Source: Sulfuriroseicoccus oceanibius
GTDB lineage: Bacteria; Verrucomicrobiota; Verrucomicrobiia; Verrucomicrobiales; SLCJ01
Reading direction: 5' to 3'
Assembly: GCF_010681825.2 (NCBI RefSeq)
Contig: NZ_CP066776.1
Location: 1,116,001-1,180,000 of the forward strand
Length of the DNA: 64,000 nt
Numbering within the stretch: position 1 is the stretch's first letter; every line of letters begins with the position of its first letter. The notes under the pieces are model-generated. The model saw nothing but the letters and a program-made list of their open reading frames with translations. It was not told the origin of the DNA and made no database searches. The position numbers and the translations under genes were made by a program. This document shows, piece after piece, positions 1-64,000 of this stretch.

Positions 1-869
1 CTGAGCCGGTGATCTCGATGGCAATCGAGCCGAACACACAGGCTGATCAGGAGAAGTTGGCCAAGGGCTTGCAGCGCCTGTCTGAAGAAGACCCGACCTT
101 CCTGGTGAAGACCGATGAGGAAACCGGGCAGACCATTATTTCCGGAATGGGTGAGCTCCACTTGGAGATCATCAGTGACCGACTCAAGCGTGAGTACAAG
201 GTCGACGCACGTTCCGGTAAGCCGCAGATCGCGTACCGCGAGAGCATCGGTGCCGCCGCCAATGGCGAAGGCAAACTGGTGAAGCAGAGCGGTGGCCGCG
301 GTCAGTACGGCCATGTGATTTTGAATGTCGCACCACGCGAGCGCGGTGCTGGCAGCACCACTGCTGACAAGACAGTGGGTGGATCGATTCCGAAGGAGTT
401 CATGAATGCGGTTTTCGCGGGTGTGGACGACGCGCTCCGCAATGGTGTGATCGCCGGGTACCCGGTGGTCGACTGCCATGTGGATATCACCGACGGATCG
501 TACCACGACGTGGACTCGAATGAGAACGCGTTCAAGATGGCGGCGATCTTCGCAATGCGTGACGCAATGAAGAACGCGCAGCCAAGTCTCCTCGAGCCTA
601 TGATGGATGTGGAAGTAACCACACCGGAAGAGTACCAGGGCGACATCATGGGCGATCTCAACCGCCGCCGCGGAAAGATCGGCTCCATGGACGGTCACCA
701 CAATGTGTGCGTGATCAAGGCACAGGTCCCATTGGCCGAAATGTTCGGCTATTCGACCATCGTGCGAACCCTTTCGTCGGGTCGTGCCAGCTACAGCATG
801 ACACCATCGCACTTCGAAGAGGTGCCGCAGGCGATTGTCGACGGTATCGTCGAACAACGAGGCTACTAA
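1..869 (+). CDS. fusA: Elongation factor G (EF-G1), 3' part only
   Basis: This is the C-terminal 289 residues of the translocation GTPase EF-G; the GTP-binding domain lies before the window. The frame is open from base 3 (EPVISMAIEP). The GMGELHLEII segment of domain III, the GGRGQYG segment of domain IV and the [10 protein letters not shown] and FGYSTIVRTLSSGRASYSM segments of domain V are all present. It precedes rpsJ by 74 bp, as in a str-S10 arrangement, but tuf is not between them. A second, clearly different EF-G gene is at 37653, so this copy is probably the general translation factor. Nothing in the visible part suggests decay. Confidence 0.97.
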   Translation, partial: EPVISMAIEPNTQADQEKLAKGLQRLSEEDPTFLVKTDEETGQTIISGMGELHLEIISDRLKREYKVDARSGKPQIAYRESIGAAANGEGKLVKQSGGRGQYGHVILNVAPRERGAGSTTADKTVGGSIPKEFMNAVFAGVDDALRNGVIAGYPVVDCHVDITDGSYHDVDSNENAFKMAAIFAMRDAMKNAQPSLLEPMMDVEVTTPEEYQGDIMGDLNRRRGKIGSMDGHHNVCVIKAQVPLAEMFGYSTIVRTLSSGRASYSMTPSHFEEVPQAIVDGIVEQRGY

Positions 870-943
870 GAGCAGCCGAGTCCCAACCAACCAGTCTCTA
901 ATACCCCTTATAGAAACCAAGACCATTTCAACTGAATCCAGCC

Positions 944-1252
944 ATGTCTAACCAAACCATCCGTATCCGTCTCCGCGCGTTTGATAACCGTGCCGTTGAT
1001 CGCTCCGCCAAGGACATTGTCGAAACCGCAAAGCGCACCGGCGCCAAAGTGGCAGGACCAATTCCTCTTCCGACCCGCATCGAGAAGTTCTCCGTGAACC
1101 GTTCGGTGAACCAGAACAAGAAGTCGGCCGAGCAGTTTGAAATCCGTACCCACAAGCGTTTGCTCGACATCGTCGACCCAACCGCACACACCGTGGACGA
1201 GCTCAAGAAGCTCAACCTTCCAGCAGGTGTGGACATCACCATCAAGATCTAA
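944..1252 (+). CDS. rpsJ: 30S ribosomal protein S10
   Basis: Ribosomal protein S10 of the small-subunit head, 102 residues, the usual length. It begins [18 protein letters not shown] and contains the family signature around [20 protein letters not shown]. It is the first gene of the S10 cluster and follows fusA. No clear Shine-Dalgarno sequence precedes the ATG, which is true of about half the genes in this operon. The ATG was chosen because the conserved N-terminus starts there. Confidence 0.97.
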
Positions 1253-1338
1253 TTTCCGACCAGCAGGTCGTGGGATGTGCAAGGGTGCACCGCTGTACGA
1301 GCCTGCTGAACCACCAACACACACAACGATCCAGTAAT

Positions 1339-1992
1339 ATGAGCATTGGACTTTTAGGCAAGAAAATCGGCATGACCCGTGTCTTCGACAAGGAGAGCGG
1401 CAACATGATCCCTGTCACCGTCGTCGACGTCGCTGACAACCGCTACATCCAGGTCAAGACCCAGGAAACCGACGGCTACTCGGCGGTTCAGGTGGGCTAC
1501 GACACCAAGAAAGAGTCGCGTGTGAACGCACCTGCTCTTGGTCACTTCAAGAAGCACGGCGCCGAGCCAGCTTACTTCGTGAGTGAGTTCCGCGTGGAGT
1601 CGGACGACCAGCTTCCAAACATCGAAGAACCTCATCCAGGTGCCGAGCTTTTCGCTGCCGACCAGTGGGTCGACGTGATCGGAACCACCAAGGGTAAAGG
1701 ATTCCAGGGCGTGATGCGCCGTCACAACTTCAGCGGTCAGCCAATGTCGCACGGTCACATGATGCACCGTCGTCCGGGTGCCGTGGGTGCCGGTTCGACA
1801 CCAGCACGCATTTGGAAGAATCAGGCGATGCCTGGTCATCAGGGTGTGGTGCAGCGCACCGTGCAGAACCTGAAAGTGGTGGCAGTTCGTCCGGAAGACA
1901 ACGTCATCCTGATCAGCGGATCGGTTCCAGGTCACAACGGCGCGTACGTTGTGGTTCGCCCGGCCAAGAAGAAGGACGCACCAAAGGGCTAA
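1339..1992 (+). CDS. rplC: 50S ribosomal protein L3
   Basis: Ribosomal protein L3, 217 residues. The start is placed at the ATG giving MSIGLLGKKIGMTRVF, which matches the family N-terminus; the frame is open further upstream but that part does not resemble L3. The central loop is typical (KGKGFQGVMRRHNFSGQP, then SHGHMMHRRPGAVGAGSTPARIWK), including the glutamine-containing stretch near the peptidyl transferase centre (MPGHQG). It lies between rpsJ and rplD in standard order. Confidence 0.96.
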   Translation: MSIGLLGKKIGMTRVFDKESGNMIPVTVVDVADNRYIQVKTQETDGYSAVQVGYDTKKESRVNAPALGHFKKHGAEPAYFVSEFRVESDDQLPNIEEPHPGAELFAADQWVDVIGTTKGKGFQGVMRRHNFSGQPMSHGHMMHRRPGAVGAGSTPARIWKNQAMPGHQGVVQRTVQNLKVVAVRPEDNVILISGSVPGHNGAYVVVRPAKKKDAPKG

Positions 1993-2051
1993 GCCCCGCG
2001 TTGCACAAAGTATCAAACCATTATTCCCACACACTCTAGGAGGAATTAATT

Positions 2052-2669
2052 ATGGCAGCATCAGTTTTCACCATCGAAGACGCCAAGAAAGCGTCGATCG
2101 CACTCGTCGAGGACGAGTCGAAGGGTCTTCAGGCCGTGCACGATTTGGTGGTCGCTTACCAAGCGAACCGCCGTACCGGTAGCGCCAACACCAAGACCCG
2201 TTCGGAAGTTCGCGGCAGCAACAAGAAGCCATGGCGCCAGAAGGGCACCGGCCGCGCACGTGCAGGTTCCCGCAAGTCGCCGATTTGGGTTGGCGGTGGC
2301 GTGGTCTTCGGACCTAAGCCTCGCGACTACTCCAAGCAGGTCAACAAGTCGACCCGCCGTCTCGCCCTCAGCAAAGTGCTCACCGAGCGCATCAGCGAAG
2401 GCTCCGTGTTGGTCACCGAAGGTATCGCAGTGAGCGAGCCTAAGACCAAGGCTTGGGTTGCACTCGTCAATGAGTTGGTTGGTGACGCACGCAGCGTGTT
2501 GGTCATCGCCCAGGCGTTTGACGAAACCACCTACAAGGCCGCTGGCAACGCAGCGCACATTCTCCCGATCACCGCGGATGAAGTGAACGTCGAGCAACTT
2601 CTCGGTGCCGACAAGATCCTCATCGCGACCGACGCACTTCAAACTCTAGCAGGAAGGACCGCCAAGTAA
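2052..2669 (+). CDS. rplD: 50S ribosomal protein L4
   Basis: Ribosomal protein L4 (uL4), 205 residues. The long internal loop that lines the exit tunnel is recognisable ([20 protein letters not shown], then [15 protein letters not shown] and GPKPRDY). A perfect AGGAGG lies 7-8 bases before the ATG, one of the strongest ribosome binding sites in the operon. The stop codon overlaps the start of rplW by one base (TAATG), so the two are translationally coupled. In E. coli, L4 represses the S10 operon; no equivalent leader can be judged here because the S10 leader is not separate from fusA. Confidence 0.96.
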
Positions 2670-2953
2670 TGAACGATCTCACTCAAGTTATCAAAAGCAT
2701 CCGTCTCAGCGAAAAGGCAACCATCGGAACCGAGACCAACAACGAGTACACGTTCAAGGTCCATCCAGATGCCAACAAGGTTGAGATCAAGCAGGCCGTG
2801 GAGAAGCTTCTCGGAAAGAAAGTCGTCTCCGTCAACACCGCGAACTACCTCGGAAAGAAGAAGCGCGAACGCCGCGCCGACGCCGGTCGCACCGCTCACT
2901 GGAAAAAGGCGGTCGTCAAGCTGGCTGAAGGCGAGACCATCGACCTCGTCTAA
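2669..2953 (+). CDS. rplW: 50S ribosomal protein L23
   Basis: Ribosomal protein L23, 94 residues, at the polypeptide exit site where trigger factor and SRP dock. Recognised from IRLSEKATIGTETNNEYTFKV near the N-terminus and the VNTANYLGKKKRERR segment, equivalent to the VNT..GK.KR motif of the family. The start codon overlaps the rplD stop. It is followed by a 79-bp spacer containing a GC-rich hairpin. Confidence 0.95.
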   Translation: MNDLTQVIKSIRLSEKATIGTETNNEYTFKVHPDANKVEIKQAVEKLLGKKVVSVNTANYLGKKKRERRADAGRTAHWKKAVVKLAEGETIDLV

Positions 2954-2977
2954 TTCCCGATACGCATTCGAATACAT

Positions 2978-3006
2978 CCCGGCCAGGCGCGGCAGCGCCA
3001 GCCGGG
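2978..3006 (+). other. Hairpin in the rplW-rplB spacer
   Basis: The outer stem is CCCGGC (2978-2983) with GCCGGG (3001-3006), and an inner GGCGC/GCGCC stem closes a four-base loop. No T tract follows, so it does not look like a rho-independent terminator. It may be an RNA processing or stability element. Confidence 0.5.
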
Positions 3007-3032
3007 GGAACCCTTCAACCTGACCAAGCATT

Positions 3033-3875
3033 ATGGCACTGAAGACCTTCAAACCTGTAACTCCATCGAACCGCTACAAAGAGTGGCCGAGCTTCGACGA
3101 AGTTACCAAGACCAAGCCAGAGAAGTCACTCCTTCGCCCGAAGAAGCGCTCCGGCGGACGTAACAACACAGGCCGCATCACCTGCCGTCACATCGGTGGT
3201 GGAGCCAAGCAGAAGTATCGCCTCGTCGACTTCAAGCGCAAGCGCCAGGACGCTGCGGCTACCGTGACCGCAATCGAGTACGATCCAAACCGTACTTGCC
3301 GCATCGCACTCATCCAGTACCCAGACGGCCAGAAGAGCTACATCCTTGCTCCTGCAGGCCTGACCGTGGGCGCTACCGTGGCATCCGGTGAAAACGTCGA
3401 GCCAAAAGTTGGCAACGCGCTTCCACTTAAGAAAATCCCACTCGGTAGCTCGATCCATAATGTGGAGTTGACCCCGGGCCGTGGCGGCCAGATCGCCCGT
3501 TCCGCCGGCCAGCAGTGTGTGCTTACCAACTACGAGACCGGCTACGCTCTCGTTCGCATGCCATCCGGTGAGATCCGCAAGATCCACGAGAACTGCTACG
3601 CAACCATCGGTACCGTCGGTAACCGTGAGCACATGAACGAAGTTTCCGGTAAGGCCGGTCGCTCCCGCTGGAAGGGCATCCGCCCAACCGTTCGCGGTAT
3701 GTGCATGAACCCAGTCGACCACCCGAACGGTGGTGGTGAGGGTAAGTCGAAGTCCGGTGGTGGACGTCAGCACCTCAAGAGCCCGTGGGGTCACACCAAG
3801 GGCCAGAAGACCCGCAAGCGCTACAAGACCAGCAACAAGTTCATTGTTGAAGGTCGTAAGTCGAAGAAGCGTTAA
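3033..3875 (+). CDS. rplB: 50S ribosomal protein L2
   Basis: Ribosomal protein L2, 280 residues, needed for subunit association and peptidyl transferase activity. Family signatures run throughout: [20 protein letters not shown] near residue 35, [12 protein letters not shown], the [11 protein letters not shown] segment, and the C-terminal [20 protein letters not shown] with the critical histidine region, ending in [20 protein letters not shown]. It is full length and in the conserved position before rpsS. Confidence 0.97.
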
Positions 3876-3912
3876 TTTGAACCCCGCATTCTAGCGATCA
3901 CAATCTACCGCA

Positions 3913-4182
3913 ATGGCAAGATCACTTAAGAAAGGACCATTCGTCAGCCAGAAGCTTCTGCTCAAGGTTGACAAGCAGAACGAAGCCGGCACCAAGAAGC
4001 CGATTAAAACCTGGTCGCGTGCCTCGATGATCATCCCTGATTTCGTTGGCCACACGTTCCTCGTTCACAACGGCAACAGCTTCGTGAGCGTCTATGTTTC
4101 CGAAAACATGGTCGGTCACAAGCTCGGCGAATTCTCGCCTACCCGTAAGTTTGTCGCACACGGCGGCCTCGGTAAGAGGTAA
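3913..4182 (+). CDS. rpsS: 30S ribosomal protein S19
   Basis: Ribosomal protein S19, 89 residues, normal length, head of the small subunit. It begins [19 protein letters not shown] and contains [23 protein letters not shown] and the [13 protein letters not shown] signature. In most bacteria rplV follows directly; here a signal-peptide protein gene of about 0.8 kb intervenes. Confidence 0.97.
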
Positions 4183-4198
4183 TCCGTTTCCCATCCGT

Positions 4199-4224
4199 CG
4201 GGGCGTTGCGCACTGCGCGCCCCG
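4199..4224 (+). other. Hairpin in the rpsS-downstream spacer
   Basis: A 7-bp perfect stem, CGGGGCG (4199-4205) with CGCCCCG (4218-4224), lies 16 bases after the rpsS stop and 32 bases before the next start codon. No T tract follows. It could reduce read-through into the inserted gene or act in RNA processing. Confidence 0.5.
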
Positions 4225-4256
4225 CGGGTGGCTGTACCTCGATTCCCTTCGTCACT

Positions 4257-5063
4257 ATGTTGTTCAAGTCACCAGTCACATTGCTCGGCACTGCCGCGGC
4301 GCTCGCATTTGCGGGTGTTGGCACGCCTGGTAGTGCGGTGGCCCAGACAGCAGACAAGGTGGGACAGGTCAGCGACGAGCGCATTGCATTGAATGCCGCG
4401 CTTGAAAAAGTCGCCATTCTGGAGGCCGAACTCGATCGTCAGCGTCAGGCAAATGCCGCGCTGGCCGAGAGTTTGGCCGGAGCCAACCGGGAGTCGCGTG
4501 CGGCTCGTACACGGTTGGCAGAGATCCAGGTGGAGCTCGAAGCCCTCGGGGTGACAGCTCTTGGTGGCGACGATCGAGATGTCAGTCAGCGTCTGTTGAA
4601 GGCGTTGGCGGCTATCGAGAGCGAGCGCGTTTACCGTCAAGCATTGGAAGAACGGTTGGTCTCGCTGAGCGAGGCGATCACCACATTCCTGCCGACGGTC
4701 AGCGAATCAGATCTGGCAGCCCGCGCTTCTTTGGAAGTGGCGATGCGCAGTGCCGATTCGCTGCTCGCCGGTCGCTCAAACGGGCAATCGATGGGCGCCT
4801 CGGACGACGAACCGATCAGCCTGACAGACTCGTCTGTCATCAGTCTGAACCCCGAGCTCGGCCTGGCCGTGCTCAACGTTGGTAAGAAAAGCGGCGTTCA
4901 AATAGGAATGCCATTTGAAATTTTTCGAAATGACCGCATCTTGGGCGCCGCCCTGGTTGTCGACGCACGCGACCACATCTGTGGATTAGCGTTCGGAGGA
5001 TCGGCAAACGGATTGTCCGAGGTCAAAGTAGGAGACCGGGCTCGCCCCCGGATCGGCCAATAG
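4257..5063 (+). CDS. Secreted coiled-coil protein inserted in the S10 operon
   Basis: The function is not known. The ATG at 4257 gives a 268-residue protein with a clear signal peptide (hydrophobic run in the first 25 residues, AVAQ cleavage site near residue 30). A long heptad-rich coiled coil follows, from about 45 to 110 (ALEKVAILEAELDRQRQ and onward). After a Ser/Asp-rich linker, the last 75 residues look like a small beta-barrel (LNPELGLAVLNVGKKSGVQI, GMPFEIFR, VGDRARP), a type also seen at the ends of other verrucomicrobial envelope proteins. It is co-oriented between rpsS and rplV with short spacers and so is probably co-transcribed with the ribosomal genes. Codon use looks like its neighbours, which does not suggest recent arrival. 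The start further upstream (4206) was rejected because the signal peptide begins at 4257. Confidence 0.85.
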   Translation: MLFKSPVTLLGTAAALAFAGVGTPGSAVAQTADKVGQVSDERIALNAALEKVAILEAELDRQRQANAALAESLAGANRESRAARTRLAEIQVELEALGVTALGGDDRDVSQRLLKALAAIESERVYRQALEERLVSLSEAITTFLPTVSESDLAARASLEVAMRSADSLLAGRSNGQSMGASDDEPISLTDSSVISLNPELGLAVLNVGKKSGVQIGMPFEIFRNDRILGAALVVDARDHICGLAFGGSANGLSEVKVGDRARPRIGQ

Positions 5064-5152
5064 ACAATCCACTAGGCCCCGAACCAAATCCCGCCAATCC
5101 TCCCAAAAGGAAATCCACAATTTAGTCACTTAACTTTAGCTCGTTAATCACG

Positions 5153-5587
5153 ATGGAAGTCAAAGCTGTTTACAAATACGCACGTATCTCGCCGCTTAAG
5201 ATGCGCGATGTTGCCCGTGAGATCCAGGGTCTGCCAGTCAACCAGGCTCTCGATATTCTCAATTTCACCCCGCGCAAAGCCGCGGTCCTCGTTGGTAAGA
5301 CATTGCGTTCCGCAATTGCCAATGCCGAAAATAATTTCGACCTCGATGCCGACACGCTCGTGGTGAAGGAAGCACAGATCAACGAAGGTCCACGCTTCAA
5401 GCGCTTCAAGCCACGCGCTCGTGGTGGTGCCGCTCCTATCATCAAGCGCACCAGCCACATCCGTATCGTGGTCAGCGACGAAGTCGAAATTCCTGCTCCT
5501 AAGGCCAAGTCCAAAGGTGGATCGAAGCCAAAGGCAGCGAAGGCCGCCCCAACGCAGGAAACCGCAGCCGCTGAAGACAACGCGTAA
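5153..5587 (+). CDS. rplV: 50S ribosomal protein L22 with C-terminal extension
   Basis: Ribosomal protein L22, 144 residues against about 110 in E. coli. The core is typical: [20 protein letters not shown], then [20 protein letters not shown], then [20 protein letters not shown] and [11 protein letters not shown], the loop that reaches into the exit tunnel. The extra C-terminal tail of about 30 residues is Lys/Ala/Pro rich ([18 protein letters not shown]) and probably disordered. It follows the inserted envelope gene after 89 bp and precedes rpsC. Confidence 0.95.
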
Positions 5588-5641
5588 TTAGCGCTGAGTC
5601 CGCGACCAACCAATCAATTCACCAAGAACTCACTTTTAGTT

Positions 5642-6349
5642 ATGGGAACCAAAGTCAATCCGATCGGATTCCGTCTTGCCGTCCAAAAGGACTGGCGGTC
5701 GAAGTGGTACGCCACCGGCGAGGAGTACACCAACAATCTTCACATGGACCTTGCCATCCGCAAATACCTCGCCAAGCAGTTGGCGTTTGCGGCTGTGGCC
5801 CGTGTCACCATCGAGCGCGCCTGGAACAGCGTCCGTGTCACTCTGCACACAGCACGTCCAGGTCTCGTGATCGGCCGCAAGGGATCCGAGATCGAGCGTA
5901 TGACCGCGGATCTCCAGAAGATCGCAGGCGATCAGGCTGTTAAGATCGACATCATCGAAATCAAGCAGCCGGAAACCGACGCCCAGTTGGTTGCTGAGAA
6001 CATCGCTCTCCAGCTGGAGCGCCGTGTCTCGTTCCGTCGCGCGATGAAGCGTGCCGTGCAGACCGCTATGGAATTCGGTGCCGAAGGTATCCGTGTCCGT
6101 TGCGGCGGCCGTCTTGGTGGTGCCGACATCGCCCGCGCCGAGTGGTACAAGGAAGGCAAAGTGCCTCTCCAGACACTGCGTGTGCCGATCGACTACGGTT
6201 TCGCTGAAGCAAGCACAGTTTACGGCATCATTGGTGTCAAATGCTGGATCAACAAGAAGGAAGACGCCGAGCCGCAGAACCGCGGTGGCGGACGTCGCCC
6301 AGGTGGCCCTCGTCGTGGCGGCCGTCGTGGTGACGCAGGTCGTCGTTAA
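5642..6349 (+). CDS. rpsC: 30S ribosomal protein S3
   Basis: Ribosomal protein S3, 235 residues, mRNA entry site. It begins [20 protein letters not shown]. The KH domain [14 protein letters not shown] is at about residues 77-90, and the C-terminal domain signature ([20 protein letters not shown], then [20 protein letters not shown]) follows. The protein ends in an Arg/Gly-rich tail ([14 protein letters not shown]). Position between rplV and rplP is standard. Confidence 0.97.
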
Positions 6350-6403
6350 TCACACGATCTGAAGAACGAATAATAACTGTCTATCATTTAGGAGGAAATT
6401 GCC

Positions 6404-6820
6404 ATGCCATTGATGCCAAAACGAGTCAAGTTCCGCAAAACCCAGCGCGGCAACCGCGGGGGTAACGCACAGCGCGGAACGGAAGTGTCCTTCGGCGACT
6501 TCGGTCTTCAGTCGTTGGGACGCGGCTGGATTGCCAGCAACCAGATTGAAGCCTGCCGTATTGCGATCAACCGTTACCTCAAGCGTAAAGGTAAGGTCTG
6601 GATCCGCATCTTCCCTCACAAGCCAGTGACCGCCCGTCCACCTGAAACCCGAATGGGTAAAGGTAAGGGTCCATTGGACCGCTGGGTTGCGGTTGTCCGC
6701 CCTGGAACGATGTTGTTCGAGGTGGCCGGCTGCTCGGAGAACCAGGCAAAGGAAGCTTTCCGTCTGGCTGCGAACAAGCTGGGTATCCGCACCCGTTTCG
6801 TGAAGCGCCACGGTTTGTAA
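6404..6820 (+). CDS. rplP: 50S ribosomal protein L16
   Basis: Ribosomal protein L16, 138 residues, near the A-site tRNA elbow. It begins [20 protein letters not shown] and contains [14 protein letters not shown] and [17 protein letters not shown], both family signatures. A strong TAGGAGGAAA ribosome binding site precedes the ATG by about 8 bases. The C-terminus ([14 protein letters not shown]) is typical. Confidence 0.97.
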
Positions 6821-6847
6821 GCCACGCTGCGAAATCATTAACCTGAT

Positions 6848-6881
6848 GCGCGCCGTTCGGAGAATTGATCCGGCGGCGCGC
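6848..6881 (+). other. Hairpin in the rplP-rpmC spacer
   Basis: An 8-bp perfect GC stem, GCGCGCCG (6848-6855) with CGGCGCGC (6874-6881), closes an 18-base loop. There is no T tract. The ribosome binding site of rpmC (GAGGGAGAG) begins about 14 bases later, so the structure could influence rpmC translation or mark an RNA cleavage site. Confidence 0.5.
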
Positions 6882-6908
6882 TGATCGAACCCAAGAGGGA
6901 GAGAAACG

Positions 6909-7109
6909 ATGAAACTCAAGGAACTCAAAGAACTCACCGCTGAAGAACTGCAAAAGCGCAGCCGTGAGCTGAAGGAAGAGATGCTCAACCTGCGCCTTCA
7001 GCAGGGCAGCGAGCAGCTCGAAAACACCGCCCGCATCCGTACCGTGCGCCGCGAGATCGCTCGTGTTCAGACATTGTTGAACGAGCCGAAGCCGGCCGCT
7101 GGGGAGTAA
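6909..7109 (+). CDS. rpmC: 50S ribosomal protein L29
   Basis: Ribosomal protein L29, 66 residues, two helices, at the tunnel exit next to L23. It shows the family pattern: [20 protein letters not shown] at the N-terminus, then [19 protein letters not shown] with the conserved [24 protein letters not shown] ribosome binding site is present. It is followed by rpsQ in the normal order. Confidence 0.94.
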
Positions 7110-7164
7110 TCCCAAGCCTGGTCCGTAAACCTACTGCCCGTCAGTTAACCAATTACTTGCCATC

Positions 7165-7443
7165 ATGAGCGAAGAATCCACCACCACCACCGCAGCCGCT
7201 CGAGGCTTGCGCAAAACCCGCGTCGGCAAAGTCGTCTCGGCCAAGATGGACAAGACCATCGTTGTCGAGTTCACCGCCCGCGTTCCACACCCTAAGTTCA
7301 AGAAGATCATCAAGCAGTCGAAGAAGTTCTACGCGCATGATGAGAAGGGTGAAGCCCAGTTGGGCGACAAGGTCCGTATCGTTGAGACCCGTCCGTTGAG
7401 CAAACTCAAGCGCTGGCGTTTGGTCGAAGTGCTGAGCCACTAA
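7165..7443 (+). CDS. rpsQ: 30S ribosomal protein S17
   Basis: Ribosomal protein S17, 92 residues. The first 15 residues are Ser/Thr rich and not conserved. The core begins [20 protein letters not shown] and continues [20 protein letters not shown] and [20 protein letters not shown], all diagnostic of S17. A 106-bp spacer follows before rplN. Confidence 0.96.
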
Positions 7444-7549
7444 ACCAGAACCGGGAATGCCGGAGAGGAGAGGGCGACGCTGGATGCGCCGCTGCAGATC
7501 TCTCAGCCGACGGTCCCTTGAAAACCAATTTTAGAAGGAGAATACCACT

Positions 7550-7915
7550 ATGCTTCAGATGGAATCACAAGTCCAGGTTGCCGACAACACCGGCGCCCGG
7601 GTTGCCAAAATGATCGGCGTGATCGGTAAGCGCACCCGCCAGGCGCGCGTCGGCGACGTCATCACCGCACACGTTCGCGAGGCGACGCCTACCGCGAGCA
7701 TCAAGAAGGGCACCGTCGTTCGCGCCGTTGTCGTTCGTACCGCCTACCCAGTGCGTCGCGGTGACGGATCGACCCTCCGCTTCGACAACAACGCCATCGT
7801 TATCATCGACAAGGACGGAAACCCTAAGGGTACCCGTATCTTCGGACCAGTTGCACGTGAGCTTCGTGAGAAGAACTACATGAAGATCGTGTCGCTTGCT
7901 CCGGAGGTTCTCTAA
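7550..7915 (+). CDS. rplN: 50S ribosomal protein L14
   Basis: Ribosomal protein L14, 121 residues. It begins [20 protein letters not shown], and the central [19 protein letters not shown] and the C-terminal [20 protein letters not shown] are diagnostic. A ribosome binding site, AGAAGGAGAA, lies upstream. It starts the spc part of the cluster, followed by rplX. Confidence 0.97.
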
Positions 7916-7952
7916 TCCGCCGCGTCACTTAACTTCAGCCATTGATTGCCAC

Positions 7953-8189
7953 ATGAGCAAGAAAGCTACCATCAAGCAGGGCAGCACCGTCGAGGTGATT
8001 GCCGGAAATAACAAAGGTGCAACCGGTACCGTTCTCCAGGTGATTGCCTCGAAGGACCGTGTGATCGTTGAAGGCGTGAACGTGCGCAAGAAGCACCAGA
8101 AGCCAAGCGCTGCCAACCAAGAGGGTGGCATCGTCGATCAGGAAGCATCGATCCACATCTCGAACGTCAAGCTTGTCTCTGACAAGTAA
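7953..8189 (+). CDS. rplX: 50S ribosomal protein L24
   Basis: Ribosomal protein L24, 78 residues, a KOW-domain assembly initiator. The start is taken at 7953 (MSKKATIKQGSTVEVIAGNN). The frame is open upstream into the rplN end, but that stretch is not L24-like. The KOW motif (VIAGNNKGATGTVLQV) and NVRKKHQKPSAANQEGGI are visible. It is slightly shorter than the E. coli protein of about 104 residues, as in many bacteria. An unusually long spacer of 236 bp follows. Confidence 0.95.
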   Translation: MSKKATIKQGSTVEVIAGNNKGATGTVLQVIASKDRVIVEGVNVRKKHQKPSAANQEGGIVDQEASIHISNVKLVSDK

Positions 8190-8224
8190 GACCTCCAGAT
8201 CTCCGATACTTTTTGGTTTTCATT

Positions 8225-8340
8225 CGCCGCGCGGCAGGGAGCAACCTCCCTGCGGCGGTGGATGAAAACTTTTTGTTGTAAATCCGCGCAATGGCGCGAC
8301 TTTACACGCCCCTGCCTGCCAGGCATTTGCTGAAGCAGGG
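8225..8340 (+). other. Hairpin-rich spacer between rplX and rplE
   Basis: Two stem-loops lie in this 236-bp spacer. The first is GCAGGGAG (8234-8241) with CTCCCTGC (8246-8253), flanked by further complementary GC-rich bases and followed 14-18 bases later by a CTTTTTG run. The second is CCCTGC (8310-8315) with GCAGGG (8335-8340). Neither has an immediate T tract. An attenuator or RNA processing site is possible. Confidence 0.45.
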
Positions 8341-8425
8341 AGGTACCCCCGAACCGAAGGCCCGATGATCCGCGGGCGGCCGCCATGGTGGCAGCCGTTC
8401 ATAGCATCGGGAACCCCGAGTTAAC

Positions 8426-8998
8426 ATGAGCACTACGCTACCTACACTACAAAAGGAATACCGTGAGCGCGTCATCCCTGCGCTCAAGGAGAAATTCAAC
8501 TACGCCAACGTCAACCAGATCCCAGTGATCGAGAAGGTTGTCATCAACTCCTGCGTCGGTAAAGAAGCCGACCGCAAGGCCGCTGTGGAAGACGTGATCG
8601 CCGAGATCGCCAAGATCACCGGTCAGCAGCCAGTCCCAACCCGCGCCAAGAAGTCGGTTTCGAACTTCCGTCTCCGTGAAGGTGACGCGATCGGCGCCAA
8701 GGTGACCCTCCGCGGTCGCACCATGTGGGAATTCCTCGAGCGTTTCATCCGCACCGCAATGCCACGTATTCGTGACTTCCGTGGTGTGAGCCCGAAGAGC
8801 TTCGACGGACGCGGCAACTACGGTATCGGGATCAACGACCAGTCGATCTTCCCTGAAATCGAACTCGACAAGATCAAGCGTCAGATCGGATTCGATATCA
8901 TCATCACCACCTCTGCCAAGACCGACGACGAAGCACGTGAGCTTCTCCGTCTCGTGGGTGTGCCATTCCGTAAGTCCGGTGGCGAGCAAGCTGCATAA
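8426..8998 (+). CDS. rplE: 50S ribosomal protein L5
   Basis: Ribosomal protein L5, 190 residues, binds 5S rRNA in the central protuberance. Recognised from IPVIEKVVINSCVGKEADRK, the GQQPVPTRAKKSVSNFRLRE stretch, GRTMWEFLERFIRTAMPRIR and DFRGVSPKSFDGRGNYGIGI. Directly after it, where rpsN (S14) normally lies, there are only 51 bp before rpsH. Confidence 0.97.
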   Translation: MSTTLPTLQKEYRERVIPALKEKFNYANVNQIPVIEKVVINSCVGKEADRKAAVEDVIAEIAKITGQQPVPTRAKKSVSNFRLREGDAIGAKVTLRGRTMWEFLERFIRTAMPRIRDFRGVSPKSFDGRGNYGIGINDQSIFPEIELDKIKRQIGFDIIITTSAKTDDEARELLRLVGVPFRKSGGEQAA

Positions 8999-9049
8999 GC
9001 CCGGCATCACCACCAACCTGAAACATCTTAACTCTTACGAAATCTACCT

Positions 9050-9448
9050 ATGAGCGTTTTGACTGATCCAATCGCCGACTTTTTGATCCGGCTGAAGAAT
9101 GCCAGCCGCGCCGGACTCAGCGAGTTCACCGCACCATACTCGAAGATCAAAGCTGAAATCGCACGCATCCTTCAGGAAGAAGGCTACGTGTGGAAGTACG
9201 AAGTGATCAACGATGGCAAGTTCCCTGAAATCAAGGTGACTGTGAAGTTCATCGACGGAGTGCCAGCTCTCACCGACCTTAAGCGCGTGAGCAAGCCAGG
9301 TCGCCGTAACTACGTCCCTGCCGGCGAAATCCCAACCGTCCGCCGTGGCCTGGGTATTTCGATCCTCTCCACCTCGCGTGGCATCATGACCGGTGCGAAG
9401 GCACGCAAAACCAACGTCGGGGGCGAGCTCCTGGCTATCGTTTGGTAA
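9050..9448 (+). CDS. rpsH: 30S ribosomal protein S8
   Basis: Ribosomal protein S8, 132 residues, binds 16S rRNA helix 21. It begins with the variant TDPIADFLIRLKNASRAGLS and has the C-terminal signature GLGISILSTSRGIMTGAKAR followed by GGELLAIVW. It follows rplE directly because rpsN is missing here. A hairpin lies in the 90-bp spacer to rplF. Confidence 0.97.
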   Translation: MSVLTDPIADFLIRLKNASRAGLSEFTAPYSKIKAEIARILQEEGYVWKYEVINDGKFPEIKVTVKFIDGVPALTDLKRVSKPGRRNYVPAGEIPTVRRGLGISILSTSRGIMTGAKARKTNVGGELLAIVW

Positions 9449-9464
9449 TCCACACCGCATCCGT

Positions 9465-9507
9465 TCCGCGGATTGCTGACGGCCCAGGCCGCAGCGTCAA
9501 CCGCGGA
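9465..9507 (+). other. Hairpin in the rpsH-rplF spacer
   Basis: The outer stem is TCCGCGG (9465-9471) with CCGCGGA (9501-9507), and an inner TGACG/CGTCA pair lies within it. There is no T tract. It is placed 32 bases before the rplF start codon. Confidence 0.45.
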
Positions 9508-9538
9508 CGATGAATGAACCACTAACCAATTCATCATC

Positions 9539-10081
9539 ATGTCACGAGTCGGAAAGAAATCCATTTTGATCCCTGAGAAGGTGAACTTCAATATCGATGC
9601 CAATGGGCACGTCACCGTTGACGGACCAAAGGGCAAGCTGGAGTACACCCTTCCTGAAGGTATCACCGCCAAAGAAGAAGACGGCCAGATCGTCGTCGAG
9701 CGTACCAGCGAAGATCGCAAGGTCCGCGCACTGCACGGCACCGCCCGCGCACTGATCAACAACCTGGTTGTTGGTGTTTCCACCGGATTCACCAAGAACC
9801 TTGAAATCCACGGTGTTGGTTTCCGTGCTGCTGTCAAAGGTAGCGCGATCGACCTCAGCCTTGGATTCAGCCACCCGGTGCTTCACCCGATCCCAGAAGG
9901 TCTTACCGTTACCGTTGCGGATAACACCAAGATCAAGGTCGAGGGCATCGACAAGCACTTGGTCGGCCAGTTCGCATCGGACGTCCGCGCGTACTATCCA
10001 CCAGAGCCATACAAGGGCAAGGGTGTCCGTTACTCCGATGAGTACGTTCGCCGCAAGGCCGGTAAGAGTGTCTCCAAGTAA
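9539..10081 (+). CDS. rplF: 50S ribosomal protein L6
   Basis: Ribosomal protein L6, 180 residues, near the sarcin-ricin loop. It begins MSRVGKKSILIPEKVNFNID, contains VDGPKGKLEYTLPEGI and GVGFRAAVKGSAIDLSLGFSH, and ends with the signature YPPEPYKGKGVRYSDEYVRR followed by KAGK. It is full length with two repeated domains, in normal order before rplR. Confidence 0.97.
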   Translation: MSRVGKKSILIPEKVNFNIDANGHVTVDGPKGKLEYTLPEGITAKEEDGQIVVERTSEDRKVRALHGTARALINNLVVGVSTGFTKNLEIHGVGFRAAVKGSAIDLSLGFSHPVLHPIPEGLTVTVADNTKIKVEGIDKHLVGQFASDVRAYYPPEPYKGKGVRYSDEYVRRKAGKSVSK

Positions 10082-10128
10082 CACTGACTGGCAAACCTAC
10101 AGGTTAACATCTTCGAACTTTTATTATC

Positions 10129-10488
10129 ATGAGTACTTTGAATCGCAGGGCAAAACGCAGCCGCGTTCACTTCCGTATCCGGAAGAAGATCTCCGGCACA
10201 GCTGCACGTCCACGTCTCGCAGTCTTCTTCTCCAACCAGCACGTGTACGCACAGCTGATCGACGACGAAGCAGGCCGCACCCTGGCAGCCGCATCGACCA
10301 CCGAGAAGGACGTCGAAGCGACTGGCGCAGCCAACGTGGCAGCAGCCACCCGCATCGGCAAGCTGATCGCCGAGCGTGCCCAGAAGTCCAACATTGAAAA
10401 CGTCGTCTTCGACCGTGGTGGTTTCATCTTCCACGGTAAAGTGAAGGCGCTCGCCGACGCAGCACGTGAAGGCGGCCTCAAGTTCTAA
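10129..10488 (+). CDS. rplR: 50S ribosomal protein L18
   Basis: Ribosomal protein L18, 119 residues, binds 5S rRNA with L5. Recognised from [40 protein letters not shown], and the C-terminal [20 protein letters not shown] with AREGGLKF. It is followed after 28 bp by rpsE. Confidence 0.97.
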
Positions 10489-10516
10489 CCCACACACCAA
10501 CGGAAGGAATAATATT

Positions 10517-11194
10517 ATGGCAGACGCTGAAAAAACAGAGCCAACAAAGGCAGAGGAGACAACTGCTCCAGCCGCCGAGGCAGCCACCACCGGGGGTGCT
10601 AAGGGAACCACTGACAGCCGTGATGGTCGTGGACCACGCGGACGCAACGACCGCCGCGGACCACGCGGACGCGACGACCGTCGCGGCCGTGGTAACGACG
10701 GTGACTCGGACGGCCCAGAGCTGATCGAGAAGGTCGTTTTCATCAACCGATGCGCCAAGGTCGTCAAAGGCGGCCGTCGTTTCTCGTTCTCCGCTCTCGT
10801 GGTGACCGGTGACGGCAAGGGCAAGGTTGGCTTCGGCTTCGGTAAAGCGAAGGAAGTTGCCGAGTGCATCCGCAAGGCATCCGAGTACTCGAAGAAGCGC
10901 ATGAACTCCGTCCAGCTCGAAGGCCCAACACTTCCACACGAAGTATTCGGTGAGCACGGTGGCGGCAAGGTGCTTCTCCGTCCTGCATCCCCTGGTACCG
11001 GTGTGATCGCCGGTGGTTCGGTGCGTGCAGTGCTCGAGGCAGCAGGCGTCAAGGACGTCCTCGCCAAGTCCCTCGGCTCGAACAACCACGCCAACGTCGT
11101 CAAGGCGACCCTCGACGCACTCAGCCAGCTGCGCTCCCGCGAGCAGGTGATGGCGCTTCGTGGCAAAAAGACCGCTGATCAAAAGGCGATCTAA
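10517..11194 (+). CDS. rpsE: 30S ribosomal protein S5 with charged N-terminal extension
   Basis: Ribosomal protein S5, 225 residues against about 167 in E. coli. The start at 10517 ([14 protein letters not shown]) has a GGAAGGA ribosome binding site. The first 70 or so residues are an extension: an Ala/Glu/Thr-rich part, then Arg/Gly repeats of the type RGPRGR. The S5 core starts at about [20 protein letters not shown] and includes [40 protein letters not shown] and [20 protein letters not shown]. The next gene is rplO; rpmD (L30), often between them, is absent. Confidence 0.96.
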
Positions 11195-11223
11195 TTCAAC
11201 TCTGAAATCAGGAGGTTATTACG

Positions 11224-11676
11224 ATGAAACTTCACACACTCAAACCGAACGACGGCGCCAAGCATCGCAAGAAGCGCCTTGGTAAGGGCGAAAGCTCCGG
11301 CCTTGGCAAGACCTGCGGTAAGGGCCACAAGGGTCAGAAGTCGCGCTCCGGTGCGTCGATCCGCCCAGGCTTCGAAGGTGGTCAGATGCCACTTCACCGC
11401 CGTCTTCCTAAGAAGGGCTTCAACAACGCCCAGTTCACCACCACCTACGCTCCAATCAACGTCGCGACTCTCGAGGAGCGCTTCGAAGAGGGTGCTACCG
11501 TCAACGAAGAGTCGCTCATCGCAGCGGGCCTTCTCAGCGGTCAGTACGACGGCGTCAAGGTGCTTGGCAACGGCGAAATCACCAAGAAGTTGACCGTTGA
11601 GGTCGACGCGGTGAGCGCAAGCGCCAAGGAAAAGATCGAAAAAGCTGGCGGCACCGTCGTCAGCAAGGGCAAGTAA
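11224..11676 (+). CDS. rplO: 50S ribosomal protein L15
   Basis: Ribosomal protein L15, 150 residues, a late assembly protein. It starts MKLHTLKPNDGAKHRKKRLG with an AGGAGG ribosome binding site, and shows GKGESSGLGKTCGKGHKGQK, SGASIRPGFEGGQMPLHRRL and the KKGFNN segment that define the family. It directly precedes secY after a 193-bp spacer with two hairpins. Confidence 0.97.
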   Translation: MKLHTLKPNDGAKHRKKRLGKGESSGLGKTCGKGHKGQKSRSGASIRPGFEGGQMPLHRRLPKKGFNNAQFTTTYAPINVATLEERFEEGATVNEESLIAAGLLSGQYDGVKVLGNGEITKKLTVEVDAVSASAKEKIEKAGGTVVSKGK

Positions 11677-11710
11677 GGTTCTCTCACCTTGTTTGTACCA
11701 ATCCGACTTA

Positions 11711-11767
11711 TGACTCGCATTAAGTGTTGAGTCATCGCGCGGTTGGGGTAAGCAATTACCCCAACCG
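11711..11767 (+). other. Two hairpins in the rplO-secY spacer
   Basis: The first hairpin has the stem TGACTC (11711-11716) with GAGTCA (11729-11734). The second is a perfect 12-bp stem, CGGTTGGGGTAA (11740-11751) with TTACCCCAACCG (11756-11767), closing a GCAA tetraloop of the GNRA type. No T tract follows, so transcription into secY is probably not stopped outright. A processing site or a barrier that lets secY be expressed at a different level is plausible. Confidence 0.55.
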
Positions 11768-11869
11768 TGTTGTCGGTTAAACTCGGGGCGTTTACGGAAC
11801 CGCGGCGCCCCGGGGAAAGAGAAACCACCTGAAGGTTCCATCCCGTCGTCAGACACGACGTCTCCATCC

Positions 11870-13402
11870 ATGATCTCGGCATTCGCGAATTCCCTGAAAA
11901 TCCCCGAGCTGCGCCAGCGCATTCTCTTCACCTTGGCGATCATTGTGATCGTCCGTCTCGGGGCCGCTATTCCGCTTCCCGGAGTGAACTCCATCGGCCT
12001 CACCGAGTGGGCCCGTGCATCCGCTGCTTCCGGTGGCGAAGGCGCAGGTGCTGCCGCGGTCAACGCCATGGCGAACATCTTCTCCGGTGGCGCATTGACC
12101 AACTGCGCAATCTTCGCGCTCGGTATCATGCCGTACATTTCGGCATCGATCATGATTCAGCTGATGACCGCTGTGGTCCCTCAGTTGCAAAAGCTTTCCC
12201 GCGAAGACGGCGGGCGTCAGAAGATCACCCAGCTTACCCGTTACATCACCATCGTGCTTGCCGTGGTGCAGGGGGGCTTGTTGATCCACTCGCTGACGAA
12301 CGGTACCAACCCGTTCCTCTCGAACTACGATTCCCAGACCTACGGGCCGCTGATCCTCGGTGATGCCGGCTTTGGCTACTATGCCGTGGGTCTGACCACG
12401 ATCGTCGCCGGAACCATGCTGCTGATGTGGCTTGGTGAGCAGGTGACCGAGCGTGGCATCGGTAACGGTGTCTCCCTGATCATTACCGTGAACATCATCC
12501 AGGCGCTGCCGTCTGCGATCTTCATGGTGTGGGACAAATACGTGACCGCAGATGTGTCGGTGAACCCATTCTACCCAGCGATCGCCGTGTTGCTGATTGC
12601 TTTCATGGCTCTGGTGATTGCCGGTACCGTGGCGATTACCGAAGGCCAACGCCGCATCCCGATCCAGTACGCCAAGCGCGTGGTGGGCCGCAAGGTGCTC
12701 GGTGGTCAGAAGCAGTACATGCCGCTGAAGATCAACTACAGTGGTGTGATGCCGATCATTTTCGCAACCGCGATCATCTCGATCCCATCGTTCATCATCG
12801 GGTTCCTTTTCCCGGACAATGCGACCATGCAGAACTGGGCGCGTTACATGAGTGACGGTACACACCCAGCGTACTACGTGGTGGGTGGCTTGCTGATCTT
12901 CTTCTTCTCGTATTTCTGGGTGGCTGTGATGTTCCAGCCTGCTCAGATTGCCGACGACTTGAAGCGTAATGGTGGCTACATCCCGGGCGTCCGTCCTGGC
13001 CAGCCGACCGAGAAGTTCTTCGACTTCACGATGAGCCGCCTGACTTTTGCGGGTTCGATCTTCCTGACCGCGATGTTCGTCATCCCGGGTCTTGTTTCGA
13101 GCGCGTTTGGGATCAGCCCAATGGCTGCCCAGTTCTTCGGTGGCACCAGCTTGCTGATTCTTGTGGGTGTGCTCCTCGACATTCTGCGTCAGGTGGAGAC
13201 CCACCTCATCCAGCGCAACTACGAAGGCTTCCTCCGTAAGGGTAAGATCCGTGGCCGCAACGCGGTTTCGGGTGGCGGAGCCGGTGGCGGCGGTGCGACT
13301 ACCGCAGCTTCGGGTAACACGCTGGTCTACCTTTGGGTGGTGATCGCGGTGCTCGTGATCCTCGGTGTGGTGGCACTGATCGGAACCGGCAACGCGTTCT
13401 AG
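11870..13402 (+). CDS. secY: Preprotein translocase subunit SecY
   Basis: SecY, the channel of the Sec translocon, 510 residues against about 435-445 in E. coli and B. subtilis. It starts IPELRQRILFTLAIIVIVRL, has GIMPYISASIMIQLMTAVVP, LMWLGEQVTERGIGNGVSLI and the cytosolic loop IPIQYAKRVVGRKVLGGQKQ. Two features make it long. One is a small Ala/Gly insertion around residues 45-65. The other is a C-terminal part after the usual end (Gly/Ala-rich linker, then one more hydrophobic helix LVYLWVVIAVLVILGVVALI). It is the last gene of the operon; adk, map and infA do not follow. Confidence 0.96.
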   Translation: MISAFANSLKIPELRQRILFTLAIIVIVRLGAAIPLPGVNSIGLTEWARASAASGGEGAGAAAVNAMANIFSGGALTNCAIFALGIMPYISASIMIQLMTAVVPQLQKLSREDGGRQKITQLTRYITIVLAVVQGGLLIHSLTNGTNPFLSNYDSQTYGPLILGDAGFGYYAVGLTTIVAGTMLLMWLGEQVTERGIGNGVSLIITVNIIQALPSAIFMVWDKYVTADVSVNPFYPAIAVLLIAFMALVIAGTVAITEGQRRIPIQYAKRVVGRKVLGGQKQYMPLKINYSGVMPIIFATAIISIPSFIIGFLFPDNATMQNWARYMSDGTHPAYYVVGGLLIFFFSYFWVAVMFQPAQIADDLKRNGGYIPGVRPGQPTEKFFDFTMSRLTFAGSIFLTAMFVIPGLVSSAFGISPMAAQFFGGTSLLILVGVLLDILRQVETHLIQRNYEGFLRKGKIRGRNAVSGGGAGGGGATTAASGNTLVYLWVVIAVLVILGVVALIGTGNAF

Positions 13403-13430
13403 TCCGACGTCGAGACAGATAGATAAAACA

Positions 13431-13472
13431 AATCCGGCCGGTTGGGGTGCTCCCCAGCCGGCCGGATTTTTT
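13431..13472 (+). terminator. Rho-independent terminator after secY
   Basis: A stem of 17 pairs (13431-13447 with 13452-13468, one G-T wobble) closes a 4-base loop and runs into TTTTTT. It ends the S10-spc-secY transcript. The gene on the other side (13492, minus strand) converges on it, so it may serve both directions; the A residues at 13426-13432 fit that. Confidence 0.93.
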
Positions 13473-13491
13473 ATAGCTTAGAGGAGGCGGA

Positions 13492-13866
13492 TTACTCAGG
13501 CATCATCTCCTCGGCTTTGTCGGCGGTCTCCTTCATTTTGTCGCCGAGCTTTTCGACTCCTTCCGAGATGCCTTCTTTGGCGTCTTCGGCCATTTCACCG
13601 GCTTTTTTGGCGGTATCTTCGATTGCTTCCTTGGCGTCTTCGGCTACCTCACCCGCTTTCTTGGCGGTTTCATCGATGGCCTTGTCTGCGTCGTCGACGA
13701 GCTTGCCTGCTTTCTCAGCGGCGGCTTTGCCTTTTTCCGTGACGACCTCGCCCGGGCTCTTCTTGGCTTCAGGCGGGGCGGTTTCGGCTTCCTTCGAGCA
13801 CGATGCGGCGAGGGAGGCGAGTGCGACGGATGCGGCTACTGTCAATGCGATCTGGGTGGTTTTCAT
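13492..13866 (-). CDS. Small lipoprotein with LEA-like amphipathic repeats
   Basis: 124 residues. A lipoprotein signal peptide ends in the lipobox LAASC near residue 23. The mature part is almost entirely amphipathic helix made of near-repeats of about 11-22 residues (KKAGEVAEDAKEAIEDTAKK, then KAGEMAEDAKEGISEGVEKL), rich in Lys, Glu, Ala and Asp. This resembles group 3 LEA and YtxH-like proteins, which are linked to desiccation or stress protection. The precise role is unknown; the location is inferred to be membrane-anchored at the periplasmic face. It stands alone, converging on secY. Confidence 0.75.
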   Translation of the reverse strand: MKTTQIALTVAASVALASLAASCSKEAETAPPEAKKSPGEVVTEKGKAAAEKAGKLVDDADKAIDETAKKAGEVAEDAKEAIEDTAKKAGEMAEDAKEGISEGVEKLGDKMKETADKAEEMMPE

Positions 13867-13962
13867 AACTTGTACAGTGTGTTGCTTTTAGGTGGTATTT
13901 GTCGAGTGGGGCGCGGAAAATGTTGCAGATGTGAGAACTGGGAGCTCTCAGCGGGGCTGGTT

Positions 13963-14538
13963 TCAGCCGAGCTTTCCGGCGAATTCGACGTACCCGGTAA
14001 CCAATGATACGAGGCGGCGCTGGGTTTCGTGGTCAGTGATTTCACCGTTTTGTCCGAATGCGCTGTAAGCATCGCCTACGCTGTGCATCTTCGGATAGAC
14101 TGCGACGCGGATGTTGAGCAGGATATCGCGCAGGTGATTCAGGGCGCGCATGCCGCCGAACCCACCGGGAGAGGCGCTGACCAACAACGCGGTTTTGTCG
14201 CGGTAGGCGGCCATGGATTCTTCGTCGTCGGACGAGGGCCGGCTGCACCAGTCGATTGCGTTTTTGAGCAATGGCGTGATTGAGCTGTTGTACTCGGGCG
14301 AGGCGATGATCAAGCCGTCATGAGCGAGCATCAATGCTTTGAGTTCTTTGACCTCGGGAGGTAACCCGTCGCGGGCCTCGAGATCCTGGTTGAAGAGCGG
14401 AAACTCGAGCGCGCTTTGGTCTACGACAGTGACTTCGGCTCCGGCGGTGCGGGCCATCTCGGCGACGGCTTTGAGCAGGGTGAAGTTGAGCGAGCCATCG
14501 CGGCTGCTTCCGGCAAGGGCGAGTAACTTCGGTGTCAT
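13963..14538 (-). CDS. NADPH-dependent FMN reductase family protein
   Basis: 191 residues of the flavodoxin-like NADPH-dependent FMN reductase family. The N-terminal FMN phosphate loop is LLALAGSSRDGSLNFTLLKA. The conserved DGLIIASPEYNSSITPLLKN segment is followed by IDW and the ASPGGFGGMRALNHLRDIL helix. Family members reduce FMN, quinones or chromate with NAD(P)H; the substrate cannot be read from the sequence. It is divergent from glgE and on the same strand as the lipoprotein 96 bp away. Confidence 0.85.
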   Translation of the reverse strand: MTPKLLALAGSSRDGSLNFTLLKAVAEMARTAGAEVTVVDQSALEFPLFNQDLEARDGLPPEVKELKALMLAHDGLIIASPEYNSSITPLLKNAIDWCSRPSSDDEESMAAYRDKTALLVSASPGGFGGMRALNHLRDILLNIRVAVYPKMHSVGDAYSAFGQNGEITDHETQRRLVSLVTGYVEFAGKLG

Positions 14539-14696
14539 GTTTCTGTGGTATAAATCTCAGGCGTCTGTGTCGAGTCGGATTCCGGGGCTGGGGGCGGGGA
14601 TTCGGTAGGGAACGTAAATGATCTGTTTTTTCGCTTTCTATTCGAGTTGATAGGGATTCCCATGTGGAACCAATAATTTTCCCCTGTTCTGAGACC

Positions 14697-16673
14697 ATGA
14701 ACGAGACCCCAACGACCTCCCTCCAGAGTTTTGCCCCGAGTGTAGTGATTACGGCTATCGAGCCAGCCGTGGACCGCGGGCGCCATCCTGTGAAGCGCAT
14801 TGTGAACGAGCTGCTCGTGGTGAGTGCGGATGTGTTCAAGGATGGCCACGACCTGATTGCGGCTTCGTTGTTGTGGCGGGTTGTGGGCGATTCGGAGTGG
14901 ACCGAGGTGAAGATGGATCAACTGGAGAACGACCGGTGGTCGGGATCCGTGCGGTTCTCTGAGCCCGGGCGTTACGAGTACACCGTAGCGTCGTGGCCTG
15001 ATAAGTTTTCGACCTGGGTTTCTGAGTTCGGCAAAAAGCATGACGCGGGTCAGGAGGATCTGAGTGTCGAGACGGCCGAGGGCGCGTTGTTGGTGAAGGA
15101 TTCGGCGCGACGAGCGCAAGAGGCAGGTGCGGAGGAGGCTGCCAAGGAGTTGGATGGAATGGCGGAGTTGATGGCTACCTTGAAGCCTGCGCAGGTGCGC
15201 GAGTTGATGGAGTCGGATGCTGTGCGTGTGTTGATGGAGCATTGGGCGGACCGCGATCTAATGACGACCGCGGAGCCTGCCCACCCGGTGATTGTGGAGT
15301 CGGAGCGCGCTCGCTTCTCCGCGTGGTACGAGTTCTTCCCGCGTTCTGCTTTTGGCGACGCGTCACGCCACGCGCGGCTGCGTGACTGCGAGCCGTTGCT
15401 CGACCACGCCAAGAACATGGGCTTTGATGTGATCTACTTCCCGCCGATTCATCCGATTGGTGAGGCGCACCGAAAAGGGAAAAACAACAGCGTGACTGCC
15501 GAACCCGGCGATGTGGGGTCTCCGTGGGCGATTGGTGGCAAAGCCGGTGGTCACTACGCGGTGGAGCCTGCTCTGGGAACGGTCGATGACTTCGTTTGGT
15601 TGGTCGAGCGCGCCAAGGAGCGGGGCATCGAGATTGCGATGGATTTTGCCATTAACTGCTCGCCGGAGCATCCGTATGTTAAAGCGCATCCGGATTGGTT
15701 CTTCCAGCGTCCGGACGGGTCGATCAAGTACGCGGAGAACCCACCGAAGAAGTACCAGGACATTTACCCGCTGAACTTCCACTGCAGTGATTGGCGCAAT
15801 TTGTGGAGTGAGATGAAGAACATCCTCGAGTTCTGGGTGAGCAAGGGGGTGCGGATTTTCCGCGTCGACAACCCACACACCAAGCCGGTGGCGTTCTGGG
15901 AGTGGGTGATCGGTGAGATCCGTAAGAACACGCCTGACATTTTGTTCCTGGCCGAGGCGTTCACGGCGCCAAAGATGATGCAGGAGTTGGGTAAGATCGG
16001 GTTCTCCCAAAGCTATACTTATTTCACTTGGCGGACCAACAAAGAGGAGCTCACGGAGTATGCTCGGGAGTTGATGCAGGGGCCGATGAAGGAGTACTAC
16101 CGTGGGAACTTCTGGCCGAATACTCCGGATATCCTTGCCTACGAGCTCTGGAATGCATCGCCTGAAAAGTTCAAGATCCGCGCCACTCTCGCTGCGTTGA
16201 TGTCGTCGACGTGGGGAATGTACTCCGGTTTCGAATTCTGTGAGAACGATCCATTCCCGCCGAAGGAAGAATATAACAACTCTGAGAAGTATCAGTTGGT
16301 CGATCGCGATTGGAATGCCCCGGGAATTGTCGGGCATATTGCGGATCTCAACCGAGTCCGGCGTGAGCATCCTGCGTTTGCCGAGTATTCAAACATCGAG
16401 TTTGGAAGTGCGGATAACAGTGAGTTGCTCGTCTTTGCGAAGCGCTCCAGCAACTGTGGTAACCGGGTTTTGGTGATCGTGAACATGGACGACGCAAATG
16501 CTCAGGCATCGAATGTGCACGTGCCGCTTGAGTTCCTTGGCTTGTCTGACCAGCAGCCGTATCACGTGGAGGATTTGATGACTGGCGAAGTCTACGAGTG
16601 GCAGGGGCATGTGAACTACGTGGAGTTGCGCCCGACCGAGCAGGTGGCTCATGTGTTTGTGGTGCGTCAGTGA
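14697..16673 (+). CDS. glgE: Alpha-1,4-glucan:maltose-1-phosphate maltosyltransferase
   Basis: GlgE extends alpha-glucans using maltose 1-phosphate (GH13). With the ATG at 14697 it has 658 residues; a GTG at 14664 is in frame but less likely. The N-terminal beta domain (VVDRGRHPVKRIVNE-like start, VFKDGHDLIAASLLWRV) is the DUF3416 module typical of GlgE. The catalytic barrel shows MGFDVIYFPPIHPIGEAHRK, KGVRIFRVDNPHTKP with the nucleophile Asp, and DILFLAEAFTAPKM with the acid/base Glu. SQSYTYFTWRTNKEEL and YSGFEFCEN are also typical. No TreS, maltokinase or GlgB gene is adjacent. A CHASE2-like membrane protein gene follows 37 bp later. Confidence 0.95.
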   Translation: MNETPTTSLQSFAPSVVITAIEPAVDRGRHPVKRIVNELLVVSADVFKDGHDLIAASLLWRVVGDSEWTEVKMDQLENDRWSGSVRFSEPGRYEYTVASWPDKFSTWVSEFGKKHDAGQEDLSVETAEGALLVKDSARRAQEAGAEEAAKELDGMAELMATLKPAQVRELMESDAVRVLMEHWADRDLMTTAEPAHPVIVESERARFSAWYEFFPRSAFGDASRHARLRDCEPLLDHAKNMGFDVIYFPPIHPIGEAHRKGKNNSVTAEPGDVGSPWAIGGKAGGHYAVEPALGTVDDFVWLVERAKERGIEIAMDFAINCSPEHPYVKAHPDWFFQRPDGSIKYAENPPKKYQDIYPLNFHCSDWRNLWSEMKNILEFWVSKGVRIFRVDNPHTKPVAFWEWVIGEIRKNTPDILFLAEAFTAPKMMQELGKIGFSQSYTYFTWRTNKEELTEYARELMQGPMKEYYRGNFWPNTPDILAYELWNASPEKFKIRATLAALMSSTWGMYSGFEFCENDPFPPKEEYNNSEKYQLVDRDWNAPGIVGHIADLNRVRREHPAFAEYSNIEFGSADNSELLVFAKRSSNCGNRVLVIVNMDDANAQASNVHVPLEFLGLSDQQPYHVEDLMTGEVYEWQGHVNYVELRPTEQVAHVFVVRQ

Positions 16674-16710
16674 GCCATCGTGGCTTTGCTCAACCTTTGA
16701 GACCTAGTAG

Positions 16711-18210
16711 ATGACCACCGGCCGATCTCAGGAGCTGCCCAACCGTGTGTCGATCTGGAAAAAGATCGCCGGGGTTTGGGTGGTGTTGTTCGTGCTCGGT
16801 TTTGTGCTCGAGCGGGAGCAGGGGCGTGGGGGCGTCGTCGATGGGTGGAACGACTGGGTTTCGCGTGAGGTGGTGAATGCCAACCGCGATGTGCTCGTTC
16901 CGGAGTACTACCGCTGGGTTGACCTCGAGCGTGAGCGCGACCTGCGGATGATGGGTGAGGGTGTCGACGACTCCGCAGCGGACAAGCGGATCGTCTATTC
17001 GGGCTCAGTGCGCGATGGGGAATGGATGCCGGGTGACGAGGTCGAGCGTGTGGTCGGTGTGGAGTTTTCCGCAGACGACGCGTCGACATTCAACCAATGG
17101 CCTCCCGGACCTGTCGACTATGCCGTGGTGCTCGATCAACTCAACAGCATGCGTTGTGCGGCGATTGGTGTGGTCAGTCCGCTCCAATGGTGGGATGCGC
17201 CGGAGGTCTATTTTCATTCGTTGCGTTCGCAGATCCAGCAGGCGAAGTCGCCATTGGTTCTGTCTCTTGGGCTAACCGATGTGGCTGAAATTCCCCGCGG
17301 GGATGAGGTTGCACCTGTTGAGCGTGCTTTGGTGGAGCTGCCTTTGACGTCGGTGAGTGGAGACGGCCAGCTGATCGAGGTGGCGGGTGTGTTGGATGAA
17401 GCGGACGAGCGCTTGGGTGAGCTGCCAGGTGTGCGGTCCGGTTTTACCAATCTCAGTGTCGGGACACCTTTGCCGGATCCGGTACACGGGCGGGTGAAGG
17501 TGCCGTTGTTGGCTATGCGGGGTGATAGGGTGGTAGTCGGATTGCCATTGGCGCTCCCGATGGCTGCGGACCGGGTGAAGCCGTCGGAGGTGACGGTGGT
17601 GCTCGGGGATTCGGTTCGGTGGCGTGACCGGAGGGTGCCGATTGACGAAGCGGGGTGCTACGATGTGCCGGTTGCTGATGCGGTGCGCAACGAGTCGGAT
17701 TGGGTTTCCGCCGTACGTTTTGTGGCGCCCCCGGGGATTGGGGACGACGCGGCTCCAGACGTGACGGGCAAGGTAGTCTTGATTGCCAGGGATGCGGCGA
17801 CGATCCCAACTACCGGTGGTGGTGTCACAAGTGTTGCGGACTTGCAGTTGGCGGTGGCGCGAGCGATCGACAGTGGCGAGCATCGCGCGCCGGTGGTGGT
17901 TTTCTCCCAGCTGCCGGACTGGGCTTATTGGCTGATGCTTGCGATTGTGCCTGTGTTGACGACGTTGGTGTTGTGGTTGCGCTTGTCGAAAGCTGCTGCG
18001 GCGTTGGTGTTTCTAATCGTGCTCGCGGTCTTCTTTATGGTGTACGCGCACTTGGTTGGAGCCGAGCGGGTGCTGGTGCCGACGGCGACTCCGCTGGGAG
18101 TTTGGGCCGCCGGGCTTTGTGCATCCTTTCTCTCGACCAAATGGAGAGTCACCACCAGCAGCCGGGATGCCCGCCGCCGCGAAAAGATGGCAGCACTGGA
18201 GGATGCGTGA
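16711..18210 (+). CDS. CHASE2-like membrane protein without an output domain
   Basis: 499 residues. One N-terminal membrane helix (about 17-37, IAGVWVVLFVLGFVLE) is followed by an extracytoplasmic domain of about 360 residues and then three membrane helices near the C-terminus (about 408-480). This layout, with internal landmarks (an AAIGVVSPL strand, SGFTNLSVGTPLPDPVHGRV, a VTGKVVLIAR strand before the helices), resembles the CHASE2 sensor domain. CHASE2 proteins usually continue into a cyclase or kinase domain. Here only about 20 charged residues follow the last helix. It may signal through a partner or be a degenerate sensor. It probably forms an operon with glgE. Confidence 0.7.
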   Translation: MTTGRSQELPNRVSIWKKIAGVWVVLFVLGFVLEREQGRGGVVDGWNDWVSREVVNANRDVLVPEYYRWVDLERERDLRMMGEGVDDSAADKRIVYSGSVRDGEWMPGDEVERVVGVEFSADDASTFNQWPPGPVDYAVVLDQLNSMRCAAIGVVSPLQWWDAPEVYFHSLRSQIQQAKSPLVLSLGLTDVAEIPRGDEVAPVERALVELPLTSVSGDGQLIEVAGVLDEADERLGELPGVRSGFTNLSVGTPLPDPVHGRVKVPLLAMRGDRVVVGLPLALPMAADRVKPSEVTVVLGDSVRWRDRRVPIDEAGCYDVPVADAVRNESDWVSAVRFVAPPGIGDDAAPDVTGKVVLIARDAATIPTTGGGVTSVADLQLAVARAIDSGEHRAPVVVFSQLPDWAYWLMLAIVPVLTTLVLWLRLSKAAAALVFLIVLAVFFMVYAHLVGAERVLVPTATPLGVWAAGLCASFLSTKWRVTTSSRDARRREKMAALEDA

Positions 18211-18220
18211 GAGGGTGGGC

Positions 18221-18751
18221 CTACCAAAGCGTCGGATCTTGGAGCGCGGGGGCGCAGGTGATGTCGATGGGGTCTTCGGGCGGGGCTTCGGCGGTCAGAG
18301 CCAGGACTTGCCAGCCCTTGGGGAACTGTAGCTCATAGGGAGGCCGGAAGTTTTCAGCGGGTTCGACGGTGAACCCGAAACGCCCGTAGTATTCGGGATC
18401 GCCGTAGACGAACACGAGGTTGTTTTCTTCCTCGGTGAGGATGTCGAGGCCGTGGTTGACCAAAGCGGTGCCGACTCCCTGACGTTGGGCATCGGGGTGA
18501 ACTGCGAGCGGCGCGAGAATGGCGGCGTGTGTTTCTGGCTCGGACGGGATGGTGATTTCGCTGAATGCGACGTGGCCGAGGATCTGGTCATCTTCGTCGT
18601 CGATGACGAGCGAAAAGCTCCCTTGTGCGTCGTCATCGAGCAGGTCCGTCGCCAGTTTTGCCACCTTTTCCCATTCTTCTTCTGGGAATGCGCTGCGATA
18701 GAGAGCTTCGATGTCGGCCTTGTCGTGTTGGGATGCTGGGCGGATAACCAT
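18221..18751 (-). CDS. GNAT family N-acetyltransferase
   Basis: 176 residues from the ATG at 18751 (MVIRPASQHDKADIEALYRS). The frame is open for 43 codons more, but this upstream part overlaps the SDR reading frame and is low complexity. The acetyl-CoA binding motif is LAPLAVHPDAQRQGVGTALV, followed by VFVYGDPEYYGRFGFTVEP, as in the YhbS-like subgroup. The acceptor substrate is unknown. It lies 31 bp downstream of the SDR gene on the same strand. Confidence 0.88.
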   Translation of the reverse strand: MVIRPASQHDKADIEALYRSAFPEEEWEKVAKLATDLLDDDAQGSFSLVIDDEDDQILGHVAFSEITIPSEPETHAAILAPLAVHPDAQRQGVGTALVNHGLDILTEEENNLVFVYGDPEYYGRFGFTVEPAENFRPPYELQFPKGWQVLALTAEAPPEDPIDITCAPALQDPTLW

Positions 18752-18782
18752 GATAGGAGGAGGTTGGGTGTTGGGTTGGGAT

Positions 18783-19564
18783 TTAGAAGGCGGTTCGGAC
18801 GAGTCCGCCTTCTGCACGGATGCATGAGCCGTTGATGATTGCGGCTCGGGCGCTGCAGATGAAAGTGACGATGTCGCCAATCTCCCGTGGGTTGATCAAG
18901 CGGTTGATCAACGAGGTCGGGCGGTTTTCTTCCATGAACCGGTGTTCCGCTTCTTCAGGAGTGGAGTAAGGGAACACATCCTGAATGAACTTTTCAACGC
19001 TGTCGGTCCTTGTGGGGCCGGGCAGGACCGAGTTGACGGTGACAGCAGTGCCCTTGGTGAGTTCTGCCAACGAGCGGGAGATGCCGAGTTGCATGGTTTT
19101 GGTGGCGCTGTAGTGCGCCATCTCGGGGCGGGGCTGAGGCCGGATTCGCTGGAAATGAAGACAACGCGGCCGTGCTTGCGTTCGAGCATTCCGTGGAGGT
19201 AGTGGCGAGCCAGTCGCACGCCGCTCATGATGTTGATATCGAAGAGCTTTTGCCACGAGGTGTCGGTTTCGTCGAAGAACCCTACGGCTTCGTAGATGCC
19301 GAGGTTGTTGACGAGGATGTCTACCGATGGGTGTTCCTTGATGGTGGTGTCACAGCCTTCGGCGGTTCCGTTGTCCGCCACGAGTGGGATGAGCGTGGCG
19401 TCGGGGACCTCAATTTGTTTGATGGCGTGGTCGACGTTTTCCTCGGTTCTGCCGTTGATGATGACGGAGGCTCCCTCGGCGGCGAGTGAGCGTGCGATTT
19501 CCAGCCCGATGCCACCGGATGACGCAGTAACGAGGGCGGTTTTTCCTTTGAGTTCCAGATCCAT
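18783..19564 (-). pseudogene. Short-chain dehydrogenase/reductase split by a frameshift
   Basis: The gene would encode an SDR of about 260 residues. The first frame gives the NAD(P)-binding [20 protein letters not shown], the NNLGIYEAV strand and the Ser of [14 protein letters not shown]. The catalytic YSATK and the C-terminal [16 protein letters not shown] and [10 protein letters not shown] lie in another frame. The two frames would join if one C were added in the run CCCCGCCCCGAG (plus-strand 19122-19135). The rest of the gene is intact, so this is either a very recent mutation or a base-calling error in a GC run. The substrate class is unknown. Confidence 0.85.
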
Positions 19565-19677
19565 GGTCAGTGGTGGCTAGCGGTGTGGAACGGCATGGTT
19601 CCAACTACTATCAACGCTGGCCGACCTCGGCGTGGATTCCCTCAAAGCACGAGATTCTGTGGGCTGGTTTTGAGAGA

Positions 19678-19717
19678 CAAAAAACGGCCCGCTGGAAAGG
19701 GGATTCCAGCGGGCCGT
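19678..19717 (-). terminator. Rho-independent terminator of serA
   Basis: A perfect 14-bp stem (19684-19697 with 19704-19717) closes a 6-base loop. On the minus strand it is followed by TTTTTT. It lies 20 bases after the serA stop codon. Confidence 0.95.
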
Positions 19718-19737
19718 GAGGGCTGATTAGTGATTGG

Positions 19738-21339
19738 TTAGATCTCCGCGGTCACTGCCGACAGGATTGACGGCTGGGCGCGCAGTTCATCGAGCACCTC
19801 GTCGCTCGGTGTGCTGTCGAGGTTGATGAAGACCAAAGCCTTTTCACCCGCACCGCTACGGCTCAGGGCCATGTGGGCGATGTTGACGCCGTGGTTGCCG
19901 AGGATGGATCCCATCTGGCCGATCATGCCTGGTTGGTCATTGTTCTCCACGATCAGGACGTTGCCCTCCGCTTTGCCTTCCACGTGGTGATCGTTGATGA
20001 GCACGACACGAGGTTTGCCGCCGAAGAGCGTGCCAGCTACGGTGGTGGTTTGGTCGCCAGCGGTGACGATGATTTTGATCAAGTCGGTGAACTCACCAGG
20101 ATCCGCCTGCTTCGATTCGGTGATCTGAAGGCCGAGGCGCTTGGCGTTGGCCGGGGCATTGAGGTAGTTGATCTCGGTGTCGCCCCAGGCGGCATCGATG
20201 AGTCCTTTGAGACCGGCGCGGGTGACGAGGGTGGTGTCTTTTTCGCTCAGGCCGCCGGAGTATTCGATGCGGAAGCGCTCTGCGTTGCGTGGGGCCACGG
20301 TGGCGGCGAGGCGTCCGAGAGACTCGGTGAACGTGAGGTAAGCGCCGATTTCCTCGAGGGTCTTTGGATCGATGCTCGGCATGTTGACCGAGTTCACGAC
20401 GGTGCCATCGACGAGCTGGTTGCGCACGGTGTCGGCGATTTCGGTGCCGACGTTCTCTTGGGCTTCCACAGTGGAGGCACCGAGGTGTGGGGTGAAGACC
20501 ATCTTCTCCGAGCCGCGCAGCGCGAAGTCGTCGCCTGGAGGCTCTGCTTCGTAGACGTCTAGGGCGGCGCCTGCGACACGGCCCGACTCAAGGGCGTCTG
20601 CAAGGGCGGCTTCATCGATGAGTCCGCCGCGGGCGCAGTTGACGATGCGCACACCGGGCTTCACTTTTTCGGTCAGGCGCTCGCGGTTGAGCAAGTGCTT
20701 GGTATCCGGGGTGAGCGGCATGTGCATTGTGATGAAGTCAGCTTCAGGCAGTGCGTCGTCGATTTGGTCGGCGAGTTCGACGCTGAGGAGGCGTGCGCGG
20801 CTTGCGGAAAGGAATGGATCGTAGGCGATGACTCGCATGCCGAATGCCATGGCGCGGCGGGCGAACTCGGTGCCGATGCGGCCCATGCCGAGAATGAGCA
20901 ACGTCTTTTGGTAGAGTTCCACGCCGACGTACTTTTTGCGGTCCCAGCGGCCTGCGACGATGCTGGCGTGTGCCTGTGGGATGTGGCGGGCCATGCTCAT
21001 CATGAGGGTGAACGCGTGCTCGGCAGTGGAGATGGTGTTGCCGGCTGGTGTGTTCATGACGATCACGCCATGTTCGGTTGCGGCTTCGACGTCGATGTTA
21101 TCGACACCGACACCGGCACGGCCGATGGCCTTGAGGTTGGATGCTTTTTCCAGAACCTCGCGGGTGATCTTGGTTTGGCTGCGGACGATGATGCCGTGGT
21201 AGAGGGCGGCGTCTGCGAGGAGGTCTTCCGGGGAGATCCCGATGCGGACGTCGACGTCGATGGCGGGGTCGGCTTTGAGTTTTTCGATTCCGGCTTCGGA
21301 GATCGGGTCGGCAACGAGGATGCGGTGCGTGGTGCTCAT
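19738..21339 (-). CDS. serA: D-3-phosphoglycerate dehydrogenase
   Basis: First step of serine synthesis, oxidising 3-phosphoglycerate with NAD. 533 residues, the long form with an intervening domain and a C-terminal ACT domain, as in Mycobacterium and Bacillus. The N-terminal part has RAGVGVDNIDVEAATEHGVI and NTPAGNTISTAEHAFTLM. The nucleotide-binding GMGRIGTEFARRAMAFGMRV and the CARGGLIDEAALADALESG segment follow, with the catalytic His in FTPHLGASTVEAQENVG. The ACT region (NNDQPGMIGQMGSILGNHGV) may mediate serine feedback. It is a single gene with its own terminator. The upstream leader contains an inverted repeat. Confidence 0.96.
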   Translation of the reverse strand: MSTTHRILVADPISEAGIEKLKADPAIDVDVRIGISPEDLLADAALYHGIIVRSQTKITREVLEKASNLKAIGRAGVGVDNIDVEAATEHGVIVMNTPAGNTISTAEHAFTLMMSMARHIPQAHASIVAGRWDRKKYVGVELYQKTLLILGMGRIGTEFARRAMAFGMRVIAYDPFLSASRARLLSVELADQIDDALPEADFITMHMPLTPDTKHLLNRERLTEKVKPGVRIVNCARGGLIDEAALADALESGRVAGAALDVYEAEPPGDDFALRGSEKMVFTPHLGASTVEAQENVGTEIADTVRNQLVDGTVVNSVNMPSIDPKTLEEIGAYLTFTESLGRLAATVAPRNAERFRIEYSGGLSEKDTTLVTRAGLKGLIDAAWGDTEINYLNAPANAKRLGLQITESKQADPGEFTDLIKIIVTAGDQTTTVAGTLFGGKPRVVLINDHHVEGKAEGNVLIVENNDQPGMIGQMGSILGNHGVNIAHMALSRSGAGEKALVFINLDSTPSDEVLDELRAQPSILSAVTAEI

Positions 21340-21688
21340 GATGTGGTTGGGCTCAAACTGTCATACAGGGAATCTGGCGAGAGATCCTGCCTCCCAGTGA
21401 GGGGAGAAACCTTAGGCGGCTGGGAGGGGCTGTCAAAGTGCGGTTTTCGAACGGTTGGCTGAAAAATCGGTGGATTCGCAGGTGCTGGGATTACTCTCGC
21501 TTGCTGTGGTAGTGGGGGAGAGGAAGTCGTTGGGGCGGGAGTCACTGGGTGTAATTGGTGGTTGATTTCATTGCGGTCAGCTAGTTAGCGTGCCCGTAGG
21601 AGGCTCTTCCTGGCTGTGGGTCTGATTGGAATCGGGCCGCGGCGGAGGTGTTTTTCCGTTTTTCAAAACCTACCCCTTTATTAGCAAC
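21340..21688. other. Divergent intergenic region between serA and yhcH-like gene
   Basis: No gene of 349 bp fits here. The serA side contains an 8-bp inverted repeat, CCTCCCAG (21390-21397) and CTGGGAGG (21420-21427), 50-90 bases before the serA start codon. In the serA transcript it could form a leader hairpin. A GTAGGAGG-like run at 21595-21602 is too far from any start to be a ribosome binding site. Promoters for both genes must lie here but I could not define them. Confidence 0.4.
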
Positions 21689-22147
21689 ATGATTTTAGAT
21701 GTTCTCGGCAATGCGCCGATGTACTACGGATTGAACGGTGGCTTTGCCAAGGCATTTGAATTTCTCTCGCGCGGTGACCTGGGCGAGCTGGAGTTGGGCA
21801 AGCACGAGATTGATGGTGACCGCGTTTTTGCAGTGGTCGATGAGGCGCAAGGCCGCAGCAAAGAGGGGGCGCTGATGGAAACGCACCGTAAATACATCGA
21901 TGTGCAATTGATCCTTGAGGGGACAGATGAGATGGGCTGGAAGCCGATCTCGCAGTGCACGCAGCCGGCGGACGAATACAATGCGGAAGGCGATGCGCAG
22001 ATGTTTGCGGATGCTCCGGATGTCTGGACTCCGGTACAGGCGGGGATGTTTGCGATTTTCTTCCCTGAGGATGCGCATTTGCCGTTGGTTTCCGATGGGC
22101 GAATCCGCAAAGTGATCGCGAAAGTCGCGGTTGATCAGAGCGTTTAA
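21689..22147 (+). CDS. YhcH/YjgK/YiaL family protein
   Basis: 152 residues from ATG 21689, the family's usual length (DUF386, cupin-like beta barrel). Diagnostic stretches are EIDGDRVFAVVDEAQGRSKE, ETHRKYIDVQLILEGTDEMG and FAIFFPEDAHLPLV, the latter with the metal-binding His region. Characterised relatives sit in sialic acid or sugar-acid operons, where they are proposed sugar isomerase or mutarotase-like enzymes. Here the neighbours (serA, ilvD) give no clue to its substrate. The upstream GTG-type extension to 21626 is not conserved-looking. Confidence 0.88.
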   Translation: MILDVLGNAPMYYGLNGGFAKAFEFLSRGDLGELELGKHEIDGDRVFAVVDEAQGRSKEGALMETHRKYIDVQLILEGTDEMGWKPISQCTQPADEYNAEGDAQMFADAPDVWTPVQAGMFAIFFPEDAHLPLVSDGRIRKVIAKVAVDQSV

Positions 22148-22297
22148 CGCGGCGGCCGGACGGCTGGATTGAGTTGGGCTTGGCGGCGGCCGCGTGAGCC
22201 GGTGAATGATTCCTTTGAAATTCGCCGGGCGCGGCTTGTCAGATGGGGGATTGCGTGATTTGTTGGCGTCTTGGCAATTCACCCGCCAATCCAGCTT

Positions 22298-23995
22298 ATG
22301 TCAGATACAACCAAACGTCCTTATTCGTCGAAAGTGGTCGATGGGATCGACCGTGCCCCGAGTCGTGCCATGTTGCACGCGGTCGGCTTCCAGCGTGACG
22401 ACTTTGAGAAACCAAAGATCGGTGTGGCCTCCACCTGGAGCATGGTGACTCCATGTAATATGCACATCGACGGTCTGGCCCGTGAGTCGGCCAAGGGCGT
22501 GGACGCAGCTGGCGGCAAGGGCGTGATCTTCAACACAATCACCATTTCCGATGGTATCTCGATGGGAACCGAGGGAATGAAGTATTCGCTGGTGAGCCGC
22601 GAGGTGATTGCCGACTCGATCGAGACGGTGGTCGGATGCGAGGGCATGGACGGCTACGTGGCGATCGGTGGATGTGACAAAAACATGCCGGGCTGCCTGA
22701 TTGCTATGGCGCGGATGAACCGTCCATCGGTTTTCGTTTACGGCGGAACCATTCTTCCTGGCTGCAGCCACGACAACGCACAGGATCTCGACATCGTGTC
22801 GGTGTTCGAGGCTGTGGGTAAGCGCGCCAACGATGAGATCGACGATGCCCAGTTGCAGGACATCGAAGAAAAAGCCATCCCAGGCGCGGGATCTTGCGGC
22901 GGCATGTACACCGCCAACACAATGGCATCGGCGATTGAAGCACTCGGCATGAGCTTGCCAAATAGCTCGGCCCAGGCGGCGATCAGCGACGAGAAGAAGA
23001 TGGACTGCTTCGATGCCGGAGCGGCCGTGATGAATTTGATCAACAAGGGGATCAAGCCACGCGACATCCTTACCCGCAAAGCATTTGAGAACGCCATCAC
23101 ATTGGTGATCGCGCTTGGTGGATCCACCAACGCGGTGCTGCACTTGCTGGCGATTGCCCACGCTGCGGAAGTGGAGTTGAGCATTGATGACTTTACCGAG
23201 ATTGGTAAGCGCGTGCCGGTTTTGGCCGACGTGAAGCCAAGTGGTAAGTACTTCATGAACGATCTGATCAAGATCGGCGGCACATTGCCATTGCTGCGTC
23301 AGTTGCTGGATGCCGGATTGCTTCACGGCGACTGCCTGACCGTGACCGGTCGCACCATGGCGGAGAACCTGGAGAATGTGGATCCGAACTATCCGGAAGG
23401 TCAGGAGATTATCCGTCCATTCGACAACCCGGTGAAAAAGGAGAGCCACCTGGTGGTGCTGTACGGCAACCTCGCATCCGGTGGTGCCGTGGCGAAGATT
23501 TCCGGTAAGGAAGGCGAGCGCTTCGAGGGAACCGCACGCGTTTTCGACGGCGAAGAGGCAGGCATGAAGGCGATTCTCGCCGGCGAAATCAAGAAAGGCG
23601 ACGTGATCGTCATCCGCTACGAGGGTCCGAAAGGCGGACCTGGTATGCGTGAGATGCTTGGGCCAACCAGCGCCGTGATGGGGCTGGGCTTGGGCAAAGA
23701 GGTGGCACTGATTACCGATGGTCGCTTCTCCGGTGGTTCCCACGGGTTCGTGGTCGGCCACGTTACGCCGGAAGCCGCAGTGGGCGGTGCGATCGGTTTG
23801 CTTCAGGACGGCGACAAGATTGTCATCGACGCGGCCAACCGTGAGATGACCGTTGACCTCAGCGATGAGGAATTGGCTGCGCGCAAAGCGGAGTGGTCCG
23901 AGCCGACTCCGAACTACACACGCGGTGTACTCGCCAAGTTTGCCAAGTTGACCTCGTCCGCATCGGAAGGTGCTGTGACTGATAAGAATCTGTAA
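22298..23995 (+). CDS. ilvD: Dihydroxy-acid dehydratase
   Basis: Penultimate enzyme of valine and isoleucine synthesis, dehydrating 2,3-dihydroxy acids with an iron-sulfur cluster. 565 residues from the ATG at 22298. The cluster cysteines are in [10 protein letters not shown] and [14 protein letters not shown]; the C-terminal [20 protein letters not shown] and [10 protein letters not shown] motif is intact. The reading frame runs upstream to 22271, but the conserved N-terminus ([20 protein letters not shown]) supports the later start. It is followed by a strong terminator, so it is not part of an ilv-leu operon here. Confidence 0.97.
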
Positions 23996-24008
23996 GTTGA
24001 TTCCGACG

Positions 24009-24056
24009 ATCCCCCGCCTACACGGATTTGGTCCGTGGCAGGTGGGGGATTTTTTA
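24009..24056 (+). terminator. Rho-independent terminator after ilvD
   Basis: The stem ATCCCCC...CCT (24009-24018) pairs with AGGTGGGGGAT (24040-24050), with an inner CACGGA/TCCGTG stem (24021-24037), then TTTTTT. It lies 14 bases after the stop codon. Confidence 0.92.
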
Positions 24057-24120
24057 CTTTTCACGAGAGTGAGTGTGCGTCACGGTGCGCGCCTTGATCG
24101 TTGTTTGATTTTTACCTGCT

Positions 24121-25833
24121 ATGTCTGCTGCAGCAATGCCACCCGGTCCCAAAGGAGGGATGTCTCCGGCGTCCACGTATGTGATTGGGCATAAGAACCC
24201 GGATACCGACGCGATTTGTGCCGCGTTGGGCTATGCGGAGTATTTGCAACGCACGGGGGATCCGTCTGCGGAGGCTGCTTGTTGTGGTGGGATCAATCCC
24301 CGAACGCAGTGGGTGTTGGAGCAGGCTGGTGCCGAGCCGCCGAAGTTGTTGATGGACGTGCGGCCTACCGCAGGGACGATTTGCCGCAAAGATACGGTGG
24401 TCGCGTACAGCAGCGAAACTTTCCTCGAGGTCTACTCGCGCATGGAGCGAGCTCAGGTGCGGGCGGTTCCGGTGGTGGATGACGACGGTCAGGTGGCCGG
24501 ATTGTTGACCGCGCAAGACATGCTCGAGTTGTTGATGCACTCGACGCTCGGCGATGGCTCGCACGAGAGTGCGCGTTTGGTCGAGACCTCTCTTGATAAC
24601 GTGAGCTCGACCTTGAATGCCGAGCTCCTGTGTGGTGACTACACCGATGTACTGCAGACTTTTGTGCTGACGGTGTCGGCGTCGAGTGAGGATACGGTGG
24701 AAGAGCGACTGAACCGCTTCCCGGATGGCCAGCTTTTGGTGCTGATTGGTGACCGTCCCGGGGTTCAGCGTCTGGTGATCGAGCACGGGGTGCGAGCGGT
24801 TGTTTTGACGAGTTCCGCTGAGTTGGGGGAAGGCTTGCTAGAGTTGGCAAAAGAGCGAGGTGTGGCAGTGCTGCGTTCGCCTTCTGATACAGCGACCTCC
24901 GCGCAGTTGATCCGTTGTTCGCGTCCGATTGAGTCGGCGGTACAACGTGGTGTGATGACGTATCCAGAGAAGGCTGCGTTGAACACATTCATCAAAGAGG
25001 TGCAGGCCTCGCGTCAGGTGTTGTTCCCAGTCGTTCGTGAAGGGAGCGGTACATTGGTAGGGGTGTTCTCCAAGTCGGAGTTGCTCAATCCTCCACGCCA
25101 GCGCCTGGTATTGGTGGACCACAATGAGTTTTCCCAGGCGGTGAATGGGGCGAGTGAAGCGGATATTGTCCAGGTTTTGGACCACCACCGCTTGGGCGGG
25201 AACCTGGTCTCCCGCGAGCCGATCCGTTTCATCAACGAGCCCGTGGGCTCTACGTCGACGATCATCGGGCGTATGTTCCAGCAGCAGGGGCTGACGCCAA
25301 CGTCCTCGACCGCACTGTGTCTGGTGGCGGGCTTGATTTCCGATACGTTAAACCTGACGTCCCCGACGACCACCGATGTGGACCGCGAGTTGCTGCCTTG
25401 GTTGGCGGATGCTGCCGGTGTGGACGTGAACAAGTTTACGCGCGACTTCTTCGCTGCGGGCTCGATGCTCAAGAGTTGGCCTGCTGGTGAGATGGTCGGG
25501 TTGGACCGCAAGGAGTTCAACGAGCGCGGGTGGAAGATTAGTATCAGCCAGATCGAGGAGGTGGAAATTTCCGCATTCGATTCGCGTCGTGAGGAGCTGG
25601 TGTCTGCGTTGCAGAAACTGATCACAAACCGAGGTCTCGATCTGGCGACCTTGCTGGTGACCGATATCTCGCGTCACGTTAGTATTTTGCTGGTGGTAGG
25701 TAGCGATGCCGTGAGTGCGGAGATCGACTACCCGGCGATTGGGCCGGATTGTTTCCGTCTCGATGGTGTGGTGAGCCGCAAGAAGCAGTTCTTCCCATAT
25801 ATTAGTCGCGTGCTCGGCCGCGTGATGCGCTAG
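24121..25833 (+). CDS. Family II manganese-dependent inorganic pyrophosphatase with CBS and DRTGG domains
   Basis: 570 residues. The DHH half starts with YVIGHKNPDTDAICAALGYA (metal-binding H, D, D). It is interrupted by two CBS domains (about 70-120 and 280-325) with a DRTGG-like domain between. It then resumes with LVLVDHNEFSQAV and VLDHHRLGGNLV and ends in a DHHA2 domain. This is the regulated form of pyrophosphatase, in which adenine nucleotides bind the CBS pair. It hydrolyses pyrophosphate in the cytoplasm. Start chosen at 24121; an AGGAGG at 24155 is only 1-2 bases from the ATG at 24160 and so does not support that later start. Confidence 0.9.
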   Translation: MSAAAMPPGPKGGMSPASTYVIGHKNPDTDAICAALGYAEYLQRTGDPSAEAACCGGINPRTQWVLEQAGAEPPKLLMDVRPTAGTICRKDTVVAYSSETFLEVYSRMERAQVRAVPVVDDDGQVAGLLTAQDMLELLMHSTLGDGSHESARLVETSLDNVSSTLNAELLCGDYTDVLQTFVLTVSASSEDTVEERLNRFPDGQLLVLIGDRPGVQRLVIEHGVRAVVLTSSAELGEGLLELAKERGVAVLRSPSDTATSAQLIRCSRPIESAVQRGVMTYPEKAALNTFIKEVQASRQVLFPVVREGSGTLVGVFSKSELLNPPRQRLVLVDHNEFSQAVNGASEADIVQVLDHHRLGGNLVSREPIRFINEPVGSTSTIIGRMFQQQGLTPTSSTALCLVAGLISDTLNLTSPTTTDVDRELLPWLADAAGVDVNKFTRDFFAAGSMLKSWPAGEMVGLDRKEFNERGWKISISQIEEVEISAFDSRREELVSALQKLITNRGLDLATLLVTDISRHVSILLVVGSDAVSAEIDYPAIGPDCFRLDGVVSRKKQFFPYISRVLGRVMR

Positions 25834-25926
25834 GGCATGGTTTGGACTGGTCGGGATTCTGCTAAATCCGCGGAATTCGTTAGCAGTCTTGACACGGTAG
25901 GGGCGTCTGTGAAGGGTGGGCGCACT

Positions 25927-28248
25927 ATGAAACTATCGAGTAAGTTAACACGTGGGATCGGGGCGGTATCGGTCGCCTCGTTGATGGTCGCTTGTGGCGA
26001 CAAAGAGGCGGCGAGCCCAGCGGCTCCGCCGGCGGAGAAGCAGCCAGCGGCGGAAGCCCCGGCTGGTGGTGGTGCGGCGGAAGAGGCGCCAGCTGCTGAT
26101 TTGGTGGCGTCGTTGTCGCTCGAGGATCGTGCGGCGCTGATGGGGTTTGCCCAGCAGGTACACAAGGAGTACGAGGTCTACATGTCGCTGGATCTTGGTA
26201 AGATTTTGGCCGCTACCAAAGGGACACGACTTGAGCAGATGGTGAGTGCCGAGCTCGAGGGGATGCAGGACGAGGAGATGCCGCTGTGGGCGATGAAGGA
26301 CGGGTTTATGGCTGCCGGTGCGGGTGTCGGCGAGCAGTTGGAGGTCTGGTACAAATTGATCAACGAGATCAACAAGGTGTCGACCTTGGCCATGCTCGAG
26401 AATGCCGCAGTGGAAGCTGGCTTGATGGATCCGGAAGATATGACGGTGATCGACCCGAGTGCCTTCATGGAAGGGATCCCAGCCCGCTTCTCGGAGAACT
26501 TTGACGAGTACATCGAGGACATTGAGAAGCTGCAGATGCCTCCGGTGATGGTGGGTATGAACCTGGGGGATTACCGTGAGGAGTTCGCCGCTGATCTGGC
26601 GATGGGGATTGAGGAGATGGGGTCGATGTTGCCGCCGTTTGTGCAGCGTTCGGATGTCCAGCGTGGCGAGGACGGCGAGTTCACCATGTTCCGATTGTTG
26701 ATCGGAGATATGATCGACAAAGAGAGCTTCCGTGGATCGATGGAAGAGATCGAGCTGACGGATGCGGAGTTCGAGCGGTTCTACAAGGCGTTGTCCGAGA
26801 AGACTGTGGTCATGGCTGCCGGCTTCAAGGGCGACCACTTTGTCTTCTTCTATGGCTCTAACGAAGAGCAACTCAAGTTTGCGGAGTCCGTTGAGGAGTC
26901 CGTGGTTGCCAAGCCGGTGGCTGCCTTTGTGGATGGCTACGCGGACAAGAACGTGGTCTCCGCTACCGTGATGGATGAGGCCACACTCGCCGGTCTATTC
27001 GAAGGGGCTTACAAGAACCCACTTGAGGTCTACACCGATCCATTGCGCGAAGTGCTCGGGCGGATTGATAGCCTCGGTGACAAGCGCGACTTGGTGGCGA
27101 TGCTCGACCGTATCGACGAGTTGAGTATTGCGCTGTCGGCGATGGATATCAGTGCCACCTCGGGTGTGGGCTTTGTTGAGGACGGGCTCAAGTTTGAGTT
27201 TGTCGGCGGCATGGATCAGAAGAGCTACGATACTACCAGCCCAATGACGCTCGGTGGTCTCGCGGACGGCGAGGACGTGATCATGAGCTGGGGTGCCACC
27301 ATGACCAAGGACGCCTTCGACAATGGGTTCGAGCTCTACGATGTGGCGGGTGCGTTCGCTTATGCGATGACCAAGCGTTACTCCGCACTGGATGCCACGC
27401 CGGCGGAGATGAGCGAGATGTTTGATTTCGTTGACCAGGAGTTGGCGGATGATTTGCTGGTTATCTGGGATGGTGTGAAGACCCAGTGGGTTGAAGGCCT
27501 GGCGCCTGAAGGCATCATGCTGATGGACGGTGTGGGTGACATGCCGCGCTTCGCTGGCGTGCCATCCGAGATCACCGAAGAAGGGAAGATTCCACGTATG
27601 GCGATGATTTACCCTGTGGTGGACCGTGAGAAGCTCGCGGGCAGCTGGGAGTCGATCGAGCCAGCCTTGCGTCAGGTGATTGAGAAAGTGGCGGCCAAGG
27701 CCGGTCAGACTTTCACTTTGCCGGATGCATCGACCAGTGAGATCAATGGTTTGAAGATCTATTCCTATCCGGTGACTGGATTCACTAACGATGATTTGGT
27801 GCCTGCGTTGGCGGTGAGCGATGACTACTTCATCCTCGCCTCGTCGAAGAACCTGGCAGTGGATCTTGTGGAGAAGCTCAAGTCGGGTGCAGTGAAGCCA
27901 GTGGCTGGTGGCATGCGCTTTGATATGAACATGAAGGCCGTGCGTGCGATGGGGCGTGACTGGGTCGAGTTGGCCCGCAAGTACCCTGAGCAGATGGCTG
28001 GTGTTCCAGCGCTTGAGGATCTCGATGCGGATGAGCTTCAGGAAGTGCTCGACTGGATGGAGATGTTTGACGGGATGCACATGCGTACGTTTGAAGAAAA
28101 CGGACGAGTGCGTTTCTCGGCCCACCTTGCGTTCAAAGACCTGCCGGAAGATGCGGTCGAGCGGATCAATGGTGATGACGAGGAAGTTCTCGACGATGAG
28201 GAGGAGGTGACCGTGGAAAAGCCGGTTGAGGTGCGCCTCGTGCCATAA
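25927..28248 (+). CDS. Large acidic lipoprotein of unknown function
   Basis: 773 residues from ATG 25927. A lipoprotein signal peptide ends in SLMVAC at about residue 20, followed by an Ala/Pro/Glu-rich linker of some 35 residues. The remainder is rich in Asp, Glu and Met, with alternating helix and strand stretches and no motif I recognise. The C-terminus is very acidic (DDEEVLDDEEEVTVEKP). It has its own terminator and no obvious partner genes. It is probably a cell-envelope protein of the phylum. I could not assign a family; it may belong to a large DUF. Confidence 0.75.
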   Translation: MKLSSKLTRGIGAVSVASLMVACGDKEAASPAAPPAEKQPAAEAPAGGGAAEEAPAADLVASLSLEDRAALMGFAQQVHKEYEVYMSLDLGKILAATKGTRLEQMVSAELEGMQDEEMPLWAMKDGFMAAGAGVGEQLEVWYKLINEINKVSTLAMLENAAVEAGLMDPEDMTVIDPSAFMEGIPARFSENFDEYIEDIEKLQMPPVMVGMNLGDYREEFAADLAMGIEEMGSMLPPFVQRSDVQRGEDGEFTMFRLLIGDMIDKESFRGSMEEIELTDAEFERFYKALSEKTVVMAAGFKGDHFVFFYGSNEEQLKFAESVEESVVAKPVAAFVDGYADKNVVSATVMDEATLAGLFEGAYKNPLEVYTDPLREVLGRIDSLGDKRDLVAMLDRIDELSIALSAMDISATSGVGFVEDGLKFEFVGGMDQKSYDTTSPMTLGGLADGEDVIMSWGATMTKDAFDNGFELYDVAGAFAYAMTKRYSALDATPAEMSEMFDFVDQELADDLLVIWDGVKTQWVEGLAPEGIMLMDGVGDMPRFAGVPSEITEEGKIPRMAMIYPVVDREKLAGSWESIEPALRQVIEKVAAKAGQTFTLPDASTSEINGLKIYSYPVTGFTNDDLVPALAVSDDYFILASSKNLAVDLVEKLKSGAVKPVAGGMRFDMNMKAVRAMGRDWVELARKYPEQMAGVPALEDLDADELQEVLDWMEMFDGMHMRTFEENGRVRFSAHLAFKDLPEDAVERINGDDEEVLDDEEEVTVEKPVEVRLVP

Positions 28249-28283
28249 CCTCGGGTGATCCGAGTTTACGGAACGTTTAGCTT

Positions 28284-28320
28284 ATGGCGGTCAGTCGATG
28301 AGGCTGGCCGCCATTTTTTT
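28284..28320 (+). terminator. Rho-independent terminator after the large lipoprotein gene
   Basis: ATGGCGGTCAG (28284-28294) pairs with CTGGCCGCCAT (28304-28314) with one G-U pair, then TTTTTTT. It lies 36 bases after the stop codon and faces the end of the comB-like gene. Confidence 0.93.
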
Positions 28321-28470
28321 GGTGCGCTCAGATGCGCCTCGGATGAGATGTGCCGTTGGCACACGGTCGCCCCTGAGAGGGGGCGGTGACGTTTGGCCGG
28401 AAGGTGGCTGCGTGAGTCCATCGCCTGCGAGTGGGCGATGGTTGGCAGGGACTGGGAGCAATGAAGCGAG

Positions 28471-29190
28471 TCAGTCGAGCGGGACCAGGCGGGCGGGCTG
28501 GCCGTCATTTTGCACATCGAAGCGCAGGGCGGTCGGGTGGCTGTCGATGTTACAGCAGTGGACGAAGTCGCTTTCGGGTGACCACGGTTGGGCGGGGTCG
28601 AAGAAGCGGGCCGAGCTGTCGGCGTCGGTGAGGCGTGAGCGGACGTCGTCGGCGGTCCAGCGTGGGGCGAGGTCGGGCTCTGTCAGGCGGGCAGCCAGGT
28701 ACTGAGCGCAGAGTGAGTCCTCCATGGTCGGAGCGTCTCCGGCCCAGCCGAGCGGGACGATGGTGACGTCGGTGCCGAGTTTGCGTGCGGCGATGACGGT
28801 GGCTTCCGCGTTGGCGAACGAGGTGGCCAGGATGGCGTCGACTGCGTTGCCGTTTTCCGCAACCGCCCACAAGCCGCGGGTGCCGGCGTGGGTGGTTTGG
28901 ATGACGGATTTTCCGTCGAGTAAGGCGGCTGCGATCTCTGTGGGGGAGTTGCCGAAGTCGAAGCCGTGGAGCTTCTTGCCGTGGCGTTCGCCGATGAGCA
29001 CGGATTCCACCGGCGCGAGTTGGTCGCGCAGTGCCAACGCATCGTCGACGTCGGCAATCGGGTGGATGTTGGTGGCGCCGCGGGCAATTGCCATCGGCGC
29101 CACCGTAAAGGCGCGGAACACATCAATCACAATCACCACGCCCGATGCTTTGGCGGCACCGGCGAGTCCGGGGAGGATGGTGATGTTCAT
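28471..29190 (-). CDS. comB: 2-phosphosulfolactate phosphatase family protein
   Basis: 239 residues from ATG 29190. It matches the ComB family: VVIVIDVFRAFTVAPMAIAR, VLIGERHGKKLHGFDFGNSP, TTHAGTRGLW, and a C-terminal DLAPRWTADD region. In methanogens ComB makes sulfolactate for coenzyme M. In bacteria the family is widespread, and the reaction in vivo may be sulfolactate formation or something else. The nadA stop is only 19 bp upstream, so the two genes are likely co-transcribed. No ComA or ComC homologue is in the window. Confidence 0.82.
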   Translation of the reverse strand: MNITILPGLAGAAKASGVVIVIDVFRAFTVAPMAIARGATNIHPIADVDDALALRDQLAPVESVLIGERHGKKLHGFDFGNSPTEIAAALLDGKSVIQTTHAGTRGLWAVAENGNAVDAILATSFANAEATVIAARKLGTDVTIVPLGWAGDAPTMEDSLCAQYLAARLTEPDLAPRWTADDVRSRLTDADSSARFFDPAQPWSPESDFVHCCNIDSHPTALRFDVQNDGQPARLVPLD

Positions 29191-29209
29191 TGGATTCCGC
29201 AGTGATCGG

Positions 29210-30154
29210 TTACTTGCTTTGCTCAAGCATGCGGAGCAGTGGAGCTTCGGCGCGCTTGCGCACTTCCTCGGGCATTTCCACGGTTGGGCTCAGGTTTTCC
29301 AAGCAGGCGTGGAGCTTTTCGAGGGTGTTCATTTTCATGAAGTGGCAATCGGCGCACGAGCACTTGTCCGTTGGGCCAGGGATCAGGTTCTTGTTTGGAA
29401 CCTCTTTGCGCAGGCGGTGGAGCATACCGGACTCGGTGGCGACGATGATGTCGTCCTTCTCGCAGTTGCGGCAGAAGTCGATCATCTTTTCCGTCGAGCA
29501 GACTTCGTCGGCGAGGATGCGCACGGCGTACGGGCATTCCGGGTGGGCGACGACGGCGGCGTGCGGGTATTCTTCCTGGATGGTGCGGATCGAGTTGCGG
29601 GTGAACTCGACGTGGACGTAGCATGCGCCCTGCCACAGGTCCATCTTGCGGCCGGTTTGTTCCATCACCCATGAGCCGAGGTTTTGGTCAGGCACGAAGA
29701 GAATCGGGCGGTCCTGCGGGGCTTGTTCGACGATGCGCACGGCGTTGCCGGATGTGCAGATGACGTCGCAGAGAGCTTTGACGCCGGCCGAGCAGTTGAT
29801 GTAGGCGATGACGTAGTAGTTCTTCTCCTTGTGGGTTTCGAGGAACTCGGCGAGTTCGTCGGCCGGGCAGGATTCTTCGAGCGAGCAGCCTGCGTCTTTG
29901 TCGGGCAGGACGACGGTCTTGCCGGGGTTGACGATTTTTGCGGTCTCCGCCATGAAGTGCACGCCGCAGAATGCGATGACGTCGGCATCAGTTTCCTTGG
30001 CTTTGTAGGCCAGTCCGAGGGAGTCGCCCACGTAGTCGGCGATGTCCTGAATTTCTGGGATCTGGTAGTTGTGGGCGAGGATGACGGCGTTTTTCTCGCG
30101 CTTCAGGCGCAGGATGTCATCCCGGAGGTCGAGTGTAGGCGTGTCGGCGGCCAT
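29210..30154 (-). CDS. nadA: Quinolinate synthase
   Basis: NAD synthesis: condenses iminoaspartate and dihydroxyacetone phosphate to quinolinate with a [4Fe-4S] cluster. 314 residues from ATG 30154 (MAADTPTLDLRDDI); the much longer open frame upstream is not NadA-like. Signatures are KNAVILAHNYQIPEIQDIAD, FCGVHFMAETAKIVNPGKTV, AYINCSAGVKALCDVICTS, VVAHPECPYAVR and CSCADCHFMKMNTLEK, giving the three cluster cysteines. nadB and nadC are not adjacent. It is followed by the comB-like gene. Confidence 0.96.
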   Translation of the reverse strand: MAADTPTLDLRDDILRLKREKNAVILAHNYQIPEIQDIADYVGDSLGLAYKAKETDADVIAFCGVHFMAETAKIVNPGKTVVLPDKDAGCSLEESCPADELAEFLETHKEKNYYVIAYINCSAGVKALCDVICTSGNAVRIVEQAPQDRPILFVPDQNLGSWVMEQTGRKMDLWQGACYVHVEFTRNSIRTIQEEYPHAAVVAHPECPYAVRILADEVCSTEKMIDFCRNCEKDDIIVATESGMLHRLRKEVPNKNLIPGPTDKCSCADCHFMKMNTLEKLHACLENLSPTVEMPEEVRKRAEAPLLRMLEQSK

Positions 30155-30274
30155 GATCGGTAGTGTGCTGTCCGGCGTGGATTGTGCCGGGGATAGGAGG
30201 GCGAATCTACCAGCGCCTGCGGTGCGGCGCAACCCCTTGTCCATGATGGAATGCGTGTGGCTGGGGGCGCTGGG

Positions 30275-30440
30275 GTTTTCAGAGCCACAGAGGGCGCAGA
30301 GGACACGGAGTCTTTCCGCGGAGTTCGGACGCCAGTGCTTGGTTGGTTCGATAGGTGGCTTTTCATCTCGCCGGGGATTTTGTTCTTTGTGTTTCAGAGA
30401 TCTCTCTCTGTGAACTCTGTGTTCTTTGCGGTTGAGAAAT
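30275..30440. repeat. CAGAGG/CTCTGTG-type dispersed inverted repeat in the nadA-rpoZ spacer
   Basis: The 453-bp gap between nadA and rpoZ contains no gene. On the left is a run of the type CACAGAGGGCGCAGAGGACA (30283-30302), followed by CGGAGT. About 100 bp on, its approximate complement (CTGTGAACTCTGTGTTCTTTG, near 30409) appears. Imperfect inverted repeats of this CACAGAG/CTCTGTG kind are scattered in many environmental bacterial genomes and create spurious ORFs; one such spurious frame crosses here. Divergent promoters for nadA and rpoZ must flank it. Confidence 0.55.
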
Positions 30441-30607
30441 TGGAAAGGGCTTCGGGTGCCAGTGCGTGTGTGTGGCATTCCCCCAATTTGGAGTTTGAAT
30501 TCCGCTTGATCTGTGGTAGCTGAATCATTCGCCGGTAGCGTGTTCCGCAGAATTTGCGGGCAATTGCGCGTTACCGGACTCCAGTAAGTTTTCCGTCGAG
30601 AGATTTT

Positions 30608-30820
30608 ATGAAACCCGAATTGGTCAAAGAAGCGGCACAGGTGATCCCTGATCCACAGATTCTCATCAACGTTGTGTCGCGTCGCGTCCGTCAGCTCAAC
30701 AGCGGTCGTCCGCAGCTTGTTCCATCCACAGGTGAGCGCCTCGGTATCGCTGATATCGCGTTGCTCGAAATCATTCACGGCAAGGTGACCTACGACGAGT
30801 CGATCGACCCGAACCTCTAG
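30608..30820 (+). CDS. rpoZ: RNA polymerase omega subunit
   Basis: 70 residues from ATG 30608. It has the omega pattern: LINVVSRRVRQLNSGRPQLV, then ADIALLEIIHGKV, corresponding to the conserved region that wraps the C-terminus of beta prime. It promotes RNA polymerase assembly. The upstream in-frame extension to 30554 lies in the spacer and is not omega-like. It is followed by its own terminator and then smpB; gmk, a common neighbour, is absent. Confidence 0.88.
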   Translation: MKPELVKEAAQVIPDPQILINVVSRRVRQLNSGRPQLVPSTGERLGIADIALLEIIHGKVTYDESIDPNL

Positions 30821-30889
30821 GCCGAAGCCAAGTAATCTACGATTCATCCGAGCGGCGAAATTAGTCGGCGCCGGAGTGGATTCTTTCAT

Positions 30890-30929
30890 TTTCCCTGGGT
30901 CGGCGGATGTCCGGATCAGGGAAATTTTT
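30890..30929 (+). terminator. Rho-independent terminator after rpoZ
   Basis: TTTCCCTG (30890-30897) pairs with CAGGGAAA (30917-30924), with a GGTCGGCGGATGTCCGGAT loop that itself can pair (CGG.../...CCG). A TTTTT run follows. Confidence 0.85.
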
Positions 30930-30967
30930 GTATCAGGGCGGGAACGTTCTTTAGCCGTTAGGAAACC

Positions 30968-31489
30968 GTGGGTAAGTCGAAGAAAAAAAAGGGAGGCAAG
31001 AAGCAGCAGACCACCACTGACAGCAGCGGTGCTGTGATCGTGGAGGTTGTGCGCAACAAGAAAGCCAAGCACGACTTCGTCATCGAGGAGACGTACGAGG
31101 CTGGGATTCAGTTGGTCGGTACCGAGGTGAAGTCACTGCGCCTGGGGCGGGTGACCTTGACCGACGCCTATGCGCGGATTGAGAACGGTCAGATTTTCCT
31201 GCACGGTTGTGACATTCATCCGTACGAGATGGCGAGTTTCGAGCAGCACCGGTCCAAGCGTCCGCGTCGGTTGCTGATGCACAAGCGTGAGATTGCCAAG
31301 TTGTTTGGCCAGACCCAGATCAAAGGGAATGCCCTGGTGGCGCTGCGGATTTATTTCAAGAACCAGCGGGCCAAGGTCGAGATCGGTGTCGGTCATGGTA
31401 AGGGCCACGCCGACCGCCGCGAAGATTTGAAGAAGGCTGCGCACAAGCGCGAGGTCGACCGCGAGATCGCGCGCTTCAACCGGAAGTAG
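30968..31489 (+). CDS. smpB: SsrA-binding protein SmpB
   Basis: tmRNA partner in trans-translation. 173 residues beginning at a GTG (GKSKKKKGGKKQQ...), with a lysine-rich N-terminal extension. The core, about 25-170, is clear: NKKAKHDFVIEETYEAGIQL, VGTEVKSLRLGRVTLTDAYA, the KRPRRLLMHKREI segment and the C-terminal tail RREDLKKAAHKREVDREIAR. The tmRNA gene itself was not found nearby. A bidirectional terminator separates it from the OpcA-family gene. Confidence 0.95.
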   Translation: MGKSKKKKGGKKQQTTTDSSGAVIVEVVRNKKAKHDFVIEETYEAGIQLVGTEVKSLRLGRVTLTDAYARIENGQIFLHGCDIHPYEMASFEQHRSKRPRRLLMHKREIAKLFGQTQIKGNALVALRIYFKNQRAKVEIGVGHGKGHADRREDLKKAAHKREVDREIARFNRK

Positions 31490-31499
31490 CCGGATACTA

Positions 31500-31533
31500 A
31501 AAAGGGCCTGTACGATGACGTACGGGCCCTTTT
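31500..31533. terminator. Bidirectional terminator between smpB and the OpcA-family gene
   Basis: AAAAGGGCC (31500-31508) pairs with GGCCCTTTT (31525-31533), and GTACG (31510-31514) with CGTAC (31519-31523). A and T runs at either end allow it to stop transcription from both converging genes. Confidence 0.92.
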
Positions 31534-31554
31534 GGTATGGGTGTGAGCTGTGCG

Positions 31555-32682
31555 CTATTTGTCCGACACGCCTTCCGAGGTGGTGCCCCAGGTGATGGCT
31601 TTGCCGCGCGCGAGTTGGCGGAACATAGGGAGGATCGAGCGGTAGATGTCGTCGCGGGTGGCGCGGGCGAGCTGGATCATGACCAAGTCCGCGCAGCTGG
31701 ATTTACCGATCGGCGTGAGGTCGTGGTCGCGGATGTCGGCGATGGCTGCATCGACTTGCAGATGGGTGTGCGAGTCGTCCGAGTAGGTGACTTCGATGGC
31801 GCCGTCTTCGAACTCCATGCGGAAGTGCTCGATGTTGAGCTCTCCGTTGGTGGCCTGGTTGAGTTTGAGCGTACGCTTCGAGCCGTCGGCTGCGGTGAAT
31901 GTGGCGCCGTCGGCACGAGGCTCGGTGAGTGTCCATTTCAGCGACGTGGCGACCCAGGCGGCGAGGCCGAGCATGGCGCCCGGAGCCTCCAGGTTGCCGG
32001 AGATCTCCAGAGCCTGGATTTGATCGACTCGGGCGAGGAAGCGTGTGTCGTCGAAGAGCGCGATGATTGCGTTGCGGAACGGTAGCACGCGGGTCCAGTT
32101 GAGGTCGGTGATGATGAGTGCGTCTCCGCGTTCTTCAGCGGCATCGGCGAGGATGTCGAGTTCGTCGGCCAATGCGCTGCCTTTGCCCCAGCTTTTTGAG
32201 TCGACGATCAGGCGGTCGACCTGCTGGTAGAGTTTGGTGCGCCAGGCCGGCGAGTTGGAGAGGCGGCCCTGCCACCAGAAAATGAGTGGGAGGTCGCTGA
32301 GCAGGTGGGCGAGGATGATGTTGCGCATGCGGCCGAGCATGCGGCCACGGAGGCGGAAGGCGACTTGTTCCGAGCAGACGGATTGCTTTGCGCCTTGAAG
32401 GTGGCAGTGAGCGGTGACCCAGGCTTCTACGGATTGGTCTTCTTCTTCGTTGAAGTCGGCATCGACGAGAATGGCGCGGCAGGCGTTCTCCGAGGTGATC
32501 TGGCGGATCCACTCCGAGTTGCGCTCAAGCGCGTTCGGGTTTTCCGAGAAGATTGCGAAATTGATCAGTGATGCCTTGGTGTTGGCCTGATCTTCTTCCC
32601 ACAACGAGCGGAGCGCTTGCTCGACGTCGGTGACGGGAACGGAGAGTCCAAGGGAGGAGGTGGCTTGAGTGGACGTGGTCAT
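31555..32682 (-). CDS. Glucose-6-phosphate dehydrogenase assembly protein OpcA family
   Basis: 375 residues. It matches the OpcA family of cyanobacteria and actinobacteria, which activates or assembles glucose-6-phosphate dehydrogenase. Features seen: an N-terminal VEQALRSLWEEDQANTKASL helix, LLSDLPLIFWWQGRLSNSPA (the most diagnostic stretch, LPt.lWw.g), RLIVDSKSWG, and DLNWTRVLPFRNAIIALFDD with the W..R. The C-terminal half is a beta-rich domain. zwf is not in the window, so the partner enzyme is inferred. It follows the DASS transporter gene on the same strand after a hairpin. Confidence 0.85.
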   Translation of the reverse strand: MTTSTQATSSLGLSVPVTDVEQALRSLWEEDQANTKASLINFAIFSENPNALERNSEWIRQITSENACRAILVDADFNEEEDQSVEAWVTAHCHLQGAKQSVCSEQVAFRLRGRMLGRMRNIILAHLLSDLPLIFWWQGRLSNSPAWRTKLYQQVDRLIVDSKSWGKGSALADELDILADAAEERGDALIITDLNWTRVLPFRNAIIALFDDTRFLARVDQIQALEISGNLEAPGAMLGLAAWVATSLKWTLTEPRADGATFTAADGSKRTLKLNQATNGELNIEHFRMEFEDGAIEVTYSDDSHTHLQVDAAIADIRDHDLTPIGKSSCADLVMIQLARATRDDIYRSILPMFRQLARGKAITWGTTSEGVSDK

Positions 32683-32746
32683 AATGATCTTGAAGCTATC
32701 TTACGATGGCTAGAGCAGCTGTCCACAGGCGGTGTTCCAAAAGAGG

Positions 32747-32790
32747 ATCGGCGGCACCCCGTTCCGGTGAAGGAACCGAGTGCCGCCGAT
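32747..32790 (-). terminator. Hairpin after the DASS transporter gene, probable weak terminator
   Basis: A perfect 11-bp stem, ATCGGCGGCAC (32747-32757) with GTGCCGCCGAT (32780-32790), with an inner GTTCC/GGAAC pair. On the minus strand the sequence after the stem is CTCTTTTGG, a short T run, so termination would be modest and some read-through into the OpcA-family gene is possible. Confidence 0.6.
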
Positions 32791-32880
32791 GTGCCGGGCG
32801 GTAAAGCCTCAGCAGAAAGGATACGCGGATGAGAGGTGTTGCGGTTGTGGTGCGACAGGTCTTTCCGCGTGATGGCTGGG

Positions 32881-34347
32881 TTATCCGACCAACTGGATCC
32901 AGAGAATGGCGATTGCAGGTCCGAGGACGGACATGATCAGACCAGGCACCATGAAGTCGGAGGCTTTGATCTTGCCGGTAGCGAAGGTGACCGCGTTTGG
33001 CGGGGTCGAGATCGGCAAGCACATGGCGCATGAGCAAGCGATGGCGAGTGGCACACCGACGAGGATCTGGTTCTCAGCGGCTTGTCCTGCAACGAGACCC
33101 ATGGTGATTGGGAGCAAGATCGATGCGGTTGCGGTGTTGCTCATGAGGTTACTCATGATCACGCCGAGCAGCGCCATGGCGATGATGAGTCCGAGCAGCG
33201 GCCACGAGCCTGGGACTTGTTCGCCGATCCACTGGGCGAGGCCGGTTTTTTCAACCGCCACACCGAGCGACATGCCACCAGCGAGCAACAACAGCACGTC
33301 CCATGGGAGTTCGCGCATGTCTTTCGAGGTGAGGACACCGGTCACCGCGAAGGCGGCAATTGGCAGGAAGGAGACCACGGACGGCGAGTAGCCGTGCAAT
33401 TTCTGGGTCATCCACATGCCGACGGTGGTGGTGAAGATGGCGATCACAAACCAACGCTGGGCCTTTTCCTTGCCGGTCATTGGGGTGTCGTCGGTGGCGA
33501 CTCCTCCGGAGAGGTTGAGCTTCTCACCGTTGCTGCCTTTCTTCGACATGAACAGGAGCATGAAGAAGGCGATGGTGGCGAGGGCAAGTGCCGGCGGCAG
33601 ACCGAGCTTCATCCAGCCGAGGAAGTCCGGACGGACATCTTCAGACAGGGCTTTGACGGCGATCGCGTTTGGCGGGGTGCCGATGATGGTGCCGATGCCT
33701 CCGAGGTTGGCTGCGATCGGGATGGAAAGGAGGAATGCCTTGATGAATGGGTGGCCTTTTGGCACGCGGTTCATCATTGGGGCGGCCACGGTGATCATCA
33801 TGGCTGCGGTGGCTGTGTTCGACATGAACATGGAGAACACGAAGGTGACCGCCATGGCACCGGCGAGCAGCATTGCCGGGCTCTTGCCGCAGACTCCGAG
33901 GATGTGTCCTGCCATCCATTGGTCAAGCTTGGTCTTGGTCGCTGCGTGGGCGAGCACGAAGCCGCCGAGGAACAACCACATCAAGCTGGACGACCACGAG
34001 GAGACAAAGGTGGTCCACTTCTTGGCTGGGTCGATTCCTTCAGGCTGCCAGACACCGTCCGGAGCACCGAGGATGGCGATTTCCGCTGCGATCACCAGGA
34101 CCGCGACCGCGAAGGCTGGAATGGCTTCGGAGATCCAGAGGAAGGCTGCGCTGACGAGGATCGCCAGGGTAGCGTGGGCTGCCTGATCGAGGCCTTCGAA
34201 GCTTGGGATGAGGTAAACAGCGGCACCCAGTGCGATGCCGATGGTGAATTTGATGATCGATTGTAGGACCGTCCGGTCCATTTGACCGAGGATACGATTG
34301 GCTTTCGCCCTTGTATCCGGTGAGCCGACAGGTTGGTTGCTAGGCAT
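32881..34347 (-). CDS. DASS (SLC13) family sodium-coupled anion symporter
   Basis: 488 residues from ATG 34347 with about 11-12 membrane helices. The two inverted repeats each carry the SNT signature of the family: FVFSMFMSNTATAAMMITVA at about 180 and IMSNLMSNTATASILLPITM near 420. Other typical stretches are NLGGIGTIIGTPPNAIAVKA and CAMCLPISTPPNAVTFATGK. Family members import sulfate, or C4-dicarboxylates and citrate, with sodium. The SNT pair and TPPN motifs favour dicarboxylate or sulfate, but do not decide between them. Sulfate uptake would fit poorly with a sulfatase-rich genome, so dicarboxylate is the more cautious guess. Confidence 0.9.
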   Translation of the reverse strand: MPSNQPVGSPDTRAKANRILGQMDRTVLQSIIKFTIGIALGAAVYLIPSFEGLDQAAHATLAILVSAAFLWISEAIPAFAVAVLVIAAEIAILGAPDGVWQPEGIDPAKKWTTFVSSWSSSLMWLFLGGFVLAHAATKTKLDQWMAGHILGVCGKSPAMLLAGAMAVTFVFSMFMSNTATAAMMITVAAPMMNRVPKGHPFIKAFLLSIPIAANLGGIGTIIGTPPNAIAVKALSEDVRPDFLGWMKLGLPPALALATIAFFMLLFMSKKGSNGEKLNLSGGVATDDTPMTGKEKAQRWFVIAIFTTTVGMWMTQKLHGYSPSVVSFLPIAAFAVTGVLTSKDMRELPWDVLLLLAGGMSLGVAVEKTGLAQWIGEQVPGSWPLLGLIIAMALLGVIMSNLMSNTATASILLPITMGLVAGQAAENQILVGVPLAIACSCAMCLPISTPPNAVTFATGKIKASDFMVPGLIMSVLGPAIAILWIQLVG

Positions 34348-35129
34348 GGATTGCTGAGTTGATGATTTCGAACAGTTACGAGTGTCGGTCTGGTAATGGC
34401 TCAAACTTAAACCAGCTCGGAACCGTTACCGACCCAGCGCTCGCAACGCTTTTGTCAGCACCACCTCCGGACTCGCTTAACCTCGAGCCATCATCGACGA
34501 CGACTGTCACATCGGCTAATCCGGTGTTCTCCGCGAACCGCAATTGTCCATTCGATGCAATTGCGGATTGTATGGGGCGATTTCCGCCGATTCGCCCCCG
34601 ATACTTCCGTCGGATTTGTGCGGATTTTAAAATCGGGCGCGTGTTGTTCTAGCAGCGTGGTGCCTCGTTGTTCGAGTGGCTTAATGGTGGTAGGTGAGGT
34701 TGTTGGTGCTGCGAGTGTGTGGGTTGGCTGCTTGTTGTGAGGGAGTTGAGGGGAGTGGGCGCTTTTTTTGTCGAGTTAGGCGGGAAGAAGGGTGGGGCTT
34801 GAGTTCTTTGCGTCTTGGCGTCTCTGCGTGAGCATCTCGTTGGAGGGGAGGAGTGGTCGCTGCGCTCCGAGTGGGATGTCGACAGGAATGTCGACCCGCC
34901 AGCGCTGCGCGTGGTGGGGATAGTGCGGCTGCGCCGGTGGTGTGGCTGCCGAGCTCGAGCTCAGCGCTCCAGACGGCGGCTCGGAGGCGGGCGGGATGGG
35001 AGGTCCTTATCTTTTTCCTCTTCGTTATTCGTATCGGAGCGAAGCGATGGAGGTCTGTGGGTTTTTCGGTTGTCATGGGGGCGGGGATTGGAGCAGGGTC
35101 GGTAGCGATTTGATTGGTCGTGGTGATCT
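34348..35129. other. Long intergenic region with a CTTTGCGTC-type repeat
   Basis: No convincing gene in 782 bp. A stretch from about 34806 to 34832 (TTCTTTGCGTCTTGGCGTCT, then CTGCGTGAG) is the same kind of dispersed repeat as at 30275. A later stretch (34865-35060) is GC-rich with short palindromes such as GAGCTCGAGCTC at 34957-34968 and a TCGTTATTCGTATCGGAGCG run. A 131-codon minus-strand frame across it reads like translated repeat. Divergent promoters for the transporter gene and recD2 must lie within. Confidence 0.5.
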
Positions 35130-37316
35130 ATGTCTAACGGAAACGAGTTTCTTCAAGGGGTGGCGGCGGTGCGCGGCGAAGTGGTGCGGGTGTCGTTCCA
35201 CAACGAGGAGAATGGGTTTTCTGTGTTGCGGGTGGTGTTGGATGGTGGCGGCGGGCAAGTGACGGTGACTGGTCGTTGTCCGATGCCGCGTGCCGGCGAG
35301 AGGATGGAGGCCGACGGGGATTGGCGCGACGACCCGCAATTCGGGCGGCAGTTTTCGGCGCGGCGGATTGAGCTGCAGGAGCCGGAATCGCTTGAGGGGA
35401 TGGCATCGTTCCTTGGCAGTGGCTTGGTCGATGGCGTGGGCCCCAAGCTGGCCCAGCGGATCGTGGACAAATTTGGCAAGGACGTGATGACTGTGCTCAA
35501 CCGCGAGTCCAAGCGGTTGGAGGAAGTCGAGGGAGTGGGGGAGAAGCGTCGGCGTGAGATCAAGGCGGGGTGGGACGCGGCGCGCGAGTTGCGGCAGGTG
35601 ATGATTTACCTTTTCTCGCAGGGGATATCCTCGGCGCGCGCGATGAAGATTTTCCAGCGCTACGGGGCGGAGACGCGCAAGGTTTTGCAGACCAACCCCT
35701 ACAAGCTGGTGGATGACATTGCGGGGATTGGGTTCAAGACTGCGGATGAAATGGCGGCCAAGATCGGGGTGGAACGGGATTCGTTGTTGCGGGTTGGTGC
35801 GGGGTTGAAGCACGTGGTCAGTGATGGCGCGACCCACGGCCACGCGGCGGTGCCGGTGCCGATGTTGGTGGAGAAGACGTGCGAGTTGATCGGCGTGGGT
35901 GAGCAGGAGGTGGAGGTCGCGTTGGCTCGGGTTTGCGGCGCGGGCGAACTGGAGCAGCACGAGGTGGACGGGCAGATGATGGTTTACCAACCGGAGCTGC
36001 GGCGGGCGGAGGAGCACATCGCCGAGGTGATCCGAGAGTTGGTGCGTGATGGGGATGGCGTGCGGATCAACGAGGAAAAGGCGATGGCGTGGGTGCGCCA
36101 CCACAAGGAATTTGATCTGAGCGACGGCCAGATGGAGGCGGTGCGGTTGGCGGTTTCGAGTCCGGTGTGTGTGATCACGGGCGGTCCCGGTGTGGGCAAG
36201 ACGACCGTACTGCGTTCGTTGCTCGGCGTGATGGATGTGGAAGGGCTGGAGTGCAAGCTGGCGGCGCCGACCGGACGTGCGGCGCAGCGCTTGGCCGAAA
36301 GCTCGGGGATGGAGGCGCAGACGCTGCATCGCATGCTCGGCTATCGTCCGAGCGGTGGGTTCAACTTCCACCAGGGGCGCAAGCTCGAGGGGGATGTGTT
36401 TGTGGTCGACGAGGTGTCGATGGTGGATTTGCCGCTGATGCGCGCGTTTCTCGACGCCGTGCCGGACGGGGCTTCGGTGATTTTGGTGGGGGATGCGGAT
36501 CAATTGCCTTCGGTCGGCCCGGGGGCGGTGCTGGGGGATCTGATTGAAAGTGGAGCGGTGCCGGTGGCTCGGCTGACCGAGGTCTTTCGTCAGGGTGAGG
36601 GGAGCCGGATTATCACAGTTTCTCACGAGGTGAACCATGGGCGGATGCCGGATCTGCAGCCGGAGAAGGGCTCTGACTGCTTTTTCCTGGAGAGAAGTTC
36701 GCCGCTCGCCACGCGGGAAACTCTGCTGCACCTGGTGGCCGAGCGTCTGCCGGCGGGGCTTGAGGTGGATCCGATCGCCGATGTGCAAGTGCTGACCCCG
36801 ATGCACAAAGGGGCGTTGGGGACGGTCGAGCTCAACCGCGAACTGCAGGCGCGGCTGAACCCCCCAAGTGAGTTCAAGCCGGAGATCGAGCGTTACGGCA
36901 TGACATTCCGCCGTGGCGACAAGGTGATCCAGATCCGCAACAGCTACGACAGAGGGGTGTTCAACGGCGATCTCGGGCGGGTGGCGGAGATCGAGCTGGA
37001 GTCGCACTCGGTGACCGTGCGCTTTGATGCCGGCGAAATAGCGACCTACACGCCGAACGAGCTCGACGAGCTGAGGCTGGCGTACGCGATCACCATCCAC
37101 AAGTCGCAGGGCTCTGAGTTTCCGGTGGTGGTGATGCCGCTTTCCAACCAGCACTTTGTCCTGCTCGAGCGGAACCTGATCTACACCGGGCTGACGCGTG
37201 GAAGGCGTCAGGTCGTGATGCTAGGCGAGCGCAAGGCTTTGGAGATGGGGATCAGCCGCCACCAGGCGCATCAGCGCTTCGGCGGGCTGCGGGCGCTGTT
37301 GGCTGCGGAGATTTAG
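35130..37316 (+). CDS. recD2: ATP-dependent RecD2-like DNA helicase
   Basis: 728 residues, superfamily 1B 5'-3' helicase of the RecD2 (TraA-like) type that acts without RecBC. The N-terminal 300 residues carry the RecD2-specific region with helix-hairpin-helix segments (SGLVDGVGPKLAQRIVDKFG; NPYKLVDDIAGIGFKTADEM). Walker A is ITGGPGVGKTTVLRSLLG at about 350. Walker B is FVVDEVSMVDLPLMRAFLDA. Later motifs are ILVGDADQLPSVGPGAVLGD, RLTEVFRQ and YAITIHKSQGSEFPVVVMPL. It is thought to act in DNA repair. It begins right after a long spacer and has no co-directional partner. Confidence 0.94.
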   Translation: MSNGNEFLQGVAAVRGEVVRVSFHNEENGFSVLRVVLDGGGGQVTVTGRCPMPRAGERMEADGDWRDDPQFGRQFSARRIELQEPESLEGMASFLGSGLVDGVGPKLAQRIVDKFGKDVMTVLNRESKRLEEVEGVGEKRRREIKAGWDAARELRQVMIYLFSQGISSARAMKIFQRYGAETRKVLQTNPYKLVDDIAGIGFKTADEMAAKIGVERDSLLRVGAGLKHVVSDGATHGHAAVPVPMLVEKTCELIGVGEQEVEVALARVCGAGELEQHEVDGQMMVYQPELRRAEEHIAEVIRELVRDGDGVRINEEKAMAWVRHHKEFDLSDGQMEAVRLAVSSPVCVITGGPGVGKTTVLRSLLGVMDVEGLECKLAAPTGRAAQRLAESSGMEAQTLHRMLGYRPSGGFNFHQGRKLEGDVFVVDEVSMVDLPLMRAFLDAVPDGASVILVGDADQLPSVGPGAVLGDLIESGAVPVARLTEVFRQGEGSRIITVSHEVNHGRMPDLQPEKGSDCFFLERSSPLATRETLLHLVAERLPAGLEVDPIADVQVLTPMHKGALGTVELNRELQARLNPPSEFKPEIERYGMTFRRGDKVIQIRNSYDRGVFNGDLGRVAEIELESHSVTVRFDAGEIATYTPNELDELRLAYAITIHKSQGSEFPVVVMPLSNQHFVLLERNLIYTGLTRGRRQVVMLGERKALEMGISRHQAHQRFGGLRALLAAEI

Positions 37317-37652
37317 TGGGAGTGCGTTCGCTGGGTGGTGCCGGTCGTCTGGCGTCCGCAGTGGGGCGTTGGGGCGAATGATGGTGTGGCGGCTGTTGGG
37401 GGCGTGCTGAGCGGTGGTTGACTGGACGTGGGGCTGGGAGATCCTTGCGGGGTGGGCGCGAATTGCCTCATCGGGGGGAGGTGTGGAGGCGGGATTGATG
37501 TGAAAGGGATTGGGTTCCAGTGTGTTGAGTGAGAGGGAAATCCTCTAGCATCTTCTCACAAAATGAGTTGCGAAATCGCGATTTGCTCGTAGCGATACAT
37601 TCGCCGGCTAATCATTTTTTTGCCGATAAGAACCAAGAGACCCAAACGAGAG
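37317..37652. other. G-rich spacer upstream of the second EF-G gene
   Basis: 336 bp without a gene. The plus strand is strongly G-rich to about 37530, then becomes A/T-rich. A perfect 12-bp palindrome, AAATCGCGATTT (37573-37584), lies about 70 bases before the EF-G2 start and may be an operator. GAGGGAAATCCTC (37532-37544) is a second short palindrome. No terminator was found after recD2. Confidence 0.45.
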
Positions 37653-39743
<2,091 letters not shown>

Positions 39744-39814
39744 GTTCTAGCGGCGAGAAACGAGAGGCCCGGCTCAAGCCGATTGAGTCTCTCGCTTCAA
39801 TAGCTCAAATTAAG

Positions 39815-39853
39815 AGCGCCGGTTCCCTATCCTGGGAGCCGGCGCTTTTTTTT
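39815..39853 (+). terminator. Rho-independent terminator after fusA2
   Basis: AGCGCCGG (39815-39822) pairs with CCGGCGCT (39839-39846), and the inner TTCCC region pairs partly with GGGAG. A run of T residues follows (39846-39853). Confidence 0.93.
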
Positions 39854-39860
39854 AGGAAGC

Positions 39861-39888
39861 TGTTCACGTTTTGGCGATGGTGTGACGT
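39861..39888 (+). promoter_or_regulatory. Candidate ECF-type promoter of sigma1
   Basis: TGTTCACGTTT (39861-39871) and GACGT (39884-39888), 18 bases between CAC and CGT. It lies 15 bases before the sigma1 start. The arrangement matches the element upstream of sigma2 and of PEP-CTERM gene 1. ECF promoters typically have AAC in the -35 and CGT in the -10, so self-activation is inferred. The start codon would be very close to the transcription start. Confidence 0.55.
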
Positions 39889-39902
39889 GACCCAGTGCGT
39901 TT

Positions 39903-40439
39903 ATGTCCCCCGGTTCTGAACATCTCAGTGAATTCGTGCGCCTGCTGACCCGTCATCAGGCGGGTATTCGTGCGTTCATTGTGTCGCAGATGCCGGGTTT
40001 GCCTGGGGTTGCGGATGTGCTGCAGGATGTGAATGTGATTCTGTGGGAGAAGAAGGATAGCTTTGAATTGGGGACGAATTTCTCAGCCTGGGCGTTTAAG
40101 ATCGCGCGGTTCCAAGTGCTCAACCACCGGCGCAAACTGCAGCGGCAGGGCCATGTGACGCTGAGTGATGAAATGCTCGATCAATTGGCACAGGGGATGG
40201 AGGAGACGCTTGATTCCACAGAGATGCGTCTCGAGGCGTTGGAGTTTTGTTTGAACAAGTTGCAGCTACACCATCGGGAATTGGTTGAAGAGCGCTATCT
40301 CAGTGCCAGTTCGCTGGTGGAGTATGCGCGCCGGATCAACAGGCCCGTAGGTTCATTGCGCACGACGTTGAAGCGGCTGCGGGTGTCGCTGCGCAAGTGT
40401 GTGGATTCACAAGTTTCGTTGGAGGAAAAGAGGGTATGA
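39903..40439 (+). CDS. ECF-like sigma factor 1 (Rhodopirellula/Verrucomicrobium group)
   Basis: 178 residues with sigma region 2 (VADVLQDVNVILWEKKDSFE, then FSAWAFKIARFQVLNHRR) and region 4 (LQLHHRELVEERYLSASSLV to the helix-turn-helix NRPVGSLRTTLKRLRVSLRK). It belongs to the small sigma-70 group expanded in Planctomycetes and Verrucomicrobia. The stop codon overlaps the FecR-LamG1 start (ATGA at 40436), which implies a sigma/regulator pair. It closely resembles sigma2 at 48773 and less so sigma3. The predicted targets are its own operon and the PEP-CTERM gene at 45040, based on the shared upstream element. Confidence 0.93.
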   Translation: MSPGSEHLSEFVRLLTRHQAGIRAFIVSQMPGLPGVADVLQDVNVILWEKKDSFELGTNFSAWAFKIARFQVLNHRRKLQRQGHVTLSDEMLDQLAQGMEETLDSTEMRLEALEFCLNKLQLHHRELVEERYLSASSLVEYARRINRPVGSLRTTLKRLRVSLRKCVDSQVSLEEKRV

Positions 40440-41977
40440 ACCGGGAAAAGCTAGAGTCAGCCGTTTACGATCTGCTTGATGGTGTGTTGAACCAGGAGCA
40501 GGTGAACGAACTTGAGTGGGAGTTGGGGGCGAGTGAGGAGGCTCGGGAGATCTATCGTGAGGCCGTTAAGATGCATAGTGCGTTGGCTCTGCGTGGTGAG
40601 GGGCGTCGTCAGATGGGGCGGCCCGCATCAGTGGTGCCTATGGAGCGGGTGGTGCAGCGCCAGCGGCGCAAGATTGTGAGAATTGCAGCGGTGGCTGCGG
40701 CTGCGGTGATTGTGCTCGGGGCGGTGGTGATGCGGATGATCCACGTTCCTGTGGACGTCGAGCTCGCTGCGTTTGAGGTGTCGGTGGGGACTCGTTATGA
40801 GTTGGTGCATTCCAGCGGAGGCGGGCGTGTGGACGGGCTCAAGGCGGGGACAAGGATGACGATCTCGCAAGGTGTGGTGGAGCTGCAGTTTGATTCGGGC
40901 GTGCGCTCGGTGGTGCAGGCACCGGCAGATCTGACGTTGGTGGAGGAGGGGTTGGTGCGCTTGGATGAAGGGGTGGCGTGGTTCCATGTGCCCGAGGAGG
41001 CGGTTGGGTTCGAAGTGGTGGCGCGTGAGGTGACGGTGGTCGATTTGGGGACTGAATTCGGCGTGGTGACTGGGGGAGGCGTGCCGGATGAGGTGCATGT
41101 ATTTAAAGGGCGTGTGGCTGCGAGCTCGCGCTGGGCTGAGGGTTCTCCGGACGTCGAACTGGTGGCGAACGAGGCATGCCGGGTTGGTGATGCGGATGAA
41201 CTGGTGAGAGGGATCGCGGATGGGCGGGAATTTGCGACAAGCCTGCCAGATGGTCTGCCTTACCTTCATTGGTCATTTGATGGTGAGGATCAGCACCAGG
41301 TGGCTGGGACCTATGCGGCTGCCGCCCGACTGAAGGTGGTTGAGCAGAGAGGGGTTCGCGCCCCGTCGGTGGTGCCCGGGGTGGTGGGAAGCGGGCTGGC
41401 TTTCAATGGACAGCAGCAGGCGGTGGTGACCGATTGGCCTGGCTTGGCGGGCAACCGGGCGCGGACGGTGAGTTTCTGGGTGCGGATTCCTGAAGGATCT
41501 CCGCCGAATGGACTGGGGGGCATCGTGGGGTGGGGGGACCGTTCCCGTTACGGAGGAAAGTGGAAAGTGCTGGTAACCGGTGATGGGCGGCAGGATGAAG
41601 GTGGGCAGGTGGTGCGCGCGTCTTGGGGAGACTACTGGGTGGATAGCGACGTCGATGTGGCAGATGGCGAGTGGCATCATGTGGTGGTCACGACCACCGG
41701 TGAGTTGACTGCGACTGATGAATTGGATGTGGACGTCTATATCGATGGTCAGCGCTCGATGTTGAGATATGGCAACAAAGGGGGGCAAGGCGCACCTCCA
41801 GAGATGAGAACTGTGACCCGTTCCAAGACGTCGGTGCCTCTTGTGATGGGGGCGAGCCTTCTCCCGAATCCTCGCGATCGGGAATATTTCATTGGTGAAA
41901 TTGATGAACTCTACATCCACGCCGGGCATATGGATCAGGGCGAGGTTGGGGAGTTGTTATCCGCAGGGGCGCAGTAA
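40436..41977 (+). CDS. FecR-LamG membrane protein 1, probable anti-sigma sensor
   Basis: 513 residues. Residues 1-60 are helical and charged (DLLDGVLNQEQVNELEWELG), like the cytoplasmic part of anti-sigma factors but without zinc-finger cysteines. One membrane helix is at 81-99 (RIAAVAAAAVIVLGAVVM). A FecR domain follows at about 110-250 (RSVVQAPADLTLVEEGLVRL; VVDLGTEFGVV; DEVHVFKGRVAA). The last 230 residues are a LamG/concanavalin-like fold (RTVSFWVRIPEG; DGEWHHVVVTTTGEL; YFIGEIDELYIHAG). The orientation puts the lectin fold outside the cytoplasm. Inferred role: hold sigma1 until a polysaccharide is bound. Not a known FecA-type iron system, since no TonB receptor is near. Confidence 0.85.
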   Translation: MNREKLESAVYDLLDGVLNQEQVNELEWELGASEEAREIYREAVKMHSALALRGEGRRQMGRPASVVPMERVVQRQRRKIVRIAAVAAAAVIVLGAVVMRMIHVPVDVELAAFEVSVGTRYELVHSSGGGRVDGLKAGTRMTISQGVVELQFDSGVRSVVQAPADLTLVEEGLVRLDEGVAWFHVPEEAVGFEVVAREVTVVDLGTEFGVVTGGGVPDEVHVFKGRVAASSRWAEGSPDVELVANEACRVGDADELVRGIADGREFATSLPDGLPYLHWSFDGEDQHQVAGTYAAAARLKVVEQRGVRAPSVVPGVVGSGLAFNGQQQAVVTDWPGLAGNRARTVSFWVRIPEGSPPNGLGGIVGWGDRSRYGGKWKVLVTGDGRQDEGGQVVRASWGDYWVDSDVDVADGEWHHVVVTTTGELTATDELDVDVYIDGQRSMLRYGNKGGQGAPPEMRTVTRSKTSVPLVMGASLLPNPRDREYFIGEIDELYIHAGHMDQGEVGELLSAGAQ

Positions 41978-42010
41978 GTCCGCCTTTGGCAGGGGAGCCA
42001 AAAAGCATTT

Positions 42011-44764
42011 ATGAAGGGGCATCAAATTGTACATTTACTGGCGTTGATTGTGGCTGCTGTTCTTTGGCAGCCGATTTCAGCACGCTCTGCATCCTCGGTG
42101 ATCAACGTGGCTTGGAATCATACGAGCACCACAGTGACTGCTTTCGACTCTGAGCCCGACGGTGAGGTGGTGTCGGCAGGAAGCAATGGCTCGGCGTATT
42201 GGAACCAGATCCGGCAGGATGAACAGGGGGCGACGTTTGCTGATCTGGCGATGAAGTATTCCGATGGGTCGGACGCGCCCGTGACGGTGTCTGCAACCTC
42301 AGGTTACACGGGGCACAGCGGCGTTTCTTGGAGTGGCAAGGGGGATGATTTCGTGATGATGGACGGCTGGTATGGGTTCAAAGATGGTGAGAAGGTGGCA
42401 GTTTCCGGCGTGCCCGCGGAGTGGGCGGCGGATGGCTATTCCGTCGTGATTTACGGCGACTCGGACGCGGTCTCCCGAACGATGCGATACACGATCAATG
42501 GGGTGACCAAGACGATTGTCGACGCTGGCACGTTTGGAGGAACGTTTGTCGATGGGGGCAATCGGGTGGTGTTTGACGGGCTTAGCCAGACATCATTTGA
42601 GATCACGGGCAATGCGGATGGCACGCCGGGGCGATCGGCGATCAATGGTTTGCAGATCATTCGGGGTGGCCAGCAGCAAGAGCCTCAAGTGGGAGCGTTC
42701 GATGCCGACGATCTGTACGTTGGTGAGGGAGAATCGGTGGTTTTGAGTTGGCAGGTGACGGGAGCGGACTCAGTGACGATTACTCCCTGGCCGGGGGATG
42801 TGTCTTCGTTGACAGAAGGGGGAGGAGGTTCCGTCTCGGTGAGTGTGAATCAATCGACAACTTTCACCTTGGAGGCGGGCAATGCGCTGGGCTCGGTTTC
42901 CGAGAGTGTGACGGTTCACGTCGGGCCGGAGCGTCCGAATATCTTGCTCTTTTTGGTGGATGACATGGGCACGCAGGACACGTCTGAGCCGTTTCAGGTG
43001 AATGCCCAAGGGGAGGATGTGCCTACCGCACAGAATGCGTTGTACCGGACGCCGCAGATGACGCTGTTAGCAAACCAAGGGGTGAAGTTCACGAGTGCGT
43101 ATGCGATGCCAGTTTGTTCGCCGACCCGATGCAGCTTGATGAACGGGCAGAACTCCGTGCGCCATCATGTGACCAACTGGACGGCTCCGCGGGTGTCTCC
43201 GGACGGAGGCGGGGAAACCGGACAGAATCATGTCACCAGCCATAACTCACCTCGTGAATGGCGCCGTGCTGGGTTGGACACTTCGAAGCCGACGTTGCCA
43301 GCGCTGCTGAGTGGTGCCGGCTACCGCAGTATTCATGTGGGCAAGGGGCATTTTGGCAACGCGACGGATCACAATGCGGATCCTTTGCTGTGTGGATTTG
43401 ATGTGAACATCGGAGGTAAACAAATTGGCCAGCCTGGAAGCTATTTCGGAACGGCGAATTACGGGTCGGGCAACTTTCAGGTGCCACACTTGGAGGCCTA
43501 TCACGGGACGAATACCTTTCTCACCGAGGCGCTCACGCTGGAAATGAACCGTGCGATCGAGGGCGCAGTGAACGATGGGGTGCCGTTCTTTGCCTACATG
43601 AGCCACTATGCCCTACACGCCCCGTTTCATGAGGATCCTCGTTTTGCGGGCAACTATCCATCGCTCAGTGGTAGTAACGGGGCGTATGCCACGTTGATCG
43701 AGGGGATGGACAAGTCGCTTGGAGATATCCGGGCCAAGCTTGAGCAACTCGGAGTGGCTGAGGAGACGTTGGTGATCTTTCTTTCGGACAACGGGAGCGA
43801 CAACCCGATGGCCAATGCGTCGGCGCCATTGCGTGGCAAAAAAGGTCAGAAGTGGGAGGGCGGCTCGCGCGTGCCAATGATTGTTGCGTGGTCGAAGATT
43901 GATCCCAACAGCTCATTCCAGAGTCGGTTGAGTATCCCGGCAAACCGGCATGAGGACGATTTGGTGGCGGTGTTTGACCTGTTTCCAACCATTCTGAACA
44001 TAGCTGGGGTGGAGTACGATCAGCAGGTCGATGGTTATGATCTGCAGGAGTATTTCAAAGGGAATGCCGGAACGCACCGACCGCAGGAGTTGTTGATCCA
44101 TTTTCCGCATGACCACAATTCGGACTACTACACGTTGCTGCGAGTGGGGGAGTACAAGCTGATCTACACTTACCACACCGATACATTCGAGCTCTACAAT
44201 GTGGTGTCCGATATCGGTGAAAGCGTGGATCTGGCGGCGGCTGAGCCTGAAAGGGTAATGGAGATGGCGCGCAAGATGGCGCGACAGCTTGCTGAACATG
44301 GAGCGCAGTGGCCGACCTATGAAGCATCACCAACTGATATCGATGATCCACTGGTCATGCCGCAGATCGCCGGGGTGGATGTCGATCGCGATGGGATCGC
44401 CGATAATACCGAGGATGCCAATCAGAATGGGTTGGTGGATCCAGGTGAGACGGATCCGGATAATGACAACAGTGACGGGGATAATGTGCCGGATGGCGAG
44501 GAAGCCCGGATTGGGACCGATCCATTGGATGCTTCGAGTCGGTTTGATGTGGTGCCGGTAGTGCGCGGTGACGGGCAGCTTGAATTGAATTGGCCATCAG
44601 CCGCGGGAGCGAGTTTTACCATCCGTTCCAGCGGCGATTTGATCGACTGGAGTACGGTAGTGGCAGATTCCGTGCCGGCTGCGGGCGATGGGGCGTCGGC
44701 GACGACCTACGTGGTGGCTGGTAGCGAGGCTGACAGGGTGTTCTACCGTGTTGAGCTGGATTGA
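42011..44764 (+). CDS. Secreted multidomain sulfatase 1
   Basis: 917 residues. A signal peptide (about 1-27, cleavage after ARSA) precedes an N-terminal beta-rich domain (30-220). Then come an Ig-like domain (about 228-300), the sulfatase domain from RPNILLFLVDDMGTQDTSEP, a thrombospondin type 3-like calcium-binding stretch (DVDRDGIADNTEDANQNGLV, DPDNDNSDGDNVPDGEEA), and a beta-sandwich tail (TIRSSGDLIDWSTVVAD). The formylglycine site is CSPTR with Cys369; VDD and FLSDNGSDNP hold metal ligands. It needs a sulfatase-maturating enzyme, not present in the window. It is 33 bp downstream of FecR-LamG1. The substrate is a sulfate ester of unknown kind, probably algal polysaccharide. Confidence 0.92.
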   Translation: MKGHQIVHLLALIVAAVLWQPISARSASSVINVAWNHTSTTVTAFDSEPDGEVVSAGSNGSAYWNQIRQDEQGATFADLAMKYSDGSDAPVTVSATSGYTGHSGVSWSGKGDDFVMMDGWYGFKDGEKVAVSGVPAEWAADGYSVVIYGDSDAVSRTMRYTINGVTKTIVDAGTFGGTFVDGGNRVVFDGLSQTSFEITGNADGTPGRSAINGLQIIRGGQQQEPQVGAFDADDLYVGEGESVVLSWQVTGADSVTITPWPGDVSSLTEGGGGSVSVSVNQSTTFTLEAGNALGSVSESVTVHVGPERPNILLFLVDDMGTQDTSEPFQVNAQGEDVPTAQNALYRTPQMTLLANQGVKFTSAYAMPVCSPTRCSLMNGQNSVRHHVTNWTAPRVSPDGGGETGQNHVTSHNSPREWRRAGLDTSKPTLPALLSGAGYRSIHVGKGHFGNATDHNADPLLCGFDVNIGGKQIGQPGSYFGTANYGSGNFQVPHLEAYHGTNTFLTEALTLEMNRAIEGAVNDGVPFFAYMSHYALHAPFHEDPRFAGNYPSLSGSNGAYATLIEGMDKSLGDIRAKLEQLGVAEETLVIFLSDNGSDNPMANASAPLRGKKGQKWEGGSRVPMIVAWSKIDPNSSFQSRLSIPANRHEDDLVAVFDLFPTILNIAGVEYDQQVDGYDLQEYFKGNAGTHRPQELLIHFPHDHNSDYYTLLRVGEYKLIYTYHTDTFELYNVVSDIGESVDLAAAEPERVMEMARKMARQLAEHGAQWPTYEASPTDIDDPLVMPQIAGVDVDRDGIADNTEDANQNGLVDPGETDPDNDNSDGDNVPDGEEARIGTDPLDASSRFDVVPVVRGDGQLELNWPSAAGASFTIRSSGDLIDWSTVVADSVPAAGDGASATTYVVAGSEADRVFYRVELD

Positions 44765-44818
44765 TTTGAAATGAAGGCGGAGTCCTCTGCTGCCGCGTGG
44801 TGTTGCAGAGATCACTTT

Positions 44819-44854
44819 GCGCCGGTTCTCGGATGAGAGGGCTGGCGCTTTTTT
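44819..44854 (+). terminator. Rho-independent terminator after sulfatase 1
   Basis: GCGCCGGTTCTC (44819-44830) pairs with GAGAGGGCTGGCGC (44835-44848) through G-C, G-U and A-U pairs, followed by TTTTTT. It separates sulfatase 1 from the independently promoted PEP-CTERM gene. Confidence 0.82.
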
Positions 44855-44879
44855 GTGAGGAGGGGAGGAGCGAGAAAAG

Positions 44880-44906
44880 TGATAACGTTTATTGCCGGGG
44901 AGACGT
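44880..44906 (+). promoter_or_regulatory. Candidate ECF-type promoter of PEP-CTERM gene 1
   Basis: TGATAACGTTT (44880-44890) and GACGT (44902-44906), 17 bases between AAC and CGT, identical in spacing to the sigma2 element. It lies 25 bases beyond a terminator and about 134 bases upstream of the start codon, leaving a long 5' leader. The match suggests that the sigma factor driving the cassettes also drives this gene separately. Confidence 0.6.
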
Positions 44907-45039
44907 CACGCTGCGCCAGCATGTCCTCTTCCCCTGGGTATCAGTGAGAAATTGCCGTCGTTCCGACCGTGGGTCGGGCGGTGCAAGGAGGAGGCGGTTG
45001 GTAGATTCCATTAACGAAAACACTAACTGATACAAATAT

Positions 45040-45789
45040 ATGAAAAAAACTCCATTCCTCGTAGGAGCTGCGTTGGCTGTCTCTTTGGCCGGTGCAAGCG
45101 CTGTAACCACCGTGATCGACTTCGGGCTTGCAGGTACGACTTCGTTTCCAGTGACTGTTAACCAGTTCGCCGAGAGCAATGCCTCAAACTCCGTGAATAA
45201 CCTGACACTCAATACGATCGCCGGTGTGGACAGCGGAATCCGCTTTTCGACCAGCGATGTCTGGAGCGCGGGCGCTGGCGGTTCGTTCAGCCCGGCGGGA
45301 TCCGGCAGCTATGATGGTGGAAGTTCCGTTGTGGATGGCTGGATCAGCAACGAGCAGGCTGCATATGGCGACATTTGGCAAGGCTTGGTCAATGCGACGA
45401 ATCCTCTCACCACCGGCCAAGCTCTGACCATGACATTCTCTGGTCTTGAGGCGAATACAGAGTACACATTCAAGTTGTTGAGTGCTCGGGCGAATGCCTA
45501 TGGCACAGGCTTCGACGGAACCTACTCCATGACTTATGGCGTGGACTCCCTCGCGGGTGGCGGATCGCATGACATGGGTGGTTCTGGCGCGGGGCTCAAT
45601 GCGACTGAATACACTTGGACATTCACCACCGGAGATACAGCTGAGAATGCGGTGATTGATTTGTCCGGATCGTGGAACCTGAACGCGGTGACCATTGATT
45701 CTGTGGCGGTGGCTGCGGTGCCCGAGCCGTCTTCAACTGCTCTTCTTGGTGTGAGTGGTCTTGCGTTGATCTTGCGCCGTCGGCGTTAG
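45040..45789 (+). CDS. PEP-CTERM protein 1
   Basis: 249 residues. A signal peptide (KKTPFLVGAALAVSLAGASA) is followed by a beta-rich Gly/Ser/Thr body and the PEP-CTERM tail: VPEPSSTALLGVSGLALILR followed by RRR. Such proteins are cut and anchored or exported by an exosortase, usually in EPS-producing Gram-negatives. The body contains LTMTFSGLEANTEYTFKLLS, reminiscent of PEP-CTERM beta-sandwich domains. It has its own promoter-like element and a hairpin downstream, and lies between sulfatases 1 and 2. It may be a surface or matrix protein co-regulated with polysaccharide breakdown. Confidence 0.9.
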   Translation: MKKTPFLVGAALAVSLAGASAVTTVIDFGLAGTTSFPVTVNQFAESNASNSVNNLTLNTIAGVDSGIRFSTSDVWSAGAGGSFSPAGSGSYDGGSSVVDGWISNEQAAYGDIWQGLVNATNPLTTGQALTMTFSGLEANTEYTFKLLSARANAYGTGFDGTYSMTYGVDSLAGGGSHDMGGSGAGLNATEYTWTFTTGDTAENAVIDLSGSWNLNAVTIDSVAVAAVPEPSSTALLGVSGLALILRRRR

Positions 45790-45842
45790 GTGATGTTGCT
45801 TCCCGGTTTGGTCTAGGATATCCGGGGAGCTTCTATATTCCG

Positions 45843-45870
45843 CCTGGAGGGCGTTGATTCGCCCTCCAGG
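45843..45870 (+). terminator. Hairpin after PEP-CTERM gene 1, probable terminator
   Basis: A perfect 11-bp stem, CCTGGAGGGCG (45843-45853) with CGCCCTCCAGG (45860-45870), and loop TTGATT. Only TT follows, so termination would be weak or factor-assisted; sulfatase 2, starting 42 bases on, may be reached by read-through. Confidence 0.6.
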
Positions 45871-45912
45871 TTGGATCTGGATTGTGGATTCGAGTGCTTG
45901 GGTTGTTGGTTT

Positions 45913-48684
45913 ATGAAAGTGGCAAATTGGAGCCGGGTCGCGTTGGTGATTGCGCTGGTGTTTGGTAGGTCGGCTCTGTGCGCCGATGTGATCAGTGTGA
46001 ATTTTGAGCAAGGCGGCCAGAGCTCCGGGGACGAGTTGGGCGCCGCTGTGGAAGCGGGTGTGGTGCCCGTGGCGCAGTGGAACAATCTCAATGTGGGGGC
46101 GATCGGTGTGCATGGCGTGGCGTTGGCGCCAACGGCGGTGAAAGATCGAACCGGTGTGGAGACATCAGCGACGGTAGCGGTGGATCTGGCCAGTGCGTAC
46201 GTAGGTGAGTCTGGCTCCGGAGGAGGTTCGCCGGATCGTGTGATGATGGCATCGTATGTTTCGTGGGACCCTGTGGATGGTGTGGCTCCCGAGGACTCGG
46301 GAGGGGTGACGGTGGCGGGTTTGCCATCGGATTTCACCGATTCGGGGTATTCGGTTTACGTCTATTTTGATGCGGATGTGAACGACCGTACTTTTGATAT
46401 TGGAGTTGCGGGCATGAGTGTCCGTGGTGCGGATAGTTCGACATTTGCAGGTGTTTTCAAGAATGCGGCGTCGTCGCCGGGAGATGCGAACTGCGCGGTT
46501 TTTTCGGGGCTGAATGCATCCGGCTTTGTGATCTCAATGAACTCGGATTCGGGGCGTGCCGCTCTCAACGGCTTTCAGATTGTGGCGAATACCTACCAAC
46601 CGGCACCTGCGATCACGTCGTTTGTGGCGGATGATTATTACGTGGAGCCGGGCGGTGCGGTGACGCTGCGCTGGGAGACCTCGGGTGCGACCAGCTTGAG
46701 TATTGCGCCTGATGCTGGGGATGTGTTGGCTGGTTCTAGTGACGGGGTGGGTGAGGTTCGGGTTACGGTGCCTGACGAGACGACGACGTATATCTTGACG
46801 GCCTCCAGCGGGGGAGGTGCTGTGACATCCAGAGTTCGGGTCGGGGTTGGGCCGGCGCGGCCGAACATCGTTTTGTTCCTTGTGGACGACATGGGAACGC
46901 AGGATACGTCGGAGCCATTCGTGGTGGATGAGGCTGGAAATGATGTGCCGACCGCGATGAATCAATTGTACCGGACTCCGGCGATGAGGAGTCTGGCGGA
47001 TCAGGGGATGAAATTCACCAATGCGTATGCCATGCCGGTTTGTTCGCCTACGCGCTGTAGTCTCATGAACGGGCAAAACTCAGTGCGGCATCATGTGACC
47101 AACTGGACGGGGAGGGATGTCTCGCCATCGGGCGGCGGGGAGACTGGGTTCAACTCCTCCGCCAGTCATAACTCTCCGCGTGATTGGCGGAGGATGGGGC
47201 TGGACGTGAGCCAGAGTACGCTGCCGGCGTTGCTTAGCGGTGCCGGTTATCGGACGATTCACGTGGGCAAAGGGCACTTCGGAAATGCCTTTAGCAACAT
47301 GGATCCGGCGGACTGTGGGTTTGATATCAACATCGGTGGAACCCAGATCGGGCAACCGGGGAGCTATTACGGCAATCAAAACTATGGGTCTGGAAACATG
47401 CAGGTGCCCCATTTGGAGGCGTATCATGGGACCTCCACGTTTTTGACGGAGGCGCTGACCGTGGAGATGAACAAGGCGATCGAGGCGTCGGTTCGGGACG
47501 GTGTGCCGTTTTTCGCCTACATGTCTCATTATGCGGTGCACCAGCCGTATGACGAGGACTCCAGGTTTGCTGGAAACTACCCCGGCTTGAGCGGGTTTGA
47601 CCGGGCGTACGCGACCTTGATCGAGGGGATGGACAAGTCGCTCGGGGATATAATGACGAAGCTCAATGAGCTAGGGGTTGCCGAGGACACATTGGTCATC
47701 TTCCTGTCGGATAATGGAAGTGATAACCCAAACAAAGCGGCGTCGGCTCCGCTGCGGGGGTACAAGGGGACGAAATGGGAGGGCGGCTCACGGGTGCCGA
47801 TGATCGTAGGGTGGGCGAAGATTGATGCGGGCAACCCATTTCAGGCGGAGTTGAGTATTCCGGTGGATCGCTACGAAGATGATATTGTGACGGTATTTGA
47901 CCTGTATCCGACCGTACTCGGGGTGGCGGGTGTGGGGCGTGGAGACCAGGTTGTCGATGGCTATGATCTGCGGGAGTACTTCAAAGGGGTGCCCGGGCAG
48001 CACCGGCCGCAGGAGTTGTTAATTCACTTTCCGCATGACCACGCTTCGGATTACTACACGTTTTTGAGGCAGGGGGACTACAAGTTGATCTACCACTATG
48101 TGGATGACCGCTATGAGCTCTACCATCTTGGCGATGACTTGGGGGAGACGGTCAATTTGGCGGCAGCCGAGCCCGAGCGGGTGGTGCGGATGGCGCGGCG
48201 GATGGCGCAGATGCTCAATGAGCATGGTGCGCAGTGGCCGACTTTTGACCGATCTCCGGATGATGTGGATGATCCGTTTGCGATGCCTCTTGTGGTGGGT
48301 GTTGATTTGGATGCCGACGGGCTTGACGACCGGGAGGAGGATGCGAATGGAAATGGGCTGGTGGACCCGGGGGAGACCAACCCGGATCTGGACAATAGCG
48401 ACGGGGATAACGTTGGCGATGGGGATGAGGTGAAGCTGGGGACCGATCCTTTGGATGCGTCGAGTCGCTTTGAGGTGGTGCCTGCGTTGATGTCGGACGG
48501 CACATTGGAGCTCGTTTGGCCCTCCCGGCCGGGAACTACGTTTACGATCCGATCGAGCTTTGATTTGAAGGATTGGAGCACGGTGGTTGCTGCTGCAGTG
48601 CCCGCTTCGGAGGGGCGGGTTACACGGTTCAACTTGGGGCGGATGGACGGGGCTCAGGCCTTTTTCAGAACGGAGCTCGAGTGA
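45913..48684 (+). CDS. Secreted multidomain sulfatase 2
   Basis: 923 residues from ATG 45913 (signal peptide VANWSRVALVIALVFGRSAL, cleavage near CADV). The layout is the same as sulfatase 1: an N-terminal beta domain, an Ig-like domain (SFVADDYYVEPGGAVTLRWE), the sulfatase domain from RPNIVLFLVDDMGTQDTSEP with formylglycine site CSPTR at Cys377, and FLSDNGSDNP. A calcium-binding DLDADGLDDREEDANGNGLV stretch and a TIRSSFDLKDWSTVV tail follow. The GAGYRTIHVGKGHFGNAFSN region also matches sulfatase 1, so it is a recent paralogue. It has no obvious promoter element of its own. Confidence 0.92.
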   Translation: MKVANWSRVALVIALVFGRSALCADVISVNFEQGGQSSGDELGAAVEAGVVPVAQWNNLNVGAIGVHGVALAPTAVKDRTGVETSATVAVDLASAYVGESGSGGGSPDRVMMASYVSWDPVDGVAPEDSGGVTVAGLPSDFTDSGYSVYVYFDADVNDRTFDIGVAGMSVRGADSSTFAGVFKNAASSPGDANCAVFSGLNASGFVISMNSDSGRAALNGFQIVANTYQPAPAITSFVADDYYVEPGGAVTLRWETSGATSLSIAPDAGDVLAGSSDGVGEVRVTVPDETTTYILTASSGGGAVTSRVRVGVGPARPNIVLFLVDDMGTQDTSEPFVVDEAGNDVPTAMNQLYRTPAMRSLADQGMKFTNAYAMPVCSPTRCSLMNGQNSVRHHVTNWTGRDVSPSGGGETGFNSSASHNSPRDWRRMGLDVSQSTLPALLSGAGYRTIHVGKGHFGNAFSNMDPADCGFDINIGGTQIGQPGSYYGNQNYGSGNMQVPHLEAYHGTSTFLTEALTVEMNKAIEASVRDGVPFFAYMSHYAVHQPYDEDSRFAGNYPGLSGFDRAYATLIEGMDKSLGDIMTKLNELGVAEDTLVIFLSDNGSDNPNKAASAPLRGYKGTKWEGGSRVPMIVGWAKIDAGNPFQAELSIPVDRYEDDIVTVFDLYPTVLGVAGVGRGDQVVDGYDLREYFKGVPGQHRPQELLIHFPHDHASDYYTFLRQGDYKLIYHYVDDRYELYHLGDDLGETVNLAAAEPERVVRMARRMAQMLNEHGAQWPTFDRSPDDVDDPFAMPLVVGVDLDADGLDDREEDANGNGLVDPGETNPDLDNSDGDNVGDGDEVKLGTDPLDASSRFEVVPALMSDGTLELVWPSRPGTTFTIRSSFDLKDWSTVVAAAVPASEGRVTRFNLGRMDGAQAFFRTELE

Positions 48685-48730
48685 CGGGCGACGGTGGATT
48701 GCCTGACGATGCGTTTTTTCTGAGGAAATA

Positions 48731-48757
48731 TGATAACGTTTGCAGGCGGGTCGACGT
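48731..48757 (+). promoter_or_regulatory. Candidate ECF-type promoter of sigma2
   Basis: TGATAACGTTT (48731-48741) and GACGT (48753-48757), with 17 bases between AAC and CGT, 16 bases before the sigma2 start. Its 11-base upstream half is identical to the one at 44880. Confidence 0.6.
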
Positions 48758-48772
48758 GCCCACGGAGCCATC

Positions 48773-49309
48773 ATGTCGTCATCTCCTGAACATTTCCGCG
48801 AGTTCGTAAGTCTGCTGACCAGTCATCAGTCGGCGCTTCGTGGGTTTATCGTGTCTCTTCTGCCTGGGCTTCCGGGGGCATCCGATGTGCTGCAGGATGT
48901 GAACGTCATCCTTTGGGAGAAACGTGCCGCGTTTGAGATCGGGAGTAATTTTCGTGCGTGGGCGTTTAAGATCGCACGTTACGAGACCCTGAACTACCGC
49001 CGCAGGCTGCAGCGGGACGGTGTGGAGATGCTCAACCCTGAGCTGATTGACCTGATGGCCGCGGAGTATGAACGGCGCCCCGAGCTTACGGAGAGGCGAC
49101 TTGAGGCTCTGCAGCATTGTCTGGAGGGCTTGCAGCCGCAGCATCGCGAGTTGATCGAAGGGCGCTATATGAGTGCGTCCTCGTTGGTCGATTATGCGGC
49201 GAGGGTGGGGCGTTCGGCCGGTGGCCTGCGGGTGGCATTGCATCGGTTGCGTGCGTCGTTGCGCAAGTGCGTGGAGTCGAAATTGGTGGTTGCTGAGAGT
49301 CGCGTATGA
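48773..49309 (+). CDS. ECF-like sigma factor 2
   Basis: 178 residues from ATG 48773 (SSSPEHFREFVSLLTSHQSA). Region 2 (SDVLQDVNVILWEKRAAFEI, NFRAWAFKIARYETLNYRR) and region 4 (LQPQHRELIEGRYMSASSLV, RVGRSAGGLRVALHRLRASL) are complete. It is very like sigma1, including the SASSLV turn before the helix-turn-helix, so the two arose by duplication. The stop overlaps the start of FecR-LamG2 (ATGA at 49306). No terminator separates it from sulfatase 2, so it may also be reached by transcription from cassette A. Confidence 0.93.
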   Translation: MSSSPEHFREFVSLLTSHQSALRGFIVSLLPGLPGASDVLQDVNVILWEKRAAFEIGSNFRAWAFKIARYETLNYRRRLQRDGVEMLNPELIDLMAAEYERRPELTERRLEALQHCLEGLQPQHRELIEGRYMSASSLVDYAARVGRSAGGLRVALHRLRASLRKCVESKLVVAESRV

Positions 49310-50853
49310 ACCTTGAAGAATTAGAATTGTTGGTGGGTGATCTGCTGGACGGCAGCCTGTCGGGCGAGAAGCGAGCGGAGTTGGAGGCTGCATTGATGGC
49401 GAGCCCTGAGGCGCGTGAGCGATTCAGTGAATTGCTTCAATTGCACAACGCGATGGAGATTCATACTGAAGGACTTCCTTCTGCGAAATGGGGGCGTGCT
49501 GTGATTCCTGTAGAACGTGTGATGAGGCGTCAGCGGCGCAAGATTATGCGAATTGCGGTCATGGCTGCTGCTGCGGTGATTGTCCTTGGGGCGGTGGTGA
49601 TGCGCATGATCCACGTGCCGCACGCGGCCGAGCTTGCTGGGTTTGAGGTGGCGCGTGGGACACGTTTTGAGGTGACGCATGCGGTGGATCGGGCGAACCC
49701 GACGGGTGGCGCATTGCATGCGGGATCCCGGATGGTGATTTCGCAGGGGGCGGTGGAGTTGAAATTCGAGTCTGGCGTTCGTTCGGTGGTGCAGGCTCCG
49801 GCTGACCTGACATTGGATGCCGAAGGTGTGGTGAGTTTGGACGAAGGGGTGGCCTGGTTCCATGTACCGGCGGATGCTGTCGGGTTTGAGGTGGTTGCGC
49901 GGGAGGTGAGAATCGTGGATCTGGGGACGGAATTTGGCGTGGTTTCCAGCGGGATGGTCGCGGATGAGGTGCATGTGTTCGATGGGCGGGTGGCTGTGAC
50001 CCACCTCTGGGGAGGCGATTCCACGCGGCGTGAGCTGGTTGCCGGTGAGGCGGTGAGGGCAACCGATGAGGAGGAGCTAGAAGCACAGGCCACGGATAGA
50101 AGTCGTTTTACCTCGGTCTTGCCGGATGGACTGCCGTATTTGCACTGGTCGTTCGACGGGGCGGATCCGTTCCAAGTGCGTGGCACCTACAATGCGGTAT
50201 CGCGGATCAAGACGGGCGATGTCGCTGGGCTCAGTAATCCGGAGTTGGTGCCGGGGGTGGTGGGCAATGCCGTGGTATTCAACGGAGAACGTCAGGCGTT
50301 GGTGACCAACTGGCCCGGGTTCACCGGGAAGCGGGCGCGGACGGTGAGCTTTTGGATGCGATTGCCGGCGGGTGTCGGGCAATCGGGGCTTAATGGCATC
50401 GTAGGCTGGGGGGATCCCGAGTTGTACGGTGGGAAGTGGAAGGTGTTGGTATGTGATGGAGAGGAGGCTGATTCCCAGGTGGTGCGGGTTTCGTGGGGGG
50501 CTCACTGGGCGGATGGCAGCATCGATGTAAATGATGGTGAGTGGCATCATGTCGTGGTGACCACGACGGGCCAAGTGGATGCGGCCGGGCACTTGGATAT
50601 CGCAGTGTATGTCGACGGGGTGCGTGACGCGCATCGGTTCGAGGGGACAGAAGAGAGCGGTCCGGTGCATGAGATGCGCACGGGATCGCGAACCCAGGCC
50701 GCGCAGCCGCTGATGTTTGGTTCCAGCCTGCAGTCACGCATTGAAGATCGCTTCTTCTTTAAAGGCGAGATCGACGAGTTGTTCATCCATGCGGGGCATG
50801 TCACCGCTGAGGAGGTGGCGCGCATGCGAGAACTCTCCGGGGCTCAAAACTAG
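49306..50853 (+). CDS. FecR-LamG membrane protein 2, probable anti-sigma sensor
   Basis: 515 residues with the same plan as FecR-LamG1. A charged helical N-terminus (DLLDGSLSGEKRAELEAALM) is followed by a membrane helix at 81-99 (MRIAVMAAAAVIVLGAVVM) preceded by RRQRRK. The FecR domain (SVVQAPADLTLDAEGVVSLD; IVDLGTEFGVVSSG) and the LamG-like C-terminus (RTVSFWMRLPAG; DGEWHHVVVTTTGQVDAAG; FFKGEIDELFIHAG) follow. The membrane segment is almost identical to that of FecR-LamG1, while the lectin parts differ more, as expected if each sees a different ligand. Partner: sigma2 by overlap. It is 9 bp from sulfatase 3. Confidence 0.85.
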   Translation: MNLEELELLVGDLLDGSLSGEKRAELEAALMASPEARERFSELLQLHNAMEIHTEGLPSAKWGRAVIPVERVMRRQRRKIMRIAVMAAAAVIVLGAVVMRMIHVPHAAELAGFEVARGTRFEVTHAVDRANPTGGALHAGSRMVISQGAVELKFESGVRSVVQAPADLTLDAEGVVSLDEGVAWFHVPADAVGFEVVAREVRIVDLGTEFGVVSSGMVADEVHVFDGRVAVTHLWGGDSTRRELVAGEAVRATDEEELEAQATDRSRFTSVLPDGLPYLHWSFDGADPFQVRGTYNAVSRIKTGDVAGLSNPELVPGVVGNAVVFNGERQALVTNWPGFTGKRARTVSFWMRLPAGVGQSGLNGIVGWGDPELYGGKWKVLVCDGEEADSQVVRVSWGAHWADGSIDVNDGEWHHVVVTTTGQVDAAGHLDIAVYVDGVRDAHRFEGTEESGPVHEMRTGSRTQAAQPLMFGSSLQSRIEDRFFFKGEIDELFIHAGHVTAEEVARMRELSGAQN

Positions 50854-50862
50854 GATCACAAG

Positions 50863-53583
50863 ATGATGAGATATGTTGTTTCCGCGGCCTTGTGGCTGCT
50901 CGCGCAAGGTGGTGTGCTTGCTGGTTCTTCCGTGTTGATGGATTTTGGCACCGTGCAGGGAGCTGCCGGTGGGAATTGGAACCATTTGGGAGCGGGGACC
51001 TCGTTGGCCGATCTGGTGGACAGCTCGGGGACGGCGACCACGATCGATCTAACGCTGCGTTTTCATGGATCGGGGGCGGGCTATGGCGGTGGGGCCTTCA
51101 ATAGCGAGGATCCCGGAGCTCCCGAGCCATTCAATGTGAAGAATGCTTATGCCGACGGCTTGTATAGCAACAACCACACCGAGGCTGGTATTGATATTAC
51201 TTTGAGCGAACTGGCTCCGAACACATCATACACCATCACTTTCTACGGTGGGCGCAATGATGGTAACTGGAGTGACGCGGATGTTACCGTAGTGGTAGGC
51301 TCGGGAGATGGAGGGAAAGTGACGCACCGCGCGGCGTGTTCCTTTGTGGTCACTTCGGATTCCTCTGGGGGGATTCGGCTGAACTTTGTGGACGATGGGA
51401 GCAATGTCTCGTCGGGGGCGAATGCGACCCTGGCGGCAATGAGTATTGAGGAAGTGCCGAACTTACTCCCGACGATCGGGGAGTTTTTGGCAGATGATTA
51501 TTATGTCGCAGCGGGTGACGCGGTGACGCTGGAGTGGCGGAGTGACAAGGCGACGTCACTGGTGATCGACCAAGGGGTGGGGGATGTGACGGGCGTTGGC
51601 GTGGATGGGAGCGGTAGCTTTACGGTGAACGTGGAGCAGACCACGACGTACACGCTCACGGCGGCCAACGACGAGGGGGCGGTGACTGAGAGTGTGCGCG
51701 TGGTGGTAGGGGACCCACGGCCGAACATTTTGTTCTTTTTGGTGGATGATATGGGGTGGCAGGACACGTCGGTGCCGTTTCATTACGATGGCTCGGGCAA
51801 CCCGGTGCGAGGGGTTTACAACGATCGTTACCGTACGCCGTCCATGGAAACGCTGGCAGCCCAGGGGCGGAAGTTTACCAATGCGTATGCTTACTCCATC
51901 TGTTCGCCGACGCGGGTGTCTATCATGACAGGGATGCATGCGGCGCGGCATCATGTGACGACGTGGACGCATCCTGAGACGCCACAGCACACGGGGGGCA
52001 ATTCGGTGGCGCATCTCGACTCCCCGGCTGACTGGCGGATGGCGGGAATGGATGCGGCGGATATTCCGTTGCCCAAAATGCTGAAACAGGCTGGATACCG
52101 CACGATTCACGCGGGGAAGGCGCATTTCGGACCCAATAGCGAACCGTCCGGGGACCCTCGTTTTCTTGGTTTTGATGTGAACATTGCAGGTCACGGAGCC
52201 GGCGGGCCGGGATCGTATCTCGGATCGCAAAACTTCTCGGGCACATGGCGCGGAGCTCCGGCGTTCTGGGATGTCCCCGGACTCGATCAGTATCACATAG
52301 GCAATTATGGGCAGGAGGTATTCCTCACCGAGGCGCTGACTCTGGAGATGAACCGTGAAATCGAACGGGCGGTCGCAGACGGGGTGCCGTTCTTCGCCTA
52401 CATGAGTCACTATGCGGTGCACGTGCCGTGGACCAATGACGAACGTTTTACCGCCAACTACGATGGCAGTGAGCCCGGCGAGCCGAACCTGGGCGGGCAG
52501 GAGTTGGCCTTCGCTACCATTGTGGAAGGGGTGGACAAGTCGTTGGGCGATATCATGGCCAGGCTGGAGCAGCTAGGGGTCGCGGATGATACCTTGGTGA
52601 TCTTCTACTCTGACAATGGTAGTGACCTGCGGGATGGACGGGAGGAATCTGTGCTTCGCGGGTACAAGGGAACCAAGTGGGAAGGTGCGTTCCGTGTGCC
52701 GTTTATCGTGGGATGGGCGAAACTGGATGGGACCAATTCTTTCCAGCAGGCATTGCCCATCCCCGCCAACACAAGGGACGAGCGCGTTATTAATTGTGAG
52801 GATATGTTTTCCACGGTGGCTGCGGTGGCAGGAGTCGCCTATGACCATGATGTGGACGGATATGATTTGAGCCCGTATTTCCGCGGGGTGGAAGGAGAGC
52901 TGCGTCCCCAGCAATTCATCCAGCATTTCCCCCACGGGCATGGATCGGATCATTTTGTGGTGATGCGGCAAGGGGATTGGAAGATTATCCACGAGTATTC
53001 CAATGGGACGACCCAGCTTTTCAACCTGGCCGATGATGTTGGCGAGGCTACTGATGTGGCGGACCAGCACCCGGAGTTGGTGATGTCCATGACTCGTCAC
53101 TTGATCCAGGAGTTGGAGCGGTATGGCGCCCAATACTCAAGGAATGTGGATACAGGGGGTGAAATACCTCCGAAGTTACCCAACCTGCCGGCGGTGGATG
53201 TGGATGAGGATGGAGTGGCCGACCTGACCGAGGACGCCAACCAGAATGGGTTGGTCGATCCGGGGGAGACAGATCCTGATAACGATAATACCGACGGCGA
53301 CAATGTGCCGGATGGAGATGAAGCCCGCTTGGGAACCGACCCGCTGGATGCGGCCAGTCGCTTCGATGTGCTGCCGATACGACATGCGGATGGAAGCATC
53401 GAGCTTCGATGGCCGTCTGCGCCCGGAGCAACCTTTACCATTCGCAGCAGTCACGATCTGAGCGACTGGTCTACCGTGGTGGCGGATGCGGTGCCTGCGG
53501 CTGGCGCGGGTGCGGTTGAGACTTCGTATGTGTTCGCCGCGGGCGAGTCAGGTCGGAGGTTTTTTCAGGTCGAACTTAACTAG
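50863..53583 (+). CDS. Secreted multidomain sulfatase 3
   Basis: 906 residues. A signal peptide (about 1-21) precedes an N-terminal domain with the GAGTSLADLVDSSGTATTID type of start. Then come an Ig-like domain (EFLADDYYVAAGDAVTLEWR), the sulfatase domain (RPNILFFLVDDMGWQDTSVP) with formylglycine site CSPTR at Cys347, FYSDNGSDLRD, and the TSP3-like (DVDEDGVADLTEDANQNGLV, DPDNDNTDGDNVPDGDEA) and beta-sandwich tail. It diverges from sulfatases 1 and 2 in the substrate-facing region (TIHAGKAHFGPNSEPSG; GTWRGAPAFWDVPGLDQYHI), so it may remove another sulfate ester. It probably shares a transcript with sigma2, FecR-LamG2 and the alpha-galactosidase. Confidence 0.92.
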   Translation: MMRYVVSAALWLLAQGGVLAGSSVLMDFGTVQGAAGGNWNHLGAGTSLADLVDSSGTATTIDLTLRFHGSGAGYGGGAFNSEDPGAPEPFNVKNAYADGLYSNNHTEAGIDITLSELAPNTSYTITFYGGRNDGNWSDADVTVVVGSGDGGKVTHRAACSFVVTSDSSGGIRLNFVDDGSNVSSGANATLAAMSIEEVPNLLPTIGEFLADDYYVAAGDAVTLEWRSDKATSLVIDQGVGDVTGVGVDGSGSFTVNVEQTTTYTLTAANDEGAVTESVRVVVGDPRPNILFFLVDDMGWQDTSVPFHYDGSGNPVRGVYNDRYRTPSMETLAAQGRKFTNAYAYSICSPTRVSIMTGMHAARHHVTTWTHPETPQHTGGNSVAHLDSPADWRMAGMDAADIPLPKMLKQAGYRTIHAGKAHFGPNSEPSGDPRFLGFDVNIAGHGAGGPGSYLGSQNFSGTWRGAPAFWDVPGLDQYHIGNYGQEVFLTEALTLEMNREIERAVADGVPFFAYMSHYAVHVPWTNDERFTANYDGSEPGEPNLGGQELAFATIVEGVDKSLGDIMARLEQLGVADDTLVIFYSDNGSDLRDGREESVLRGYKGTKWEGAFRVPFIVGWAKLDGTNSFQQALPIPANTRDERVINCEDMFSTVAAVAGVAYDHDVDGYDLSPYFRGVEGELRPQQFIQHFPHGHGSDHFVVMRQGDWKIIHEYSNGTTQLFNLADDVGEATDVADQHPELVMSMTRHLIQELERYGAQYSRNVDTGGEIPPKLPNLPAVDVDEDGVADLTEDANQNGLVDPGETDPDNDNTDGDNVPDGDEARLGTDPLDAASRFDVLPIRHADGSIELRWPSAPGATFTIRSSHDLSDWSTVVADAVPAAGAGAVETSYVFAAGESGRRFFQVELN

Positions 53584-53627
53584 AGTGCGATAGGATGTGT
53601 TTCTGTGAGTTCTGTTAGATTTGAGTG

Positions 53628-55673
53628 ATGCGATTCAGGTGGGTTTGCTTTCTGTTGGGGCTGGCGGCCAATGTCTGCCTGGCAGGCGAGATTGATGTGC
53701 GCCAGTTTGATGGGGCAGGGGTGCTGGAGGCTCAGGTGGTATCAGCCAAGCCTGATGGGAGAGGGCTGATCGAGCGAGATGTACTGCTCTTGCCGGACTA
53801 CGAGGCCGGGATTTTCTATGCACCTTACACCGACGGCCGTGCGGCGATTGGCAACCGCTTTCTCGGAGTGGCATTCACGGATATGGACCATCTCGCGCAG
53901 CGGCGCGCTGAGCTCAAGACCGGACGGGCGATCGCCGATGCAGATCTTGGTTCGTTTCTTTGTTTGAAGTTAGAGGATAGGCGTTATCTCGCGCTGCTGG
54001 CACTAGCGGGTGAGGGGGCGTTCTCGTCGTTTACGTTCCGTGACCAATCGCTGTGGGTGGATGCGGGCACGTTTGGCACGGCGGAATACTCTGGCTGGCT
54101 GCCAAAGCTGGCTTATGCGCATGGGAGCACGCCGCACGAGGCGAGCCTTGCGGTGTGGAAGGCGGCTCTTGCGTCGCAGAGTGTGAACCATTCGGCGCGG
54201 ATGCGGGGGGAGAAGCGGTTTCCCGAGCCATTCCGGTATCCTGGGTATTGCACGTGGGAACACCTGCGCCGTGACCTCAGTGACGGGAGGTTGGCCGGAA
54301 CGATGAAGAAGATGGCGGATCACCCCGTGGCGTTTCGGTGGTTGTTGGTCGATGACGGGTATGAACACCACCGGGACGAGGGGTTGTTGGGTTTTGCTCC
54401 GGATCCGGAAAAGTTTCCGCATGGGTTTGCGCCGCTGCAAAAGCTCAAGGAGGAGACTGGCATCCGCTGGCTGGGAGCGTGGTGGTATATGGGTGGTTAT
54501 TTTGCAGGAGTGTCGCCTAGCCACGGAATCGCGGAGTACCATGGGATCTTGGAGGAGGGCCGGGATGCGGTTGGTGGGTTGGTGCCGCGGATGAATCAGG
54601 AGGCGGCAGATGAGTTTTATGGTGCCCGGGCCCTTGCGATGGCGCGGGATGGGATTGATTTCATCAAGGTGGACTTCCAGACGAAGTACTTCCGCGATCA
54701 CCTTGGGGGGGCGAACCCGGTGCAGGCGTTCAGTTACTATCACCGGGGACTTGAAAAGGCGTTTGAGGAGAACTTTTCAGCCCTGATCAACTGCATAGCC
54801 CAACATCACCTGCATGTGATGAAGCATCGGATGAGTTCAACGATCCGCTTCAGCATGGATTTCAACAAGCATGACGAGGAGCACAATGCGTTGATCACCG
54901 TCCAAAGTCTGCGCAATTCGCTTTATCTCGGGCATGTGCATTGGGGGGACTACGACATGTTTCTGACGTCCAACCGCTCGGGGAGGTTGATGGCCGAGAT
55001 CCGGGCGATCGCGGGGAGTCCGTTGTATGTTTCTGAGGCGATTGATGCGGTGAAGGCGGATGTTTTGCTGCCGGCGGTTTGGAGCGATGGGGAAGTGTTG
55101 CGACCATTGGCGCCGGCGACATTGACTCCGGATGGGTTCTTTGGTTGCCTGGACCGGATGCCATTGCGTGCGGTGGCTCCGCTGCCTGGGGAGGTTGCTA
55201 CATTCTGGCTCGCCAATGTGTGGCGTGATGATCCGATGCAGGTGGAGCTTAGCCCTGCAGATTACGGGTTTGGCGGGATGATGATGCAGCCTTATGAGGG
55301 GCTGTGGCAACAACCGGAAGAGGGGCTGGTGGCGTATGAGTGGAAGACCGGCAAGGCGTGGAAGATGCAAGGTGAGTACAAGGTTTCACTTGCCCGTTGG
55401 GAGTCGAGTATCGTGCATTTGGTTCCGGTGCGCCACGGATGGGCTGTGCTCGGGCGGCCTGACAAGTATCTCGCGCCGGCGGCGTGCCGAGTGGTCGAGC
55501 AGAGCACCGAACGGCTCAAGCTTGAGGTCCGGGAGGGAGGGCCGCTTTTGATTTGGTCCGAGCGCGGGGTGCCCAAGCTGGAGGGCAGAGCGATGCGTGA
55601 AGTGAGTGAGCACCTGTACCGTGCGGATTTGGAAAGCGGCGGATCCGATGTGGTTGTGACGGTGGATCGGTAG
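53628..55673 (+). CDS. GH36 Sip1-type alpha-galactosidase (raffinose synthase/seed imbibition protein family)
   Basis: 681 residues from ATG 53628. A signal peptide (RFRWVCFLLGLAANVCLA) indicates export. The catalytic barrel matches the Sip1/raffinose synthase branch: FRYPGYCTWEHLRRDLSDGR, VAFRWLLVDDGYEHHRDEGL, and the nucleophile region DFIKVDFQTKYFRDH with Asp349. LYLGHVHWGDYDMFLTSNRS and AIAGSPLYVSEAIDAVKADV follow. A C-terminal beta-sandwich ends the protein. In bacteria this family acts on alpha-galactosides. Placed 44 bp after sulfatase 3, it suggests a sulfated alpha-galactoside-containing glycan as the cassette B substrate. Confidence 0.88.
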   Translation: MRFRWVCFLLGLAANVCLAGEIDVRQFDGAGVLEAQVVSAKPDGRGLIERDVLLLPDYEAGIFYAPYTDGRAAIGNRFLGVAFTDMDHLAQRRAELKTGRAIADADLGSFLCLKLEDRRYLALLALAGEGAFSSFTFRDQSLWVDAGTFGTAEYSGWLPKLAYAHGSTPHEASLAVWKAALASQSVNHSARMRGEKRFPEPFRYPGYCTWEHLRRDLSDGRLAGTMKKMADHPVAFRWLLVDDGYEHHRDEGLLGFAPDPEKFPHGFAPLQKLKEETGIRWLGAWWYMGGYFAGVSPSHGIAEYHGILEEGRDAVGGLVPRMNQEAADEFYGARALAMARDGIDFIKVDFQTKYFRDHLGGANPVQAFSYYHRGLEKAFEENFSALINCIAQHHLHVMKHRMSSTIRFSMDFNKHDEEHNALITVQSLRNSLYLGHVHWGDYDMFLTSNRSGRLMAEIRAIAGSPLYVSEAIDAVKADVLLPAVWSDGEVLRPLAPATLTPDGFFGCLDRMPLRAVAPLPGEVATFWLANVWRDDPMQVELSPADYGFGGMMMQPYEGLWQQPEEGLVAYEWKTGKAWKMQGEYKVSLARWESSIVHLVPVRHGWAVLGRPDKYLAPAACRVVEQSTERLKLEVREGGPLLIWSERGVPKLEGRAMREVSEHLYRADLESGGSDVVVTVDR

Positions 55674-55845
55674 GATCTCGTCGGCTGGCGGGCATGGTGA
55701 TGGGATGCGTCGGCTCTGCGGTGCGGGCGTATAATTCGGGTGGAAACGTCCGGCGTTGGTGGCGGGGCGTAATGCTTTGAGCGCCCTGGGATGTGAGCAT
55801 GTGAGGCGGAGGATGTGAGAAATGTGAAAATTTTCTAAGAAAATC

Positions 55846-55872
55846 TGATCACGTTTTCGGGGCGACTTTCAT
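55846..55872 (+). promoter_or_regulatory. Partial ECF-type element upstream of sigma3
   Basis: TGATCACGTTT (55846-55856) matches the -35-like half of the other elements, preceded by an A/T-rich run. The GACGT half is not present at the expected distance (a GAC at 55864-55866 is too close), so the promoter of cassette C may be recognised differently. It starts 41 bases before the sigma3 start codon. Confidence 0.4.
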
Positions 55873-55886
55873 CACTGCATGACCCC

Positions 55887-56426
55887 ATGCCCCCCGAAGA
55901 AGAAAAAGACCAGGAATTCGTCCAGTTGCTGACGAGTCATCAAACGCCATTACGCGCGTTTGTGATCTCATTGGTGCCTGGCTCTCCTGACGTGGAAGAC
56001 ATCCTGCAGGACACCAACGTGGTGCTGTGGGAGAAGCGGGAAAGCTTTGAGCTGGGGACCAATTTCCGGGCATGGGCATTTGTGATTGCTCGCAACGTGA
56101 CGATGGCCGTGTTGCGCAAGAACAAACGCAATGCCGCCCCAATGTTGGACGAACAAGTGATCCACGCGGTGAGCGAGAGCTGGCATCAGCGGGAACAGGT
56201 GAACGATCCGTTGAAGCGCCATGCCTTGGACCTTTGTTTGGCGGCATTGCGTCCTGCCGACCGCGAGATCGTGCAGGCCCGCTATCAGACGGGAACGAGT
56301 TTGACCAAGCATGCGGTGGCGAAGGGGCGTAGTGCGGAGTCACTGCGCACGGCGCTTTACCGGATCCGGGCCAAGCTGCGCAAGTGTGTGGACCAGCGTG
56401 TGAAGATGGCGGGAGGTGACGCGTGA
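55887..56426 (+). CDS. ECF-like sigma factor 3
   Basis: 179 residues. It shares the plan of sigma1 and sigma2: region 2 VEDILQDTNVVLWEKRESFE and NFRAWAFVIARNVTMAVLRK, region 4 LRPADREIVQARYQTGTSLT and GRSAESLRTALYRIRAKLRK. The sequence is clearly more diverged, including the region 4 helix. The stop overlaps a GTG start of FecR-LamG3 (GTGA at 56423). The downstream targets in this cassette are a PEP-CTERM protein and an esterase, not a sulfatase. Confidence 0.92.
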   Translation: MPPEEEKDQEFVQLLTSHQTPLRAFVISLVPGSPDVEDILQDTNVVLWEKRESFELGTNFRAWAFVIARNVTMAVLRKNKRNAAPMLDEQVIHAVSESWHQREQVNDPLKRHALDLCLAALRPADREIVQARYQTGTSLTKHAVAKGRSAESLRTALYRIRAKLRKCVDQRVKMAGGDA

Positions 56427-57943
56427 GACAGGGGGAATTGGATCGATTGCTCCAGCAGATGCTGGAAGGTGTGATCGCGCCGCAAGATCTGATGCGGGTG
56501 CGCCAGGCGTTGTTGGAGAGCGAGGAAGCGCGCCAGCATTATCTGGATCTGGTGGAGTTGCATAATATGTTAGATCAAGGCTGTGGGCAGCCAGTGGCTC
56601 AGAACTTTGCTTTAGCGAAACGAAGCCCGGCTGCGGCACGAGGGCGATCGGGGTGGATGCGTGGGGTCGTGGCAGCTGCTGCTGTGGTTGTTTTGTCGTT
56701 TGTCTGGATCTTTGTTTTTGGGGGAGGGGATGGACGTGAGTCTGCGGATGAGCAAGGGATCGTCCTGAGGCAGGCGCCTGGGACGGAGATTCGGATTATC
56801 GGGGAGTCTGGCCGACGCTCGGATGTCATGCGGGTTGGCTCGCGATTGGAAGTGAATGCGGGGAGTGTGGAGCTACAGTTTCCCAATGGGGTGTCTGGGG
56901 TGCTTGCTGCTCCAGCAGTGCTTGATGTGAAGTCGCTCGGGCGGGTGGATTTGCTGAAGGGTTCCGGCAGGTTCCGGGTGGAGGAAGCTGGCGAGGGGTT
57001 TGTGGTGCGCACAGACAGCCTCGAAGCAGTGGATCTGGGAACGGAGTTCGGTGTGGCTGCTCCATTCGATCGGTTTCATGAGGTGCACGTGTTCGAGGGT
57101 GAGGTTGTTGCTCGGGCTGTAGGTGAGGATGACGATCAGTTGTTGCGTGCGGGGGATGGTTGCCGGTTGACGAAAGATGGAGGTTTCGAGCCGATCCCTG
57201 CGCGTGCCGCAGCGTTCCTTAAGCAGCTGCCTGCCTCATTGCCGTATCTGCACTGGTCGTTTGACCGGGTTGAGGATGGAGGCTTCGCGGCTGGCGGCAC
57301 TGCTGCCAACGTGGATCTGGCGCATGCGGTGCCGCGGGAAAAAGAGGCGTCAGGTTTGATGGTTGATGGCGTGCGAGGGCGTGCGGTCGAGATCAAGGGG
57401 TTCAACGAGGAGTTGGTAACCGAGCATCCGGGGATTGGGGAGCGTCAGGCGCGGACGATTGCATGCTGGCTGAGGATTGACCGGCTACCGGAGTCGAGGC
57501 TGGCGCGTCAGACGATTGTCGGCTGGGGGGATCGGGGGCGAGGGTTTCGCAATCTTGAGCGCTGGCAGGTGGCGCTGACCCGCGGGGAAGGAGACGCAGC
57601 AGAACTTTGTATCATCGGAGCGGGCGAGCATCGGGGAACCACCGCACTGGAAGTCGGGCGTTGGTACCATGTGGCTGTGGTGTGGGATCGGACCGCAAGA
57701 GTCTTGAGAGCTTACATCGACGGGGAGCACGAGCCCTTGCTCCATGAGGGCGAGGATGAGGCGCCGTTCACCTACACCGGCTCTGATGCGTCGCCATTGG
57801 TGATCGGCGCCACGATGGACCCGGACAATGTCTGGTTCGCACCGCTGCGCGGCGCCATGGACGAACTTTTCGTGATCGAGGGTGCCCTCGATCAGCAGGC
57901 AATCCAACGCCTGAAGGAAACCAATCTGGTGGATCCGGAATGA
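56423..57943 (+). CDS. FecR-LamG membrane protein 3, probable anti-sigma sensor
   Basis: 506 residues from a GTG that overlaps the sigma3 stop. A helical N-terminus (LLQQMLEGVIAPQDLMRVRQ) is followed by a membrane helix at about 79-99 (VVAAAAVVVLSFVWIFVF), a FecR domain (SVELQFPNGVSGVLAAPAVL; EAVDLGTEFGVAA; EVHVFEGEVVARAV) and a LamG-like C-terminus (ARTIACWLRIDRL; VGRWYHVAVVWDRTARVLRA; LRGAMDELFVIEGALDQQAI). It is more distant from the other two in all domains. It likely pairs with sigma3 and senses a third ligand. 40 bp separate it from PEP-CTERM gene 2. Confidence 0.83.
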   Translation: MRQGELDRLLQQMLEGVIAPQDLMRVRQALLESEEARQHYLDLVELHNMLDQGCGQPVAQNFALAKRSPAAARGRSGWMRGVVAAAAVVVLSFVWIFVFGGGDGRESADEQGIVLRQAPGTEIRIIGESGRRSDVMRVGSRLEVNAGSVELQFPNGVSGVLAAPAVLDVKSLGRVDLLKGSGRFRVEEAGEGFVVRTDSLEAVDLGTEFGVAAPFDRFHEVHVFEGEVVARAVGEDDDQLLRAGDGCRLTKDGGFEPIPARAAAFLKQLPASLPYLHWSFDRVEDGGFAAGGTAANVDLAHAVPREKEASGLMVDGVRGRAVEIKGFNEELVTEHPGIGERQARTIACWLRIDRLPESRLARQTIVGWGDRGRGFRNLERWQVALTRGEGDAAELCIIGAGEHRGTTALEVGRWYHVAVVWDRTARVLRAYIDGEHEPLLHEGEDEAPFTYTGSDASPLVIGATMDPDNVWFAPLRGAMDELFVIEGALDQQAIQRLKETNLVDPE

Positions 57944-57983
57944 GCCGGGTTCACCTTGTGCAAAAAACACGAATACACAAAAC

Positions 57984-58703
57984 ATGAAAAACAAACTGAT
58001 CAGCTGCGCTGCTATCTGCGCGGCTCTGACGGCAAGCAGCCACGCTGCTAACATCATTAGCACTGGCTTCGCCGGTGTGGTGGAAGACACCAGTTCTGGG
58101 GTTGTTGCTTCCGGATTTACCTGGGATTCCGATTTCGGTGAGGGCGGTAACGCGTCCACCAGCCTTACATTCGTAGGTGACGGCTACACCATCAGCAGCT
58201 TCATTGCAGAACAGCCAGGTGCTGCAGGTACCGAGGTCGGCGAACCAATTGGTATCGCTGGTAACGTCGGGAACCAAGGAGACTGGAGCACAAGCTTCAC
58301 ATTCACCGCAGGCGATACTTACGATCTGAGTAACTTTGCCATCAGCTCTTACTCCATCACGGCAGGTGGTGCGCATCAGAACGCTGATGACAAGCCTGTT
58401 TTCTGGCTGCTGTCGATTAAAGATGGCAGCACTGAGATCTTCAGTGGTCGCGAAGACTTCATTGAGCCTGCAGGTACCGGGAATCTTCCTGGGAGCTTCA
58501 ACTTCGATCTTAGTGGTTTCTCCTTGAATGCTGGTACTCAGTACACATTCGATCTCACCGTTGGTTCCGACAATGGCGGAGGTAACAACATCGCTCTTAA
58601 CTCCCTCGCTCTTGAGGGTGTCGCTCAGGCTGTGCCAGAGCCGTCGTCGGCTGTGTTGCTTGGCATCGGTGGTGCAGCATTGATTTTGCGCCGCAAGAAG
58701 TAA
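57984..58703 (+). CDS. PEP-CTERM protein 2
   Basis: 239 residues. A signal peptide (KLISCAAICAALTASSHAAN) precedes a Gly/Ser-rich beta body and the C-terminal PEP-CTERM signal VPEPSSAVLLGIGGAALILR followed by RKK. The sorting signal predicts handling by an exosortase encoded elsewhere. It follows FecR-LamG3 by 40 bp without a terminator, so the sigma3 operon probably includes it, and a terminator follows. The body shows no enzyme motif; a structural or binding role is likely. Confidence 0.9.
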   Translation: MKNKLISCAAICAALTASSHAANIISTGFAGVVEDTSSGVVASGFTWDSDFGEGGNASTSLTFVGDGYTISSFIAEQPGAAGTEVGEPIGIAGNVGNQGDWSTSFTFTAGDTYDLSNFAISSYSITAGGAHQNADDKPVFWLLSIKDGSTEIFSGREDFIEPAGTGNLPGSFNFDLSGFSLNAGTQYTFDLTVGSDNGGGNNIALNSLALEGVAQAVPEPSSAVLLGIGGAALILRRKK

Positions 58704-58744
58704 GCGATCTCATAGACTGAGGGAGAGATCCCTCAAGTGAACTA

Positions 58745-58782
58745 TTCTGGCGGGGGCGTATGCCTCCGCCAGAACCATTTTT
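58745..58782 (+). terminator. Rho-independent terminator after PEP-CTERM gene 2
   Basis: TTCTGGCGGGGGC (58745-58757) pairs with GCCTCCGCCAGAA (58762-58774) with one G-U pair and a GTAT loop, then CCATTTTT. Confidence 0.88.
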
Positions 58783-59239
58783 GGCAAGGTGTGCATTTAT
58801 TTGTGCATGTTTGTGGAAGGCGGGCGGGACGGCGGTGCGTAGTACGCGCTGCTTATGAAGGTGATATCGTTTCTGATTTTGGTTTGGTTGCAGTGTGCTT
58901 CGCTATGGGCTGCGGAGGTGGACGTGTATTTGATGGCGGGGCAGTCGAACATGCAGGGATTGGGAAAGGTGGACCAACTTTCACCACAGCGGATCGATCG
59001 GGTACAGCACTGTTACTATTGGAACGGAAGCGCATTCGAAGTGCTGATCCCCGGTGAGACGAAGACCTCGCGATCGGTGGCAGAGTTCGGACCGGAGTTG
59101 GGCTTTGCCAGCGTGATGGCTACCAGCGAACGTCCGGTCTACCTTGTGAAGTATTTTGCCAGTGGAATGCCATTGCACCATGGATGGCACGGAGGGACGT
59201 GGCTTGGGGGACCAGCTGTGCCCGGCAGGACAAATTTCT

Positions 59240-59247
59240 ACCCCGGG
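59240..59247 (+). repeat. Target site duplication, left copy
   Basis: ACCCCGGG immediately before the IS; the identical copy is at 60586-60593. Removing one copy plus the IS restores the reading frame of the esterase. Confidence 0.88.
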
Positions 59248-60585
59248 GGTAGTGTGCCAAAGCTTCTGCAAAAAGGGTCATGATGATTGATTAGGTTTTT
59301 AACAAAACAAGAACCCCTAATCGTCACACCATGACCCCACGACCAGATAAGACCACAACGCCGCAGTTGAAAAGTATTCTTGCCGAGCAGGAAGATTTTC
59401 TGAGGCCCTTGGTTCAGAAATTGATGCAGGAGATGCTCGAAGAAGAAATGAACGAGACACTCCAGGCGGTAAAATCAGAACGCAGCGACAGACGCCGAGG
59501 TTATCGCAGCGGCAGTTATCAACGCAGTCTCCTGACACGGGTAGGAAGGATCGAGCTGCGCGTTCCTCAAGATCGCGACGGACTCTTCAGCACCGAGATC
59601 TTCGATCGCTATCAACGCAGCGAGAAGGCTTTGGTAAGCACCCTGATCGAAATGTACGTGCAGGGCGTCTCGACACGTAAAGTCGCGCAGATCACCGAGG
59701 AGCTCTGTGGTCACCGAGTTAGCGCCAGTGTGGTAAGCAGGCTGAACAAAACGTTGGATGAAGAGCTTGAGAACTTCGCCCGACGCAAGCTCAGCCATGC
59801 CTATCCCTATCTCATCCTGGATGCCCGGTACGAAAAGGTTCGGGAGAACGGCGTGGTGCGCAGCCAGGCTGTGTTGATCGCCATTGGCATCAGTTGGGAT
59901 GGGCGACGGGAGGTCCTTGCGACCGAGCTCGATCAAAGGGAAAGCGGAAGCAGCTGGAAGAACTTCCTACTTCAACTCAAGCAACGCGGACTGACGGGTG
60001 TTGAGTTCTGCGTGACTGATAACCATGCCGGCCTGCGACGAGCTATCAGCGAAGTGCTTCCCGAGGCGCTATGGCAACGCTGCTACGTCCACTTCCTTCG
60101 CAACGCTCTTGATCATCTACCTCGCAAGCATGACGACGACTGCTGCACTGAGCTGCGCTGGATCTATGACCGTCGAGACATCAATGAAGCGCGTCAGGAT
60201 CTGCGGGCATGGTTGGCGAAGTGGGGAGGCAAATACCACAAGCTCTGTGACTGGGTCGAAAGTGAGATCGAAGAAACGCTTACCTTTTATCGACTTCCCA
60301 GAGAGCATCACAAGCATCTCAAAAGTACGAATATGCTCGAGCGACTCAATGAGGAGATTAAGCGTCGTACGCACATTATCCGAACCTTCCCCAACAAGGC
60401 TGCAGCCCAACGTTTAATCCGGGCTGTCACGCATCAAGTCCATGAGCAGTGGATCGATCAACACCGCTACCTGAACATGGATCACCTCAAAGAAGCCCAA
60501 AAGCTCAGCCTTACTTCAAATCAAACGTCCGCAGCCTGATCATCATCCTTCAAAGCCCTTTTTGCAGAACTTGACGTACATAACC
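59248..60585 (+). mobile_element. IS256-family insertion sequence
   Basis: 1338 bp. Ends are imperfect 30-bp inverted repeats (left GGTAGTGTGCCAAAGC..., right in reverse GGTTATGTACGTCAAG...) with 22 of 30 bases matching; the inner 14 bases, TTCTGCAAAAAGGG (59264-59277 and reverse complement 60556-60569), match perfectly. An 8-bp direct repeat ACCCCGGG flanks it (59240-59247 and 60586-60593), the expected target duplication for this family. It has one gene for a DDE transposase. The insertion appears recent, as the target repeats are identical and the broken gene is otherwise intact. Confidence 0.93.
59331..60539 (+). CDS. IS256 (Mutator) family transposase
   Basis: 402 residues, normal length for the family. 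The N-terminal DNA-binding part has RRRGYRSGSYQRSLLTRVGR and ELRVPQDRDGLFSTEIFDRY. The catalytic triad is LILDARYEKVRENG (first D), FCVTDNHAGLRRAI (second D) and LKSTNMLERLNEEIKRRTHI (E). The Cys-His pair RCYVHFLRNALDHLPR lies between, as usual. The ORF is complete and the ends of the element are intact, so it could be active. It is transcribed in the same direction as the interrupted esterase gene. Confidence 0.95.
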   Translation: MTPRPDKTTTPQLKSILAEQEDFLRPLVQKLMQEMLEEEMNETLQAVKSERSDRRRGYRSGSYQRSLLTRVGRIELRVPQDRDGLFSTEIFDRYQRSEKALVSTLIEMYVQGVSTRKVAQITEELCGHRVSASVVSRLNKTLDEELENFARRKLSHAYPYLILDARYEKVRENGVVRSQAVLIAIGISWDGRREVLATELDQRESGSSWKNFLLQLKQRGLTGVEFCVTDNHAGLRRAISEVLPEALWQRCYVHFLRNALDHLPRKHDDDCCTELRWIYDRRDINEARQDLRAWLAKWGGKYHKLCDWVESEIEETLTFYRLPREHHKHLKSTNMLERLNEEIKRRTHIIRTFPNKAAAQRLIRAVTHQVHEQWIDQHRYLNMDHLKEAQKLSLTSNQTSAA

Positions 60586-60593
60586 ACCCCGGG
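60586..60593 (+). repeat. Target site duplication, right copy
   Basis: ACCCCGGG immediately after the IS, identical to 59240-59247. Confidence 0.88.
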
Positions 60594-61304
60594 CTTGGGG
60601 CGGGAGATCCGAACCAAGGGCAGCTCTACAGGGCGATGATGGCGCGTTTCCAAATTGCGCTGAAGGCGCTTGAGTTGGGCGGGCATACGCCTGTGGTGCG
60701 GGGATTGTTGTGGATGCAGGGGGAGCAGGACAGCAAGCGCCAGGAATCCGCGGCCAGCTATGCCGCGAACTTGAAGTATCTGCGTGACCGGGTTGTGAGT
60801 GACCTCGGACTGCAGGAATTGCCGTTGGTGTTCGGGCAGGTCCTGCCGTATTCCGAAGCAAAGCCACGGTTTGTGGCGCGCGATGTGATCCGGGCCCAGA
60901 TGGCAGCGGCGGATCAAGGATCCGGGGCTCCTGAATCGATCAAGCGAGCCAGGATGGTATCGACCGATGGATTTGGGTTACATGCCGACACGGTGCACTA
61001 CAATGCGGATGGGCAATGGCAACTCGGAGTGTCGATGGCCTGCGCAATGCAAGAGTTACGCCAAATGAAAAGGTGAGCTCACGGAGCGGTGAGCTTGATC
61101 TGACGGGGGCGAGCACAGACCAGAGGCGGCGGAAGAATGGCGGCCGGCGGGCAAGATTTCCGCTACGGTGCTGTCACTGGCTTTGCCGGGTTGTTGTGGG
61201 GGGGGACCCAGGGTGAGGTCGCCTGAGGCTCCCTTCACCCTGGGCTGGTTTGCGCCTCCCTTGCTGGGAGGGATGTCGCTGCGCTTTAGGCTCAGGCCCG
61301 CGAG

Positions 61305-61345
61305 GATCGGGCGGATCGGGCGGATCGGGCGGATCGGGCGGATCG
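61305..61345. repeat. 9-bp tandem repeat, about 4.5 copies
   Basis: GATCGGGCG is repeated perfectly in tandem (61305-61340), ending with a partial unit GATCG. It lies just after the stop codon of the minus-strand sulfatase 4 and in no gene. On the minus strand it would be transcribed into the 3' region of that gene. Copy number may vary between strains. Confidence 0.85.
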
Positions 61346-61350
61346 TGGTG

Positions 61351-63966
61351 TTAGTTCTCTTCGATTTTGTAGAAGGCGCGGGTCGTTGGGATGGGGGACG
61401 GGGTGCCGGGGTCGGTGAGAACCAATGGGCCATCGCCAGCGACCGCCGAGTCGACGGCGACGGTGGATTCATCGAAGCTGAGGTCTGTGCAGCGGTAGAG
61501 CGTGTAGGTTGCGCCTTTGACGAGGTCGGAGACATCGACGGAGAAGGATGTGCCGCTGTGGCCGGAGCCATTGACCTTCATTTTGCTGGTGATCGAGCCG
61601 GTGGCGTTCCAGTAGAGCGCGCGCTCAATGGTGCCGCTGAAGCTCTTTTGGCTGGCGTTGTAGAATGTGCCGGGCGTGGTTGAGAGGCCGGCGCGGTTGG
61701 TGAGTTCGCTGTTGGTAGTGCCTACGCTGAGTGTTTCGTTGCCTGACCAGTTGCCGGATGGTGAGGCATTGGTAATGGAGAACACATCCAGTGATGTGTT
61801 GCCGCCCTCGGTTTTTACCGCGAGCCGGAGAGTGCCGGTGGTGGAACCTTGTGCGGGAGGTGTGTAGATCGCGGCGATCTGATAGGTGATGCCGCTGGTC
61901 AGCGTGCCGTACGATGACTGGACGGCGATCTCGGGCAATGTGGTGTCGGCGAGTGATGTTGGCGTGGCGGGGTCTGATGAGTTTTGCTTTTGGATGAAGG
62001 TTGGCACGCCATCGACCAGGTACAACGCCGAGCCATTTGAGTTGCCTCCGATCTCGATCAAGAGCGCCATGCCCGTGAGGTCGGAGGATGCCGGGGTGCA
62101 GTTGATTTCTAAGGTGACGCCATTTTCTAGGACTGGTTGCGCGGTGGTTCGGTCTGTGGTGTCGCCTTCATATGCCGCGCTGTCAGGCTGGAGGCTGGTG
62201 AGGAGGTCTGGGTCCGGTAGGTCGACTCCGGGGATGGAGAACCCAGTGCCGGAGGTGTCGCCATAGAGTGTGCGGAGACTGCGCAGTTTGGTCATGAGGT
62301 CGATAACTAGCGCTTGGAACTGAGGCGTGCCGTCCACGCCGTCGGTTGGGTTATCAATGGTGCCTGTCTCCGCGTTGTAGAGCAGGTTGTTCATTTCATA
62401 TGGATCCAGCAATAGGTCGAACAACTCCCATTGGTTGGCGCGTTCGTATTGGAAGATCAGCTTGTAGCGGTCCGTGCGGATGCCGTAGTGGCGGCCGACG
62501 CGGTGCTCGGCGGTGTAGCCCTCATAGTAGTGGTAATAGATCGAGTCGCGCCAAGCGGCGGGTTGGTCGTTGGTTGCGGCGGTTGCCCAGCCGAGGAAGC
62601 TTTCGCCGTGCATGGCGTCGTACTGGGTCACGCCCGCGGCTTCGAGTAGCGTTGGTGCGTAGTCGATGACCTGGACCATCTCGTTGACCTCGGTGCCCGG
62701 TGTGATGAGTGAGTTCCCCGAGGCGTCCTTCCACTGCATCAAAAGCGGGGTGCGGAGTGACTCTTCATACATCCAGCGCTTGTCGAACCATCCGTGCTCG
62801 CCGAGGTAGAAACCCTGGTCGGAGGCGTAGATCACGATGGTGTTGCGGTCGAGTTGGTTGGCTTCGAGGAAGTCGAGGATGTCGCCCACGCTGCGGTCGA
62901 CTGATTTCGCGGTGAGCAGGTAGTCCTTGATGTAGCGTTGGTGGAAGTAGGCGTCCTTTTCGTCCTGAGTGAGGCTGTTGCGGTTGGCGTTCCACCACGT
63001 GCGGACTTCGTCGTAGGCCGTGCCGCCGAATGTGCTGCCATCGAGTTTGAGGTCTTCGTTCAAGCGCATGATGGCGGAGATCTCCATCTCTTGGGCGGCG
63101 GCGCTGGTGGCGCGGGTTGGGTAGCCGTTGCGGTAGTCGGAAAAGTTGGAAGGAACCGGTACCAGCGCTGGTGTCCACGAGGCGGGGTCTTCGGGAGCGG
63201 TTGTTGGGTTCGGGGTGACCGAGTAGTCCCATTCGACCTGACGGAAAGCTGCAGGGTCGATTTCCGCCGGGGCTGGGTTCCACACGCGGTGGGTGCCCTT
63301 GTGGTTGACCATAATGAAGAACGGATTGGTTTGGTTGGTGTCCAATCGGTTCTGGAGCCACGCCTGGGTGCGGTTGGTCAGCACGTCGGCAATGTATTCG
63401 CCGCTGTGGGTGATTGTTGTGGAGCCGCCGCTGGGTAGTGAGGTGATCAGTCGGGGGGAGTAGTATTCGCCCTGGCCTACGAGGTATTCGAAGTGGTCGA
63501 AGCCGGTGGGTGTGGTGCCGAGGTGCCATTTCCCGATCAGTGCGGTGCTGTAGCCGGCGGATTGGAGCAATTTGGGCAGCGTTTGTTGTGCTCCGTTGAA
63601 GCCGCCGGTGTTGGCTAGATGGCCGTTGGCGTGGGAGTGGAGGCCGGTGATGAGGTTGGCGCGCGACGGCTGGCAGATCGAGTTGCTGACGTAGCTGTGC
63701 GTGAACACAGCTCCTTGGTCTGCTAGACGGTCGATGTTCGGGGTCTGTGCCAGCGGGGAGTCTTTGAACACAAGGTCCTGAACGGTGGCGTTCGTGACGT
63801 TGTGATAGGCGCTGATGCCCTGCTGGGTGTGGTCGTCCGAGAAGAAGACCACGATGTTGGGGGCACTGGCTCGGGCTGTTGCGGCTGAAAGGGTCAGTGC
63901 GGCAAAGAGTCCGAGAGTCCGGGGGATACGTTTGGGGGCGGAGGGAAGGTTGCGGTTCAAGTTCAT
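61351..63966 (-). CDS. Secreted sulfatase 4, different subgroup
   Basis: 871 residues. A signal peptide (RTLGLFAALTLSAATARASA) leads straight into the sulfatase domain (APNIVVFFSDDHTQQGISAY), without the N-terminal beta and Ig-like domains of sulfatases 1-3. The formylglycine site is CQPSR with Cys98. LKLLQSAGYSTALIGKWHLG-type and YASDQGFYLGEHGWFDKRWM stretches place it with heparan or choline-sulfatase-like S1 enzymes of the iduronate or N-sulfoglucosamine sulfatase kind. The C-terminal 300 residues are beta-rich (LamG-like). It lies head to head with the cassette C genes. A substrate cannot be named from sequence. Confidence 0.9.
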   Translation of the reverse strand: MNLNRNLPSAPKRIPRTLGLFAALTLSAATARASAPNIVVFFSDDHTQQGISAYHNVTNATVQDLVFKDSPLAQTPNIDRLADQGAVFTHSYVSNSICQPSRANLITGLHSHANGHLANTGGFNGAQQTLPKLLQSAGYSTALIGKWHLGTTPTGFDHFEYLVGQGEYYSPRLITSLPSGGSTTITHSGEYIADVLTNRTQAWLQNRLDTNQTNPFFIMVNHKGTHRVWNPAPAEIDPAAFRQVEWDYSVTPNPTTAPEDPASWTPALVPVPSNFSDYRNGYPTRATSAAAQEMEISAIMRLNEDLKLDGSTFGGTAYDEVRTWWNANRNSLTQDEKDAYFHQRYIKDYLLTAKSVDRSVGDILDFLEANQLDRNTIVIYASDQGFYLGEHGWFDKRWMYEESLRTPLLMQWKDASGNSLITPGTEVNEMVQVIDYAPTLLEAAGVTQYDAMHGESFLGWATAATNDQPAAWRDSIYYHYYEGYTAEHRVGRHYGIRTDRYKLIFQYERANQWELFDLLLDPYEMNNLLYNAETGTIDNPTDGVDGTPQFQALVIDLMTKLRSLRTLYGDTSGTGFSIPGVDLPDPDLLTSLQPDSAAYEGDTTDRTTAQPVLENGVTLEINCTPASSDLTGMALLIEIGGNSNGSALYLVDGVPTFIQKQNSSDPATPTSLADTTLPEIAVQSSYGTLTSGITYQIAAIYTPPAQGSTTGTLRLAVKTEGGNTSLDVFSITNASPSGNWSGNETLSVGTTNSELTNRAGLSTTPGTFYNASQKSFSGTIERALYWNATGSITSKMKVNGSGHSGTSFSVDVSDLVKGATYTLYRCTDLSFDESTVAVDSAVAGDGPLVLTDPGTPSPIPTTRAFYKIEEN

Positions 63967-64000
63967 AGCAGGATGGGCGTCCGTTCATGGTTGATGAAAG

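Follow-up and report, generated by a model that had tools for sequence, protein, structure and literature searches.

In the stretch of Sulfuriroseicoccus oceanibius DNA analysed here (64,000 nucleotides, hereafter the window), three genes for ECF sigma factors are each preceded by a similar pair of short boxes, and such a pair also lies upstream of a gene for a PEP-CTERM protein. What are these boxes for, and which genes does each sigma factor control? The reading favoured here, to which a probability of about 0.78 may be attached, is that the two-box element is a promoter read by ECF sigma factors of the family TIGR02989; that each of these drives its own operon as well as neighbouring units for PEP-CTERM proteins and glycan enzymes; and that the boxes form dialects that are mostly private to one locus. 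This reading is built on observations made directly in the DNA, namely the motif itself, its position, its linkage to PEP-CTERM genes, the matching of dialects, and conservation confined to the boxes.

All three sigma factors belong to TIGR02989 (Sig-70_gvs1), with scores of 158.7 (sigma1), 158.1 (sigma2) and 152 bits (sigma3) against a curated cut-off of 124.55 bits; the 3.50-Mb genome contains eight such genes above this cut-off. The cassettes, elements and PEP-CTERM genes of the window lie on the forward strand. The gene for sigma1 (39903–40439) is overlapped by that for anti-sigma candidate 1 (40397–41977) and followed by sulfatase 1 (42011–44764) and a terminator-like hairpin (44819–44848) at the end of the operon. 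PEP-CTERM protein 1 (45040–45789) and sulfatase 2 (45871–48684; 60% identical to sulfatase 1) precede the second cassette, which consists of sigma2 (48773–49309), the overlapping anti-sigma candidate 2 (49306–50853) and sulfatase 3 (50863–53583); no element was found upstream of sulfatase 3 that would mark it as a separate unit. The third cassette comprises sigma3 (55887–56426), the overlapping anti-sigma candidate 3 (56423–57943) and, 40 nt 3' of the latter, PEP-CTERM protein 2 (57984–58703). No element of its own was found upstream of PEP-CTERM 2, which is probably read from the sigma3 operon. Each anti-sigma candidate has a hydrophobic, presumably membrane-spanning segment. Candidates 1 and 2, the two examined for domains, both contain FecR-like and LamG-like domains; the anti-sigma and FecR matches are weak, with the FecR match of candidate 1 below the Pfam cut-off, and candidate 2 has a weakly zf-HC2-like N-terminus. 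Candidate 3 is approximately 30% identical to the other two. Beyond this cassette, a gene resembling carbohydrate esterases (SASA-type, by eye; 58855–61076) is apparently interrupted by a transposase open reading frame (59331–60539; IS256-like, by eye), leaving a first part at 58855–59283 and a last part at 60636–61076.

The element is exact at two of its four sites in the window. Upstream of PEP-CTERM 1 (44880–44908) and of sigma2 (48731–48759), TGATAACGTTT is found with AAC-N17-CGT, as the first-pass annotation had described. The sigma1 site (39861–39891; TGTTCACGTTT) does have the 18-base spacing ascribed to it, but its −35 core is CAC rather than AAC (CAC-N18-CGT). At sigma3 (55846–55874), only a match to the first half had been reported; the site is instead a complete variant, TGATCACGTTT, with CAC-N17-CAT, since the 17-base spacing leads to a CAT, the −10 core usual for sigma gene promoters among relatives. 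At sigma3, too, the −35 core is CAC rather than AAC. In all four cases, the −10 core lies 14–15 nt before an ATG (14 nt before that of sigma1 at 39903); the ATG in question at the PEP-CTERM 1 site is a remnant one (44921), whereas the PEP-CTERM gene itself starts at 45040.

A one-mismatch search of the window gave four matches against 0.5 expected, a number reached in 1 of 100 shuffled versions; a further match at 58862 was judged to be due to chance because it sits within the start of a coding sequence. Genome-wide numbers come from pattern searches and selected stretches rather than from a full matrix scan: the strict pattern TGATAACGTTT-N11-GACGT has two matches in 3.5 Mb, before sigma2 and PEP-CTERM 1 (reversed control: none), and TGATNACGTTT-N10-13-CGT likewise has two matches in the genome, both inside the window (reversed control: none). 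The first half alone is weak, with 23 genome matches versus 11 for its control. The sigma2/PEP-CTERM 1 pair of elements is far from chance, but scanning with this exact consensus is unable to uncover a regulon.

A broader view is provided by relatives. An alignment query yielded 80 relatives with flanking DNA, and a two-block motif search covered 102 upstream regions, all taken from genomes other than that of S. oceanibius. It recovered GTTAACCTTT and GGCATTT, in short GTTAAC and CAT, with 16–18 nt (mostly 17) from AAC to CAT, in about three-quarters of the sequences (log-likelihood 530 versus approximately 60 for shuffled sequences). The motif extends to Planctomycetota, e.g. Rhodopirellula and Pan216. 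When the matrix from relatives is applied to the S. oceanibius genome, its best match falls at −40/−41 from the ATG for sigma1, sigma2, sigma3 and the sigma gene of the 3051k locus; the scores at sigma1 and sigma3 are weak, with the position right. Because a matrix learned from relatives alone matches these same positions, the element most probably serves as promoter for the sigma operons, with a complete variant at sigma3. The strict consensus of the relatives, TGTTAACCTTT-N10-GGCATTT, has one match in the S. oceanibius genome, no better than the control; the dialects of this genome have diverged. Within the flanks of the relatives, 42 matrix sites of at least 18 bits were found, mostly at sigma gene starts, compared to none with column-permuted matrices. 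Matrix sites also precede PEP-CTERM genes at three of the relatives' loci (L090, L091, L129), and in a genus-mate (G001, locus L153) the element accompanies two PEP-CTERM genes that adjoin a sigma gene. At four further loci (L074, L084, L097, L131), strong copies of the motif (19–25 bits) lie 51–63 nt before exported cytochrome-like genes (PSCyt1/DUF1549 type, named by eye from a CxxCH-containing start), which suggests a two-promoter layout beside the sigma cassette with another kind of target.

The association between PEP-CTERM genes and these sigma factors goes beyond the window. Of the 41 S. oceanibius genes with a PEP-CTERM sorting signal over the cut-off, 18 have a TIGR02989 sigma gene no more than 6 kb away, whereas 20,000 random placements gave 1.0 on average and never more than 12; all eight sigma genes have at least one PEP-CTERM neighbour within this distance. 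A different large exported enzyme is found at each of the sigma loci L220, L222, L223 and L224: an alpha-L-fucosidase with F5/8C, a NAGLU enzyme, an M12-like metallopeptidase with cadherin, and a sulfatase with PA14 and LamG. Elsewhere, a tandem run of five PEP-CTERM genes (L225, C1:3412–3417k) has neither a nearby TIGR02989 sigma gene nor a detectable element, and an adjacent gene looks like a GntR-type regulator. The only good exosortase candidate (C1:852341–853078) reaches 105.1 bits, compared to the EpsH TIGR02602 cut-off of 105.55.

Most sigma loci appear to have their own version of the element, which is readable for five of the eight sigma genes. At the 799k locus, GTTAACG-N14-TCCAT precedes the sigma gene, three PEP-CTERM genes, the alpha-L-fucosidase gene and a gene for a SpoIIE-type phosphatase. 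At the 3251k locus, where the sigma factor has an altered region 4.2 helix, GTAATAC-N15-CAT precedes the sigma gene, two PEP-CTERM genes and a sulfatase gene. Both search patterns were chosen after their sites had been seen; with that proviso, all six genome matches of GTTAACG..TCCAT (also written GTTAACG..GTCCAT) fall at the 799k locus, and four of the five matches of GTAATAC-N15-CAT at the 3251k locus (control: none). The 3051k locus has GTTAACG..CGAAATAG before its sigma gene and one PEP-CTERM gene; sites of related sequence precede another PEP-CTERM gene and the gene for a large cadherin/metallopeptidase protein. Within the window, GATAACGTTT..GACGT is common to sigma2 and PEP-CTERM 1, and the promoters of sigma1 and sigma2 share GWTMACGTTT..GACGT.

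Some sites lie in trans: the sigma1 form, GTTCATGTTT-N12-GACGTGA, is found at a PEP-CTERM gene located 262 kb away, near C1:1418.1k, and the 3051k form at another, at 3191.9k. In addition, a 3051k-like element, GTTAACGG..GGGAATAG, is located 190 nt before the gene for an exported 445-aa protein (L228; C1:336222, minus strand), which is possibly a further distant target of a dialect of this type. Genome matches at C1:3335711 and C1:2089026 were set aside as chance, being antisense within long open reading frames. The pairing of sigma and PEP-CTERM genes is repeated in relatives with other boxes: GTAACGTT..GGACTATGG (L095), GCTAACCCT..CACAT (L117), GAAACG..GGCAT (L124) and GCTAACCT..GCATT (L151). 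Many PEP-CTERM genes in the flanks of relatives have no cognate site. For two of the eight S. oceanibius sigma genes, those of the 1756k and 2792k loci, neither inspection by eye nor the matrix gave a readable shared element; each locus has four PEP-CTERM neighbours, and their sigma factors differ in the region 4.2 helix.

The unit of PEP-CTERM 1 and sulfatase 2 seems to have a history of its own. The hairpin after sulfatase 1 is followed by the element, an ATG at the distance typical of the sigma genes, and a short reading frame (44921–44947) encoding MSSSPGYQ and a stop. The protein sigma2 begins with MSSSPEHFR, and the Ser codons of the two differ by three changes, all of them synonymous. 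No sigma-70-type promoter was found between 44700 and 45100. Apparently, a cassette was duplicated, and this copy lost its sigma and anti-sigma genes but kept the promoter. Such a loss is the simplest account; a short leader peptide at 44921 is less likely. PEP-CTERM 1, previously described as an independent gene under sigma control, is less independent than that, its promoter, ATG and MSSSP codons seemingly being the remains of a duplicated sigma gene; having kept the promoter without the sigma gene, it would at present depend on sigma2 or sigma1 acting in trans.

This remnant raises the question of whether shared boxes in general are by-products of duplication, i.e. upstream DNA inherited from sigma genes and under no sigma control. 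Near-copies of the upstream regions of pepC and the fucosidase gene at the 799k locus point the same way, as does the distant 1418k PEP-CTERM gene, which resembles sigma1 also directly 3' of the −10 box. Against this stands the pattern of conservation. Within loci, −35 boxes are 94% and −10 boxes 80% identical, while spacers (36%) and flanks (32–37%) are near background; the sites were picked for having boxes, so the contrast with the spacers is informative only by its size. Boxes that are nearly identical between background-level spacers and flanks speak for selection having preserved the boxes, and against recent copying. With the recurrence of the pairing among relatives that use different box sequences, this makes duplication without control an unlikely explanation. 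The boxes might also bind a repressor or an activator other than a sigma factor; in principle, the pair could represent the halves of an operator. They are not inverted repeats, however; their AAC and CGT/CAT cores with 15–18 nt spacing are those of an ECF-like promoter, they lie 14–15 nt before the ATG at sigma genes, and they track the neighbouring sigma gene's own promoter, so that this alternative is the least credible of those considered.

It is also conceivable that each sigma factor tolerates the differences between boxes, and that all the sigma factors drive a common set of PEP-CTERM genes. All boxes do follow a common ECF pattern (GTTAAC-like, 15–18 nt, CAT/CGT-like), and the promoters of sigma1 and sigma2 hardly differ. 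This possibility was addressed by comparing PEP-CTERM upstream regions, and one from the fucosidase gene, with the sigma promoter of their own locus while permuting the locus labels. The mean cognate match was 12.1 versus 10.4 for permuted labels, and none of 20,000 permutations was as good; the same holds for relatives alone (0 of 20,000). Within S. oceanibius, cognate boxes fit significantly better than those of the other sigma genes, the true assignment being the best of 5,040 permutations, and random windows from the same loci gave no such effect. The dialects were first spotted by eye and tested afterwards, which the label-swap test covers. With two of the dialects almost restricted to one locus each, and the altered helix of the 3251k sigma factor, a common regulon is improbable, about as much so as inheritance by duplication.

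Covariation between sigma factors and boxes was examined for 71 sigma factors that have confident sites. Residue 153 (in the numbering of sigma2; it lies within the region 4.2 helix) and the base after AAC covary more strongly than any other residue/base pair: Lys153 occurs with C in 52 cases and Arg153 with G in 12, with few exceptions. On the tree, this reflects mainly one old split and one clean nested switch (L077). These two independent switches both agree, and are too few for significance; the covariation is thus only suggestive, a lead rather than proof.

Taken together, these data can be cast as a model, in which inference supplies the recognition of each promoter by its cognate sigma factor, the points at which transcription begins, the action of the anti-sigma and the external signal. 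A membrane anti-sigma candidate with FecR-/LamG-like domains, encoded beside each TIGR02989 sigma gene, would let go of its sigma factor in response to an external signal, possibly a glycan, as the sulfatases, fucosidase and NAGLU enzyme at sigma loci hint (the NAGLU locus is one of those whose element could not be read). The freed sigma factor would activate its own operon through the promoter approximately 41 nt before the ATG, giving short leaders with 14–15 nt between −10 core and ATG, and the neighbouring PEP-CTERM and glycan-enzyme units through their own copies of the −35 and −10 boxes. Both halves of the original proposal of sigma control find support in comparative sequence data: a family-wide, apparently autoregulatory ECF-type motif precedes the sigma genes, and PEP-CTERM genes carry the element in S. 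oceanibius and in relatives. The suggestion of overlapping regulons survives in reduced form. It is plausible for sigma1 and sigma2, which are duplicates (60% identical) with nearly the same dialect and might cross-activate, but not in general; since boxes form private dialects at the readable loci, regulons would be mostly local and insulated. A bolder version, whose chances are evenly balanced, is that one genome operates several insulated ECF channels side by side, with dialects co-evolving with the region 4.2 helix (Lys153 with AACC, Arg153 with AACG), each controlling a set of PEP-CTERM proteins and a glycan enzyme and sensing through a LamG anti-sigma factor. If true, PEP-CTERM genes of Verrucomicrobiota would generally be controlled in this way, and the channels would supply natural orthogonal sigma/promoter pairs.

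A literature search, which covered few subscription papers, found no paper linking ECF or anti-sigma factors to PEP-CTERM; the motif itself may have been predicted earlier in ECF classification work. Classical ECF modules combine AAC/CGT boxes with autoregulation and an anti-sigma factor that is transcribed together with the sigma gene (PMC8103513). The modules described here resemble them in the AAC-type −35 and CGT-type −10 boxes, the apparently self-promoted sigma gene and the adjacent membrane anti-sigma candidate, but differ in the presence of several paralogues per genome with separate box dialects, in outlying PEP-CTERM and glycan-enzyme targets, and in CAT as the usual −10 core of relatives. 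Control of PEP-CTERM genes by sigma-54 and PrsK-PrsR was described by Haft et al. in 2006 (PMC1569441), with a motif reported only in Proteobacteria, leaving control in other phyla unexplained. In both systems, a common element lies upstream of many PEP-CTERM genes, which mostly form separate transcription units; here, the element is ECF-type rather than −24/−12, and the putative controllers are neighbouring ECF sigma factors. For Verrucomicrobiota, the proposed answer is thus a neighbouring ECF sigma factor with a readable promoter, by which the regulons of a sigma family that is large and little studied would become predictable from sequence, surface-protein genes would be tied to glycan enzymes, and natural, possibly mutually insulated sigma/promoter pairs are indicated.

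A further parallel lies in the polysaccharide utilisation loci of Bacteroidota, where ECF sigma/anti-sigma pairs, many in parallel, are found beside glycan-degrading genes. The S. oceanibius loci share this arrangement of parallel pairs adjoining glycan-degrading genes; unlike those of Bacteroidota, they combine LamG-like anti-sigma candidates with outputs that comprise PEP-CTERM proteins, sulfatases and a fucosidase.
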